A DNA stretch of 64,000 nt from Diprion similis. Lineage: Eukaryota; Arthropoda; Insecta; Hymenoptera; Diprionidae. Shown here piece after piece: positions 1 through 64,000 of this stretch (position 1 is the first letter of the stretch; each line of letters begins with the position of its first letter). Made by a program: the position numbers and the translations under genes. Below the pieces are notes generated by a model. The model worked only from the letters and a program-made list of their open reading frames with translations. It was not told the origin of the DNA and ran no database searches. Location: assembly GCF_021155765.1 (NCBI RefSeq), contig NC_060111.1, forward strand, positions 2,661,997 through 2,725,996, in the 5' to 3' direction.

Positions 1-3000
1 CAATAAGGTAAGAGCTAGTGCAACACCATTTAATTTCAATCTCTGCACGAGGATTTTACTTAATTGGTTCTTGATCCATTTTTTCTTTTTTTCTCTCAAT
101 CCTATGCTGTCATTGCGCACAGTATCTAAATATTTTAAGGGACATATTTTCTATATGTTCTTCAATAAACATCGAATGATTCATCAATGATTCATTAATC
201 AGCCTGGCTTATAAATTTTCACATAATTATCGTACTGTTGTAAAATTCTATAAAAGTTCTCAGATTGGTATCATGTAATTGATTCGTAACTGTGGTAATC
301 GTCTTTCTGTACTTATATTACGATAGTGTTATTGCCTCGTGCATAGATTGATCATTGCTTTTTATGATTAAAGCTCGAGTACAGTATCAGTAGCGGCGGT
401 CAAGTATAAATCTGTTGTAGTCGTAATCATCCTTTGATACTCGTTATCTGAAAGTAAACAATTCAAGGTATTAAAGCACGCATCAAAATAAATTGTTAAT
501 CGACATAGAATTTCAACGTACATATTTTATTGCATCATATTTTGCAGTCTTTGCTTGTCAATTAATTTATTCTTGTCAGTATCTAAAATGCTAATAATTG
601 AATACTGGAAAAAAACGTACGAAAACTTCATTTGCTGAATGTAAAGAAACACATTTTTATCAGCATGATCTGCTTTTTTTACTTATCTCTTCGACCTTCA
701 GCCTTAGCCTAATATTTGACATTGCCCGTGCGCTCTAGATGGATAGTAGTTAATTACATGCTACACTTAACTTCATCAGTACACAACCAATTTTGATAGA
801 AGATTTTTCATTCATATTTTCCAAAGATTATCTCGTAGTGCCTCTGCTTCTAAAATAGGTATCTCAGCTTTCCTGCAAAATTGAATATATTTTTGTCTTC
901 AAGTTATATTCTACTCTGCAAATTGTACTGCTAGAGCCTTTCATAACTATAATTCACAGTTGATTCACTTATGTGATCACTCAGCTACCACTTACTGCGT
1001 AATTATTCTTCTTTAGAGTCTGAGTACTACTTCACAGGAGACTCCAACGTCTGAGGACTATGGTAGAAACAGACCAAGGCACATTCTCTAGACTCCTGTT
1101 CGCCTCCCGTATCAATCCGATTTTCCATGATACACCCATGTTTAACCACAATGTGTATTTTCACGTAAAGTACCTCCTTGTCTCCTTCCCATCATATTCT
1201 AACTCTCAATAGGATATTCACGACCTATATTTGTTCATATTTCAAACTTGTTGGTTCCTCTTATGACTCAAAGGATACAATAAGTCACAGATCTAGCATG
1301 TTTCATTACTCAAGGGTTTATTATAAAATTTAGTGTAAAAATATCAATGTTTAAGCACGCTTATTTTCTAATAGAATGAAAAATTTTATTCATCTTTAAA
1401 ATTAAGCTTATTACATTTCTCCAATTTATCCTTTTATAATTATTGTTCAATTCGTTTGCCTAGTTGGTGAAAATTTTATGATACTTACAACGTGTTCAAT
1501 TCGTCTTCTAGCAAATATTAGTTTATGCATAAATACTGAAAATTCACGTAAATCAGTGACGCAACACTATTTTCCAACTGCAGTTGTCCCCTGGTCGAGA
1601 TGGGTCGGACACAGATATGGAGCCCACTGCTTCGCAATCGGCTGATTGTGAACCAACACCACCATTACAGAGACATGGGTCTAAAAGCAACTTCTTTCTA
1701 CCACCTGTAGAAGGTAGCGATTCTCCAAGGCACCCGCCATCTTCGCAACATCGTCATCCAATGCATTACCCCAGAGGCAGTCCACACCCAAGGCCAAGGT
1801 TTGAAATTTCTCCTACCGATTCTACATTTGAATTCATGATAAATAAATTATGACATAAATAATGACATCCCATGTAATACAAAGCTTTCTTATGTTCCTT
1901 CATGTTGTTCGTATATTTCATTGAACAAATTCTTTGATAGTAATTGAAACCTCATTTCGTATTCCAGAGGCATGGACGGATCCCGAAGTCATACTCCTGA
2001 CCCTCTGTCACCAGAGGCAGGTGGCGGTTCTCCAGCCCAAGGACCTCAACGTGGTCAAGGACAAGTCGGGGCCAGTCCTACCATGCAACAACGCATTAAA
2101 GCTATTGGAGTGCCAACACCGCTTGCTATTTCCAGCCCTATTCGAAGGTATGTTTTTATCGATAATCAGGAGTAAATTTATCACACGAATGTTATTATTC
2201 TCTAAGAACAAGTTGCCTAATACAAGTAATGGCAATATGATTATTACTACCTAATTTCTGTTTATTTCAAAGTTATTATTCACACAGTTCCATCTTGAAT
2301 GTGCAAGAAAATTTCTTTAACTAAAACTATCTTTGTGTCTACACATACGTCTTTTCACAGCTTTTTGTGTATACAAATACTTATCTACGGCAATCGTGAT
2401 AGCTGTTTCACGCTTTGCTTCGTACAACGATGGAACCAATTGAAATATGAACTAACGTTGATGTTCAGTTTTTGAAACAATTCGTTTTTCTTTCATGCAG
2501 TAGTTTAAAAGTTTCTCGTCGAACGGATTATTTCTTCATTGAGTCACCTATATTGCGATCTGTGGAATTTTTATGTTTTTAAAATGAGTTTGTTCGTTCT
2601 TCAAATGGCAAATAAAAATACAACATTTTTCACGACCAGTGCACGCATAGTTATTACAACGTCGTACAGGTTGAATTTTAAAGTTATACAGATGGTATTA
2701 TAACAGTGTACTATGAGAAACGAAAATATTCTAGTGCGATAGTCTGCATGTATGAAAGGTACAGGTATATGGTATATAGATAAGTTTGTGTCCCACCGCA
2801 GGGGGTGGTAACTCCAAGGAGCTGTTCTGACGTCATGTTGCGACCTATGGCAGGTAAACACGAACTTGATCCTATGAGGAACTACTGTAGTTTAAAAACT
2901 CCGCTTTCTTGTACACACTTAGGTATTGCTATGTATTTTCATTTACTTCACTAGTTGCCTTAAATTTTTTGAACAGGAATGACGCGCTGCTCCTGTATGT

Positions 3001-3838
3001 CTCGCCAGAGCCGTATTTGTGTGGCTGCAATGCTCAGCACTCGCATACCCGTTGGTTCACTGTACATTGCTATGTTACGTACATGGTAACGCTAGTTCAC
3101 GCTCAATGATCAAGATTAAATAGGTGAATGGAATGTCTATGTTACAGATCCAACCCTGGTACACCGACGCAGGTACGCCGTCCAGATTTCATTGGCGTAA
3201 CCGAAGCTCCTACGTACTATGACATACAGCAAACCCTCCACGGTCCCCAGGCTAACAATGGCACAGGGGCAGCAACTAACTACAGTCCCCAAAGACGTTT
3301 TCTTTCCGAAGGTGAATTAGTACGCCAGGGAAATGATCTCCCTTATGCCAGGACAACAAATACTGTTGACAATATACGAGAGTTAGCCAGCTCTCCACAG
3401 CGAGGTGTTTACATGTGGAAGGATACCTCGCCAGGCAGTTATCCAGTTCCGGCTGGTATTCCGGTTCATCAATCCCCCTCGCAACGACCTCCCCCACCTT
3501 ACGATTACTATCGTTCAAATCCCACTAGTCCTACACAGCAACCATACACCAATGCTCCTAGGGCAGTTTATCACCCTGCAATGCGTGGCGGTGTTCCAGT
3601 CTTCCCACCTCATCAGCCCCACCAGTCTCCTCAAGTGAAGAGAAAAACTATGGCCACGCCGACAACTCCGACATCGGGCGACGGACGTCGCAGGCCAATG
3701 TCGTTCGTAAGGGCCCTGGAAATGACGGATTCTATGGAAATGGTAGCTGCGCCTGGCGACTCAAGATCTCAGAGGCCTACGACTCCTACGCCTGATCGTG
3801 CGAGTGTTTACGATATGAACTATGAAATATCGGTATAA
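1..3838 (+). CDS. 3' end of a proline-rich protein (partial; possibly sickle-tail/KIAA1217-like)
   Basis: Four exons fit one frame: 1-7 (tail of an exon ending at a strong GTAAGA donor), 1584-1798, 1968-2147 and 3148-3838 with a TAA stop. Phases agree at each junction (0, 2, 2). The visible protein is about 360 residues, rich in Pro, Ser, Thr, Gln and His. It has many S/T-P sites, PPPPYDYY, and a more ordered end containing RRPMSFVRALEMTD shortly before the C-terminus. No catalytic domain, membrane segment or signal peptide is visible. It looks like the disordered tail of a large scaffold or cytoskeletal protein. A sickle-tail/KIAA1217 (SRCIN1-like coiled-coil) protein is a weak guess from memory; the family is not established from the sequence. 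The 5' part lies outside the window. The next gene, INO80E, is convergent. Confidence 0.7.
1017..1091 (+). CDS. Candidate alternative 3'-terminal exon of the first gene
   Basis: A pyrimidine tract and AG acceptor end at 1016. The following 25 codons read SLSTTSQETPTSEDY and on to a TAG at 1089-1091. The phase (0) equals that of the exon at 1584, so the upstream donor at 8 could splice to either. Use of this exon would replace the whole proline-rich tail with 24 residues. This is seen only as signals plus phase; no transcript evidence is available. Confidence 0.3.
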   Translation, partial: SLSTTSQETPTSEDYGRNRPRHIL

Positions 3839-4042
3839 CCCACAGTTTCAATCTCCATTCCATCGTATGATTGGGTGGAGGCCAGTAACAAACCACTAGC
3901 CATATTACGGTTCGTTGACTCGAAATACACCGGGACTTATACGGGTTATGAAATATCTGTTTGAATTATTTATCAATCTGTGTCCCAGTCGGTATGTAAT
4001 GATTTACGCGATGTCGTACTACGGTATAATTTTCATATCGTA

Positions 4043-4065
4043 CCCCCCCCCCCCCCCCCCCCCCC
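4043..4065 (+). repeat. Poly-C homopolymer (23 bases)
   Basis: An uninterrupted run of C starts shortly after the stop codon of the first gene. The exact length may be affected by sequencing or assembly. Confidence 0.95.
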
Positions 4066-4299
4066 AAAAGTAATCCAGGATATTCACATTACGGTTCATG
4101 ATTTTATTGAATTCTCAACGATCATATCCTCGAGGATTAGAGACCTACACAAGACAAACCTTGACAGAAACCTAGAGTAGTTCCAGAAAATCTGGCTGTA
4201 TATTCGTGCTATTCACAGACACTGTTAAATTTTGGAAGTAGAGAATGCTTCTTCACAGTTTTGGTTACACCATATGTCTTGCAACAGCAACATATTACA

Positions 4300-4709
4300 T
4301 ACCGCATTGTTCCGAATATAAGTCGACCCTGGACATTAGTCCAAGTTTTAAGCAAGACCCCTAGTCTTCACTCTGCATTTCAGGATTTCATTTTAGATAC
4401 TGAATATAATTCGCCTTTTATGACAAAATTGATATCACAAGAGTATATTTACATATTAATTTATAAATTGCAATTTTCTCAAGTAAGTATGTTAATCAAT
4501 GAAACTTGGGTAGATTAAAATGTGACAGTTTGAATTCCATTGGTCTAATTTGATCATTTAACAATTCATCAAAAACAATTTCAGTCTGCAAGGTAAAGTT
4601 CTCAAAAAATCCCGAATTTAAGTCGACCCCGCGTATAAGTGTAGGACGATTTTTTGGGGTCATGTTAGCAAAAAAAAAAACCTCGACTTATATTCGGACC
4701 AATATGGTA
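4300..4709. mobile_element. Non-autonomous DNA transposon (MITE, pogo/Tc1-mariner-like ends)
   Basis: The left end begins TACCGCATTGTTCCGAATAT, and the reverse complement of the right end begins TACCATATTGGTCCGAATAT. The match continues through AAGTCGA, giving terminal inverted repeats of about 27 bp with four mismatches. Both ends start with TA, the expected target duplication of the Tc1/mariner/pogo superfamily. A second, diverged copy of the AAGTCGACC block lies inside the right half (about 4613-4628). There is no transposase frame; the short reading frame across 4261-4518 is incidental. Length is about 410 bp. The superfamily assignment is inferred from the TA termini and terminal sequence style. 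Confidence 0.75.
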
Positions 4710-6717
4710 CTGTACGATACAACAGAAGTAACAACGTCATACCATTGTTGGCACGAGACTTACCGTACTACACACAATTCGATTACTTTATGCGCAAAGA
4801 AAAAAAACTTTCTTTCGTATTGCAGTAATCACACAAAACTCGTCCAACTATTGTAGTATAAAGAGAACGTTGGTAGCAAATGTCATTTCAAGTAACTTTA
4901 AGACGGCAGAAGATGACTAGAGTTTTTGTAATCCATTCTCCAATTCTGCAAAGCATCTGCTCCTATTAGTATTTGTTGCTATTGATTCGAATTAATCTAT
5001 TTTTAGTATTTGTTGAGACCGGTTTACACTTTTATACAGTGTTATCGTGGCTTGAAAGTAAAAACCACACAAAAGATGGATGTTTTTATTTGGGTGTTTA
5101 TCACGTTGTGGTTATCATGGTGAAATGAACCTTAGCGATAACAATTCAGACAACCCTTCAAATAACATGTCTCCCTGTCCATTAACAAAGTTACTTAATC
5201 GACTCAAGTCATGATAAGAAATAGAATAACAAATTCATATGTGTAAAATAATCGTGAAATGTGTAGTAAGTTTTTAATATACATATTTAAAAATATTTAT
5301 ACACAAATAATAAATACAAGACTTTTTAATTTTTTTCTATTTGTTACGACCTTTATATTAATTTAGCAACGTGCCCGTTTAAATCTTAAACGATTTGTTT
5401 GGCCACAGATTCTTGACAAAGGAAATGCCAAACCATTAATCAATAATCGCGTATTCGGTATTTTCTTTATTTTCATAGTTTGACCGACAGTTTATGTGAC
5501 TGGCAGAAAAGAGACTCATTTCGCGGTGCAGAAATCAATTTGTAATATAAACGTTAAACCTATATAATAGTTATAACTTCATTGTCCCTGCAATTCTTTG
5601 TATGATTCAATGTAATTCTTATTCATCCTGTACAGAACTATAAGAATCCGAATTACCTACTATTTTGTCGGCTTTAAGCATACCAGTACTGGACTCGATA
5701 TTGTGTATACAAGTTGTTGAACACAAGATACATAATTGACGATAATCACTGTTCGTGAAAGGATTACAGTAATCGTTATTGTTACTATTAATGATGCTAC
5801 TGTAGCTATTATTTTTACAATCATCGTCAGTATCATATTTTTTCTATTTTCCTATCAAGTTGAAATTTTCCTAATTTTTCTGTCATGATAGTTGCGTAAA
5901 CAGTTATGCGTGTATAAAGTCAAAGTATTTGTTTGAAATTAACGTCACTGTAACGACGTCGTTGGATTACTCTTGTATAAACGTATACCTATGTATTAAA
6001 AGAATAATTTGATATAAAGTGATCTACTGACTTAAGTTTCAATGTGCAAGAATATGCGCGTGACTTACAATGATTACCCAAGTTTCCCCTGTATTGCTGT
6101 TGTAGTTATTGTGTGAAAAGTAGAATGTTGTAGATATAAATTCAATCAAATTCAACAAACGCAGCTGCAATGGGACCAGTCGGCTAAGTTTTTCGTTTCC
6201 CATTTTTTCTCACCTTCGCTGTTCATGGCATTATATTGATTGTAATATGCTGAGAAAGAAATATTGAATTAAATTAGACTATGTAATAGAGTAGATTAGT
6301 GTGGGTTTGAATGAATTATTTTTCGAGGCGAATAGTTTTGTTTACTGAAAATGTCAGCTGTCAGAATTTTACAAAGAGAAAATTGCGCCTATCTTGGATG
6401 CAAAAAAAAAGAGGAGCCTGATTAATTCATTTATCATCGTAAAATTTGTTTAACATTTTATTGGGCACAGAGTCGTTTCTTTACGTGCTTTGATACTTCT
6501 CTAGGGCTGTTGGACTAAATTATCCGAAAGAAATTATTGAAAGATGTGAGAAAATCGTTCAATGAGTATGAATAACAAGTTCTGTTATCTTATGTAAAAA
6601 AATTCATTTCATTTATATTATAATGAATACAATTAAATTATTTGAATAAAATGAAGATAATTGTATGAATTGAATGTGCAATTTATAATTTATTAGTAAA
6701 CTGTAAGTGAGTGTAGA

Positions 6718-7912
6718 TCACTCAGCTGTCATGTCCACACTGAGGCAATCTTCACCCATATTGCTTGGCGATGTTTCCAGTTCTCCGACTTCGTTGGACT
6801 CACTGAAAAACGATACAACTACCAGTAATTACTACTCTGCATCGAATTTGAAGGACTCTATTGCTACTACAGCCCCGAATTCAATTTGGTTCGAGATAAG
6901 AATACTTTGGAAGAGAGAGCCTTTGGAATAAAGTAAAACAAGTTTCACCTGTCCAATGAAGGATCATTGCTGAACATTTCTGTGGGTACTGTGGGTGGCG
7001 CCTTCTCTGGAACAAGTTCGAGGTATGTCTGGCGTGATTCTAAATGCCGTTCTACTTCTTCCGGTGTCATATGACCGTCGGACATCAAAGATATAGGTAG
7101 CATATTATTGGATGAATGCACCTTCACATGGAAGAAAAATTTTAGAAATTTAACAAGAATGCTGCTTTTAAACGGGCAATAAAAATGTAAACATATAAGT
7201 ATTCTTTGAATACTGTTATTAATTATTTCATTATTTCACTGGTCTTAAGAGACTCACAATGAGTGATTAAAAATAAAGACCTTTAAAGGAAGAAAGATAC
7301 TTACTGCAGGTGTATTCTGTGCCTTGGGTGGTTTGGGAACAGGTTTTTTCTTTTTACTAGTACTGAGAGGTTTCATGGGTGCTGATTGGTGATGAACTGA
7401 ATGGTTGTTAACGTTTGCCTCAATTTTTTTTCTGAAATTCAATTATAGTTCATTTTTTTTTGTTCAGCCGTCATAAGTGATACCTAAGAATGGGAAATTT
7501 TAGGACACCTTTTGGAAGTATCAAGTCTAGAAGCTTCGTCATCGGATGATTCAGTTTCATCACTTTCACTGAATGAAGCATCAACTTTTTCATATTGTAG
7601 TAATCGATCGAGTAGAAAACTTTTGTCTCTGTTGACTTTTAGCAATTTCCGTTGCGTCGATCTCAGAGCTTCTTGAAAACATTCATTTTCCTATTAATAA
7701 ACCAAGCAATTAGTCTATTACAAACTGCAATTTATTTTCTGGGTATCATGAACCAATCATTCACTTACATAAATGAGAAACTTCAGTTTACGTTTCAGGC
7801 TTCTGTATTGTGCCTTGTAGTTTGGAGCCTCTTCCTCTGGACTGTCTTCGTCATCATCCTCTGCATCTGCGTTGTTGTTTGCGATGGACCGGCAATACCA
7901 TCCTTCCAACAT
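6718..7912 (-). CDS. INO80E: INO80 complex subunit E
   Basis: Five coding exons on the minus strand: 7912-7769, 7690-7509, 7431-7305, 7121-6949 and 6802-6718, 236 residues in all (human 244). INO80E is a metazoan accessory subunit of the INO80 nucleosome remodeller in the nucleus. The diagnostic block spans residues 32-82, starting [18 protein letters not shown], a coiled coil nearly identical to the vertebrate protein. It is followed by an acidic Ser/Asp stretch, a Lys/Pro-rich basic region (about 122-135), [13 protein letters not shown], and an acidic tail ending DMTAE. The splice after residue 108 uses a GTGTCC donor; the nearby GTATCA donor would bring in a stop, so phase decides. The start is the first in-frame ATG; a TGA lies just upstream, and an out-of-frame ATG at 7919 opens a 21-codon uORF. 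A 5' noncoding exon probably ends at 8146. The gene is divergent from Claspin. Confidence 0.92.
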
Positions 7913-8721
7913 TGATCATCTGTAACTAAGGTAATAAGTTGAAGTTGAACGGTACCGAAGATTTTGAAATATTAGAAATTTGAGGGGAAAAAACATGATT
8001 CTCTTTCACCTTCTTATTGAAATGATCGAGGTTAATTTTCATCCGTTAAACATAATTACATTATACATTCGATTAGTAACAATCGTGACGTCTGTGGGAA
8101 AGGTAAAAACGCTTATTAGATTAATACTGTATTAATTCAACTTACCTGAAACACCAGAGATATTTTCTGGACGTCGTAAAAATTTGCGCCGATTGATTAT
8201 TATGAAGGTAAATAAGATATTTGTGACTGACTTCCATTCCAGGATTTGTTATCGATTCTTCCAGTATTTCAACACTCGTTGCAAATCGACCGGAAACCGG
8301 AACCTATTTACAACTGACAACAGATCACCCTCCACACCGTATACCAATATTCTGTTGTGTCGACCAATCTACCTCTATTGCATTATCTCCGGTTTTCTTC
8401 CCTGTCCATGTATTCTAGTATTTTGGCGCGAAATGTCATAACCGTAATCATTACCGTGATGAGCGAACGATGACTGCAATTTCAGGCCCCAAAACATTTG
8501 TAACAAACTAAAACGAATATTTTCTGAATTATGAAAAATAGGCTGTTAAATATCGACACGTAGCTGACGTAAGTTAGTACTTATTATATTTTCCTTACAA
8601 AAATGTTATAATAAGGCTGAAAACGAATTGTCTAAATGTTAAAAGTATCTACTGTTAGATTTCGAAGCTATTTATCGAAAATCTTATATAAATTATATTA
8701 TAATAATGTTACAGCAATAAA
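7913..8721. promoter_or_regulatory. Shared upstream region of INO80E and Claspin
   Basis: The two genes point away from each other here. On the minus strand, a CAG followed by GTAAGTT at 8146/8145 fits the donor of an INO80E 5' noncoding exon. On the plus strand, a GTAAGT donor at 8569 and the acceptor at 8713-8714 define a likely 146-bp intron in the Claspin 5' UTR. Transcription starts therefore probably lie between 8147 and 8568, around the E2F-type site. Confidence 0.6.
8421..8433. promoter_or_regulatory. E2F-type site
   Basis: TTTTGGCGCGAAA is a near-palindromic match to the E2F/DP consensus TTTSSCGC on both strands. It lies between Claspin and INO80E, about 140 bp upstream of the presumed Claspin 5' UTR donor. 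E2F control of Claspin is known in vertebrates; its use here is inference. Confidence 0.6.
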
Positions 8722-11700
8722 ATGACGACTACAGAAACATCAGTAAACGTTCATAGTGATTTTCAATCAATGGCTGGTGATGACTCGAGCTCAGGAGATG
8801 ATGTTGTTGTACAGCGTAGAAGTAGAAGTAAAGTCTTACCTTCTGACGACGAAGGAGACGAAGGTGATACTGATTCTGCAGAACTGAAAATGGTCGATCG
8901 AAATGTTGCCAGTCACAAGGAAACAACAAGTTTAAATAAATGTGAAGTGTCAGATGTTGGAAATATAGGCTGTGAAGATAATGAGATGTCAGAAGATATA
9001 TGTGGCGGTTCACAAAGTAATGGCAAAATATCTAAAAGATCCAAAGAAGAGCTAGACATTTCTACAAATTTTTCCAAAGCGATATCACAGAGTGATGATA
9101 ATGTCAGAAACGAAGAGAAGTCCTGGAATCCAACTAGGCTTTCACGTATTCTAGACAGTGATTCTGAAGATGAAGATTTCAATTCACTGTTTACACAAAA
9201 AGCGACCAGTAAAATCAAGAATTCTTCTCTGCAAACTCCTGGTTCCGATGACTTTTATCAAACAATTGACGGTCATAAGAGTGCAAACGGTAATAAACTT
9301 AAAAGAGTCATAGGCAGTGATTCAGAAGATGAGAAAGTCGCTGATAATAGAGAACTTTCAAGTATTATCAGTGTGGCTGATAAAATTAAAAATAACAAAA
9401 ATATCTTGGTAAGTATTTATTCGTTTGTTCTACAGTTATGTTTGAAAAACTGATCAATTACATGGTCTAGTGTTCAAGATTTTTTTAAGAATAACACAAG
9501 GGATCGTTTAGAAGTAAAAAAATAATTTTTCACCTTGTGCAACAATGAAAGTAGTAATCTGTTATCACCTATGTTTCTTGTAATTTCCTGGAAAATGTGT
9601 CGAAAAGTTTTCAATTGATTGTAAACAGAAGCCAGATAAAATCAGCGCACTAATTGATACGGATTCTGAAGATGATCTCCCAACCAGGCGTGAATTTGAA
9701 ACATCATCAAATGAAAATGAGCATTCCGCCACATCGACTAATGTTATAAGCAAAAAAGGAAAGTCGGAGAAGAAACGAAGTGTGCGTAAAATTTCTATAG
9801 CTATGTATGGTAATTAAGTAATTATATTGCTAATAATTAGACCAATAATCTGGTATGTGTAATTTTAGGGATCGATCAGAGCAGCGAAGGAAGAAGCGAT
9901 GCGTGAGATACATAGTGAAACGCAGAGAATGCTAAGAGAAAGCCAAGTTTATCTACCTTATCACAGACCCAAACAACGCACGCTACAAGAATTTTTGAAC
10001 AGGAAGAAAAGTTTGCCAAAACTACCTGCAACACTGGCTACTGCAGCGAAAGTTAGAATGTCTGGTGAGCTTGTGGGGTAAGAATCTGAATTTTCTATTA
10101 TTCTTGGAACGGAAATGTGTAATGAGCTATGCATTTAGTGTTCGGACATATATTAAATTAGGGATAATATTTGCCGGCAGCAAAGTTTTGGAGGAGAAGG
10201 AGAAAGAAGCAGAACTCTTTTACAAATCATCATCAGAATCTGATAGCGAAGACCCTGGTTCCACTGCCACCAACACACAGCTACAAGCAAACGTTGTTAA
10301 TAATGATGTGAAAACTATTCCTATCGAAGACACTCAGAAAGTCACAACTAATGACCTCCAAAATTGCCAGAATAAAAAAGAGATTATTAAACAAGGAGAT
10401 AAGAACATTGGTGTGCCAAGGAAATTGTTTAGCGCCGAGAATGAATTCAACGTAGCTGATTGTCCCTCACCTGTTGAAGATGATGATTTGGAAGAAATGT
10501 CAAGTGTAAATACACACCCCAATCAACGACGTAAAGAATTTAAACATGGTCTAAATAGTGTTAGCATACCAAGAAAATTATTTGAATCAGAATGTGAGGA
10601 GCCAACGGATGCAAATTTTACAACAACCCAGGAAAGTCAGGATATCAATACCGTTGACAAAGTTCAGGAAAATTGCGAGGAAGGCAGTAAGCAATTGACA
10701 ATTTTAAATGAGTTAGATCCGCTGGTAGAGAGTCAAAACGCTGATCGACTTGTGGAAAATCAAAACACTAGGATAAACGAATCAACCGAAGATAAGGAAA
10801 ATTTTGAACTCAAAATGTCAGAAGATCCATTTGAATTGGTGGGGAAGATGACAGATCTGCAAAGCAATAAAGTTACGAAAGTTGGTGAAAACAAATTTGA
10901 AGCTATAATAGATACGCCGTTCATTAATAATCATGAGGTTTTTGAATTGAACGACAAAAAGAAAACAGAATCTGAGATACGTATTGCTAATGAAATTTTA
11001 GCGGAGAATAACAAGACTGAATCTAATGAACTTCACTTGGGCTCATCAGAGTCTTCCGAATTGTCATCAATTGCTAGCAAGTCACAGCGCAATAAAGAAG
11101 ATCAAGAATGTGAAGATGAACCAATAGGTCATGTTTATGGATTACCACTACCAGAATTCGATGGTGAAAAGCCCAGAGTAATGAAAACTTTAATTCTACC
11201 AAGCATTATGAAATTAATTCCGAAACTTCAAGGGTCACCAGGTATGATGGTTGAACTGTCGTCTCCAAAAGCTGGTCTTGACGAATTGAGGAAAAGATTT
11301 TTAAAGCACTCTGTTAAAAAAACTTTCGATTCTAGTTCAGAAGTTACTGTAATGCACACAGAGCAGACCGCAAGTGGTCTCAAAGTTATAAATGAAGTTC
11401 TACCGTATAAAGCACCAAGTAATGAAAATAACGAGGTTTCGGAATTAAGCAAACCTGGCACAAAATTCATGCGCTTGAAGAAAGAGTTGCAGCATCAGAT
11501 GGCAGTACAACGCACCAATGAATGGAAACAAAAGGAAATGGAAATTGAAAACTCAAAGAACGATGACGTTTACGATGATGAGTTGTCTGATTGTGAAATG
11601 GCAGATGATGCTAACAAAGATGACGAGCTGAGCGATACTGAAATAAGTGAACCTGAAGAAGATGACATACCCATCACAGATAAAAAAGAAACTTACAAAA

Positions 11701-14298
11701 GTCCTTTTTTGGATGGGGAGGCTGAAGTTAGTGGAGAGGAATTAGAAGAAAACCAAGAGGAAGAGTTCAGCGAAGTGGATGATGCTGAGGACACGGACAG
11801 CAATGAAAGTATTAATGATAATGAAGACGTATGTGAAGAAGATGAGCAGAGTGAAAATGAAGATAGTCAAAACAATAAGTTTGGCAAATTAAAACGCATA
11901 AAGAAAGCTTTCGAAGATGACGATTCAAATGATTCCGAAGCAGAGGATACTGGAACTGGTCTAAATAAAGAGGGAAAAAGTAGTATCAGAAGAATGAAAA
12001 CAGATGTTGATATATTTGCAACTGACAACAATAGCCAAGATGACTCAATGAGTAGTACAGAGGGTGATTTACCCGTGTATCAACGATCAGACGAAAGAAG
12101 TCAGTCCTGTGCAACACCATCAGTGATAAATAATTCACTTAGTTTAATTTCACCGATTACACAATTGACAGCTTTGAACACAGGCTCAGAATTAACTAGT
12201 ACAGATTTCAGATCAGTGCACAATTCTTCGCAATCAATGACGCCGTTAGGTGTGGGAGATACCCCAATAGAAGAAAAACATTATCGTACCTACAGTCCTG
12301 AAAAACGTGAGAAGTTGCAAAAACAATTGTTCGCTGATAACAAGGGTTCACCAAACGAGACTGAATTAATGAGTTTATGCTCCGGTCCATTTTTCAGTCC
12401 AAGTGACAACAACGAATTGGATAAACTGATGCATACGTCAAGAAAAACAAGCGTATCTGATGCAGAATTACTGGAGTTATGCTCAGGAACCTTTGCAACT
12501 CAACCTGTTGATATTGAAAAACTTGAAGCTTCGCAAACGAAAGAACAGATGAAAGAAAAACAAAATGAAACAGATGATATGAAATTTTTGAGCCATAGTT
12601 CAAAGAAAATATTTCAGCAACCTCATTCAGATTCGAATGAACTTAAGATAGTATTTTCATCCGATGATGAGGATGACACTTTTTCTTTGTATTTAAAAAA
12701 TAGCAAGTCAAGAAAATCAAGGAAAAAGGTAAAAACATTGAAACTATCAGATGATGAGGACGAAAATGATGGCGAAATTTCGTTGAATTTCAATGAGAAA
12801 CAAGATGTTGACGAAAATTTTGTTGACTACGATTCTGAAGAAAATGAGATAATAGTACCAAAGAAGGATATCAAAAAAACTGCCGCTGGTTTCCTTGATG
12901 AAGAGGCAGAATTATCTGAGAGTGAATGGGGATCTTCGGATGAAGATGAAAAAGATTTGGATAAACTTGATATGGAAGAGGGAGATTTAGAAGACATTGA
13001 TCAAGATCAAGTTAAAAAACAATTGGAGAAGATGCATATGAAACAAGTATTGGATGAAGATCAGAGAGAAGTTAGACTGTTACAGGAAATTTTGTTAGAA
13101 GATGGAGAACTACATTCGGATGGTGCAAGTCGCCAACGAAAATTTAAGTGGAAAAATATTGGTAAGCTGTTTGACACTTTTACTGTGATGCGGTTATTGT
13201 GTTTTGTTCAATTCTGTTCTACCAGGAATCTTGGTGACCCAATAAAAGTAACCATTTTGCAGGTGTATTGAACACATATTAACATGTACGATTGGCATCT
13301 TTCATTTAGATAAATTGGGGGATGATAATGAACAGCCGTTGCAGAATATAGATGAAGAAGCTAACACTTTAGAAGATCCCACTGAAGTAGAAAGTGAATT
13401 AGAATGGCGTAAACAGAGACTGGAACGTGAGCAATTCTTAAAAGAGCATAAGGTATGCAATTACAAAAAATTTTCACATGTCCATTGTACTCATTCGATA
13501 TGAATGAAGATTTTCCAATGTCAAGTTATCTCTGATTTGTAGATAAATGCAGCTGAGAAATTGGAAAAGGAAATGGACGATAGTCAGTTATTCGAACTTG
13601 GCCTGAGGGCCTTAAAGAGAAACAAATGTAACAAGACTTTGAACAAAAATTCATCAATTGACAGTGAAATATCGGGTTTGCCCGTTCCGCGTAATACCGT
13701 TGCAGATTTATTTGCCAAGCCAGGTTCTGGAACAAAAACATCTGCAATCCAAGTGAGTACAATCATGTTCTACGCATAATAGGTAAGATGTCCGAGTTGG
13801 ACATTCTTCTGTATTCTTTCATTTTTTCCAGACCGCCATTCACCGAGGCTCGTTCTTAGCCAGGGGAGAAGAATCCTTGGCTAGGCTTTCTTTAATAACT
13901 AAGCAGAATAGTGACCAAACCACCATTAGGACAAAGAATCCAAGGAATTTTGTATTCGCTCATCTCAGTCCCGCTATCGAAGTTTCGGCTGAAGATGATA
14001 CGAAGTCATATTCCCAAGAAAATGATAATACTGCAGCTGCAAAGGTGACAACCATTTAAAATGCGTACTTTTACGATTACATAAGTTCAGTATACATGCG
14101 TTCAGTACCTCGTTCTGAGAGCTTTCAAGTAAATCTCTCATATTTAAAAATCATTACGTTCAATTCGCAATGCCGACGTTATAATGGTTTATTTTTCAGT
14201 CACGAAAACGGAAACCAGCATTCAACATGACGCCGCTTGCCTCGAAGAAATCAAAGAAAGAATTTCACAAAAATAGTAGAAGTAAACTGTTTGATTAA
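8722..14298 (+). CDS. CLSPN: Claspin, replication checkpoint adaptor
   Basis: Eight coding exons: 8722-9408, 9629-9781, 9869-10077, 10181-13161, 13310-13452, 13543-13752, 13832-14044 and 14200-14298, giving 1564 residues (human 1339). Claspin binds forks and lets ATR activate Chk1. The protein is very acidic with many SDSE-type blocks. Conserved parts are the AKEEAMREIHSETQR helix and LPYHRP segment near residues 285-310, two Chk1-binding motifs ELMSLCSGPF (about 1078) and ELLELCSGTF (about 1112), the block from AGFLDEEAELSESEW through HSDGASRQRKFKWKNI (about 1250-1343), and a tail with RGSFLARGEESLARL and NFVFAHLSP. The open frame extends past both ends of the large exon 4, but phase, donors and family similarity place those extensions in introns. 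The frame ends in SRSKLFD. A 5' UTR intron (8569-8714) is likely. Confidence 0.95.
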
Positions 14299-14887
14299 AA
14301 TGTCGAACATGTAGCAATATTTTTTTACCCTACACAAGTGATAGTGATAACAATGTATATATAATATAGCCATTTGCATAGTGTAGTTATACCCGCGGTG
14401 TTATATCTATATATCAGTGCTTATGTGTCACGAAAAACGGCAACTCTTAAAACGTTAACGTGTTGCATGTTGCTTATCCAGAGTTTGACAGGCGCAATCT
14501 TTTTAACATTTTCGGAAATTTTTATATGACTGCAAATTATAATAAAAATATTTTCATAAGGAGTTATCGCGTTTTCGTTTGAAATCTTGTAAACGTGGTC
14601 CGTCGTGAAATTTACCGTATCGTTTCCGCTTCCTTGAATGACTTGATGGTGTATTGTGCTGATATTACACGCCATACTCGTATGTATGCGTATTACAACG
14701 TTGCACCTGCCACAGCAACCAATGTTTGGTACATGGGGGCTTCGGTATGCGAACGGTATAAGACAACTATTCACGTCTCGTTCCGCACCCATAAAGTATT
14801 AATTAGGCAGTTTTGTCATCATTGTTGACATAGGACCATGTGCGACTAGACCATCGTAAAGGCACTTGCATAAATCTGAGAAGCACG
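14299..14887. other. Intergenic DNA between Claspin and the Rab gene
   Basis: This holds the Claspin 3' UTR and the upstream region of the Rab gene, which lie head to tail. The short reading frames on both strands (14421-14828) have no family resemblance. I see no RNA gene or repeat here. Confidence 0.6.
14541..14546 (+). terminator. Candidate polyadenylation signal of Claspin
   Basis: An AATAAA hexamer lies 243 bp after the Claspin stop. The distance suits a short 3' UTR, but the base composition makes chance hexamers common. Confidence 0.35.
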
Positions 14888-16667
14888 ATGATGCAAACAC
14901 GCTCCGCAGTTTATAAAATGATAAAGGAGACTGCTCACGAAGAAAGACAGGTAATATAGGTGAATAAAGCCTTTATTATTTGTACCAGTCATGTACTATC
15001 GTACAGGCCTATAAATCAAATCTTAGTAACAAATCGTAGATTCATTATCTTATACATATAGGTATATATTAAATGAGTAAATATATATAAATATTACATT
15101 ATATTTTTTTTTTATTGATTTACAAAAGTACACCTTAGGAGAATTTGAACTGAAAAATGCAAAGAATATCTACGTACACAGGTATCTAAGTGGCAGCCAC
15201 CATTCTCATCAGACGCAACTCCATACATGGAAAGGGATTTCGATATTCGGGTCCGTAAGACATGTACAGCTGAACGCCCTTTATTGATACCTAAGATATC
15301 AAAAGTTATCGTGCTCGGAGATGTGGCTGTCGGCAAAACCTCCTTGGTCAATCGGTACGCACTATAATGCCACGCGCCTTTTCAAATTATAATTTAATAA
15401 CGGCGAATTTAATTATTTAATTATTACCGTACCAACATCTTACAGATTCTGTCACAAACTCTTCGACAATAATTACAAAGCAACCATTGGGGTGGACTTT
15501 GAGGTGGAACGATTCGACGTGTTGGGTGTTCCGTACAATTTACAAATGTTAGCATTTTCGAAAATTCTTTTCTTTCTTATACCCTATAGTGTATTTCCAC
15601 TTGCATACTTATTTGCTATTAGTAAATGAATTTACCTTTAGATGGGATACGGCAGGTCAGGAAAGGTTTAAATGCATCGCGGCATCGTATTACAGAAGCG
15701 CGAATGGTTTGTACATATAATGTATATTTATAATGATGAAGAATAGGTGTTTTTGTTGATTATGTCTATGTTGTTTATGTAAATGTATATCACATTTGTT
15801 ATTACCGATGCATGGATACAGCTTAAAGTTTGTGTAATGTTTTCAGTAATCGTCGTTGTCTTCGATTTGGGAAGCTTGATGTCGTTGTCTCATTGCCGAC
15901 AATGGCTCGATGAAGCGCAGCGATGTAACAGCGGCACAAGCCAAATTTTCTTGGTTGGCACCAAGAGAGACCTATTGGTAATTAAGACATTATAAGAATA
16001 CATCGTAAACTCGCACGCCTTTATACAGGTGCATAATACTATATCTTTGCGGTATTCCGCATTAAATGCGTCAACCTTCGACCCCGACCATTTTCGATTT
16101 GACCTACTTTTTGTCATTGTTTATTCAATTGTGACTGGAGCTGTTACAAAGTTTTCAAGATTCCTTCGTACACTTAATTCTTATATTTGTGAATTATCAC
16201 ATTATGAAAGAGGTTCGGGTCAATAAGGCTGCCCCATTTGACGGGCAATCCTGCATTTTATATTGATGTATTGATTGTAACGAATGTATTTATCGTATGT
16301 GGACAGTCAAACCCTGTTTACGAAGTGATCGAAAGACGCGCATTTGCGGTGGCGCAAACATTGCAAGCAGAATTTTGGGCCGTTTCGGCTAGAACTGGTG
16401 ACGGTATTCAGGAGCTGTTTTTGCGAATAGCTGCGTTATCATTCAATGCCCTGCTTCTGCAGGAATTGCAAAGTGTTCGAATGCTTTCCACAGCGGGCTC
16501 TGACATTGTCTGTGAGTATGTTGGTCAAGACGTGTTAAGATTTACCGCATTAGAAATACGACATCATTTTCAATTCATGCCATTACGTTTCAGCTCTGAA
16601 TTCGAAACAGAAAGACATTCCAGAAAAAATGATTGGTCCAAGGTGTTCCAATAGTTGTTTAAAATAA
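14888..16667 (+). CDS. Rab34/36-type small GTPase
   Basis: Seven exons: 14888-14950, 15182-15354, 15446-15547, 15642-15706, 15847-15977, 16307-16511 and 16594-16667, 270 residues (human Rab34 259). Rab34 and Rab36 act at the Golgi, in lysosome positioning and in ciliogenesis. The family's long N-terminal extension is present. GTPase motifs are the P-loop GDVAVGKT (67-74), switch I NNYKATIGVDF, switch II WDTAGQERFKCIAASYYR (from 114), GTKRD in place of NKxD, and SAR in EFWAVSARTGD. The SYYR and ATIGVDFEVERF segments are typical of this subgroup. The first intron can end at 15181 or nine bases later without changing frame. The last exon, fixed by phase, ends GPRCSNSCLK: two cysteines near the end but no canonical CC or CXC terminus. 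Confidence 0.9.
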
Positions 16668-16970
16668 GAATTAAAAATATTTGCGTTGACTAATATATAT
16701 ATCATCGGTCAACGATATTTGATTCTACGATTGATATGTATTTTTATGACGGATTTTATGTGAATAAAAAATAGTCATACACATTGCAAAAATCCCTGAC
16801 CTGATGCTGCAACTATTTGATGAGACTCTCATCGGAGAATCGGCGCTTCCTTATTCACAGTCAGACGCCGAATATTGCTTCGGACAAAGGTAGGGCAACT
16901 AGGGTGCGCCACATTCGACAGGCCCGTTGGGCTTATTGTTACCTGTGTCAAGAAAAAGTGCCTATTCTTA
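16668..16970. other. Rab 3' UTR and unique flank of the satellite array
   Basis: No gene is visible. The sequence is single-copy up to about 16970, where the first satellite monomer starts abruptly in mid-unit. Confidence 0.6.
16763..16768 (+). terminator. Candidate polyadenylation signal of the Rab gene
   Basis: AATAAA lies 95 bp after the Rab stop codon, at a usual distance for a short insect 3' UTR. Confidence 0.5.
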
Positions 16971-19289
16971 TTGATCCGTTGCTCGCAGCGTATTGGGACT
17001 GCGCTCAATCGATTTCTCTCGCAAAATTACGTCAGAATAGTGCCCTCAAAAATTGATTACAGCACTTTTCAACGTCGAAATTTTCGCCAAAAATGCAAAG
17101 GGGTTAGCCTTACTTTTTTTGCGATTTTTGGAGCCGAAAATTTCTGGTCTCCGAACTGATTTGTATGATCGTTTCTTGGCTAATTAAAACCCCAGGAACT
17201 CAAAAACCACATTAAAAAGAGCGTAGGACCAACAGCAAAGAAATGACGATGAAAATCTGCAGTTTTTTGGCTGTAACTTTTGATCCGTTGCTCGCAGCGT
17301 ATTGGGACTGCGCTCGATCGATTTCTCTCGCAAAATTACGTCGGAATAGTGCCCTGAAGAATTAATTGCAGCACTTTTCAAAGTCGTTGAAATTTTCGCC
17401 AAAATTCCAAAGGGGTTAGCCTTACTTTTTTTGCGATTTTTGGAGCCGAAAATTTCTGGTCTCCGAATTGATTTGTATGACCGTTTCTAGGCTAATTGAC
17501 GATGAAAATCTGCAGTTTTTTGGCTGTAACTTTTGATCCGTTGCTCGCAGCGTATTGGGACTGCGCTCGATCGATTTCTCTCGCAAAATTACGTCGGAAT
17601 AGTGCCCTGAAGAATTAATTGCAGAACTTTTCAAAGTCGTCGAAATTTTCGCCAAAAATCCAAAGGGGTTAGCCTTACTTTTTTTGCGATTTTTGGAGCC
17701 GAAAATTTCTGGTCTCCGAATTGATTTGTATGACCGTTTCTTGGCTAATTGGAACCCCAGGAACTCAAAAACCACATTAAAAAGAGCGTAGGACCAACAG
17801 CAAAGAAATGACTATGAAAATCTGCAGTATTTTGGCTGTAACTTTTGATCCGTTGCTCGCAGCGTATTGGGACTGCGCTCGATCGATTTCTCTCGCGAAA
17901 TTACGTCCGAATAGTGCCCTAAAGAATTAATTGCAGCACTTTTCAAAGTCGTCGAAATTTTCGCCAAAAATCCAAAGATGTTAGCCTTACTTTTTTTGCG
18001 ATGTTTGGAGCCGAAAATTTCTGGTCTCCGAATTGATTTGTATGACCGTTTCTAGGCTAATTGGAACCCGAGGAACTCAAAAACCACATTAAAAAGAGCG
18101 TAGGACCTACAGCAAAGAAATGACGATGAAAATCTGCAGTTTTTTGGCTGTAACTTTTGATCCGTTGCTCGCAGCGTATTGGGACTGCGCTCGATCGATT
18201 TCTCTCGCAAAATTACGTCGGAATAGCGCCCTGAAGAATTAATTGCAGCACTTTTCAAAGTCGTCGAAATTTTCGCCAAAATTCCAGAGGGGTTAGCCTC
18301 ACTTTTTTTGCGATTTTTGGTGCCGAAAATTTCTGGTCTCCGAATTGATTTGTATGACCGTTTCTAGGCTAATTGGAACCCCAGGAACTCAAAAACCACA
18401 TTAAAAAGAGCGTAGGACCTACAGCAAAGAAATGACGATGAAAATCTGCAGTTTTTTGGCTGTAACTTTTGATCCGTTGCTCGCAGCGTATTAGGACTGC
18501 GCTCGATCGATTTCTCTCGCAAAATTACGTCGGAATAGTGCCCTGAAGAATTAATTGCAGCACTTTTCAAAGTCGTCGAAATTTTCGCCAAAAATCCAAA
18601 GGGGTTAGCCTTACTTTTTTTGCGATTTTTGGAGCCGAAAATTTCTGGTCTCCGAATTGATTTGTATGACCGTTTCTCGGCTAATTGGAACCCGAGGAAC
18701 TCAAAAACCACATTAAAAAGAGCGTAGGACCTACAGCAAAGAAATGACGATGAAAATCTGCAGTTTTTTGGCTGTAACTTTTGATCCGTTGCTCGCAGCG
18801 TATTGGGACTGCGCTCGATCGATTTCTCTCGCAAAATTACGTCGGAATAGTGCCCTAAAGAATTAATTGCAGCACTTTTCAAAGTCGTCGAAATTTTCGC
18901 CAAAAATCCAAAGGGGTTAGCCTTACTTTTTTTGCGATTTTTGGTGCCGAAAATTTCCGGTCTCCGAATTGATTTGTATGACCGTTTCTGGGCTAATTGG
19001 AACCCCAGGAACTCAAAAACCACATTAAAAAGAGCGTAGGACCTACAGTAAAGAAATGACGATGAAAATCTGCAGTTTTTTGGCTGTAACTTTTGATCCG
19101 TTGCTCGCAGCGTATTGGGACTGCGCTCGATCGATTTCTCTCGCAAAATTACGTCGGAATAGTGCCCTAAAGAATTAATTGTAGCACTTTTCAAAGTCGT
19201 CGAAATTTTCGCCAAAAATCCAAAGGGGTTAGCCTTACTTTTTTTGCGATTTTTGGAGCCGAAAATTTCTGGTCTCCGAATTGATTTGT

Positions 19290-22200
19290 ATGACCGTTTC
19301 TGGGCTAATTGGGACCCCAGGAACTCAAAAACCACATTAAAAAGAGCGTAGGACCTACAGCAAAGAAATGACGATGAAAATCTGCAGTTTTTTGGCTGTA
19401 ACTTTTGATCCGTTGCTCGCAGCGTATTGAGACTGCGCTCGATCGATTTCTCTCGCAAAATTACGTCGGACCAGTGCCCCAAAGAATTAATTGCAGCACT
19501 TTTCAAAGTCGTCGAAATTTTCGCCAAAAATCCAAAGGGGTTAGCCTTACTTTTTTTGCGATTTTTGGAGCCGAAAATTTCTGGTCTCCGAATTGATTGG
19601 TATGACCGTTTCTTGGCTAATTGGAACCCCAGGAACCCAAAAACCACATTAAAAAGAGCGTAGGACCTACAGCAAAGAAATGACGATGAAAATCTGCAGT
19701 TTTTTGGCTGTAACTTTCGATCCGTTGCTCGCAGCGTATTGGGACTGCGCTCGATCGATTTCTCTCGCAAAATTACGTCGGAATAGTGCCCTGAAGAATT
19801 AATTGCAGCACTTTTCAAAGTCGTCGAAATTTTCGTCAAAAATCCAAAGGGGTTAGCCTTACTTTTTTTGCGATTTTTGGAGCCGAAAATTTCTGGTCTC
19901 CGAATTGATTTGTATGACCGTTTCTCGGCTAATTGGAACCCGAGGAACTCAAAAACCACATTAAAAAGAGCGTAGGACCTACAGCAAAGAAATGACGATG
20001 AAAATCTGCAGTTTTTTAGCTGTAACTTCTGATCCGTTGCTCGCAGCGTATTGGGACTGCGCTCGATCGATTTCTCTCGCAAAATTACGTCGGAATAGTG
20101 CCCTAAAGAATTAATTGCAGCACTTTTCAAAGTCGTCGAAATTTTCGCCAAAAATCCAAAGGGGTTAGCCTTACTTTTTTTGCGATTTTTGGAGCCGAAA
20201 ATTTCTGGTCTCCGAATTGATTTGTATGACCGTTTCTTGGCTAATTGGAACCCCAGGAACTCAGAAACCACATTAAAAAGAGCGTAGGACCAACAGCAAA
20301 GAAATGACGATGAAAATCTGCAGTATTTTGGCTGTAACTTTTGATCCGTTGCTCGCAGCGTATTGTGACTGCGCTCGATCGATTTCTCTCGCGAAATTAC
20401 GTCGGAATAGTGCCCTAAAGAATTAATTGCAGCACTTTTCTAAGTCGTCGAAATTTTCGCCAAAAATCCAAAGGGGTTAGCCTTACTTTTTTTGCGATTT
20501 TCCGAGACGAAAATTTCTGGTCTCCGAATTGATTTGTATGACCGTTTCTAGGCTAATTGGAACCCGAGGAACTCAAAAACCACATTAAAAAGAGCGTAGG
20601 ACCAACAGCAAAGAAATGACGATGAAAATCTGCAGTATTTTGGCTGTAACTTTTGATCCGTTGCTCGCAGCGTATTGGGACTGCGCTCGATCGATTTCTC
20701 TCGCAAAATTACGTCGGAATAGTGCCCTAAAGAATTAATTGCAGCACTTTTCAAAGTCGTCGAAATTTTCGCCAAAAATCCAAAGGGGTTAGCCTTACTT
20801 TTTTTGCGATTTTTGGAGCCGAAAATTTCTGGTCTCCGAATTGATTTGTATGACCGTTTCTGGGCTAATTGGGACCCCAGGAACTCAAAAACCACATTAA
20901 AAAGAGCGTAGGACCTACAGCAAAGAAATGACGATGAAAATCTGCAGTTTTTTGGCTGTAACTTTTGATCCGTTGCTCGCAGCGTATTGGGACTGCGCTC
21001 GATCGATTTCTCTCGCAAAATTACGTCGGACCAGTGCCCCAAAGAATTAATTGCAGCACTTTTCAAAGTCGTCGAAATTTTCGCCAAAAATCCAAAGGGG
21101 TTAGCCTTACTTTTTTTGCGATTTCGGAGCCGAAAATTTCTGGTCTCCGAATTGATTGGTATGACCGTTTCTTGGCTAATTGGAACCCCAGGAACTCAAA
21201 AACCACATTAAAAAGAGCGTAGGACCTACAGCAAAGAAATGACGATGAAAATCTGCAGTTTTTTGGCTGTAACTTTTGATCCGTTGCTCGCAGCGTATTG
21301 GGACTGCGCTCGATCGATTTCTCTCGCAAAATTACGTCGGAATAGTGCCCTGAAGAATTAATTGCAGCACTTTTCAAAGTCGTCGAAATTTTCGCCAAAA
21401 ATCCAAAGGGGTTAGCCTTACTTTTTTTGCGATTTTTGGAGCCGAAAATTTCTGGTCTCCGAATTGATTTGTATGACCGTTTCTCGGCTAATTGGAACCC
21501 GAGGAACTCAAAAACCACATTAAAAAGAGCGTAGGACCTACAGCAAAGAAATGACGATGAAAATCTGCAGTTTTTTAGCTGTAACTTCTGATCCGTTGCT
21601 CGCAGCGTATTGGGACTGCGCTCGATCGATTTCTCTCGCAAAATTACGTCGGAATAGTGCCCTAAAGAATTAATTGCAGCACTTTTCAAAGTCGTCGAAA
21701 TTTTCGCCAAAAATCCAAAGGGGTTAGCCTTACTTTTTTTGCGATTTTTCGAGCCGAAAATTTCTGGTCTCCGAATTGATTTGTATGACCGTTTCTTGGC
21801 TAATTGGAACCCCAGGAACTCAAAAACCACATTAAAAAGAGCGTAGGACCAACAGCAAAGAAATGACGATGAAAATCTGCAGTTTTTTGGCTGTAACTTT
21901 TGATCCGTTGCTCGCAGCGTATTGAGACTGCGCTCGATCGATTTCTCTCGCGAAATTACGTCGGAATAGTGCCCTGAAGAATTAATTGCAGCACTTTTCA
22001 AAGTCGTCGAAATTTTCGCCAAAAATCCAAAGGGGTTAGCCTTACTTTTTTTGCGATTTTTGGAGCCGAAAATTTCTGGTCCCCGAATTGATTTGTATGA
22101 CCGTTTCTGGGCTAATTGGGACCCCAGGAACTCAAAAACCACATTAAAAAGAGCGTAGGACCTACAGCAAAGAAATGACGATGAAAATCTGCAGTTTTTT

Positions 22201-24000
22201 GGCTGTAACTTTTGATCCGTTGCTCGCAGCGTATTGGGACTGCGCTCGATCGATTTCTCTCGCAAAATTACGTCGGACCAGTGCCCCAAAGAATTAATTG
22301 CAGCACTTTTCAAAGTCGTCGAAATTTTCGCCAAAAATCCAAAGGGGTTAGCCTTACTTTTATTGCGATTTTTGGAGCCGAAAATTTCTGGTCTCCGAAT
22401 TGATTGGTATGACCGTTTCTTGGCTAATTGGAACCCCAGGAACTCAAAAACCACATTAAAAAGAGCGTAGGACCTACAGCAAAGAAATGACGATGAAAAT
22501 CTGCAGTTTTTTGGCTGTAACTTTCGATCCGTTGCTCGCAGCGTATTGGGACTGCGCTCGATCGATTTCTCTCGCAAAATTACGTCGGAATAGTGCCCTA
22601 AAGAATTAATTGCAGCACTTTTCAAAGTCGTCGAAATTTTCGCCAAAAATCCAAAGGGGTTAGCCTTACTTTTTTTGCGATTTTTGGAGCCGAAAATTTC
22701 TGGTCTCCGAATTGATTTGTATGACCGTTTCTGGGCTAATTGGGACCCCAGGAACTCAAAAACCACATTAAAAAGAGCGTAGGACCTACAGCAAAGAAAT
22801 GACGATGAAAATCTGCAGTTTTTTGGCTGTAACTTTTGATCCGTTGCTCGCAGCGTATTGGGACTGCGCTCGATCGATTTCTCTCGCAAAATTACGTCGG
22901 ACCAGTGCCCCAAAGAATTAATTGCAGCACTTTTCAAAGTCGTCGAAATTTTCGCCAAAAATCCAAAGGGGTTAGCCTTACTTTTTTTGCGATTTTCGGA
23001 GCCGAAAATTTCTGGTCTCCGAATTGATTGGTATGACCGTTTCTTGGCTAATTGGAACCCCAGGAACTCAAAAACCACATTAAAAAGAGCGTAGGACCTA
23101 CAGCAAAGAAATGACGATGAAAATCTGCAGTTTTTTGGCTGTAACTTTTGATCCGTTGCTCGCAGCGTATTGGGACTGCGCTCGATCGATTTCTCTCGCA
23201 AAATTACGTCGGAATAGTGCCCTGAAGAATTAATTGCAGCACTTTTCAAAGTCGTCGAAATTTTCGCCAAAAATCCAAAGGGGTTAGCCTTACTTTTTTT
23301 GCGATTTTTGGAGCCGAAAATTTCTGGTCTCCGAATTGATTTGTATGACCGTTTCTCGGCTAATTGGAACCCGAGGAACTCAAAAACCACATTAAAAAGA
23401 GCGTAGGACCTACAGCAAAGAAATGACGATGAAAATCTGCAGTTTTTTAGCTGTAACTTCTGATCCGTTGCTCGCAGCGTATTGGGACTGCGCTCGATCG
23501 ATTTCTCTCGCAAAATTACGTCGGAATAGTGCCCTAAAGAATTAATTGCAGCACTTTTCAAAGTCGTCGAAATTTTCGCCAAAAATCCAAAGGGGTTAGC
23601 CTTACTTTTTTTGCGATTTTTCGAGCCGAAAATTTCTGGTCTCCGAATTGATTTGTATGACCGTTTCTTGGCTAATTGGAACCCCAGGAACTCAAAAACC
23701 ACATTAAAAAGAGCGTAGGACCAACAGCAAAGAAATGACGATGAAAATCTGCAGTTTTTTGGCTGTAACTTTTGATCCGTTGCTCGCAGCGTATTGAGAC
23801 TGCGCTCGATCGATTTCTCTCGCGAAATTACGTCGGAATAGTGCCCTAAAGAATTAATTGCAGCACTTTTCAAAGTCGTCGAAATTTTCGCCAAAAATCC
23901 AAAGGGGTTAGCCTTACTTTTTTTGCGATTTTTGGAGCCGAAAATTTCTGGTCCCCGAATTGATTTGTATGACCGTTTCTGGGCTAATTGGGACCCCAGG
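19290..24000. repeat. Four-monomer higher-order repeat zone (about 1,248 bp period)
   Basis: At the TTTCTNGGCTAATTGG position, monomers fall into types: G (TGGGCTAATTGGGAC), T* (TTGG preceded by GATTGGTATGACC), C (TCGG followed by AACCCGAGG) and T (TTGG with AACCCCAGG). The order G-T*-C-T occurs at about 19298-20233, 20857-21793 and 22729-23665. A partial G-T* unit sits at 22106-22417, and a lone A-type monomer at 20545. Monomers in the same place of different units share private variants, for example GTCGGACCAGTGCCCC immediately before the T* marker. Confidence 0.8.
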
Positions 24001-24699
24001 AACTCAAAAACCACATTAAAAAGAGCGTAGGACCTACAGCAAAGAAATGACGATGAAAATCTGCAGTTTTTTGGCTGTAACTTTTGATCCGTTGCTCGCA
24101 GCGTATTGGGACTGCGCTCGATCGATTTCTCTCGCAAAATTACGTCGGAATAGTGCCCTAAAGAATTAATTGCAGCACTTTACAAAGTCGTCAAAATTTT
24201 CGCCAAAAATCCAAAGGGGTTAGCCTTACTTTTTTTGCGATTTTTGGAGCCGAAAATTTCTGGTCTCCGAATTGATTTGTATGACCGTTTCTGGGCTAAT
24301 TGGGACCCCAGGAACTCAAAAACCACATTAAAAAGAGCGTAGGACCTACAGCAAAGAAATGACAATGAAAATCTGCAGTTTTTTGGCTGTAACTTTTGAT
24401 CCGTTGCTCGCAGCGTATTGGGACTGCGCTCGATCGATTTCTCTCGCAAAATCACGTCGGAATAGTGCCCTAAAGAATTAATTGCAGCACTTTTCAAAGT
24501 CGTCGAAATTTTCGCCAAAAATCCAAAGGGGTTAGCCTTACTTTTTTTGCGATTTTTGGAGCCGAAAATTTCTGGTCTCCGAATTGATTTGTATGACCGT
24601 TTCTGGGCTAATTGGGACCCCAGGAACTCAAAAACCACATTAAAAAGAGCGTAGGACCTACAGCAAAGAAATGACAATGAAAATCTGCAGTTTTTTGGC

Positions 24700-25540
24700 T
24701 GTAACTTTTGATCCGTTGCTCGCAGCGTATTGGGACTGCGCTTGATCGATTTCTCTCGCAAAATTACGTCGGAATAGTGCCTCAAAGAATTAATTGCAGC
24801 ACTTTTTAAAGTCGTCGAAATTTTCGCCAAAAATCCAAAGGGGTTAGCCCTACTTTTTTTGCGATTTTTGGAGCCAAAAATTCTGGTCTCCGAATTGATT
24901 TGTATGACCGTTTCTTGGCTAATTGGAACCCCAGGAACTCAAAAACCACATTAAAAAGAGCGTAGGACCAACAGTAAAGAAATGACGATGAAAATCTGCA
25001 GTTTTTTGGCTGTAACTTTTGATCCGTTGCTCGCAGCGTATTGAGACTGCGCTCCATCGATTTCTCTCGCAAAATACGTCGGAATAGTGCCCTAAAGAAT
25101 AAATTGCAGCACTTTTCAAAGTCGTCGACATTTTTTGCCACAAATCCAAAGGGGTTAGCCTTACTTTTTTTTGCGATTTTTGGAACCGAAAATTTCTGGT
25201 CTCCAAATTGATTTGTATGACGGTTTCTCGGCTAATTGGAACCCCAGGAACTCAAAAACCACATTAAAAAGAGCGTAGGACCAACAGCAAAGAAATGACG
25301 ATGAAAATCTGCAATTTTTTGGATGTAACTTTTGATCCGTTGCTCGCAGCGTATTGGGACTGCGCTCGATCGATTTCTCTCGCAAAATTACGTCGGAATA
25401 GTGCCCTGAAGAATTAATTGCAGCGCTTTTCGAAGTCGTCGAAATTTTCGCCAAAAATCCAAAGGGGTTAGCCTCACTTTTTTTTTGCGATTTTTGAAGC
25501 CGAAAATTTCTGGTCTCCAAATTGATTTGTATGACCGATT
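24700..25540. repeat. First copy of a large duplicated block inside the array
   Basis: This stretch carries rare variants: CTTGATCGATTTC (24741), AGCCAAAAATTCTGG, CTCCATCGATTTC, CATTTTTTGCCACAAATCC, GACGGTTTCTCGG, TGCAATTTTTTGGATG and GACCGATTTTTGG. The same series returns in the same order near the right end of the array. Confidence 0.85.
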
Positions 25541-28500
25541 TTTGGCTAATTGGAACCCCAGGAACTCAAAAACCACATTAAAAAGAGCGTAGGACCAACA
25601 GCAAAGAAATGAAGATGAAAATCTGCAGTTTTTTGGCTGTAACTTTTGATCCGTTGCTCGCAGCGTATTGGGACTGCGCTCGATCGATTTCTCTCGCGAA
25701 ATTACGTCGGAATAGTGCCCCAAAGAATTAATTGCAGCACTTTTCAAAGTCATCGAAATTTTCGCCAAAAATCCAAAGGGGTTAGCCTTACTTTTTCTGC
25801 GATTTTTGGAGCCGAAAATTTCTGGTCTCCGAATTGATTTGTATGACCGTTTCTTGGCTAATTGGAACCCCAGGAACTCAAAAACCACATTAAAAAGAGC
25901 GTAGGACCAACAGCAAAGAAATGACGATGAAAATCTGCAGTTTTTTGGCTGTAACTTTTGATCCGTTGCTCGCAGCGTATTGGGACTGCGCTCGATCGAT
26001 TTCTCTCGCAAAATTACGTCGGAATAGTGCCCTAAAGAATTAATTGCAGCACTTTTCAAAGTCGTCGAAATTTTCGCCAAAAATCCAAAGGGGTTAGCCT
26101 TACTATTTTTGCGATTTTTGGTGCCGAAAATTTCCGGTCTCCGAATTGATTTGTATGACCGTTTCTGGGCTAATTGGAACCCCAGGAACTCAAAAACCAC
26201 ATTAAAAAGAGCGTAGGACCTACAGTAAAGAAATGACGATGAAAATCTGCAGTTTTTTGGCTGTAACTTTTGATCCGTTGCTCGCAGCGTATTGGGACTG
26301 CGCTCGATCGATTTCTCTCGCAAAATTACGTCGGAATAGTGCCCTAAAGAATTAATTGCAGCACTTTTCAAAGTCGTCGAAATTTTCGCCAAAAATCCAA
26401 AGGGGTTAGCCTTACTTTTTTTGCGATTTTTGGAGCCGAAAATTTCTGGTCTCCGAATTGATTTGTATGACCGTTTCTGGGCTAATTGGGACCCCAGGAA
26501 CTCAAAAACCACATTGAAAAGAGCGTAGGACCTACAGCAAAGAAATGAAGATGAAAATCTGCAGTTTTTTGGCTGTAACTTTTGATCCGTTGCTCGCAGC
26601 GTATTGGGACTGCGCTCGATCGATTTCTCTCGCAAAATTACGTCGGACCAGTGCCCCAAAGAATTAATTGCAGCACTTTTCAAAGTCGTCGAAATTTTCG
26701 CCAAAAATCCAAAGGGGTTAGCCTTACTTTTTTTGCGATTTTTGGTGCCGAAAATTTCTGGTCTCCGGATTGATTTGTATCACCGTTTCTGGGCTAACTG
26801 GGACCCCAGGAACTCAAAAACCACATTAAAAAGAGCGTAGGACCTACAGCAAAGAAATGACGATGAAAATCTGCAGTTTTTTGGCTGTAACTTTTGATCC
26901 GTTGCTCGCAGCGTATTGGGACTGCGCTCGATCGATTTCTCTTGCAAAATTACGTCGGAATAGTGCCCTAAAGAATTAATTGCAGCACTTTTCAAAGTCG
27001 TCGAAATTTTCGCCAAAAATCCAAAGGGGTTAGCCTTACTTTTTTTGCGATTATTGGAGCCGAAAATTTCTGGTCTCCGAATTGATTTGTATGACCGTTT
27101 CTGGGCTAATTGGGACCCCAGGAACTCAAAAACCACATTAAAAAGAGCGTAGGACCTACAGCAAAGAAATGACGATGAAAATCTGCAGTTTTTTGGCTGT
27201 AACTTTTGATCCGTTGCTCGCAGCGTATTGGGACTGCGCTCGATCGATTTCTCTCGCAAAATTACGTCGGAATAGTGCCCTAAAGAATTAAGTGCAGCAC
27301 TTTTCAAAGTCGTCGAAATTTTCGCCAAAAATCCAAAGGGGTTAGCCTCACTTTTTTTGCGATTTTTGGAGCCGAAAATTTCTGGTCTTCGAATTGATTT
27401 GTATGACCGTTTCTTGGCTAATTGGAACCCCAGGAACTCAAAAACCACATTAAAAAGAGCGTAGGACCAACAGCAAAGAAATGACGATGAAAATCTGCAG
27501 TTTTTTGGCTGTAACTTTTGATCCGTTGCTCGCAGCGTATTGGGACTGCGCTCGATCGATTTCTCTCGCGAAATTACGTCGGAATAGTGCCCTAAAGAAT
27601 TCATTGCAGCACTTTTCAAAGTCGTCGAAATTTTCGCCAAAAATCCAAAGGGGTTAGCCTTACTTTTTTTGCGATTTTTCGAGCCGAAAATTTCTGGTCT
27701 CCGAATTGATTTGTATGACCGTTTCTTGGCTACTTGGAACCCCAGGAACTCAAAAACCACATTAAAAAGAGCGTAGGACCAACAGCAAAGAAATGACGAT
27801 GAAAATCTGCAGTTTTTTGGCTGTAACTTTTGATCCGTTGCTCGCAGCGTATTGAGACTGCGCTCGATTGATTTCTTTCGCGAAATTACGTCGGAATAGT
27901 GCCCTAAAGAATTAATTGCAGCACTTTTCAAAGTCGTCGAAATTTTCGCCAAAAATCCAAAGGGGTTAGCCTTACTTTTTTTGCGATTTTTGGAGCCGAA
28001 AATTTCTGGTCTCCGAATTGATTTGTATGACCGTTTCTGGGCTAATTGGGACCCCAGGAACTCAAAAACCACATTAAAAAGAGCGTAGGACCTACAGCAA
28101 AGAAATGACGATGAAAATCTGCAGTTTTTTGGCTGTAACTTTTGATCCGTTGCTCGCAGCGTATTGGGACTGCGCTCGATCGATTTCTCTCGCAAAATTA
28201 CGTCGGAATAGTGCCCTAAAGAATTAATTGCAGCACTTTTCAAAGTCGTCGAAATTTTCGCCAAAAATCCAAAGGGGTTAGCCTTACTTTTTTTGCGATT
28301 TTTGGAGCCGAAAATTTCTGGTCTCCGAATTGATTTGTATGACCGTTTCTGGGCTAATTGGGACCCCAGGAACTCAAAAACCACATTAAAAAGAGCGTAG
28401 GACCTACAGCAAAGAAATGACAATGAAAATCTGCAGTTTTTTGGCTGTAACTTTTGATCCGTTGCTCGCAGCGTATTGAGACTGCGCTCGATCGATTTCT

Positions 28501-29069
28501 CTCGCGAAATTACGTCGGAATAGTGCCCTAAAGAATTAATTGCAGCACTTTTCAAAGTCGTCGAAATTTTCGCCAAAAATCCAAAGGGGTTAGCCTTACT
28601 TTTTTTGCGATTTTTGGAGCCGAAAATTTCTGGTCTCCGAATTGATTTGTATGACCGTTTCCGGGCTAATTGGGACCCCAGGAACTCAAAAACCACATTA
28701 AAAAGAGCGTAGGACCTACAGCAAAGAAATGACGATGAAAATCTGCAGTTTTTTGGCTGTAACTTTTGATCCGTTGCTCGCAGCGTATTGGGACTGCGCT
28801 CGATCGATTTCTCTCGCAAAATCACGTCGGAATAGTGCCCTAAAGAATCAATTGCAGCACTTTTCAAAGTCGTCGAAATTTTCGCCAAAAATCCAAAGGG
28901 GTTAGCCTTACTTTTTTTGCGATTTTTGGAGCCGAAAATTTCTGGTCTCCGAATTGATTTGTATGACCGTTTCTGGGCTAATTGGGACCCCAGGAACTCA
29001 AAAACCACATTAAAAAGAGCGTAGGACCTACAGCAAAGAAATGACAATGAAAATCTGCAGTTTTTTGGC

Positions 29070-30240
29070 TGTAACTTTTGATCCGTTGCTCGCAGCGTAT
29101 TGGGACTGCGCTTGATCGATTTCTCTCGCAAAATTACGTCGGAATAGTGCCCCAAAGAATTAATTGCAGCACTTTTTAAAGTCGTCGAAATTTTCGCCAA
29201 AAATCCAAAGGGGTTAGCCCTACTTTTTTTGCGATTTTTGGAGCCAAAAATTCTGGTCTCCGAATTGATTTGTATGACCGTTTCTTGGCTAATTGGAACC
29301 CCAGGAACTCAAAAACCACATTAAAAAGAGCGTAGGACCAACAGCAAAGAAATGACGATGAAAATCTGCAGTATTTTGGCTGTAACTTTTGATCCGTTGC
29401 TCGCAGCGTATTGGGACTGCGCTCGATCGATTTCTCTCGTGAAATTACGTCGGAATAGTGCCCTAAAGATTTCATTGCAGCACTTTTCAAAGTCGTCGAA
29501 ATTTTCGCCAAACATCCAAAGGGGTTAGCCTTACTTTTTTTGCGATTTTTCGAGCCGAAAATTTCTGGTCTCCGAATTGATTTGTATGACCGTTTCTTGG
29601 CTAATTGGAACCCCAGGAACTCAAAAACCACATTAAAAAGAGCGTAGGACCAACAGCAAAGAAATGACGATGAAAATCTGCAGTTTTTTGGCTGTAACTT
29701 TTGATCCGTTGCTCGCAGCGTATTGAGACTGCGCTCCATCGATTTCTCTCGCAAAATACGTCGGAATAGTGCCCTAAAGAATAAATTGCAGCACTTTTCA
29801 AAGTCGTCGACATTTTTTGCCACAAATCCAAAGGGGTTAGCCTTACTTTTTTTTGCGATTTTTGGAACCGAAAATTTCTGGTCTCCAAATTGATTTGTAT
29901 GACGGTTTCTCGGCTAATTGGAACCCCAGGAACTCAAAAACCACATTAAAAAGAGCGTAGGACCAACAGCAAAGAAATGACGATGAAAATCTGCAATTTT
30001 TTGGATGTAACTTTTGATCCGTTGCTCGCAGCGTATTGGGACTGCGCTCGATCGATTTCTCTCGCAAAATTACGTCGGAATAGTGCCCTAAAGAATTAAT
30101 TGCAGCGCTTTTCGAAGTCGTCGAAATTTTCGCCAAAAATCCAAAGGGGTTAGCCTCACTTTTTTTTTGCGATTTTTGAAGCCGAAAATTTCTGGTCTCC
30201 GAATTGATTTGTATGACCGATTTTTGGCTAATTGGAACCC
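29070..30240. repeat. Second copy of the large duplicated block
   Basis: The same rare variants recur. CTTGATCGATTTC (29111) lies 4,370 bp from its first copy, which is 14 monomers. CTCCATCGATTTC (29733) lies 4,682 bp from its first copy, which is 15 monomers. One extra monomer (about 29320-29630, marked by CTCGTGAAATTACG and AAACATCC) was therefore gained here or lost from the first copy. Confidence 0.85.
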
Positions 30241-30349
30241 CAGGAACTCAAAAACCACATTAAAAAGAGCGTAGGACCAACAGCAAAGAAATGACGATGA
30301 CAATCCGCAGTTTTTTGGCTGTAACTTTTGATCCGTTGCTCGCAGCGTA

Positions 30350-30530
30350 TTGGGACTCCGCAAAATTGCGACTAAATAGTGCATGAACGCACTTTTTTCA
30401 TTCCTTCAAATTTTGTCGAAATTTCTAACAAAAATCCAGAAGTCTTCACATTGTTTTGGCTCAAAATTTCGCCGCACATAGTCTATTCGTATGATCCTTC
30501 TACAGTATTATCCAAAATCTTCCACAATTT
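30350..30530. repeat. Degenerate terminal monomer at the right edge of the array
   Basis: After 30349 the match to the consensus becomes patchy: GCAAAATTGCGAC, AATAGTGC, GCACTTTTTTCATTCC, TCGAAATTTC and AAAAATCCAGAAG follow the monomer order. Similarity fades out near 30530. Such decay at edges is typical of tandem satellites, where recombination homogenises only the interior. Confidence 0.7.
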
Positions 30531-32003
30531 CAGCCAAAATTGAACAAGCCCGAATTTTCGTAGATCTTGTCATTAAAAATATGTCACCTCTGGATCTAGT
30601 CATACGACTTCTCCTAAACTACATGGATCTCAAGGATCCCAAGGGAGTTGTTCGAATCGTTGTGGCGCCAGGGGCTGAGAAAATGCTAATCAAATATGGA
30701 AAAATTCAATCATTGATTCAGTTTAATCCAGGTTATACAAATAGTCACAATACAGGAACATATGTAATATATTGTATTATGCAGAAGTGCGTTGCTCTTA
30801 TGTAAACAAACCAGAACTCAAACTGTATGTTTATTAACCACGACAATGACTCTCTGATGTAATATTTTTCATATTCTGCTTAAGATAATTCATAATTGAT
30901 TTGCATTCTTTTTGTCTTTCACTGATGTACTATTTGGTACCTTGTTACATTACCATACACTGACACACGAACACATGTACTAGAATTAAGGAATACTGAA
31001 TAAACAGCTGATAGCACTTGGTGGCTATAAATTTGGGATTTTTTTCTTCTCTCTTTTGAAAACCCTGTGCAAATATAATGTATTTTCATTCTCACTTTTG
31101 ATCCATTGGTGATTAAACATGCTCTGTTCGCGCTTTTTGAACCCAGAAACTTTTTCAGTCTGAAATCGACTTAGAAGCCATCTAGATTATCGTCGCAGTG
31201 ACAGCTGGAAAAATACTGAGAAACTTCATCGTTTTTCTTAAATATGGCATAAACGCAATATATTTCACCAGACCTTACAAAGTTTATATAGGAGTTTATA
31301 ACTGCGAGGAGATGAAAAACCTCACCCGTTGTTTCATAAACGACGGAATTTCATGATTCGTGAAGTTGAGTTCTTGTATTCAAACATGTTAACATTAATA
31401 ATTAACAGATATAATGAAGAAAGGAAAGAAATTTACTTTCGACAAGATAAATTTATTCTCCATACTCAACACTCAGTCTTTTTTCTATCCTGTTTCTCTC
31501 TCTTTTTACGGACCAAGCAATTTTCGATCCCAATGTATGGTAGAGCATGTTCTATGTCTACATAAAGCAGGATGCGATTGGATGTCATTATATCTACTGC
31601 TACTATCGGCAAATGGTAAACTAAATGGACATCAGGGACGGAGAAGAGTAGGAGGCAGGATGTTCGATATAACTTTAATTCTCGAATCCTCGCATAGCCG
31701 AGATACGTCGGTAAATAACTTAAACTATCGTTGCGTTCATTTAGACTGAGGAGTTTCGATTGTACAGATTCGTTAGACAAATAAACAATGTAAAAGATCC
31801 TCTACTGGAAGATCAGTAACAGTTATACAAATAACATACATCAGCATAACCCAGCATATCTAAAATCACGTTGCTTTTCCTACGGAACAGAAACATAGTT
31901 ACGTCTGACTTTTCGTAACTATAAATCTGCATGAGTTAGCAAGTTGAAAATTTCGAGATTTCAACAAGTTTTCTTCTTTTTTCTTTTTGATCAGTCAGGT
32001 TCA
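30531..32003. other. Intergenic DNA between the satellite and SUDS3
   Basis: I see no exon here that fits a known family. The reading frame at 30491-30805 (104 codons) begins in the degenerate monomer and has no recognisable domain. The low end of the interval holds array flank and the high end the SUDS3 3' UTR. Confidence 0.55.
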
Positions 32004-33590
32004 TTATGATGCACGACGTTTGATGGAAATCTTTCCACGGCTGAGTTGGTATATGTATATTCTGACCTTAGTATTGTCAGATACTTTCTTTACCCAGATC
32101 TGTAAGATAAAAATTATATACGAACTCTTCGTTTAAAGCTCTTACTTAATTAAAGCAAAAATAAATAAAGTCTACTCACAACTTCAGTTCCAATCGCTGA
32201 AATGTTACCAGCGAAACGGGGTAGGTCCTTGCCTTCGACATAAACAGGTTGACCGCGGTGAAACCTGCAAATCGAATGCAAAATATAAAGTCATTTGCAA
32301 AATACAAATTTTTTGTTGCATCGCTTTCGAAAGAAAATCACGATGTGTAAACATTGATGTGAGCTCTAACCATCTTCTTTCATAGAGTAATTTTCCATCT
32401 TCAATCCTTGTCTCTACTAGAGGAGCATCAGGAGATGGAGTGACATGCTGAGTTGGTAGATTAACTGCATTGCAAGTAGTCATGACCGCTAAAAAATTAA
32501 AAAAGCATTACTAAAAGTTATTCAAAATCAAAACCAAAAATCAGTACCTGGTTTTCGCACAGTAGATAGTATTTTACAACGGCTGATCGCTTTTAAGTCA
32601 TTCTCAATCTCCTTCTCATCGAGTAAGTAATTCAACTGCGCTGGAGGTGGCTTTCTACGTTTCTCTACCTTCTCAGGTACAGGGTCATTAGGTCGCCGGC
32701 GCAGTTTTCTGGTCATAGGGGGTTTCACCTGAGTACGAACGATTCAAACTAGTTATGGATAATCATTTTGTATCACATTATGAATTTTTCAAAGAGTAGG
32801 AACACTGGATAAAGGCTTTTACCTCCATAGAATCACCAGTAAGTTCCATTGTGTGACGGTCAGATTCAATCATTTTACGCTTCTCTTCCATATCGGTTAG
32901 TAAATTTTCCTTCAAGTCTATTTTTTTCTCTTCAAATTCTTTGGCTGCTGCTTTTTTCTCAAGTATGTAATCTCTTTCTACCCATTCGGTGAGGTAATCA
33001 CGGTAAATTCCATTCAACCGTAACCTGAATTTAATTGCAGAAAATTAGTATTTTGCAGGATAACTTTTCAACTTCTAAAAATATGTTCTAACGTATTTCA
33101 GGAATGCCTCACCTTTCCTTATACTGCACCTCCAGGCGTTTCAGCTTACGATTGTATTCCGGATGTGTGCCATCCTTCAATTGTTGAAGTTGTTTTTTTA
33201 GACTAGCTAATTTATCTTGGTACATTCTGCAGAGAAAAAAATGTTCGGTTCAGAAGCGATTATTCAAGAGTTGTAATTAAAAATATTGTCAAAATTGTTA
33301 ACTGCTTACTGTTCCTTTATTTCAGTGTACTTTTCTGACTTCCCCATATCGGGCTCACTAGCCTCTTCCGTATCTGAAAATGAAGACAAATTAAAGTTAT
33401 TATTATTGAAATTTTTGTGAGTGCATACGCAAAATTTCTTCATCAAAAAATCGCAAAACGTCTGACCTTCGTCACTTTCATCCTGATCCTCCAAATCACG
33501 ATCCTCTTCCAAGTACTCGTCGTTGTCGTCGTCGACATCATAATCGTCCTGACCATAAGGCGTTGAAAACGGAGAACCTTGAAACGACAT
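32004..33590 (-). CDS. SUDS3: SUDS3/SDS3, Sin3-HDAC corepressor subunit
   Basis: Eight minus-strand exons: 33590-33467, 33373-33310, 33226-33113, 33024-32823, 32728-32548, 32488-32371, 32264-32180 and 32099-32004, giving 327 residues (human 328). SDS3 dimerises through a coiled coil and scaffolds the Sin3-HDAC1/2 complex that deacetylates histones. The acidic N-terminus is followed by [15 protein letters not shown], the coiled coil starting [20 protein letters not shown] (about 64-165), the invariant [20 protein letters not shown] segment with RRPNDPVP, then [27 protein letters not shown], and a C-terminal domain ending [20 protein letters not shown]. All phases agree. The small last exon was found by its [13 protein letters not shown] match to the family. 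The gene is divergent from the SANTA gene, with 391 bp between starts. Confidence 0.95.
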
Positions 33591-33981
33591 GTATACAATA
33601 CTATAAGCTTCTGCGCCAAACAAATCACAACGATGTCAAATTTACACTTGATAATAGTTAACAATAGTTTTCGAAACAAGTTCTCTCTGGTTAAGGTTTT
33701 CAGGTAAAAGGTTATGTTTTGTATGCACACATGCTCACGAAAGGAATGTCATTGGCTTCATCCGATAAACACGTACACGCGTCTGTCGACTTTACCGACA
33801 ATACAGAAATCTGTAAAACCCCACTTGTTGTTCGCTATTCAGATAGCTTCTGTAAGTATTACATGTAATAAAATATATGTCTATTCAAACGTTTTGAAAT
33901 TCCGACCAGGAGGTTTGTTAATCATTTTCTTTGCTTCTTTTTCTCATTTCTCTTTGTATCTAACGCCTCTTTCGAAATTTT
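33591..33981. promoter_or_regulatory. Shared upstream region of SUDS3 and the SANTA gene
   Basis: This is the 391-bp interval between two divergent start codons. It must hold both 5' UTRs and probably a bidirectional promoter. I see no TATA box or named factor site that stands out. Confidence 0.5.
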
Positions 33982-36827
33982 ATGGATCCTGATGAATTAT
34001 CCTACACAGAAATGGAATCATCTTCGACGAAATCAGATGTAGTTGGAATTACTGCAAACGAATTGAGTGGAGTTTCTTGTGGAAATTGTGATTCTGAAGT
34101 CTATGGAACATCAGTAAAATCGCTGGACTATCACGTGGCCCATTTGAAATCTTCAAAAAGGAAGATAAGATCAATTACATTGTGGATTGTTAAACTAAAT
34201 GATGATGACCAGGTTGTTGTCGAAGGAAATTTAGAATGGTATGTTGTTGTTAAAACCTTACATAGGGAATACGTACCTGATACAGAGACTTCCCATACAT
34301 AGTTTCAATAAAATAAACTCCTATGTTGAGTCTGGGAGATATTACTGCATGTTGAATAATTTTAAATCCCCCTTATAATAAACTTTGACTGACAGTGGTA
34401 CGAGAGTTCGAACTAAATCAATAGCGAAGAGAATCACCTCGTCAAGGATTTTATCCAAGTTCAAACATGCCTATCACCTAATCGGAAACATGGCTGATTT
34501 ACAATGTGGTATGCATATAAATCTCAGTCACACTCACGCAAGAACTATGCTGTTATTACATGAGAAGTAATATCATAAATGTTGGATTTTTGCTGCATCA
34601 TGTATACAAAATACTTTCGATTAACAATCTTATATTTATCTTTCGCTTATTCATAAATATTTCCAACCATTTTCTGCAGAACTTCCAGTATTTGTTCGCC
34701 GCAAATTTCATCACGGTTTTCCAGAAGATTGGGAAGCTATTATTAGCATTTGGAAGAGCTTCATTATTACCTCTGAATGCAACGAAGCAACACGATCATT
34801 GTGTACGCCCGAAGGTCTCTTTGTCAATGAAAAGCTCACTATTGATGGTTTCAATGAAAATTCTCGTTTTATTCAAGACGTCTCTAAAGGTACAAGGGTG
34901 GATGAGCCGACGTACCCTATGAACAAAAATGGTACTAATGGAAGCATCAGTGAACATTATCAGAATGATAAACTGGTTGATTCACTTGCCGAAACAGAGA
35001 CCGGCAAGTCAATTTTGGATCATGATGTGTGTGACAAAATATCAAGAACACCAAATTATACCAAGCAGCTCACAGCATGGACACCACTCCTGCAATTTGG
35101 TGACAATGCAGGATGCTACTTGTCCTTTAGGGGAACGTTGCTGAGGTGAGTCACACAATACTAAGGATTATCATTAAAGTGATACATTACATGACTAATT
35201 GTAAATATTTACAATAGTTAATTGTATATCAAAGAAGTTGATATAATGCTGTAAATTATTTTATTACATACCTTGAATATTCGTGAAATTTTGCACAAAA
35301 TACATGATAAATTTTTTCCAGTTCAATGGGTCATGCTGTAAACAGGAATCATGTAACAGGTATTGTTCGTCGAAGAATTTCTCCAAGGATCATTGAAACC
35401 ATTAATCAAGAATTTTATGAATTGATGGGCGATCTCAACAACACTAAACATAGTATGTATGAATGCAATGATGTGTATTCTGAAGTCAGTAGAGTCAAAC
35501 ATTTCTTATCTTATATTTGACACTCATAATCGTATGCCTAATTCATTGCTGCGATTTTTAAATTCTAACGATATTGGAAGTTCTGATTCACATTGCAGCG
35601 CCCCTTAAAAATGTATATCAATTGTTTGGGGATAATAGTACTGAACTTTCACTTGGCAGGTATTCCTAAGGAGTTAATTTTGTGGTGTCGCAATGGATGT
35701 CCAAAGCAAATAAATTTGTTTTGTGAACAATGGAGATTATTGAAAAGTGATGAAATAGAATCTTCTAAACGTTCAGTTAGCGGCAAGTGTTCCTTGTATT
35801 TCACTTATTTTTCCGCGTATTGAAATGAAATATATTTTCGATTTGTCGAAACTATTATTATTCAATGACCCAAATGTTTTACCTACACATTCTAACTTCA
35901 AGTTTTCCTGATGAATCATCAGTTTATCAGTATTTAAAACAGAAATATTATTCTTAATTTTATCTAGATGGAAAACTGAAAGACGAAGACAATGATGTTT
36001 CGCATACAAATCATCATAAGGAATCAGGCAGTTATAGCAAAAAGGTTCATGCGTTGTCACCTATGCAAACTCCAAAAAACAGGATTAAAAGAAAAAGAAT
36101 CTTGACAGACTTAAATGATAACAGAGACACCAATAATTCAATCATCAACTACACGGTATATACGAGTAAACACAAAGCATGCTCGATTTCTTGAGACGAT
36201 TTGTAATAAGGTGGTAAATAAATATTGAATTTAGGGTCCGTCACTAATACATAATAAGAAGCAAAATCCACGGGGTTTAGTTAAATTCATGGGATACCTC
36301 AGAACTGTTTAAAATATAAAATAATCTATATACATTCCAGACTTCTAGCAAAAAAGAAGCCAGCAAAACATCGACTAGCACTTTGCAAGTTAGCAGTTTG
36401 TCCAAAATAAGACGAAAACTTTCAACTTACGGCTTCGAAAACTCCAAGGAGGATACAAATATTGCAGATATTGACTTGGTACTATTGTTCATCTATTGTG
36501 ACACAATGGTCAATGATTGAAACAAAAAAGTAATTACTTTATGGTACACTATTTCGTTATACTCTCAACATCCGTTTTTATCTCCACAGGATGAGAATTT
36601 CAAGTCAATGGAAGAAATCCGTCCAACTACTAAGTAAGTTTTTACTTCGAGCCTGTAATAATTCGTCAAATCTTCAAAAGAACAATCATATTAATTCAAA
36701 GAATGTTCAACTTTACAGACACAATACAAAGCATCAGCGATTGCCGTTGAGTCAAGAACCAGTTATATCGTACATTTATCATGAAAGTTTTGAAGTCAAC
36801 GACAACGATTTGTCTGATGGTGTGTAA
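33982..36827 (+). CDS. Protein with two SANTA-like domains (KNL2/MIS18BP1-like)
   Basis: Nine exons: 33982-34238, 34396-34508, 34680-35145, 35322-35452, 35660-35782, 35968-36155, 36341-36478, 36590-36633 and 36719-36827, giving 522 residues. Phases agree throughout, using one GC-AG intron after 35782. Residues about 66-150 match the SANTA pattern: LWIVKLNDDDQVVVEG, then RITSSRIL, AYHLIGNM, and ELPVFVRRKFHHGFPEDW. Residues about 257-347 repeat it: WTPLLQFGDNAGCYLSFRGT, RRRISPRIIETINQEFYELM, and IPKELILWCRNGCPKQIN. The tail (348-522) is basic and Ser/Thr-rich with no SANT/Myb domain visible. SANTA domains occur in KNL2/MIS18BP1, which recruits CENP-A loading factors to centromeres; a centromere role here is inference. 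It could instead be another SANTA-domain nuclear protein. Confidence 0.75.
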
Positions 36828-37341
36828 AATATGGTATCAAATCATTTTATTCATTTTATTTATCTACGTATGCATTTAGCTACGGAAATAATTGTAACGC
36901 TTATTCCATTGACATGTCAAGGAATAATATGGTAGCAAATATAGGACGTCTTTCAATCTAAAACAATAGATATATTCCACGCTATCAAGAGCACGCACAC
37001 ATCTAGGCAAGTCTTTGTATACATATAATAACCGAATTCATTATTTTTTTTTTAAGCTAAACGAATGTAAAGTCCCATTACATGACCAATACACCCATGT
37101 TACGTGCTCCCACATAATATTAACTTATTTATATTACTATTATTAATCGTACCATTATTACTGTTACCATTATTGTTATTCTTATTGTTACTACTTATCA
37201 TTATTTACTTTTATATAAACGGGCGTATTAAATACATGTGTTTGAGTATACATATGTAGCCGAAATAATCAGTTACACCAGGCAATATGTATAACATTTT
37301 TCTAATTTTAATACGAAACCATAATGAGCGGTTAAGCTAAA
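36828..37341. other. 3' UTRs of the convergent SANTA gene and SPT6
   Basis: The interval is 514 bp between two stop codons on opposite strands. It is AT-rich with runs of ATTATT-like sequence (37130-37210) and no exon. Confidence 0.6.
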
Positions 37342-40300
37342 TTAATTTTCATCGTACAACGGAGTACCGTCTCCGCTAAGAGACATACTCCTGGGACTCG
37401 AATTCGTATGTGGGGTTCCTCTCGGTGATTTGTATGACGGTGTACGTGCTGTTGGTGGCCTGTTGCGGGGTGTAGCTCGACCTGATCCATCGTCGTATCC
37501 CCGCGGAGTTTTTCTCGAGTCTTCATATCTAGGAGTGCTGTTCCCACTGAAATAATGTAAATATCATTTGAGCGTAGAATTTATCTTGATAACAGTTCTA
37601 TCCAGAGCATTGATTGTATTACATTAGAATTCTAGTGGAATTACGATATTCTCTACAAAGTGTCGATGGGACTTGTTAAATATACTTGTGAAATAGTGGG
37701 TAACAATTCAGCAAGTAATAACGAGTTGTCAGAGTTTCAAGAAGACAAAATCGAGGAGGCACATCTTTTGGATACATACGAGATCCTGGGGGTGATCTGT
37801 TTCAGTTTAGCCCATGCCTCGGCGGCCTTTTTCCAATCCATCGGGTCCCCGGCCAGTGTGGACATGTGCGGTGTCGGCCGATGTGAAGGTGTTGTTCTAT
37901 GGTGAGCAGACGTCACTGTGGTTGGCCCAGGATGAACAAACTGGCCTTGGTGATGATTTGGTGTTTGCTGGCCGTATCTGGGCGTTGGCTGACCATGGTG
38001 AGGTGTGTGGTGGGGAGTCTGATACGGGGTCATGAATGGCGTTTGTCCCGATGGGGTGTAAGGAGTATTGGGATAGGTATGCATGCCTCCGTACGGTCCA
38101 GTGCTTGCTGCGCCAGGAGTATGCGGTGGATAATGGTGCGGAGTTTGATTTGCGACTTGAGACAGAGAATGAAGCATGTGATGCGGTAGATTCTGGGCTA
38201 CTCTTTGTATCGCCTCCTGATTCATACCTATTAAGAACATGAAAGAGATTACCAATTAAGTTACGTTGTGGTTCAATGGAGATGGTCTCAAATTAAGCAT
38301 TACTTACTTGACATATTCACACCAGGAGTATTATGGTATGGTGTTCTAGACGTCATTGCACCTCGAGGTGTGCTTGGAGTTCCTTGACCAGGGACAGGGT
38401 CTCGGAAATGTTCCTTAAACCAACGAAACAAGGCGTTGACGTTGTCGAACATTTGTCCCCGGAATCTGAATCCCTCTGGTGTAACGGTCACATATTCGTG
38501 TCGGCAGCGAACGCGAGGTAAATAAGACAATACAAATTTTCCAGGATAATTCTGCAAGCGAATAAGAAACGAGGATAACAATTGTGCGTTTCAATTTAAT
38601 CAATCTCGATGGACGTATGTTTAAATTACCTTTGCGGCGGATATGAAATAATGAATCTTTCCAGGATTCTTTTTCTTCTCATCTTTTAATAACTCTTCTG
38701 CTTTGTCCTTTAAGCCACCTTCCGTGTCCTTATAGTATTTAAAGTACAATAAATCTCTAGCATGAGCAGCCATCGGATTAACATGTCTGGCAATGATTTC
38801 GTCTAGATCCTCAAACTCTTCATTACCGATCCATAAACTCTGGCCAAGAGAAAAGGTATTCTCTTTACCTTCTTCCCGAACATCGATATGTTGACAGATT
38901 TTGTCAGTCACTTTCCACGTTACTGTGAGGTGATCTGCACCTTTGCTACTTGGTCGAACTATCGCTTCACCCTGATCCATATTTTGCATGAATTTCTCAG
39001 CTTCAGCAAAACTGATATTATGAAATGCTGGATGTACAATGACGCGTTTTATGTAAGTCTGTCGTTGTTTTGCTTTTTTCGCATCTTCCTCTATCTGCTG
39101 ATCCTTCTGTTCCGCCTCCATATCATAAAACGGATCTCTTTGCGGTCTGTAAATGAAAGAATATAATTGAATAAACATAATCGATCGTTAGTCTCCAAAA
39201 TTTCAAGTTGAAATTGATTAAGAGTAAAAAGTTTATCATTTTAAAACCTATCAATTTAACGAAAGTTATCGCAACAATTCGCTTACCTCCATTCATGATT
39301 TTTATCTGCAAGATCACTGCTTTTACTAGTACATTCCACACTGAATCTGTCTACCTCAATCTTTATTATACGGCAGTGAATGATTTGGCCAACTCTGACC
39401 CTTTCCTCGGGATTCGCTACATGTTTATCAGACAGATTTTTGATGTGAATATATCCTGATATATTATTTTCCAAGCGCAACCTGACACCAGTAGCTTTTC
39501 CTGGGCAGGCTCCAGCATCAAAGTGATTCCATACTTCTGACAACTCAGGGAAATCATTCTTCAAACAGAATGGACACTGCCAAAGGCCTGTCTCATCATT
39601 TCTTACCGGATTTGCCTGATCTAGTTGTTCACCTTGTGGTTTTCTGTGAGTTATGCCACATACAGTGGCTTCAACCATTTTGCCGATATAGAAAGTTTCC
39701 GGTGTCTCCTTGGTCAATACATCGAACAATTTTTCAGCGCTAAGAGTTTGATACGGTACCCTAAGGTCTTTGTACCTGCTATTTAATTCCGCTCTGATGT
39801 CATACAGCGTTATGCATTTGTTACCAAAACCTTGTCTTTCTAATTCTTCAGCAAACGCGTCTAAATCAAGATCCTTCAATCTTTCCGGCGATTCTAAGAT
39901 TTCCTCCAATGCCCCTGCTGGATTTGCATCCTCGTCGTCATACTCCAATGCATCTACTGCCATTTTTCTGGCCCATTCATATGTCTCTGGATGAACACGC
40001 GAGCCATCAAGCACTTCCACATATGCTTCGGTGCTAAATAAGATAGAGAAGAATTACAGCTAGTTAACAGTATAGACTGAAATTAGGAATGATTCTCACT
40101 ATGATCTTGCAAAAAAGAGAATAAAAGAGTGGGCATATGTAGGGATGTTAACTTGAATATCTTCACTCACCTATCTCCCAAACTGTTTGTGTCAATCTTG
40201 ATAAAACCGGCGCAATTGATAAACACCTTAGGACCCATATGACAAGCTGTGACCAATTGAGTCCTATTCTCTAATCGTTGATTAGTTTGCTTTAGCATTT

Positions 40301-43300
40301 TAATCAAGGCCTGCCCTTTTCGAGGTCCCAAACCGCAGACGAATTGTACCAAGTTTCCAGCATAAGCTTGTTGGACTGCTTTGTTCACATCAACACCAAC
40401 CTCATTTACTCGATTAACGAATTCCAAATACAAATTTTCTAAAAGGTCTTCCTTAGGGAGTTGATCCTGCGAGAGAAACACGTGATTTCACGCTTTTGAG
40501 TTACTGATTCAAAGAAACGATGCTTATTAAGTATTTATCATCAATAGCTGTGGGATTATTCCCACTGTGTGCTAAGGGAAACACTATATTTAAGGACAGG
40601 GACATGGCTCAGTTCTTACATAAGCTTATTGATATAAAATGTGACCACGTGTCTTAGAGTTTGACTTACTTGTAAAGGATGGTACTTTAGACACAAGATT
40701 TCTTCATCCGCTGTGCACAGCTGTGAAAATTCCACCAAAGGATCTTGCATACGCCGTGCCATTGAGATAGCTTCTCTAAGTAATTCCGGATAATCCCTGA
40801 ATTCTGACTGTAATAATAAATGTGAAACATGAATGCAGACACCTGTTTTCAGTCTGTTTCGCCTAGATAATAACACATTATTTATAACGGTAATTACAAC
40901 TAATCTTAGTATCAGAGATGAAATCAGATATTTGGATGAAAACTAACCACTCCTTTATTACTGTTTGAGTAGATCTGGGCGAGCTCGTTGTCACAAACTT
41001 CTACTTGAATGGAGGGAAATTGTTCTTCTTCGACCAGGTTACTTATACACTCTTTGATATCAGCAACAACCATTGTCGCCTCCCTGGATGTACCACTCAC
41101 GACAACAACATGTGGTTTCTTGGTTGCAATAAAATTACGAATAGCCAGCAAGTCAGCTTCCTGAAAAAAACATGATTTAGAACAATCCTTGACAAGTTTG
41201 TAAATTTTGCAAAACCTTCCACCCCGATGGAGATGTCAGAAGCTGTGAGCTGTGCAAAATTACCTTCATAGCTTTTTCATCCTCTCTGAAACTATTTTTC
41301 TTTTTCATTAAATGTGGTAGCCGCAGGTAATCTGTACACTCGCCATCAGGTGCAACAAGACATGTAAATGCTGCTTTGGAATAATCGGGCACATAAGATA
41401 CAGCCATCACACGTAACCCCTTGCTCGTATCCCACTCTTCATCTTCTTCTTCAGGGAAATCGCAGCTATACGGAGCCACTTTGAGCCAGTTATACATCTT
41501 TCGGCAGCAAGCTCGCATCACGCATTCTTTAGCTTCTGCAATTAGATTTGCCTTCAACTCCTTCTTCAATTCGGGAATCACCATTTTTGTTAAAGCCATT
41601 TCCACGCTTGCTACCCTCAATGCATTCCAGTCTTGAACATTCTTACTAAATTCATCCTGTGAATAAAAAAGTGATATTAACCAACGAAAGAGACAATTTG
41701 TAGATGATACGTTCTCCTTCTGGGATTATAAAGGGTTAACAAAATGAAATGGAATGAGGGATCAATTAATTGGTAATGAATGAAAAATTTATTTCTCACC
41801 CTGTAATAAAGTTGCTTCATTTCATCTACATAATTGTTACTAGTATTGCCCTCAATCGAATCACTGAGTGAAATGGTGATAAGTTTATCTTCTTCAGCAA
41901 TACTTAGTTTCAGGAATTGATCGCCGACAAGATCTCTTACAGGTTTGTCTTTCAGATACTTCATTCTGCAATGACACAAAGAATTCAATAGAAATCAATT
42001 TGAATTACTGCCAATCAATAGAAGTTGTATCCCCGATTGTGTAAAACATTTTTCCGGCGTAACTAACAGTGTAGAAGGAGTAATTTCTAAAAGATGGTTT
42101 CATCACTGGTAAAATGGATAATGTTGCAAATACTGAAACTCACGTATATATGGGATGGTTTTCATCAATCTCTTTTATTCCTGTTTTGGTAGGTGTGACG
42201 GAGAGTTTGGCTCTTTCCATATACATTTCCCTAACGCATTTGCGAACAAGAGGTTCCCTTGCAAGCTGAATGGCAACCATCAATTGCGTGGCCTTCAAGG
42301 CTTCTTCCGGAGTCTTAAATTTCTTACCACAGAAGTCATTAGCAACTACAGAGGGTTCCGTTGGTTCCTGATCAACTTCATGACGTTGGTAGTTATCACG
42401 AAGATTCTCCGCATAATGCTCTGGTGACAAACCAAACCTCTTAGCAAGACCGTCCAGGCCAGCCTTTCTACAAATAGTGTAAGGCCCAGTTCTGACAGCT
42501 TGTTTCAGCGTCTCGTCAGCTTCTTCTTCTTCATCAGCTTCAATGTCGTCTTCTGGAGGAGGGTCCTCCCCATTTTCTTCAGCATCAGCTATCTGCTGTC
42601 TTCTTTTAGCTGCTCTTGCCGCAACTCGTGCCTCTCTCTCCTTCTTGCGGACAGCTTCTTGCATAGGTGGAATCTCATGGCTGTAATATAACATGAAGTG
42701 ATGATGAACATCGTTCAATTCTTCGCTGGTTTGAACATTTCGTAATCTCTCGATATCGTCATCCTTTATCAGTCGCAGTCCCTCTGGCAGAGGAGCCTCG
42801 GCGTTTTTCATAATTTCATCCAGTTGATAATTTCTCATTTTTTCAAACAGTTGTAACAAGTTTTCTTTTCTTTGACGAAGCTGACACCATTTCACGTCAA
42901 ATTTGTATACTTTCCATAGATCGTTTATGTTTAGTTCAGGTAAAACATATTCTTTTCGATAAAATGATATAAACGGAACCTCAAAGTGTTGATTACGCAT
43001 AAAGTCCAAGGCTTTTTTGATTTTTCCTACTGTCTGTGGTCCCTTACGCGCCCTTTCTTTGGCCTCAGCATTTAAATGAGAATCTTGAACGGAGACCGAT
43101 GGACGACAGAATGCCTGTTTATAAATCCACTCTGCTTCCAAATCCAGTTCATCTGATCCCTCTGGTACTGGGACAACAGGTACTGAACGTAGTTGCATTC
43201 GCTCAGGTATATCAGTATTACGAATCTAGGAAAATTTATCACATGTTTATTCAATAGGTACATGAAAAGATTTGCAAAGGAAAAACTTCATTTGTGGAAG

Positions 43301-44801
43301 ATTTGTCTCACCTCGTTATCCATGTCAGTAAAGTGTCCTCGCTTGAGTTCACTGGGTTCATATATTTCAAATATACTTTTCCGTGTTGTTTTCTTTTTGG
43401 GTTGTTTTTTTGGACGACGCGGTCGTTCCCCGTCACCATCTTCGTCAACATATTCATCTTCCTCGTCCTCGTCTTCTTCCTCTTCGTAATCCTCTTCCCC
43501 ATACTTTCCAAACTCGTCATAGTCAAAGTCAACGCCAAAAATATCTTGAGCTTCTTGCAACGCGCTAATTTAAAAAAGAAATAAAGATAAAAGTTGATCT
43601 GTAGAAAATCTATCCAAAATTGAGGACAATGTGGAAACTTACGCATCAGAGAATATTGGTTTCTTCTTTCTTCGCCTTTCAGCAATAGGTCTTCCATCAT
43701 CATCGACAATAAAATCATCACCCTCGGAATAATCTCCATCGGAACCTTCCTCGTCAAAAGTCTCTGGTTCTGGCCTATGGCTACGTTCGCTCCTTCTTTC
43801 ATCCTCCTAATACACACCATTCAATGATTATGGATAATGAGAAGGTGATCGAAATTCAAAATAATTTAAGGTAAAAACAGTAGAAAACTTTTAACTCCAA
43901 CAGAACAACACTATTCCTGGTGTGGATGTTGGAAGTTTTCAGATGAATACTTCGTGCAAAAAAAAAAAAGAAACTCACATCACCAGACCCCTCGAACAAT
44001 TCATTGGCAATAGCATCCCGTTCTTCTACAGCTTCGTGCTCCTGCTCTTCCTCAGACTCCTCATCTTGTATTCGACGTAGACGTTTAAAGCGTTTCTGGT
44101 CAAGTCAATAATTTATTTATCAGTACCCCAGGTGAGATAAAGAAACACTTAAATGCCCCATGAATATAGTCAGAAAAAAATTAAAACAAAAAAAGTAGGA
44201 AAAAATAACAAGTAGCAAAAAACCGTTATGCATACCCTTTCCACTTTGACGCCCAAGTTTTCCTCAATAAGATCATAGTCCTCATCTTCCAGTCGATCAT
44301 CAAAGTCTTCATCGTCACTCTTTTTACGCTTTTTTGAGCCACCAGAACCATCGCTGTCCTCTCCTTCACTCTCTTCAATAGGATTATCATCGATAAGATC
44401 CTCCAGTTCTTCACGAAGACGGTCCTCATCATCTAAATACATCAGATTACAATATTACGAACCAAAAAGTCAGAAACAGAAGAACAGAGCGTCAAGCTTT
44501 AAGCATAAGGTACAAGAGGCTACCCATGACAAACTATTGCCAATACTTACCTTCATCATCTTCGTCACTCTCCTCGACAGCTTTTATTTTCTTCAGTTTC
44601 TTCTTTTCGTTGTGATCTAACTCCTCTTCCTCCTAACACGATAACAAATACGACAATAGAGTAAAAAAAAGTAAGATCAAAATCAAGAAAAGAGCTAAAT
44701 TAACGCGCTGCAAGTATTGAATTGCGGATCGCCAAGCTAGATATTATGCATTTTATACTGACCTCACTTTCTTCCGCCTCAGAGTCGATGAAGTCTGCCA
44801 T
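37342..44801 (-). CDS. Spt6: SPT6, transcription elongation factor and histone chaperone
   Basis: Seventeen minus-strand exons: 44801-44763, 44632-44551, 44432-44236, 44095-43979, 43806-43643, 43564-43312, 43225-42144, 41965-41800, 41656-41264, 41160-40948, 40807-40670, 40466-40171, 40033-39287, 39146-38630, 38551-38308, 38227-37780 and 37546-37342. The sum is 1766 residues (human 1726). SPT6 travels with RNA polymerase II and reassembles nucleosomes. Visible parts are the acidic N-terminus (1-280) with FIVDDDG and [13 protein letters not shown], the helical core with HTH, YqgF-like fold (about 760-900), helix-hairpin-helix with CGLGPRKG (about 985), [16 protein letters not shown]1 domain (about 1165-1290), tandem SH2 (about 1320-1530, with IVRPSSKG), and a TP-rich tail ending [10 protein letters not shown]. 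Every phase agrees. Confidence 0.97.
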
Positions 44802-45970
44802 TTTTTTTGGGGGGTTAACTTTTCTCGGAAAAGCAAATGCTATTTGCGACTAGCCAGTTGGAAAGTTACAGGTTCAAGAGTCGACGTTGACTTAAGAATG
44901 AGTCTTGACTCGGGTAACTAAATGATTATAATTCTGGGCATGCTAAGAATATCGAACCTAGTAGAACCGCAAGCATTGCTCTGCGTTCGCACAGTCCTCA
45001 ACGTGTGTCATTACCGTCCAATAACCACTGGAGGGATAACTTTTTCTCCTCGTTTCCAGTCGGCGGCTTGAAGTGAGCCCGTATTAACTAATGGCCTAGA
45101 AACACAAGGCACCCGACACCATGCCCGGATACTCAGAACCATTAAATTTATCGAATTCCATGAAATCCTGGTTTAACTTATAACAAACCACAGCAAACAC
45201 CCGATATTTCCGTTCAGGCATATGAGCCATCCAGCAAACTTTGTGCCATACCACTGACCATAGACTACAAACGCGGTTGATAGGCTTGACACCTCTGACT
45301 GCTCCACCTGTTGGTGAATATTTTGAAATTGCACTCCGGTCGATAAGACAGAAACCGGATTATTTGTACGGACATGAATGTTTCACGCGTGAAGGCGAGG
45401 CGGTGATAAGCGATTTATAACACCAATCAAAAGGCAGCTTTGAACGGAAAATCTTCTTTTTACAAGTAAAAAATAGGTCAGAATTAGGGATGACATTAAG
45501 TAATTTCACTTGTCACATTATCCTGATTCAATGAAACAATGAAAAGCATTTTTATACTTGTTTGGTTATTTGTCCAGAGTTCGACTCTAAACCTAATCGG
45601 AATAGGATGAGTGAGTGAGAGGGTGAATAAATAAAGTCCCGCTTCGCTTATCGGCATAAAAACCCTCACGGTTTAGAGGAACCTCAGGTCACCAAAAGCT
45701 AGACCCCGTTCCCATAACCAACCCTAAACACACGATCCTTAAAACTAATGAAATGGAAAGAACTCGACTCCTAACCGAGCGCGGGAAGAACGCGGTAATC
45801 GCACGCACGGGCAGAATTGGAAAATTTAGCAGTACGCCCTACCTACCCGAGCGCTCGATTCTCAGTGAATTGCGCGCGCGCGCGCGCCCGTTAGCTCCGT
45901 TTTCGCACAGAGCGCCGCCATGCGGCCGGGTACCTCAGCGTCGCGAGGTACTCTTGAGGTACTACACTTT
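44802..45970. other. SPT6 upstream region and CpG-richer intergenic DNA
   Basis: The SPT6 5' UTR starts directly above 44801 within a T8/G6 tract. From about 45750 to 45970 the sequence becomes markedly richer in G, C and CpG than the surroundings, including an alternating CG run. No exon with family resemblance is present; the 78-codon frame at 45753-45989 looks incidental. Confidence 0.5.
45872..45887. repeat. Alternating (GC)8 tract
   Basis: Sixteen bases of perfect GC dinucleotide repeat within a GC-rich patch. Such tracts can adopt Z-DNA in vitro; no function is claimed. Confidence 0.9.
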
Positions 45971-46101
45971 GGGTGCGTTCCGAAACTAGCTGGCAGCGCT
46001 AAAAACTCCCTAGGGCCGAGACGAAGCTAGTAATAAACTCGGTAGCGAAAAAGAGATGAAAGATAGTTGACAGCACTGGAAGCTAATTTCGGAACGTACC
46101 C
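45971..46101. mobile_element. Short TIR element (MITE), 131 bp
   Basis: The left end is GGGTGCGTTCCGAAACTAGC and the reverse complement of the right end is GGGTACGTTCCGAAATTAGC, a 20-bp inverted repeat with two mismatches. Weaker pairing continues inward (CAGCGCT against CAGTGCT). TTT flanks both ends directly and may be a target duplication. There is no coding capacity. The superfamily is not clear from the ends. Confidence 0.75.
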
Positions 46102-46274
46102 TTTGAATGACCAGCAAATACCAATGCTCTAAGAAATATCAGCCGCTAGTTACAAGATTCAAAATTTACTGTTACTGGACTGCCACAGTTCCCTGGCGGA
46201 ATACACCCAAGAAATACGGCCAAAAAACGGAAGGCCCATTTTTTCTTGAATCTCTGCTGCTGGTCTTTCCTTCC

Positions 46275-46582
46275 TAATTTCTCTGCTGTTGTTCCTACGC
46301 TATTTTTCATGTGTTTTCTGAGGTCCTGGGGTTTCGATTAGTCGAGAAAGGGTCGTACGAATTAGTGTAGATTGGGTCATACAAATCACATCAGAGTCAA
46401 AAGATTGTTGCTGAAAAAAGTGAGGTTAACTCCTTTGGACTTTTGGTCGAAATATCGACGATCTTGAGTGATGCTGAAATCGATCCTTCGATCCATCCAT
46501 CTATGTAACTTTGCGATAGGAATCGATTGAGCGCAGCTCGATAGTGAGATTACCTGCGACTTATGTGAGCAACAAATCAAGG
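46275..46582 (-). repeat. Lone diverged relative of the 312-bp satellite monomer, inverted
   Basis: Read on the plus strand, this matches the reverse complement of the array monomer in order: CTGCTGTTGTTCCTACGCT, TCCTGGGGTTTCGATTAG, GGTCATACAAATCA, AAAAAAGTGAGGTTAAC, TCCTTTGGACTTTTGGTCGA, GGAATCGATTGAGCGCAG and GTGAGCAACAAATCAAGG. Each has a close counterpart in the monomer, with many substitutions and small indels between. The span is almost one full unit. It lies about 16 kb beyond the array, in a non-genic region next to a TIR element. Confidence 0.8.
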
Positions 46583-47247
46583 GCCGGCTTCGTGCATAAC
46601 TCGCAACGTACACAGACATATATATCGGATTACCCGACAAATTATTCAATTTCTTCGGATGAATTAACATACCGCATCAAATAATTACGCGAACATAAGT
46701 GTCTTTTATTGACACGCGAAATCCTCTCGGAGAGAATCATCAATTAGTGTGAGGTTAAGTTAGGTTAGAGTTTTTTTCGTATGTTCCATTACCCTATTCA
46801 CAGCTGCCCTAATTGTGTCAAAGTGTTCACAAATAGTAAGCGTCTACATGCCGTGATCTGAGAATTCGTACTGATATTGGATATTTTATCCTCACCAAAA
46901 ACAACTAAGAAAGTATCACCTTATTCCGAGTTTCACTCAAAGTTATTACGAATTTTCAAAATCGAAAATCAAGGGTGTAATGAACTTGAGGAACTTCAAA
47001 GTAGTCTATGTACGTCCAAAAATGCATATATAACCTTTCAATTAAATACGTGTCTAATTTTGTACATATGCGTACAAAAGCATCTGCGATCTAAGGAAAG
47101 CACTCATACTTTAAAAACAAATCAATGTTTTGACAAATTTAGTGATTTTTTTTAATATCCCATACCATTATAATAGATACAATATTCATACATCAATTTA
47201 CCCACAATATAAAGCGCTACACTCGCCAATACATGTGCTTTACATGT
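46583..47247. other. Intergenic DNA before the aldo-keto reductase
   Basis: AT-rich and without recognisable coding sequence. The short frame at 46877-47155 has no domain. The upper end includes the reductase 3' UTR. Confidence 0.55.
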
Positions 47248-48615
47248 TTAAAATGGAAACTCCGGGTGCTTCTCAATACCCTTGAAAAATCCAAAGTCAC
47301 AAATCCGGGCTGATGTCCCCTGATCCAGAGCGTTTAATTCATTGAAATCCTCCGGCGTAAGTTCCCAATCAAATAAATCAATATTTTTTCTGAGCCTATC
47401 TGGGTTAGTACTTTTTGGAATAGCAGCTATTCCTCTCTGAAGTGTGTATCGAAGCAAAATCTGAGCTGGTGTCTTCTTTCTTCTTTCTCCTATTTTCACA
47501 ACTACTGGGTTTGATAACAAGTCGGGCAGAGAATCTACCTTTCCCATTAGTTTGACCAGTCCTCTCGATCCCAGCGGCGAATATGCGGTCACTGTGATTC
47601 CATTTTTTCTGCAGAATTCAACCTGTGAAAATAATTATAGTATGTAGTTCAATGCTGATACCCTTCAGCATTAGTTTCAACTAGAATCTTACCAATTCTT
47701 TTTGTTGGAAGTAAACATGCAGTTCTATCTGCAAGTTAGAGATTGGTAATTTTGATACTGACAATACTTTTGTTATCTGCTTTATATTGAAATTCGAAAG
47801 ACCGATTGCTTTTGCGCGACCAGCTTCGACTTGTTTCTCCATTTCTGACCATATTTTCAAATGATCTGTGCTTGTGTCCAGTCTGATTTCTCCATTCTTG
47901 TCTACTGGATGTAATTCTTCGTTAACCTCTTCCAAACTAAATGGAGTGTGTATCAAGTAAAGATCCAAGTAGTCCAATTGTAAATCTTTCAGTGATCTTT
48001 TAATCCATTTCTCTACTCCTGAAGGTCGATTTCCAACAGGGGGAACCTTTAGGTGTTTAAATATTCACTTTCAGTACAAGTTTTCGATTACAGAACACAA
48101 TGTCGACATTTTGGTTTCTCGGTGATATAACTTTATGTACAATTACAATTTACATGTAGATAACAGTTGTTTTTACCTTGGACACGACAAACAGTTCATC
48201 CCTCCTCAATTTTCCAGAGCTAAGCCACTTGTTAAGTACCTTACCAATTACATGTTCATTTTCATATACTGGCGCTGTATCTATGTGCCTATAGCCTGCT
48301 TCCAAAGCTGTATTCAGTGCAGCCTCTAATTCAGCATCTGTCGCCTGTAAGATTATTCAAATTTTTCTTCAGAATTCTTAAGCAAAATAAATATTGTTTG
48401 TATGTACAGTCCCTCCTCGCTGTATTCAATCATAATCGGTTCAAAATATATAATATCCGGCACTCGTAATCATTCTCATTTAGTTAAGTAGATATAATAC
48501 AAAATGTAACATACAAATAATGTTTGGGAGCTACTAAACTTACCTGCCAGGTTCCAAATCCCAAAGCTGGCATAACTTGCCCAGTTGGCAATGTTAAGGT
48601 CATCTTAGAGGCCAT
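47248..48615 (-). CDS. Aldo-keto reductase (AKR1-type)
   Basis: Four minus-strand exons: 48615-48544, 48344-48177, 48046-47693 and 47622-47248, giving 322 residues, the normal size for the family. AKRs reduce aldehydes and ketones with NADPH in the cytosol. The (beta/alpha)8 landmarks are complete: MPALGFGTWQ near the start, GYRHIDTAPVYENE with the catalytic Asp46 and Tyr51, Lys80 (FVVSK), His113 (LYLIHTP), AIGLSNFN, ELHVYFQQKEL, TAYSPLGSRGL, and the cofactor-binding IPKSTNPDRLRKNIDLFDW. The tail ends HPEFPF. The start ATG is the first in frame after in-frame non-ATG sequence; an extra upstream exon cannot be excluded. The substrate cannot be told from sequence. The gene is divergent from ARV1. 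Confidence 0.93.
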
Positions 48616-49281
48616 GGCTGTGTAACTTGTTACCTGCTCGGACTTATATTTGGGACTAATTGATGTACAGTTATCTGTGATCCTCAATGCTGTAGAGAAA
48701 TATTTTTCAAGTTCCCCACCATTCCTACCACTTAAAATGGCCGCATATAGCTGACTTTTTTTTCTGAGAACCTTGAGGGCCTCGATATTACTCCTAGAAC
48801 TAACTTTCTCCTCTCCACATTCTTCTACTTGTGTTCACTCATCCAGCAAGGATACTTCTCGTAAACATTGTTATGCACGTCAGAAATGTGTAGCTCGGTT
48901 CAAGGTCATGAAAATGTTATATGAACAAACACACCATCAAAGTCTCTAAGGCAGCAAAAAGATATGTTATCACATCTTACGGTCAAAAAGATCACGGCCC
49001 TAGCGAATTTAGTAATTAAATCCCGAAACTATTTTGCTTATCTCTTGAAAGAATATAATATCAAATGTGTTTATGTTGCTGGTTAAATATAGATTTTATA
49101 TTAGCATAATCAAGGGAATATTTCTACTTGGGTGTACATTCGTTTTTATCATAACTTATACACGTCTATTAACCATTTGAAGGTCTTGCAAGTAAGCAAT
49201 TATAAGATATTCTATGTATATGGTTGCAGGCAGAACTGCACATGTATATGAATCGGCGTTTAGATTTTCCATGATACTAAT
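48616..49281. promoter_or_regulatory. Upstream region shared by the aldo-keto reductase and ARV1
   Basis: A 666-bp interval between divergent start codons. It must include both 5' UTRs and promoters. No named motif stands out and no other gene is visible. Confidence 0.45.
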
Positions 49282-50291
49282 ATGTATACTTGCATAAAAT
49301 GTGGCGCAGAAGTGGATGAATTGTACCGAAGGTATAGTCCAAGTGTCCTCAAGGTTTCAAAATGTGTAAGTTTTTTTACGTCCCTTCCTTTCCTACTGAG
49401 TTACCTAATTCCCTAATGATGTCTAATTAATTTTATGATATCCAATTGTTGAATTGTTTCTTATTTTAGGATAAATGTGACAGTATAGCAGATAAATACA
49501 TAGAGTATGATCCAGTAATTGTTCTGGTTGACCTAGTTTTATTGAACAAGTCCGCATACAGACATTTACTGTATAACAGTGGTTTCAAGTCCTATTGGAA
49601 ACTAATAGTCGTACTTGTCCTTGGAGAGTCATTTAGGATCTGGTCTTCAGTTGGATCTAAGGAGTCAGTGCAAACTGCCCTGCCACTGCATAAAGATGAT
49701 AAAGATGCATACGAAGGAGAAAGAAGCTTTTATATATTGGTGTTACATACAACACTCTCACTTGGTGCATTTTTTTGCGCAGTAATTGGTGTTACTGAAT
49801 TACGGTGGTTAATTTCAGGGCACAAACCTAACAAATATAGTGCTCTTGATTTAGGAAGGGCTTTGACTGTGGGGGGTTGCGCTAAACTTATTGGATTGCT
49901 CGATATGGTCTGGGGACACATTTCTCCAGATCCTCACTATGCTCTGATACATGGATACACTGTACTGTGTCTCCTAACAGCTTATTCAGGTGATTGAGAG
50001 ACGATATGTTTCATTATTATATGCTATCAAAAACATGTTACAAGTTCTTCTTGAGGTATTTAGTTCTTTATTCACTACAGGATATGGTTGATAACATCAC
50101 ATAATAACATGGTACAATAAAATAATTAGAGACTTGTTTCAGTGGTTTGCGAAAGTGGGAGAAGCGGATCATTAGTTGGGCTGGCTGGTGGGATATTAGC
50201 ATATGGATATGTTACTGCCAATATTGCATGGATACAACGAGCATTTGCCAATACTGCCAACTCTACGGCGATAAATGCCATGGTCCACTGA
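49282..50291 (+). CDS. Arv1: ARV1 lipid homeostasis protein
   Basis: Three exons: 49282-49365, 49470-49989 and 50143-50291, giving 250 residues (human 271). ARV1 is an ER membrane protein needed for sterol and GPI-precursor handling. The N-terminal ARV1 homology domain is a zinc ribbon with CIKC (4-7) and CDKC (28-31), followed by the conserved ADKYIEYDPVIVLVDLVLL. Hydrophobic segments follow at about 71-80, 107-127, 145-165, 173-190 and 205-222, in line with a multi-span protein. The start is fixed because an ATG 10 bases upstream (49272) runs into a stop after eight codons. The stop lies 19 bp from the WDR37 stop on the other strand, and the nearest AATAAA (50372) lies inside the last coding exon of WDR37. 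Confidence 0.93.
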
Positions 50292-50310
50292 ATATGAGGT
50301 AAAATCCTTA

Positions 50311-52259
50311 CTAAACGTCCTTAACTGGAAGTATGCTCCAGCCTAATACCAGCCTATCAAAACCGCACGAAAATAAATTGCAGATACCTCCATCCTCTGC
50401 CCAAGCAACGGAGCAAACCATTCGTCTGTGACCCTAGTGAAATAAATTCCACAGATTAAAAGACAGTGCAATCCAAAAAACTATATCACTTGTTAACCGC
50501 AGGAAGACTCCATTGGATAATTAATAAATTACATAATATAGTACGTGTATTATGAAATATTTCATCATCATATACCTGTCTGCTCGTTCTCGGAAGTCTG
50601 GCCAGCCTTTGTCCACTGAGGTCAAAGAGTCTGATCTGTCTGTTGTCGTGCGGTATAGCTACTACACCACTGCTCGAAACAGCCAATCTGTTAGCAGCAC
50701 TGTCTGCACGGATGGTTGCTAAAGGGCTACGAATATTGCGTAGCTCCCAGACCTTAACACTTCGATCGTCCGAGCTTGATACTATCTTATCTTCTCTAGT
50801 AAATACTGCAGATGTTACCGTTCTACAGAAAAATATCCGACATTAAACTCACGAAAGTGCATCACAAAGGAAACAAAGAATATGAGATACCAGAAATTAA
50901 TGAATAAAAAACATACTCCGTATGTCCCTGGAAGACTGAGACTGAATGTATAGGTTCCCTGAAGTCCCATAGTCGAAAAGTACTGTCCTTGCTGGACGTA
51001 ACGCAGAGCCTATGAACATGATGGGTTGAAACATGGGTCAGCTCCTGATCGTGTCCACACAGAGTATGAATGACTTCGCCCGTTTCCGTATCATACAGAT
51101 TAGCAGTTCTATCCCAAGAAGCTGTGACTAGTTGTTCTGCCCCTGGTAGCCAATCTGCGGCTATGACAACTCCTGAGTGACCCAATAGTTCCCTCACAGG
51201 TGTCCTCAGAGTGGGCAGTTCCTCCTGTTCATCGATAGACCCTACACCCGTTGTCGTCCTGTCTGAAATCAGGCCTGCAATTTCCTCTGAAGAAGGTAGT
51301 TTTTTTGCTTGGTCCCAATTTACCGCAGCTTGCCAAACGTGCGCAGAGCAATCCCCACTTGCAGTTAATGCCAGGTCTCTGCTCGGATGAAATCTAACGG
51401 AATTAACTGATCCATTATGGCCTGTGTATTGCAAGAGACAACGACCACTGTCAATCGCCCAAACACGAGCAGTATGATCCGTGGAAGCTGTTGCTATTAT
51501 TGGCTGACCTAACCGCCCCACCGTTACTTCCCAGATCCCATCTCTGTGCCCTACGTATTCCCTCTGCATGGTACAAGACATGGTGGGATTTTTAAAGCTG
51601 GAAACAATCTTGCTGGTTTGTGCCTTCAGCTTGTGAGAAGTCTTCACTTTCTGGGCAGAGCCACCACCCATGGCTGCAACACGTAACGTCACGTTAACAT
51701 ACAATGAGTCGAGCGATCAACAGGCCACAACATTTTTTTTTATTAATAGCATGCTTACATTTTTGTTTAGAGAGATTTTTCGTGTCCGGGTAATCGGTTA
51801 GATCCCCAGGGGGTAAACTGCGCTCTCCAGAACCGTAACATTCTCTTTCCAGTCTTTCATTTAATGCATCTACCTTCTCTTGAACTGAAATTCCAAATTT
51901 AATGATATGAGTGTTTTTTTCACAACAATTCACAGTTCTGTAATTAGTGTCGCCTAAGCGGAGACGATGAAGGTCTACTTACGGCCAACATTTTCTGTGT
52001 ATAACATCTCAAACTCTTTTTCTATTTGCTGAAACGCCTCATGTAATCTGGAGCGTAGAAATTGCGGGACACCCCCATCGTCAGGGTCGGATCGAAAACT
52101 GACATAATGCAGGGCTGTTGGCTGCAGAGGAGTTGATCCGGCTTGACTCTGCTGAGATTGCAGTTCCGTATCTGTGCTGCTCTGTACGCGAGGAATGGAA
52201 ATCCTCTTTGTTTTGCCACTGGATTTTCCTCCCGATGTGGTCGATGGATCGCTGGGCAT
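50311..52259 (-). CDS. WDR37: WD repeat-containing protein 37
   Basis: Five minus-strand exons: 52259-51983, 51884-51759, 51673-50917, 50822-50576 and 50433-50311, giving 509 residues (human 494). WDR37 pairs with PACS proteins in vertebrates and bears on ER calcium; that partner is known from the family, not seen here. The N-terminus is Ser/Gln-rich, then a coiled coil [20 protein letters not shown] with [15 protein letters not shown] (about 73-110), then TSKIVSSFK and a WD40 propeller from about residue 165. Blades include [64 protein letters not shown] and [15 protein letters not shown]. The last exon supplies [14 protein letters not shown] and [11 protein letters not shown], matching the vertebrate end. 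All phases agree. Confidence 0.95.
50372..50377 (+). terminator. Candidate polyadenylation signal of ARV1
   Basis: AATAAA lies 80 bp past the ARV1 stop. It sits antisense within the final coding exon of WDR37, so the two transcripts probably overlap. Confidence 0.4.
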
Positions 52260-53101
52260 ATTTCACACGTGGGAGTAAACTATTTAATCTCAGTATCAGT
52301 AATTCGCATTTATGAATGCAGGAACTGTCACTTCTGAATTGAATAACATGAAAGTTTTTATTTTTTTGTGTGTTCAATAAAAATCAAACTGGTGTACTTA
52401 TACAGTGGTTGACTTTAAATGTCAAAAATCCACCCGAAAATTAGCGAAAAAAAAAAGATCAAGCTACGCAAAACTCGCGAAGTGATTGAAGCTGGATGAA
52501 GAGTTATCACGAATTATGACTCCCTTCGTCGTTGTTGATTTTGACCATTTTAGGACAATGTCACATTGTTTCGCGAATAAATCTATGAAAATTTTGCGAC
52601 ACTGTGCAACCACATTTGTAGACGGGCTGCTAGCACGTCAGGGGTAAACTCATTGACTAAAGGAGTAGAGATTGCTGAAAACGGCGCTGATAGGAATTGA
52701 GATACAAGCAGTTTTCTACTATAACCGACCAACGTAATTCACAATCCCGGTTGTAGCTATACCTATATATATACATCACTGCATTGATTACAGACGCATC
52801 TTCTTTCTAACTTCAAATCGCCTCGGGATTTACATCTGAAGGCATTCCCTATCAAATAAAACACACGGCGTATCAGAATTGGTCGATTCTCATTAATTAA
52901 TATTTGACGAATTGCGTTCAAGTAGACAATAACATTCCACTAGTCGTAAGTTAGGTTAAATTTAACATACTTGAAGCAGCGTGAGTTTATTTGTTTATAC
53001 TCTGCTAATAATACGGCAATTGCAAACGCCGGTAAGAAGCCGAATGAATTAGTTCTAATATACATTATTGGATATAAAATATTCGGGTACCAGTGAATGT
53101 A
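52260..53101. promoter_or_regulatory. Upstream region shared by WDR37 and alpha-mannosidase II
   Basis: An 842-bp interval between divergent starts. It is AT-rich with no further gene visible; it must contain both 5' UTRs and promoters. Confidence 0.45.
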
Positions 53102-56100
53102 ATGCGGGTTAGAAAGACTTTGGCCGTCTTTGGAACAGGGCTGGTGTTGGCAGGATGTGTTATGCTTTATCTCATGATGGATTTGGCACTATATCCAAAT
53201 GATCGGGGATCAAAACTTCCACTTAAAGATGTAAGTTATTAAACAAATGCCACGTCATTTCTATTTCACAGAGGCTTATTTCTATTTGTGTTTCCACAGA
53301 GCCAGTGGCTACATTTTGAAGATCGGCTTACCAAGCTGGAAAAGGATTTCATTCAACATCATAAAGCCATGAATGCCATTCAGATCGCTGCTCAATCTAG
53401 AGATGTGGTGAATTCAAATAATAATGTGAACAATCTAGTCAGATCAACACCGAAACCATTTTATGTGGACCACCTAATCAACACCAACAAGAAACAGTGT
53501 AGCTTTTCACCAGAACAAGTACCACAGGTCGACATTCAAATGTTGGAAGTATACAAGAAATTAGAGTTTGACAACCCCAACGGGGGCGTTTGGAAACAAG
53601 GCTGGGCAATAGATTATGATGAGAAACAGTGGCATCCCACAAGAAAGTTGAAAGTATTTGTTGTGCCTCATTCCCATAACGATCCTGGCTGGTTAAAGAC
53701 CTTTGAGAAATATTATCAGACCGAGACGCGGGATATACTTAATAATTTGGTAACAAAGCTTGCTGAGGATAAAAGACGCAAATTCATATGGGCCGAGGTA
53801 TCGTTCCTTCAACTTTGGTGGGATGAACAGAACAAAGAGACTCAGGATGCGTTCAGACAGTTGGTTCATGACGGGCAGTTGGAAATCGTTGCTGGCGGTT
53901 GGGTCATGCCCGATGAATCTAGCGCCCATTGGTTGGCCCAGCTAACTCAATTGACCGAAGGTCACCAATGGTTGAAAAATAATTTAGACTTTGTTCCCAA
54001 ATCAAGTTGGGCGATCGATCCATTTGGCCTATCGCCTACTATGCCTTACTTATTGAAGGGTTCAGGAATGGAAAATCTATTAATTCAAAGGGTACACTAT
54101 TCTGTTAAGAAACGATTAGCCAGAGATAAACAGCTGGAATTTCGATGGAGGCAACTCTGGGACAACGATGGATCGTCTGAGATGTTTACACATATGATGC
54201 CATTTTATAGCTATGATGTACCTCATACTTGTGGTCCCGATCCAAAAGTCTGCTGCCAGTTTGATTTCAAGCGACTTCCAAGTTATGGTCTTACTTGCCC
54301 TTGGAAAGTGCCACCCCAAGTTATTAGCAGTAATAACGTTGCAGAGAGATCCATGCTCTTGTTGGACCAATATCGTAAAAAGGCACAGCTGTATAAAACC
54401 AATGCATTACTGGTACCATTGGGTGATGATTTTCGGTACAATCATCGCACCGAGTGGGATGCTCAGTACAACAATTACCAGAGACTTTTTGACTACATGA
54501 ACTCGCATCCAGAACTCAATGTTAAAATTGAGTTTGGAACACTTAGTGATTATTTTGATGCTGTTCGGAACGAACAGATAGCAGAAAATTTCCCAACCTT
54601 GTCTGGAGACTTTTTCACATATTCGGATAGAGACGACCACTACTGGAGTGGTTACTATACTTCAAGGTATTTAGTTTACCAAACAAATATTAAAACATTA
54701 CTAATTCAAAGTAATATTATTTCATCCAGGCAAATATAAAAAAATGCATGGCATTAGTTAGAACCAGTAAATAGATTCAGGAGAAGTGACAAGTATTGTA
54801 AACTGATAATATTTTCAGACCATTCCATAAGAGATTAGATCGTGTACTACTAGGATCGTTACGGAGTTCGGAGATCCTTGCTGCCATAGGATGGGTTCGA
54901 GGCGGTGATCAGTTAGCAGAAAAAAGTCTCTTTGACAGACTGCAACGTGCTAGGAGGTCACACTCTCTGTTCCAGCACCATGATGGCATAGCGGGAACAG
55001 CCAAAGACCACGTAGTCATTGATTATGCTGAAAAAATGATAACTGCCTTGAAAGACAGTGAGCATGTTTTGCAGCAATCAGCTATGCATCTATTAAAAAG
55101 TCAGCAAGAATTTCCTATTGACCCTAAAACAACATACTTCACTCTGGATGAAGCCAGGTTTGTATTTCAATCGTGTCATCTGTATTTAGCATTAAATTTT
55201 CTTACTCTTTCTACTCACACAGAAAAAATTATCTATTCGATTACAATTATATTATAAAAATAATTATTCTTTACATCCAATTGGTCTACTCCTAAAGATT
55301 GGATCACACGAGTCCTGGAAGTAAACATCTGCTCACTTTCGAGGCAGAGAAACTGTCAAAGAGAGTGATATTCTATAATCCACTACCCAGACAAAGGACT
55401 AAAATTCAGACATTGCTTATATCGACGCCGTACGTAAAAGTGACTGATCGAATGGGTCATCCAGTCCTGTGTCAACTATCTCCAATTTGGGTGGAAGTGG
55501 GAAGTTTATCTCCTGCGAAATTCGAACTTTCTTTTGAAGTTACTGTACCTGGCCTGGGTCTTAGCACATACCTAATTCATGTTCTTCCCAGTATTTCGTT
55601 AGCACCGTGAGTGAACCAGTCATAGAATTATTAATTAATCATAATATTATACGGCTATTTGGCAAACAAAATACATCAATGAATAATCTAAGTTATTGGT
55701 TTCATTTTCTATTTCAGACAAGTTCACATCGCTAATGTTACCTTATACAATGCTGCAGCCCGACCGTCAGTTGTCCCAGGATTTGCTCATCTTCAAGCTA
55801 TTCCACAGAAACGGGAATTTTCTATTCAGCAGAGGTCAGAAATTGTGGCATCATTTACAGAGTCAGGACTTCTGAAAGCAATGCGAGTCGGCAACAATAC
55901 AGTTCCGATCCATCTTGAATTTGTAAAATATGGGACGAAGCCCTTTGGAGACAAAAGTGGGGCATATCTTTTCTTGCCCAACAAACCAGATCCTGATGTG
56001 ATTCCTGTACCACATGACACGATTGTTCACGTTGTGGAAGGACCTTTGCTATCAAGGGTTTATATACAATTACCTCACCTCTTTCACACCTGTACCCTAT

Positions 56101-57343
56101 TCAATTCCCCTGACAGCGATGGGCTTGGTCTACACATACAGAACGAAGTTGACATTTCAGAGACACAAAACTTTGAAATTGCTATGAGATTGAACACAGG
56201 CATTGCATCCAGGGACCAGTTCTTCACAGACTCGAATGGCCTCAATGTAATTATTACTCTACCAGTTCCAGTTTACGCATTTCAGAGATATTAGAATTTG
56301 ACGTACGTTGAAATCCTGAGCTCAAATATGAAACATTTCACAGATGGTGAGACGTCAGAGATTTCCTAAGCTACCAACACAGGGAAATTATTATCCACTG
56401 CCTGCAGCTGTATATATTGAAGATGAACAAATGAGACTGACAGTAGCTACAGCACAGCCGCTGGGTGTTGCTTCGATGGGAACAGGTCAAATTGAGGTAA
56501 AGTAAAGAAGTGATCTGTAAAATTTTGAAAAAAGATGTTTTAATTAAAGTTGTGAGGTCTCGATGACTGATATGAATTAATTGAACAAAAACTGATCAAA
56601 TGAGATCATAAATGACATTGGCAGATTCGGAATCATATTTAAAATTTTTTTGTTTTTATTCGTTCATATAAAACCAGTCGCATGTTACAGAGCGACCTGC
56701 ATCTTATTATGTGGTTATGGGGATTCATCTACTTTGTAATATCATATTACAGATTATGCAAGATCGACGACTCATGCAAGATGACAATCGAGGCTTAAGC
56801 CAGCCGGTAACGGACAATCTCTTGACCAATCATATATTCAATCTGGTCTTGGAAAGACGAACTGCCATGCCTTGTTCTGGAGCGTCACCAGCCTCAAACC
56901 ATCCAGCAGGTTTACTGTCACTGGGTGGTTATTTGGCTACTCAAGGATTACTACATCCAATTATGGCTCTCCATCCTTCAAATTCGACATCAACTGAATT
57001 GCGTCCAGAGTTGTCGTCCCTAAGTTTTGATTTTCCTGCCGATATAGACGTAGCCAATTTAAGAGTTTTCCCAGTTCCCGAAGGGGCTGGCAAAGGTATG
57101 GGACTGGTCCTGCATAGGCAAGCCTTGGATCTCTGCTGGGGTGATAAGTCTTTCGCACACCGGACTAGAGTATCAGACGATGGAGAAGTTGATTTGGGAA
57201 AGTTCCTCGGAGATATGGAAGATTGGACAATAAGTGAAGCCCCGCTGACCTTCACTAGTGTTGGACCAACTTTAAAGTCCCCAATAATTAATTTGTGTCC
57301 ACACGAAATACTACCGATCTTATTTCACCGGGCACAATCTTAG
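53102..57343 (+). CDS. MAN2A: Golgi alpha-mannosidase II (GH38)
   Basis: Seven exons: 53102-53230, 53300-54666, 54819-55157, 55298-55606, 55718-56246, 56344-56496 and 56753-57343, giving 1138 residues (human MAN2A1 1144). The enzyme trims two mannoses from GlcNAcMan5GlcNAc2 in the medial Golgi, committing N-glycans to complex or paucimannose forms. The protein is type II: a short basic MRVRK tail, a membrane anchor at about 7-30, then a stem with a coiled-coil segment. The catalytic domain is intact: HSHNDPGW (zinc ligands His169 and Asp171), [10 protein letters not shown] (nucleophile Asp283), GDDFRYN (acid Asp420) and [15 protein letters not shown] (zinc His552/553). The spacing equals that of the Drosophila enzyme up to the acid. 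Later landmarks are RLDHTSPGS and [12 protein letters not shown]. It ends 213 bp from the convergent NAA40 stop. Confidence 0.96.
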
Positions 57344-57556
57344 TTTTCATGTATTGTTACTTGATGGAATGAGTTTAGTCTGTCTTAGGGTTGACAATGC
57401 ACAAATTCTGTTTGCTAAGAATGATGTAATGTACCTTTTCTGTGGTATAAGGGTTTGTGCTGTCAAGCCGGTACCTGAAATGACAGTGGGTCTTCTGTTA
57501 TGCAATACTCTTGTGACGAACAAAATCTCATCAACTAAAGCATAGTTTTTAAAGTT

Positions 57557-58459
57557 TTAAATAATAATACAATTTGAATACCCAAGAGAATGAGAAAACG
57601 ATATTGCTGCAGGATTGTGTTTGAAGACAGTCATAACAACCTTTTGCATTTGGGTTTGAAAGGCCATTGATTCCAATGCTTGCATCATAAAACGGCCTAA
57701 TCCTCTGCGCCTGGATGATGGTTCAAGCTGTATTTCATAGCTGCACAGAGCAGAGAAAATGAAAGATTACGGTCCAAAATAAAATAATATTAAATATACA
57801 ACCATGAACACAAAGTAAGATATGTGGGTTACACAGCTCTTCGAATTTAAATGATGAATAAAATTTGATAAGTGGATGCAATTCGATTTCAATGTATCAG
57901 TAGACTAGAGGCTTTTAGTACGAATTCATCATTCACCACTTTTCTTTCACCATGGAAATTCTGTCTCGATCACTGATAAATATATCATCTATTGATTTAC
58001 CAGTACAGCACTTCTACACCATAGTCTATATCAAATCTGAAGTGGGAAAAACCGATTGGTATGTCGTCAGCAGATGCCACTAAATACCAAGCAGCTGGTT
58101 CTAATAATTCAGTCTGCTTAGCCTCAAGGTCCCAGCCCCATGCAGACTGCTCGTACATTTGTTTCATGTTGCGTTCCATGAGATCAAGAATCCAAGATAC
58201 GGTCTGTTTTGACAAATCTTTAACCCTCTGACATGTGACCTCAATTAAAGCTCCGTCTTTGGCTTTGTATTTGCGAAAACATTCTAGAGTAGCAAGTGGA
58301 TCTATCAGAGCATTTGCTTTTTCTACAAGTTGTTTGGCAGTTTTTTCTTTTTCTGCCTGAAGTTGGCGTCTTGTCTTATGTGCTCGTCTCTGAAAAATGC
58401 AACCAAAATTTGTTATTCCTCAAGAGTAATAAGGGCGTGAATTCAATACGCACCTTCAT
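57557..58459 (-). CDS. NAA40: NAA40 (NatD), N-terminal acetyltransferase of histones H4 and H2A
   Basis: Three minus-strand exons: 58459-58454, 58389-58001 and 57740-57557, giving 192 residues (human 237). NatD acetylates the N-terminal Ser of histones H4 and H2A. The first coding exon carries only Met-Lys, followed by a basic RRAHKTRRQLQAEKEK helix. Family blocks are NMKQMYEQSAWGWDLEAK, AWYLVASADDIPIGFSHFRF, the VEVLYCYEIQLE strand, the acetyl-CoA loop RRRGLGRF (about 142-149) and QMQKVVMTVFKHNPAA. The protein stops soon after this, at SFSHSLGYSNCIII. Vertebrate proteins continue for about 40 more residues with a Cys/His-rich tail, so the C-terminus here is short or another exon was missed. 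The gene is convergent with alpha-mannosidase II. Confidence 0.92.
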
Positions 58460-59355
58460 GTTTACAATTTTGCGAGAGAGGTCGATCAATTGTCTCTCAA
58501 ATTAAATTTCGCAGTCAAATGCCTGGTGCTGCATTTGTGGTATTTATTATTTTCGTGAAATACTAACAAATACATTTCCAGAAGTATGTAGCAGCTTTTT
58601 AAAAACCAGCAAACATTAGTGAAACGATTGAAACTAACTTTGGCACATCTTGGTTTGGGGCAACTGGTATAAGTGGAACCTGGGTTAGAAATGCAACAAT
58701 TCAGAAATGTAGTACGATACTCTGTGAATTTCCACGTTTGAAACCAACAATTGGAAAAGTACGAATGATCCTTTGGCATGCGAATGACTCTGAAATAAAG
58801 TAATACACTTTCATCTCGGTGGGTGTCTCGGTTTTTCTTACTTTGTCGAGCCTATGCTGACTAAAAGTTAAATTGCTATTGTTGTTATACTAGTTTCGGA
58901 TTACACTGTGATATGCCACATCAGAGCATCAATTTTAGCATCGAGTAACCACATTATTTCAGTGTATAGTTTGCAGTGCCATAGATGCATTCCATCGTGA
59001 CCTCATGATGAATCAATCAATATATGCACAGCAGTGAGGGGACGCTCAGCCATGCCAACAATGGATTTTGATGAGATCTGGGTATGTTGTGGAGGTATTT
59101 GCCCTAAGTACCAAGCTGACTGAAATTCATGCACCAACGTTTGGTTTCCGAGCAAATTGACGATGAAATTTTACACGGGGTATATACTATTTTTTTTCTT
59201 GTTCATGTACTCAATCTTACTAACTATTAAAAACAAACATTGCAATAGAAACGTACGGGAAAAAATTACCGTACAACATACGGTTATTTAGTAATTTCAG
59301 TTATTTTATATTATATATACATGCAACAATCATGTGGGTGGTATTTATTTTGTGA
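58460..59355. other. Intergenic DNA between NAA40 and the HTH gene
   Basis: NAA40 upstream sequence and the 3' flank of the HTH gene. A minus-strand frame at 58486-58779 is Cys-rich (YTSCPKPRC) but has no recognised domain or splice context. Nothing else is visible. Confidence 0.5.
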
Positions 59356-60178
59356 TTATTTAGTAATCTCGCGCTGTCTGATCCTATGACGTTTTTTTAA
59401 TCGATCAACCCAAGTCGAGCTAGTGGTGAAATGAAAGAAATCCGATAAAAATGGAAGCACAGCTTTCATTGCCCACTGATGTAAAGTCCGTGTTGTCACC
59501 TGAATAAGAATAAAATTAATTAATCGTAGCATATCAGACGCATGTGATTCTATTGTTTTTAATAATAAGAATACTCTACACTTTTCTCCAATGTGTTATT
59601 TACATTTTATAAAAATGTTTACCTGTTCCAAATTTTTCCGTGCTTCCAGAAATCGTTTGTATACTTTACTATCAATAGTTTTTCATTTGTTAAAGTGAGT
59701 TCTTTCTTTTCTTACATCGTCTCTCAATCGATAAAGTTGTGTCATATGTTTCAAGCGTTTCAAACATTTCAAGTGAGAGCATCCTTTTGTTTGCATGGTT
59801 TTCAAGGACCACTTTGGATGGGCTGCAGCAAGAGCAACTGTTCTTTCTTTGTATGATAATGGAATGTAATCATTTGGCTCTGGTGCGATTTCTTCAGGAA
59901 TGTATTCCTCATCATTTCCCGCATCACCCTCGCACTGCAAGATACATTATTGGGAATTTTAATACATTCGCACAAAATGAAAACCAACTCATACTCGTAG
60001 AAATTCAACTTACCGCTGAATATTCTTATTATCCGTCTAACTCATCAATGCCCATCACTTCCTCATCGGTAATGATTTTTCTGTCTTCTCTCTTTTCTGT
60101 ATTCAATGTGTTCTCTAATTTTAACAGACCTCGATCTAGTGGGTCTTCTTTTATTGTCAGAGCATCAGTTTCCTCCAT
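59356..60178 (-). pseudogene. Broken transposase-derived gene with CENP-B/Tc5-type HTH
   Basis: On the minus strand, the segment 59934-59623 and the exon 59499-59356 share one frame. They read from CEGDAGNDEEYIPEE, through a helix-turn-helix-like stretch (SYKERTVALAAAHPKWSLKT), to RFLEARKNLEQ, VTTRTLHQWAMKA and STWVDRLKKRHRIRQREITK, then TAA. The last part is the typical CENP-B/Tc5 HTH of pogo- or Jerky-like transposases and of host proteins made from them. The frame is broken by one in-frame TGA at 59685-59683; open frame of the same style continues at once (KTIDSKVYKRFLEAR). A likely first exon, starting MEETDALTIKEDP at 60178, is open to 60059 only with a weak GTGATG donor; the strong GTAAGT donor at 60013 follows a stop. 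There is no DDE catalytic domain. Best read as a decayed relic; expression from a downstream start is possible. Confidence 0.6.
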
Positions 60179-60343
60179 CTTACACTTTTTTTATTTTTGA
60201 AATTTAATCGATATAGATTATTTGATATAGTGACCCCTACTATTTGCGTTACTTCATACACACTCTGTTAAGACAGGCTGTGAATGACTGGGGAGCTAGA
60301 ATTACGTTAGGATCTTCACGGAATTTCCATGCCACCACCATGA

Positions 60344-60369
60344 GGGGGGGGGGGGGGGGGGGGGGGGGG
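60344..60369 (+). repeat. Poly-G homopolymer (26 bases)
   Basis: An uninterrupted run of G lies upstream of the HTH gene, between it and Spd-2. Its length may be uncertain for technical reasons. Confidence 0.95.
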
Positions 60370-60926
60370 TTAGTAAGAGTAAACGCAGGTATTTAACAAT
60401 GCCGAAATACTTGGAATTTCCAATGTGTTTCCCCGCAATTTTATAACGCAATCTTTGTTATTGATATTTAGTAAGATTGAATACGTGATCGAGAAAAACA
60501 AATAGTGTACATCCCACGTGAAACTTTACCGTCGATTTGCTTGGAAACCAATTCCTAGTGCATAAATTCCCAGCAGCCTGGTATTTAGGGTAAATATCTC
60601 TGCACATACCTGAATCCCATTAAAATCCATTATTAGCATGTTTGAGGGTCCCCGTTGAGCTGCGCTCGTTGAACAGTGAGTAATTCTTTCCAAAGAAGAG
60701 GTTCTTCAAAACAATTTTTTGAACTATATTAATCGACAATTAACAGAACGGTTCTTTCAAAACAACACAGTTATTAATCATCAGAGAGAGGCCAATCGCT
60801 CACAAATAACTTATAAGATGTAGCTGAACGCGCTCTACAGCCGGTCTTCTAATCAGGCTCCACCACTAAGGAACGCCGCCATTATTTTGACCTGATAGAA
60901 ACATGCCGCGACAGCGCTTCGCCGTC

Positions 60927-60936
60927 GGCGCCAAAA
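60927..60936 (-). promoter_or_regulatory. E2F-type site upstream of Spd-2
   Basis: GGCGCCAAAA, read as TTTTGGCGCC on the minus strand, fits the E2F consensus TTTSSCGC. It lies about 370 bp before the Spd-2 start, in the GC-richer patch. Binding is inferred. Confidence 0.45.
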
Positions 60937-61305
60937 GTCGCTGATGGTAAGTATGGAGACCAGTGTTACCGACGCAACGATGAAATGACATCGTCAATGC
61001 ATTTTCATGAGCGATTTATACCGCCGCGAGAACTTGCCACCCATGGAAATTCAGCCAGATGGTGCTTGTTAGTTTTCTCGAAAGAGGGTTCAATCTTTTT
61101 CAATATTCAATTTTCATTGTGTGCGCCTTCTGGAAAGAATATTTTATCCACGTTTAACGATGGCCTCCCGTAAATATTTTCAAATTTAAAACGGCTCTGA
61201 TAGTCAAAGACGTCCATCTGTCGATTCAAGGTTATGGTGAAAGTCACTTGTGTATTTATTTAGTTTAACAGACGTTTTGTGCGGTTCCAATAAAATTTCC
61301 CGATT

Positions 61306-64000
61306 ATGGAATTCAGGGGAAATTCCAACAACGGCGCGGAGACGAATTTAATCGACGTTACGATTTTCGGTAGCCCGCCACCGCAAGCCTCGTCCACTGT
61401 TGAAAGAAGGCCCAGGTACGTTATTACCGATGATTTTTTTTTTTTTTTATTTCTGAATACCATGCATAATTAGTTAAAGTATCGCATCAACGGCTATTTT
61501 TTGTTCCCATCTTTTCCCTCGTGTGCTTTTCTCTGTGTCATCCCTAACTGAAAATATTCCTGATACTCGTTTCATATTTTGAATTACTTCGATTTTGCAG
61601 CTTAAAAACTTGGGGAGTACGCCAAGCAGCACAGGACAATAACAAAACCAAGTATTCCGTTCTGAATGATACCGATGTGAAACAAAGTACCGTGAATTCG
61701 TCGCTAGGAATCCTCAATAACATATCATCCTGTAAGTTTCTTGGTATTTTTTTTTCAACTAGTACCATGTAAAGTGAAGCGAGATTGTTTCATTCTTAAA
61801 GTGATGACAGTGATCGATTGTTATTTACTAATAAAGGTTGGTACAGAAAAGTTTATATTGCTTAACAAATATGTAATATCACAGTGCTCGAAGACAGCGG
61901 TGTTATGGAAGGAAAAAAGAATTCCAGCATTTCTAACAAAATAGAAACTGAACGAGAACTTGCTCGAAAGCTGCTCCAACGATGTAGCGCACCTAGAGGA
62001 GCCACTCTAACATCGGGTAAATATTAAATCGCGTGGCATTCTTTACTCCAAAATAGATCTACAGAACTGATAAAACTAATTTACCTGCAGACTGGGACAA
62101 AGAAAATGATGGGAATATTCAAAACCTATCAAAGGATCATACTCCCTCCACTTTAATGGACTCAGGGCAACAGAGTTTACTTAACAACAGCGATACACTT
62201 GAAGAAAATACAGCGGCTAATCAGGTATGACGATCTGAATTGATTTTGTGGGTAGAATTTTCAATATAATCTTTATCTTGACCTGAACTTTGTTTAGATA
62301 ATTTTCAAGCCTACTGAAATATCCGCACGTTCCTCAGTGCTGAATAATAGTTTCGATAAGAGCATTGGATCATCTACCTCGTCGAAGAGCAGAGATGGCA
62401 TTAGTTTTGATACATCTGCTGCTGCGGAGCTTATTGCTCAGTTTGGAGACGAAGATTTCCAATCTGGATCCAGAGTTGAAAGTCGAATGGTGGCAGATGA
62501 ATTGTCATGGAATCAAAACTATCCTTATGCTATGCCGATGAATACTTTAAGCAGCGGTGAAAAGGAAAGATTAGAGTTATCTTGTTTCTCGGGAATCGTT
62601 GGAGATTTTGATTTGTCATCAGCGTGAGTTTTAAGCGCATTTTAGTAGAGCTAGATATTCATTTTTTCATTACCTTTTTACATTAATGATGAGTTTTATC
62701 TTTATCTATTATGATTAAATTTTGATTCTTTACCCTTTATTTTTAGATCTTCTACCGGCCGTAGAGTTTCAGTTGGTGAATTTTTTCAACGTAAATGTGG
62801 TAATATTGGACAACTCCAGGAAACTGATTCGGCGCCAAGACCAAGTTTTGGTGTAACAATTAATAGTCCAATAAAGCATCGTCCTCTAGTGCCATTAGTG
62901 GATGAAACAGCCATGACTGCGGGTAAGAATTCGGTATTGCATTCAGTATTCGGAATTCATATTTATCAATCGACACGCCGTTGCCGATAGTAAATGGTAG
63001 CAATGTGTCACCAGGATCTTGATCTCAATCTCAACCATTAATATTCTATACTTTTGCAAATTATAGAATCAAGTCTGAGAGAAGTAAATAAGGGAGACAT
63101 GGAATCTGTGAATTGTACAAAACAACACAGTTTAATGAGTTTGAGCAGTATTGCACAAGTACTTTCTGATGTCGATAATGGTTCTCCACGCCGTTTGGTG
63201 GACGAACTTATTAAAGCCAAAAGAAGAAAAAATCTTCCCCCGTCTCAGCTACTCAATGAGCCAACGACCCAAAACAGGGAGACTTTTACTTGTCCGCCTC
63301 ATAGTTTGCCATTCAATTCGTTGGCAATGTCTGTAAATGAAAAACCTGAAAGAGACACAACAATGAAAGGGCATAAATTCCCATTAAATTCTCCTAAATT
63401 GTCACTGGATAGTAAAACTGTACAAGAATTTCTGACCAACAAATCAAAATTAAGTAGGATGTCTCTGAATGTGGGATTGGGTGCGATAGAAAATCATAAC
63501 AAAAGTGACACTTATAATTTCATGGAAAAATGCACTGATGGCCAAAAAAAAATGAGTAGTGCAAAATTGGAAAAGACTTTCAACGAACCAAAAGACACAA
63601 ATAAGTCTTGCATTTACCGATCCAGTGCCACTCGTAATTTATTATCTTGCTTGGATGATTCAATAGATGCTCAGAAGCCGAATCTAAATGTTCAAAGTTT
63701 TGAGCAAGACCCAAATATTTCTGGAAAAAACCTGTACGACAATCAGGATTTTTGTCAGACTCCCAAGAAATCACAAAGTATGCTTCAGAATTCAATGACA
63801 TTCCAAAATATTACATCGGCACCGATACGGACTTCTGCAAGTTTCTTGAAAAATATGAAGATTGAAAATAATAAGACGGCAACTCCAGGGTTGACTTCAA
63901 GTTTTAAGAGATCCTTTGAAAAAACTTTGCACAGTGCAGGGACGTCGTCTCTTGAATGTAATGCAGATCCTGAATCCAGTTATGACATTTCTCAGTTCAA
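61306..64000 (+). CDS. Spd-2: Spd-2/CEP192 centrosome protein (5' part)
   Basis: Exons 61306-61415, 61601-61731, 61885-62016, 62091-62224, 62298-62623, 62747-62922 and 63067 past the window edge, about 647 residues visible, all phase-consistent. Spd-2/CEP192 recruits pericentriolar material and the kinases Aurora A, Polo and Plk4 to centrioles. The best evidence is residues about 285-325: RRVSVGEFFQRKCGNIGQ, PRPSFGVTINSPIKHRPLVPL. These parallel the conserved block of vertebrate CEP192 (SLGEFFAQRSE, RPSFGYFIRSPEKREPIALI). Upstream is ELIAQFGDEDFQ with DELSWNQNYPYAMP. The rest is disordered and Ser/Asn-rich. The C-terminal ASH domains that would confirm the call lie outside the window. The start is the first ATG in a frame open to the donor at 61416. 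Confidence 0.75.

Follow-up and report, generated by a model that had tools for sequence, protein, structure and literature searches.

Whether an insect genome holds a KNL2/M18BP1-type protein with a duplicated SANTA domain is the question raised by a locus of Diprion similis (Hymenoptera; Diprionidae). The locus lies in a window of 64,000 nucleotides (RefSeq assembly GCF_021155765.1, contig NC_060111.1, positions 2,661,997 to 2,725,996, forward strand), in which positions are counted below unless a contig is named. The original prediction, made from the DNA letters, had placed here a gene for a protein with two SANTA-like segments and no SANT/Myb domain, and had proposed that this insect may keep a KNL2-like factor. 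The analysis described here indicates that the gene is very probably a KNL2-family paralogue. What is new is a doubled SANTA domain within one centromere protein of a known family, with a sister gene carrying the usual single domain nearby.

Gene model and genomic surroundings

Splicing in silico of nine predicted exons on the forward strand yielded a protein of 522 residues, with the frame uninterrupted to the stop codon at 36827, and reproduced exactly the coordinates (33982-36827) and the length originally predicted. Seven of the eight introns have GT-AG borders and one has GC-AG borders. The exons and the two neighbouring genes are the following:

33982..34238, + strand: exon 1, with the start codon, the N-terminus and the opening strands of domain 1, whose Pfam stretch starts at 34177; intron 1 in phase 2
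34396..34508, + strand: exon 2 (113 nt), central part of domain 1; intron 2 in phase 1; the equivalent exon of paralogue B, described below, also has 113 nt
34680..35145, + strand: exon 3 (466 nt), in which domain 1 ends (Pfam stretch to 34738) and, after a linker, domain 2 starts (Pfam stretch from 35093); intron 3 in phase 2
35322..35452, + strand: exon 4 (131 nt), central part of domain 2; intron 4 in phase 1; introns 3 and 4 share the alignment columns of introns 1 and 2
35660..35782, + strand: exon 5, last part of domain 2 (Pfam stretch to 35706), followed by the GC-AG intron
35968..36155, + strand: exon 6, part of the tail; two S/T-P sites, at residues 394 and 398, lie next to a basic cluster, RIKRKR (402)
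36341..36478, + strand: exon 7, basic/polar tail
36590..36633, + strand: exon 8 (44 nt)
36719..36827, + strand: exon 9, C-terminus and stop codon
32528..33590, - strand, unspliced and approximate in extent: divergent Sds3-like neighbour (Pfam Sds3 on 32781-33044), starting about 0.4 kb upstream of the SANTA gene
37342..43820, - strand, approximate in extent: convergent Spt6-like neighbour, defined by open frames and by Pfam matches on 39286-40053

The donor of intron 5 (35783-35967) is GC (G|GCAAGT) instead of GT. The basic cluster in exon 6 is a possible nuclear localisation signal.

The Sds3-like gene scored 29.5 bits against a Pfam cut-off of 25.4 on 32781-33044, and no family was listed for its part 32531-32743; the gap that separates it from the SANTA gene (33591-33981) is a possible shared promoter region. 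On the other side, the S1, HHH_9 and Spt6_S1 families were above their Pfam cut-offs on 39286-40053, the part of the gene that was scanned, and the gene as a whole is presumably Spt6-like. As only about 0.5 kb separate the stop codon of the SANTA gene from the last Spt6-like frame, there is little space for an overlooked SANT domain.

Elsewhere in the window, a 312-bp satellite occupies 17497-30361 with about 41 copies and 96% matches, and its long minus-strand frames arise from the repetition itself. Contigs C1, C6 and C8 contain this unit too, with at least 107 matches (12 of 1,323 first-look candidates scored). The best PDB matches of the frame 53243-54736 were alpha-mannosidase II chains (579 bits), which we take to be those of Drosophila; this agrees with an arthropod origin without proving it. 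The SDP_N family, regarded as a marker of Hymenoptera, had no match in the genome and none in the control genomes. No Rfam match at gathering score was found in the window, nor any tRNA by ARAGORN with the bacterial code.

One conserved and one probable, diverged SANTA domain

The comparison with Pfam SANTA (PF09133; cut-off 21 bits) that had been proposed with the original prediction returned 45.2 bits (E 1.3e-11) for the whole protein, in two stretches, with no other family listed; one SANTA domain per protein is usual in the family, though not defining. Domain 1 alone (residues 57-158) scored 37.2 bits (E 4e-9), above the cut-off. Its sole PDB match up to E 10 was Mis18-binding protein 1 of entry 9r6h (E 0.0027), which by its residue spacing appears to be the human protein, in line with the KNL2-like relationship first proposed. 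Excerpts of PMC13294675 describe the SANTA domain as typical of every identified KNL2/M18BP1 member. A SANT/Myb domain was listed by Pfam neither in the 522-residue protein, as had been anticipated, nor in paralogue B, and neither the strict nor the relaxed pattern of the CENPC-like motif matched the 522-residue model.

Of the two SANTA-like domains predicted, the second is the less certain. Domain 2 alone (residues 244-360) reached 14.9 bits (E 0.037; stretch 262-338), which is under the cut-off, with SANTA as the sole family listed of the 24,736 scanned; its assignment is backed instead by intron positions and by profile shuffles. The R-I-S/T-S motif claimed for both segments is present in domain 1 (RITSS), whereas domain 2 reads RISPR, and the closing K/R-x-x-x-G motif is likewise found in domain 1 (KFHHGFP) but not in domain 2 (WCRNGCP). 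Against a profile of three sequences (domain 1, paralogue B and M18BP1 of 9r6h), residues 252-350 scored 17.0 bits, a value that none of 17,928 scored shuffles reached (maximum 10.8; 20,000 were made and 2,072 gave no score). In direct comparisons, the pairwise score of domain 2 with domain 1, with which it shares 16 identities in 89 positions, was reached by 18 of 2,000 shuffles, that with the SANTA domain of paralogue B by 1 of 2,000, and that with M18BP1 by 353 of 2,000. As a single sequence in hhalign, domain 2 obtained a probability of 7% (P 0.005), and it had no match in the PDB.

The decisive evidence comes from the introns. Both domains are interrupted by a phase 2 intron at alignment column 33 and by a phase 1 intron at column 80, and their aligned rows are gap-free from the anchoring glycine to each intron. 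When stand-in positions were placed uniformly within an 89-codon domain, both introns coincided in 63 of 2,000,000 simulations (about 3e-5), and in 1,416 of 2,000,000 when a slip of two codons was allowed. Because positions and phases match in this way, domain 2 is most likely a diverged internal duplicate of domain 1, copied at the DNA level together with its introns.

It is scarcely conceivable that two single-SANTA genes were wrongly joined, or that the second half resembles a SANTA domain by chance. Such an explanation would fit the score of domain 2 under the family cut-off and its weak direct comparisons, but the intron agreement and the shuffled profile scores speak against it. So does exon 3, which lies inside the open frame 34625-35149 and physically joins both domains. 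Because the last part of domain 1 and the first part of domain 2 share this one open frame, the two halves do not come from separate genes joined in error, and on this sequence evidence the locus is a single gene, as originally predicted.

At the position of W467 of human M18BP1, domain 2 has an isoleucine, and the conserved tryptophan is thus lost. The equivalent of human Arg421 is retained in domain 1, in domain 2 and in the SANTA domain of paralogue B, and W413/H414 in none of the three. The Pfam score under the cut-off, the lack of a PDB match, the weak comparisons and the replacement of W467 together suggest that domain 2 may no longer act as a SANTA domain.

A second SANTA gene on the same contig

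A whole-genome search with the 522-residue protein returned nine matches at its own exons and two on the opposite strand at C7:2778930-2779278 (E 6e-4 and 0.083), which belong to a second gene:

C7:2776282-2780463, minus strand, outside the window: paralogue B (L024), a predicted nine-exon model of 1018 residues, least certain in its first exon, of four codons, and in its last exons

Paralogue B lies on the same contig as the tandem-SANTA gene, 77 kb apart and in convergent orientation. It has one SANTA domain, with a score (35.2 bits) similar to that of domain 1, and a long body without other Pfam domains. The introns of its SANTA domain fall at column 33 in phase 2 and at column 80 in phase 1, and the contig therefore carries three exon trios of this arrangement, one in B and two in the tandem gene. 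The SANTA domain of B and domain 1 are 43.9% identical across 107 residues (E 5e-29 when just the two sequences were compared), and because of this identity domain 1 is, as judged from sequence, the copy that stayed conserved, whereas domain 2 diverged.

Near its C-terminus, paralogue B carries a CENPC-like motif, RGRRILPRLDYWNGER, at 846-861, the only place where the relaxed pattern fits. The motif fails the strict pattern P-x-x-aromatic-W by one extra residue between P and YW, and Pfam listed no family for this part of the protein. The top PDB match of the motif, chain K of 7y7i, was not significant (E 0.46) and was followed by a second and last match to an MHC chain (E 0.54). Chain K, identified in excerpts of PMC13294675 as the CENPC-like region of chicken KNL2 on a CENP-A nucleosome, likewise has a residue between the aligned P and LxFW.

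A genome query with B returned, apart from B and the tandem-SANTA gene, a single match at E 2.4. A direct search of the whole genome with PF09133 gave no match at E 0.001, and none in the control genomes, probably because each SANTA domain is interrupted by two introns. Since that search missed both genes found with the protein query, more diverged SANTA genes may be overlooked.

Since a SANTA gene that is longer and bears a CENPC-like motif lies nearby, these sequence features favour reading the tandem gene as a derived paralogue, rather than as the only KNL2 to have been kept. The idea of a retained KNL2-like factor thus holds as to the family relationship, but this factor is not the only one in the genome. 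B could even do the KNL2 work by itself, and the tandem gene would then be a decaying or subfunctional, lineage-specific leftover with an eroding second domain and perhaps restricted expression, for instance in the germline. The low identity of domain 2 to domain 1, its missing tryptophan and the lack of a CENPC-like motif in the tandem protein would suit such a leftover, but nine exons with GT/GC-AG sites, no in-frame stop over 522 codons and a domain 1 that scores like B against SANTA would not, and we consider this explanation rather unlikely, though it is the strongest of the alternatives.

Candidates for other components of the centromere pathway

A histone H3 query led to a divergent H3-type gene of two exons on contig C9 (L025, C9:6053417-6054070; 57-58% identity). 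Its two best PDB chains were H3/CENP-A chimeras (100.3 and 99.7 bits, against about 93-98 for ordinary H3 chains), and its loop 1 is one residue longer than in those chimeras; this gene is a candidate CENP-A. On contig C2 (L026, locus 4349-6121), a frame matched the CENP-C cupin with 35.1 bits against a Pfam cut-off of 29; the CENP-C_C profile also gave matches in 8 of 14 prokaryote controls, none of them above the cut-off. This frame begins about 0.2 kb after a separate open frame with a CENP-C-type motif, RRSSRKRCKPLEYWNGER, which passes the strict CENPC pattern, unlike the motif of paralogue B.

No cupin was found in B beside its CENPC-like motif. According to excerpts of PMC4359364, the hymenopteran CenpC candidates have the motif and lack the cupin; one may speculate that a KNL2 like B could resemble such candidates. 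A survey based on the motif alone could mistake a B-like protein for CENP-C.

The genome search for Mis18alpha/beta with Pfam Yippee-Mis18 gave two matches, both rejected: a Yippee protein (42.7 bits), which we take to be of YPEL5 type, and an exon that is presumably MsrB-like. That Mis18alpha/beta was not found in this search is a weak negative, since a control query with a human YPEL3 sequence found a Yippee gene on C9 that had escaped the family search. A further match of the control query, on C10 (E 0.77), looks on reading like a product of chance. A fragment of human Mis18alpha, used without a positive control, returned nothing at E 10. For HJURP, the Pfam Scm3 search gave nothing in this genome or in the 14 control genomes; it shows little, since insect HJURP/Scm3-type forms are divergent (excerpts of PMC13001451, a preprint).

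If the assignments hold, two KNL2-type genes together with a CENP-A candidate and CENP-C-type frames would show that the KNL2 branch has not been lost from all insects, and has even been elaborated.

Proposed history and function

The best explanation, which we hold with moderate confidence, is that the tandem gene would be a diverged paralogue of KNL2/M18BP1, a licensing factor for CENP-A deposition. An ancestral KNL2 gene would have been duplicated, and one copy, B, would have retained the CENPC-like motif along with its long body. Both would have been lost from the other copy, in which the SANTA exons would then have been duplicated internally, with fast divergence of the second SANTA domain. 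From the family to which it belongs, a part in centromere licensing appears reasonably probable for the tandem-SANTA protein. The failure of the B motif to fit the strict pattern, and the observation that full-length alpha- and beta-KNL2 of plants did not interact in yeast two-hybrid (excerpts of PMC13294675), count against this explanation.

A pair of SANTA domains might alternatively have been re-used away from the centromere, in a chromatin adaptor that has no link to CENP-A loading. The tandem protein has neither a CENPC-like motif nor a SANT domain, and its head-to-head neighbour is an Sds3-like gene, which is circumstantial; against such a re-use, the SANTA proteins in the literature consulted, which was seen in excerpts, are KNL2/M18BP1, and the nearest relative in the genome, B, does carry a CENPC-like motif. 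We regard this alternative as improbable, less so than a joining error but clearly more than the decay of the paralogue.

Under the licensing explanation, a mechanism based on valency can be put forward tentatively. B would bind the CENP-A nucleosome through its CENPC-like motif, and the tandem-SANTA protein would join B through SANTA contacts. The second domain would offer a partly specialised surface to CENP-C or to other partners at the inner kinetochore, and a single chain would thus provide the two-copy SANTA valency that humans reach by M18BP1 dimerisation. Excerpts of the literature contain several observations that touch on these steps. In Xenopus, M18BP1 contacts CENP-C in metaphase through its SANTA domain, and plant beta-KNL2 and alpha-KNL2 pair through SANTA-containing fragments (both PMC13294675). 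After artificial dimerisation of human M18BP1, Mis18alpha/beta is reported to be dispensable for targeting (second-hand, excerpts of PMC13021935 and PMC13294675). A covalent SANTA pair lends itself naturally to testing the idea, reported for the human protein, that it is targeted by copy number and not by Mis18 as such. Papers disagree on the need for SANTA in targeting (PMC13294675, PMC9210943), and W413/H414 of human M18BP1 are said to matter for localisation. The isoleucine in place of the conserved tryptophan in domain 2, and the absence of W413/H414 from all three domains, count against the mechanism.

Bolder, and unlikely on present evidence, would be a two-gene KNL2 module that licenses CENP-A without Mis18alpha/beta, in which B would read the nucleosome and its tandem-SANTA partner would double the valency in one chain, where vertebrates rely on dimerisation driven by Mis18. 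Vertebrate M18BP1 binds Mis18alpha/beta through its N-terminus. If true, such a module would represent an independently evolved animal counterpart to the alpha/beta-KNL2 pair of plants, and would stand midway between the Mis18 system of vertebrates and that of Drosophila, which has no Mis18.

Comparison with known systems

Among the papers listed in searches of 5.39 million open papers, no description of a two-SANTA protein or of an insect KNL2 was met. With vertebrate M18BP1/KNL2, the tandem protein shares the SANTA domain, domain 1 aligning to M18BP1 of 9r6h with equivalents of Arg421 and GFPxxW. The vertebrate proteins, however, combine one SANTA with a SANT domain and, in non-mammals, with a CENPC-like motif (excerpts of PMC13294675), whereas the Diprion protein has two SANTA domains and neither of the other features. 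It also differs from its paralogue B, which has a single SANTA domain, 1018 residues and a CENPC-like motif. The motif is optional in the family, being absent from mammals and from plant beta-KNL2 according to excerpts of PMC13294675.

Drosophila has no clear homologues of the Mis18 complex and uses CAL1 (excerpts of PMC7110144). A place in the CENP-A loading pathway would be common to CAL1 and to the tandem gene, for the latter by inference alone, but CAL1 is an HJURP/Scm3-type chaperone (excerpts of PMC13001451, a preprint), and no SANTA domain is mentioned for it in the excerpts consulted.

In layout there is a likeness to plants, whose KNL2 proteins are without a SANT/Myb domain, an optional feature of the family (excerpts of PMC11879092), and whose KNL2 duplications are described as plant-specific (title of PMC9210943). 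As described in excerpts of PMC13294675 and PMC9210943, plant beta-KNL2 is a SANTA paralogue without SANT domain or CENPC motif, and it is accompanied by a paralogue with both SANTA domain and CENPC motif. As far as their predicted features go, the tandem gene and paralogue B resemble this alpha/beta-KNL2 pair, whereas beta-KNL2 has one SANTA domain and the Diprion protein has two.
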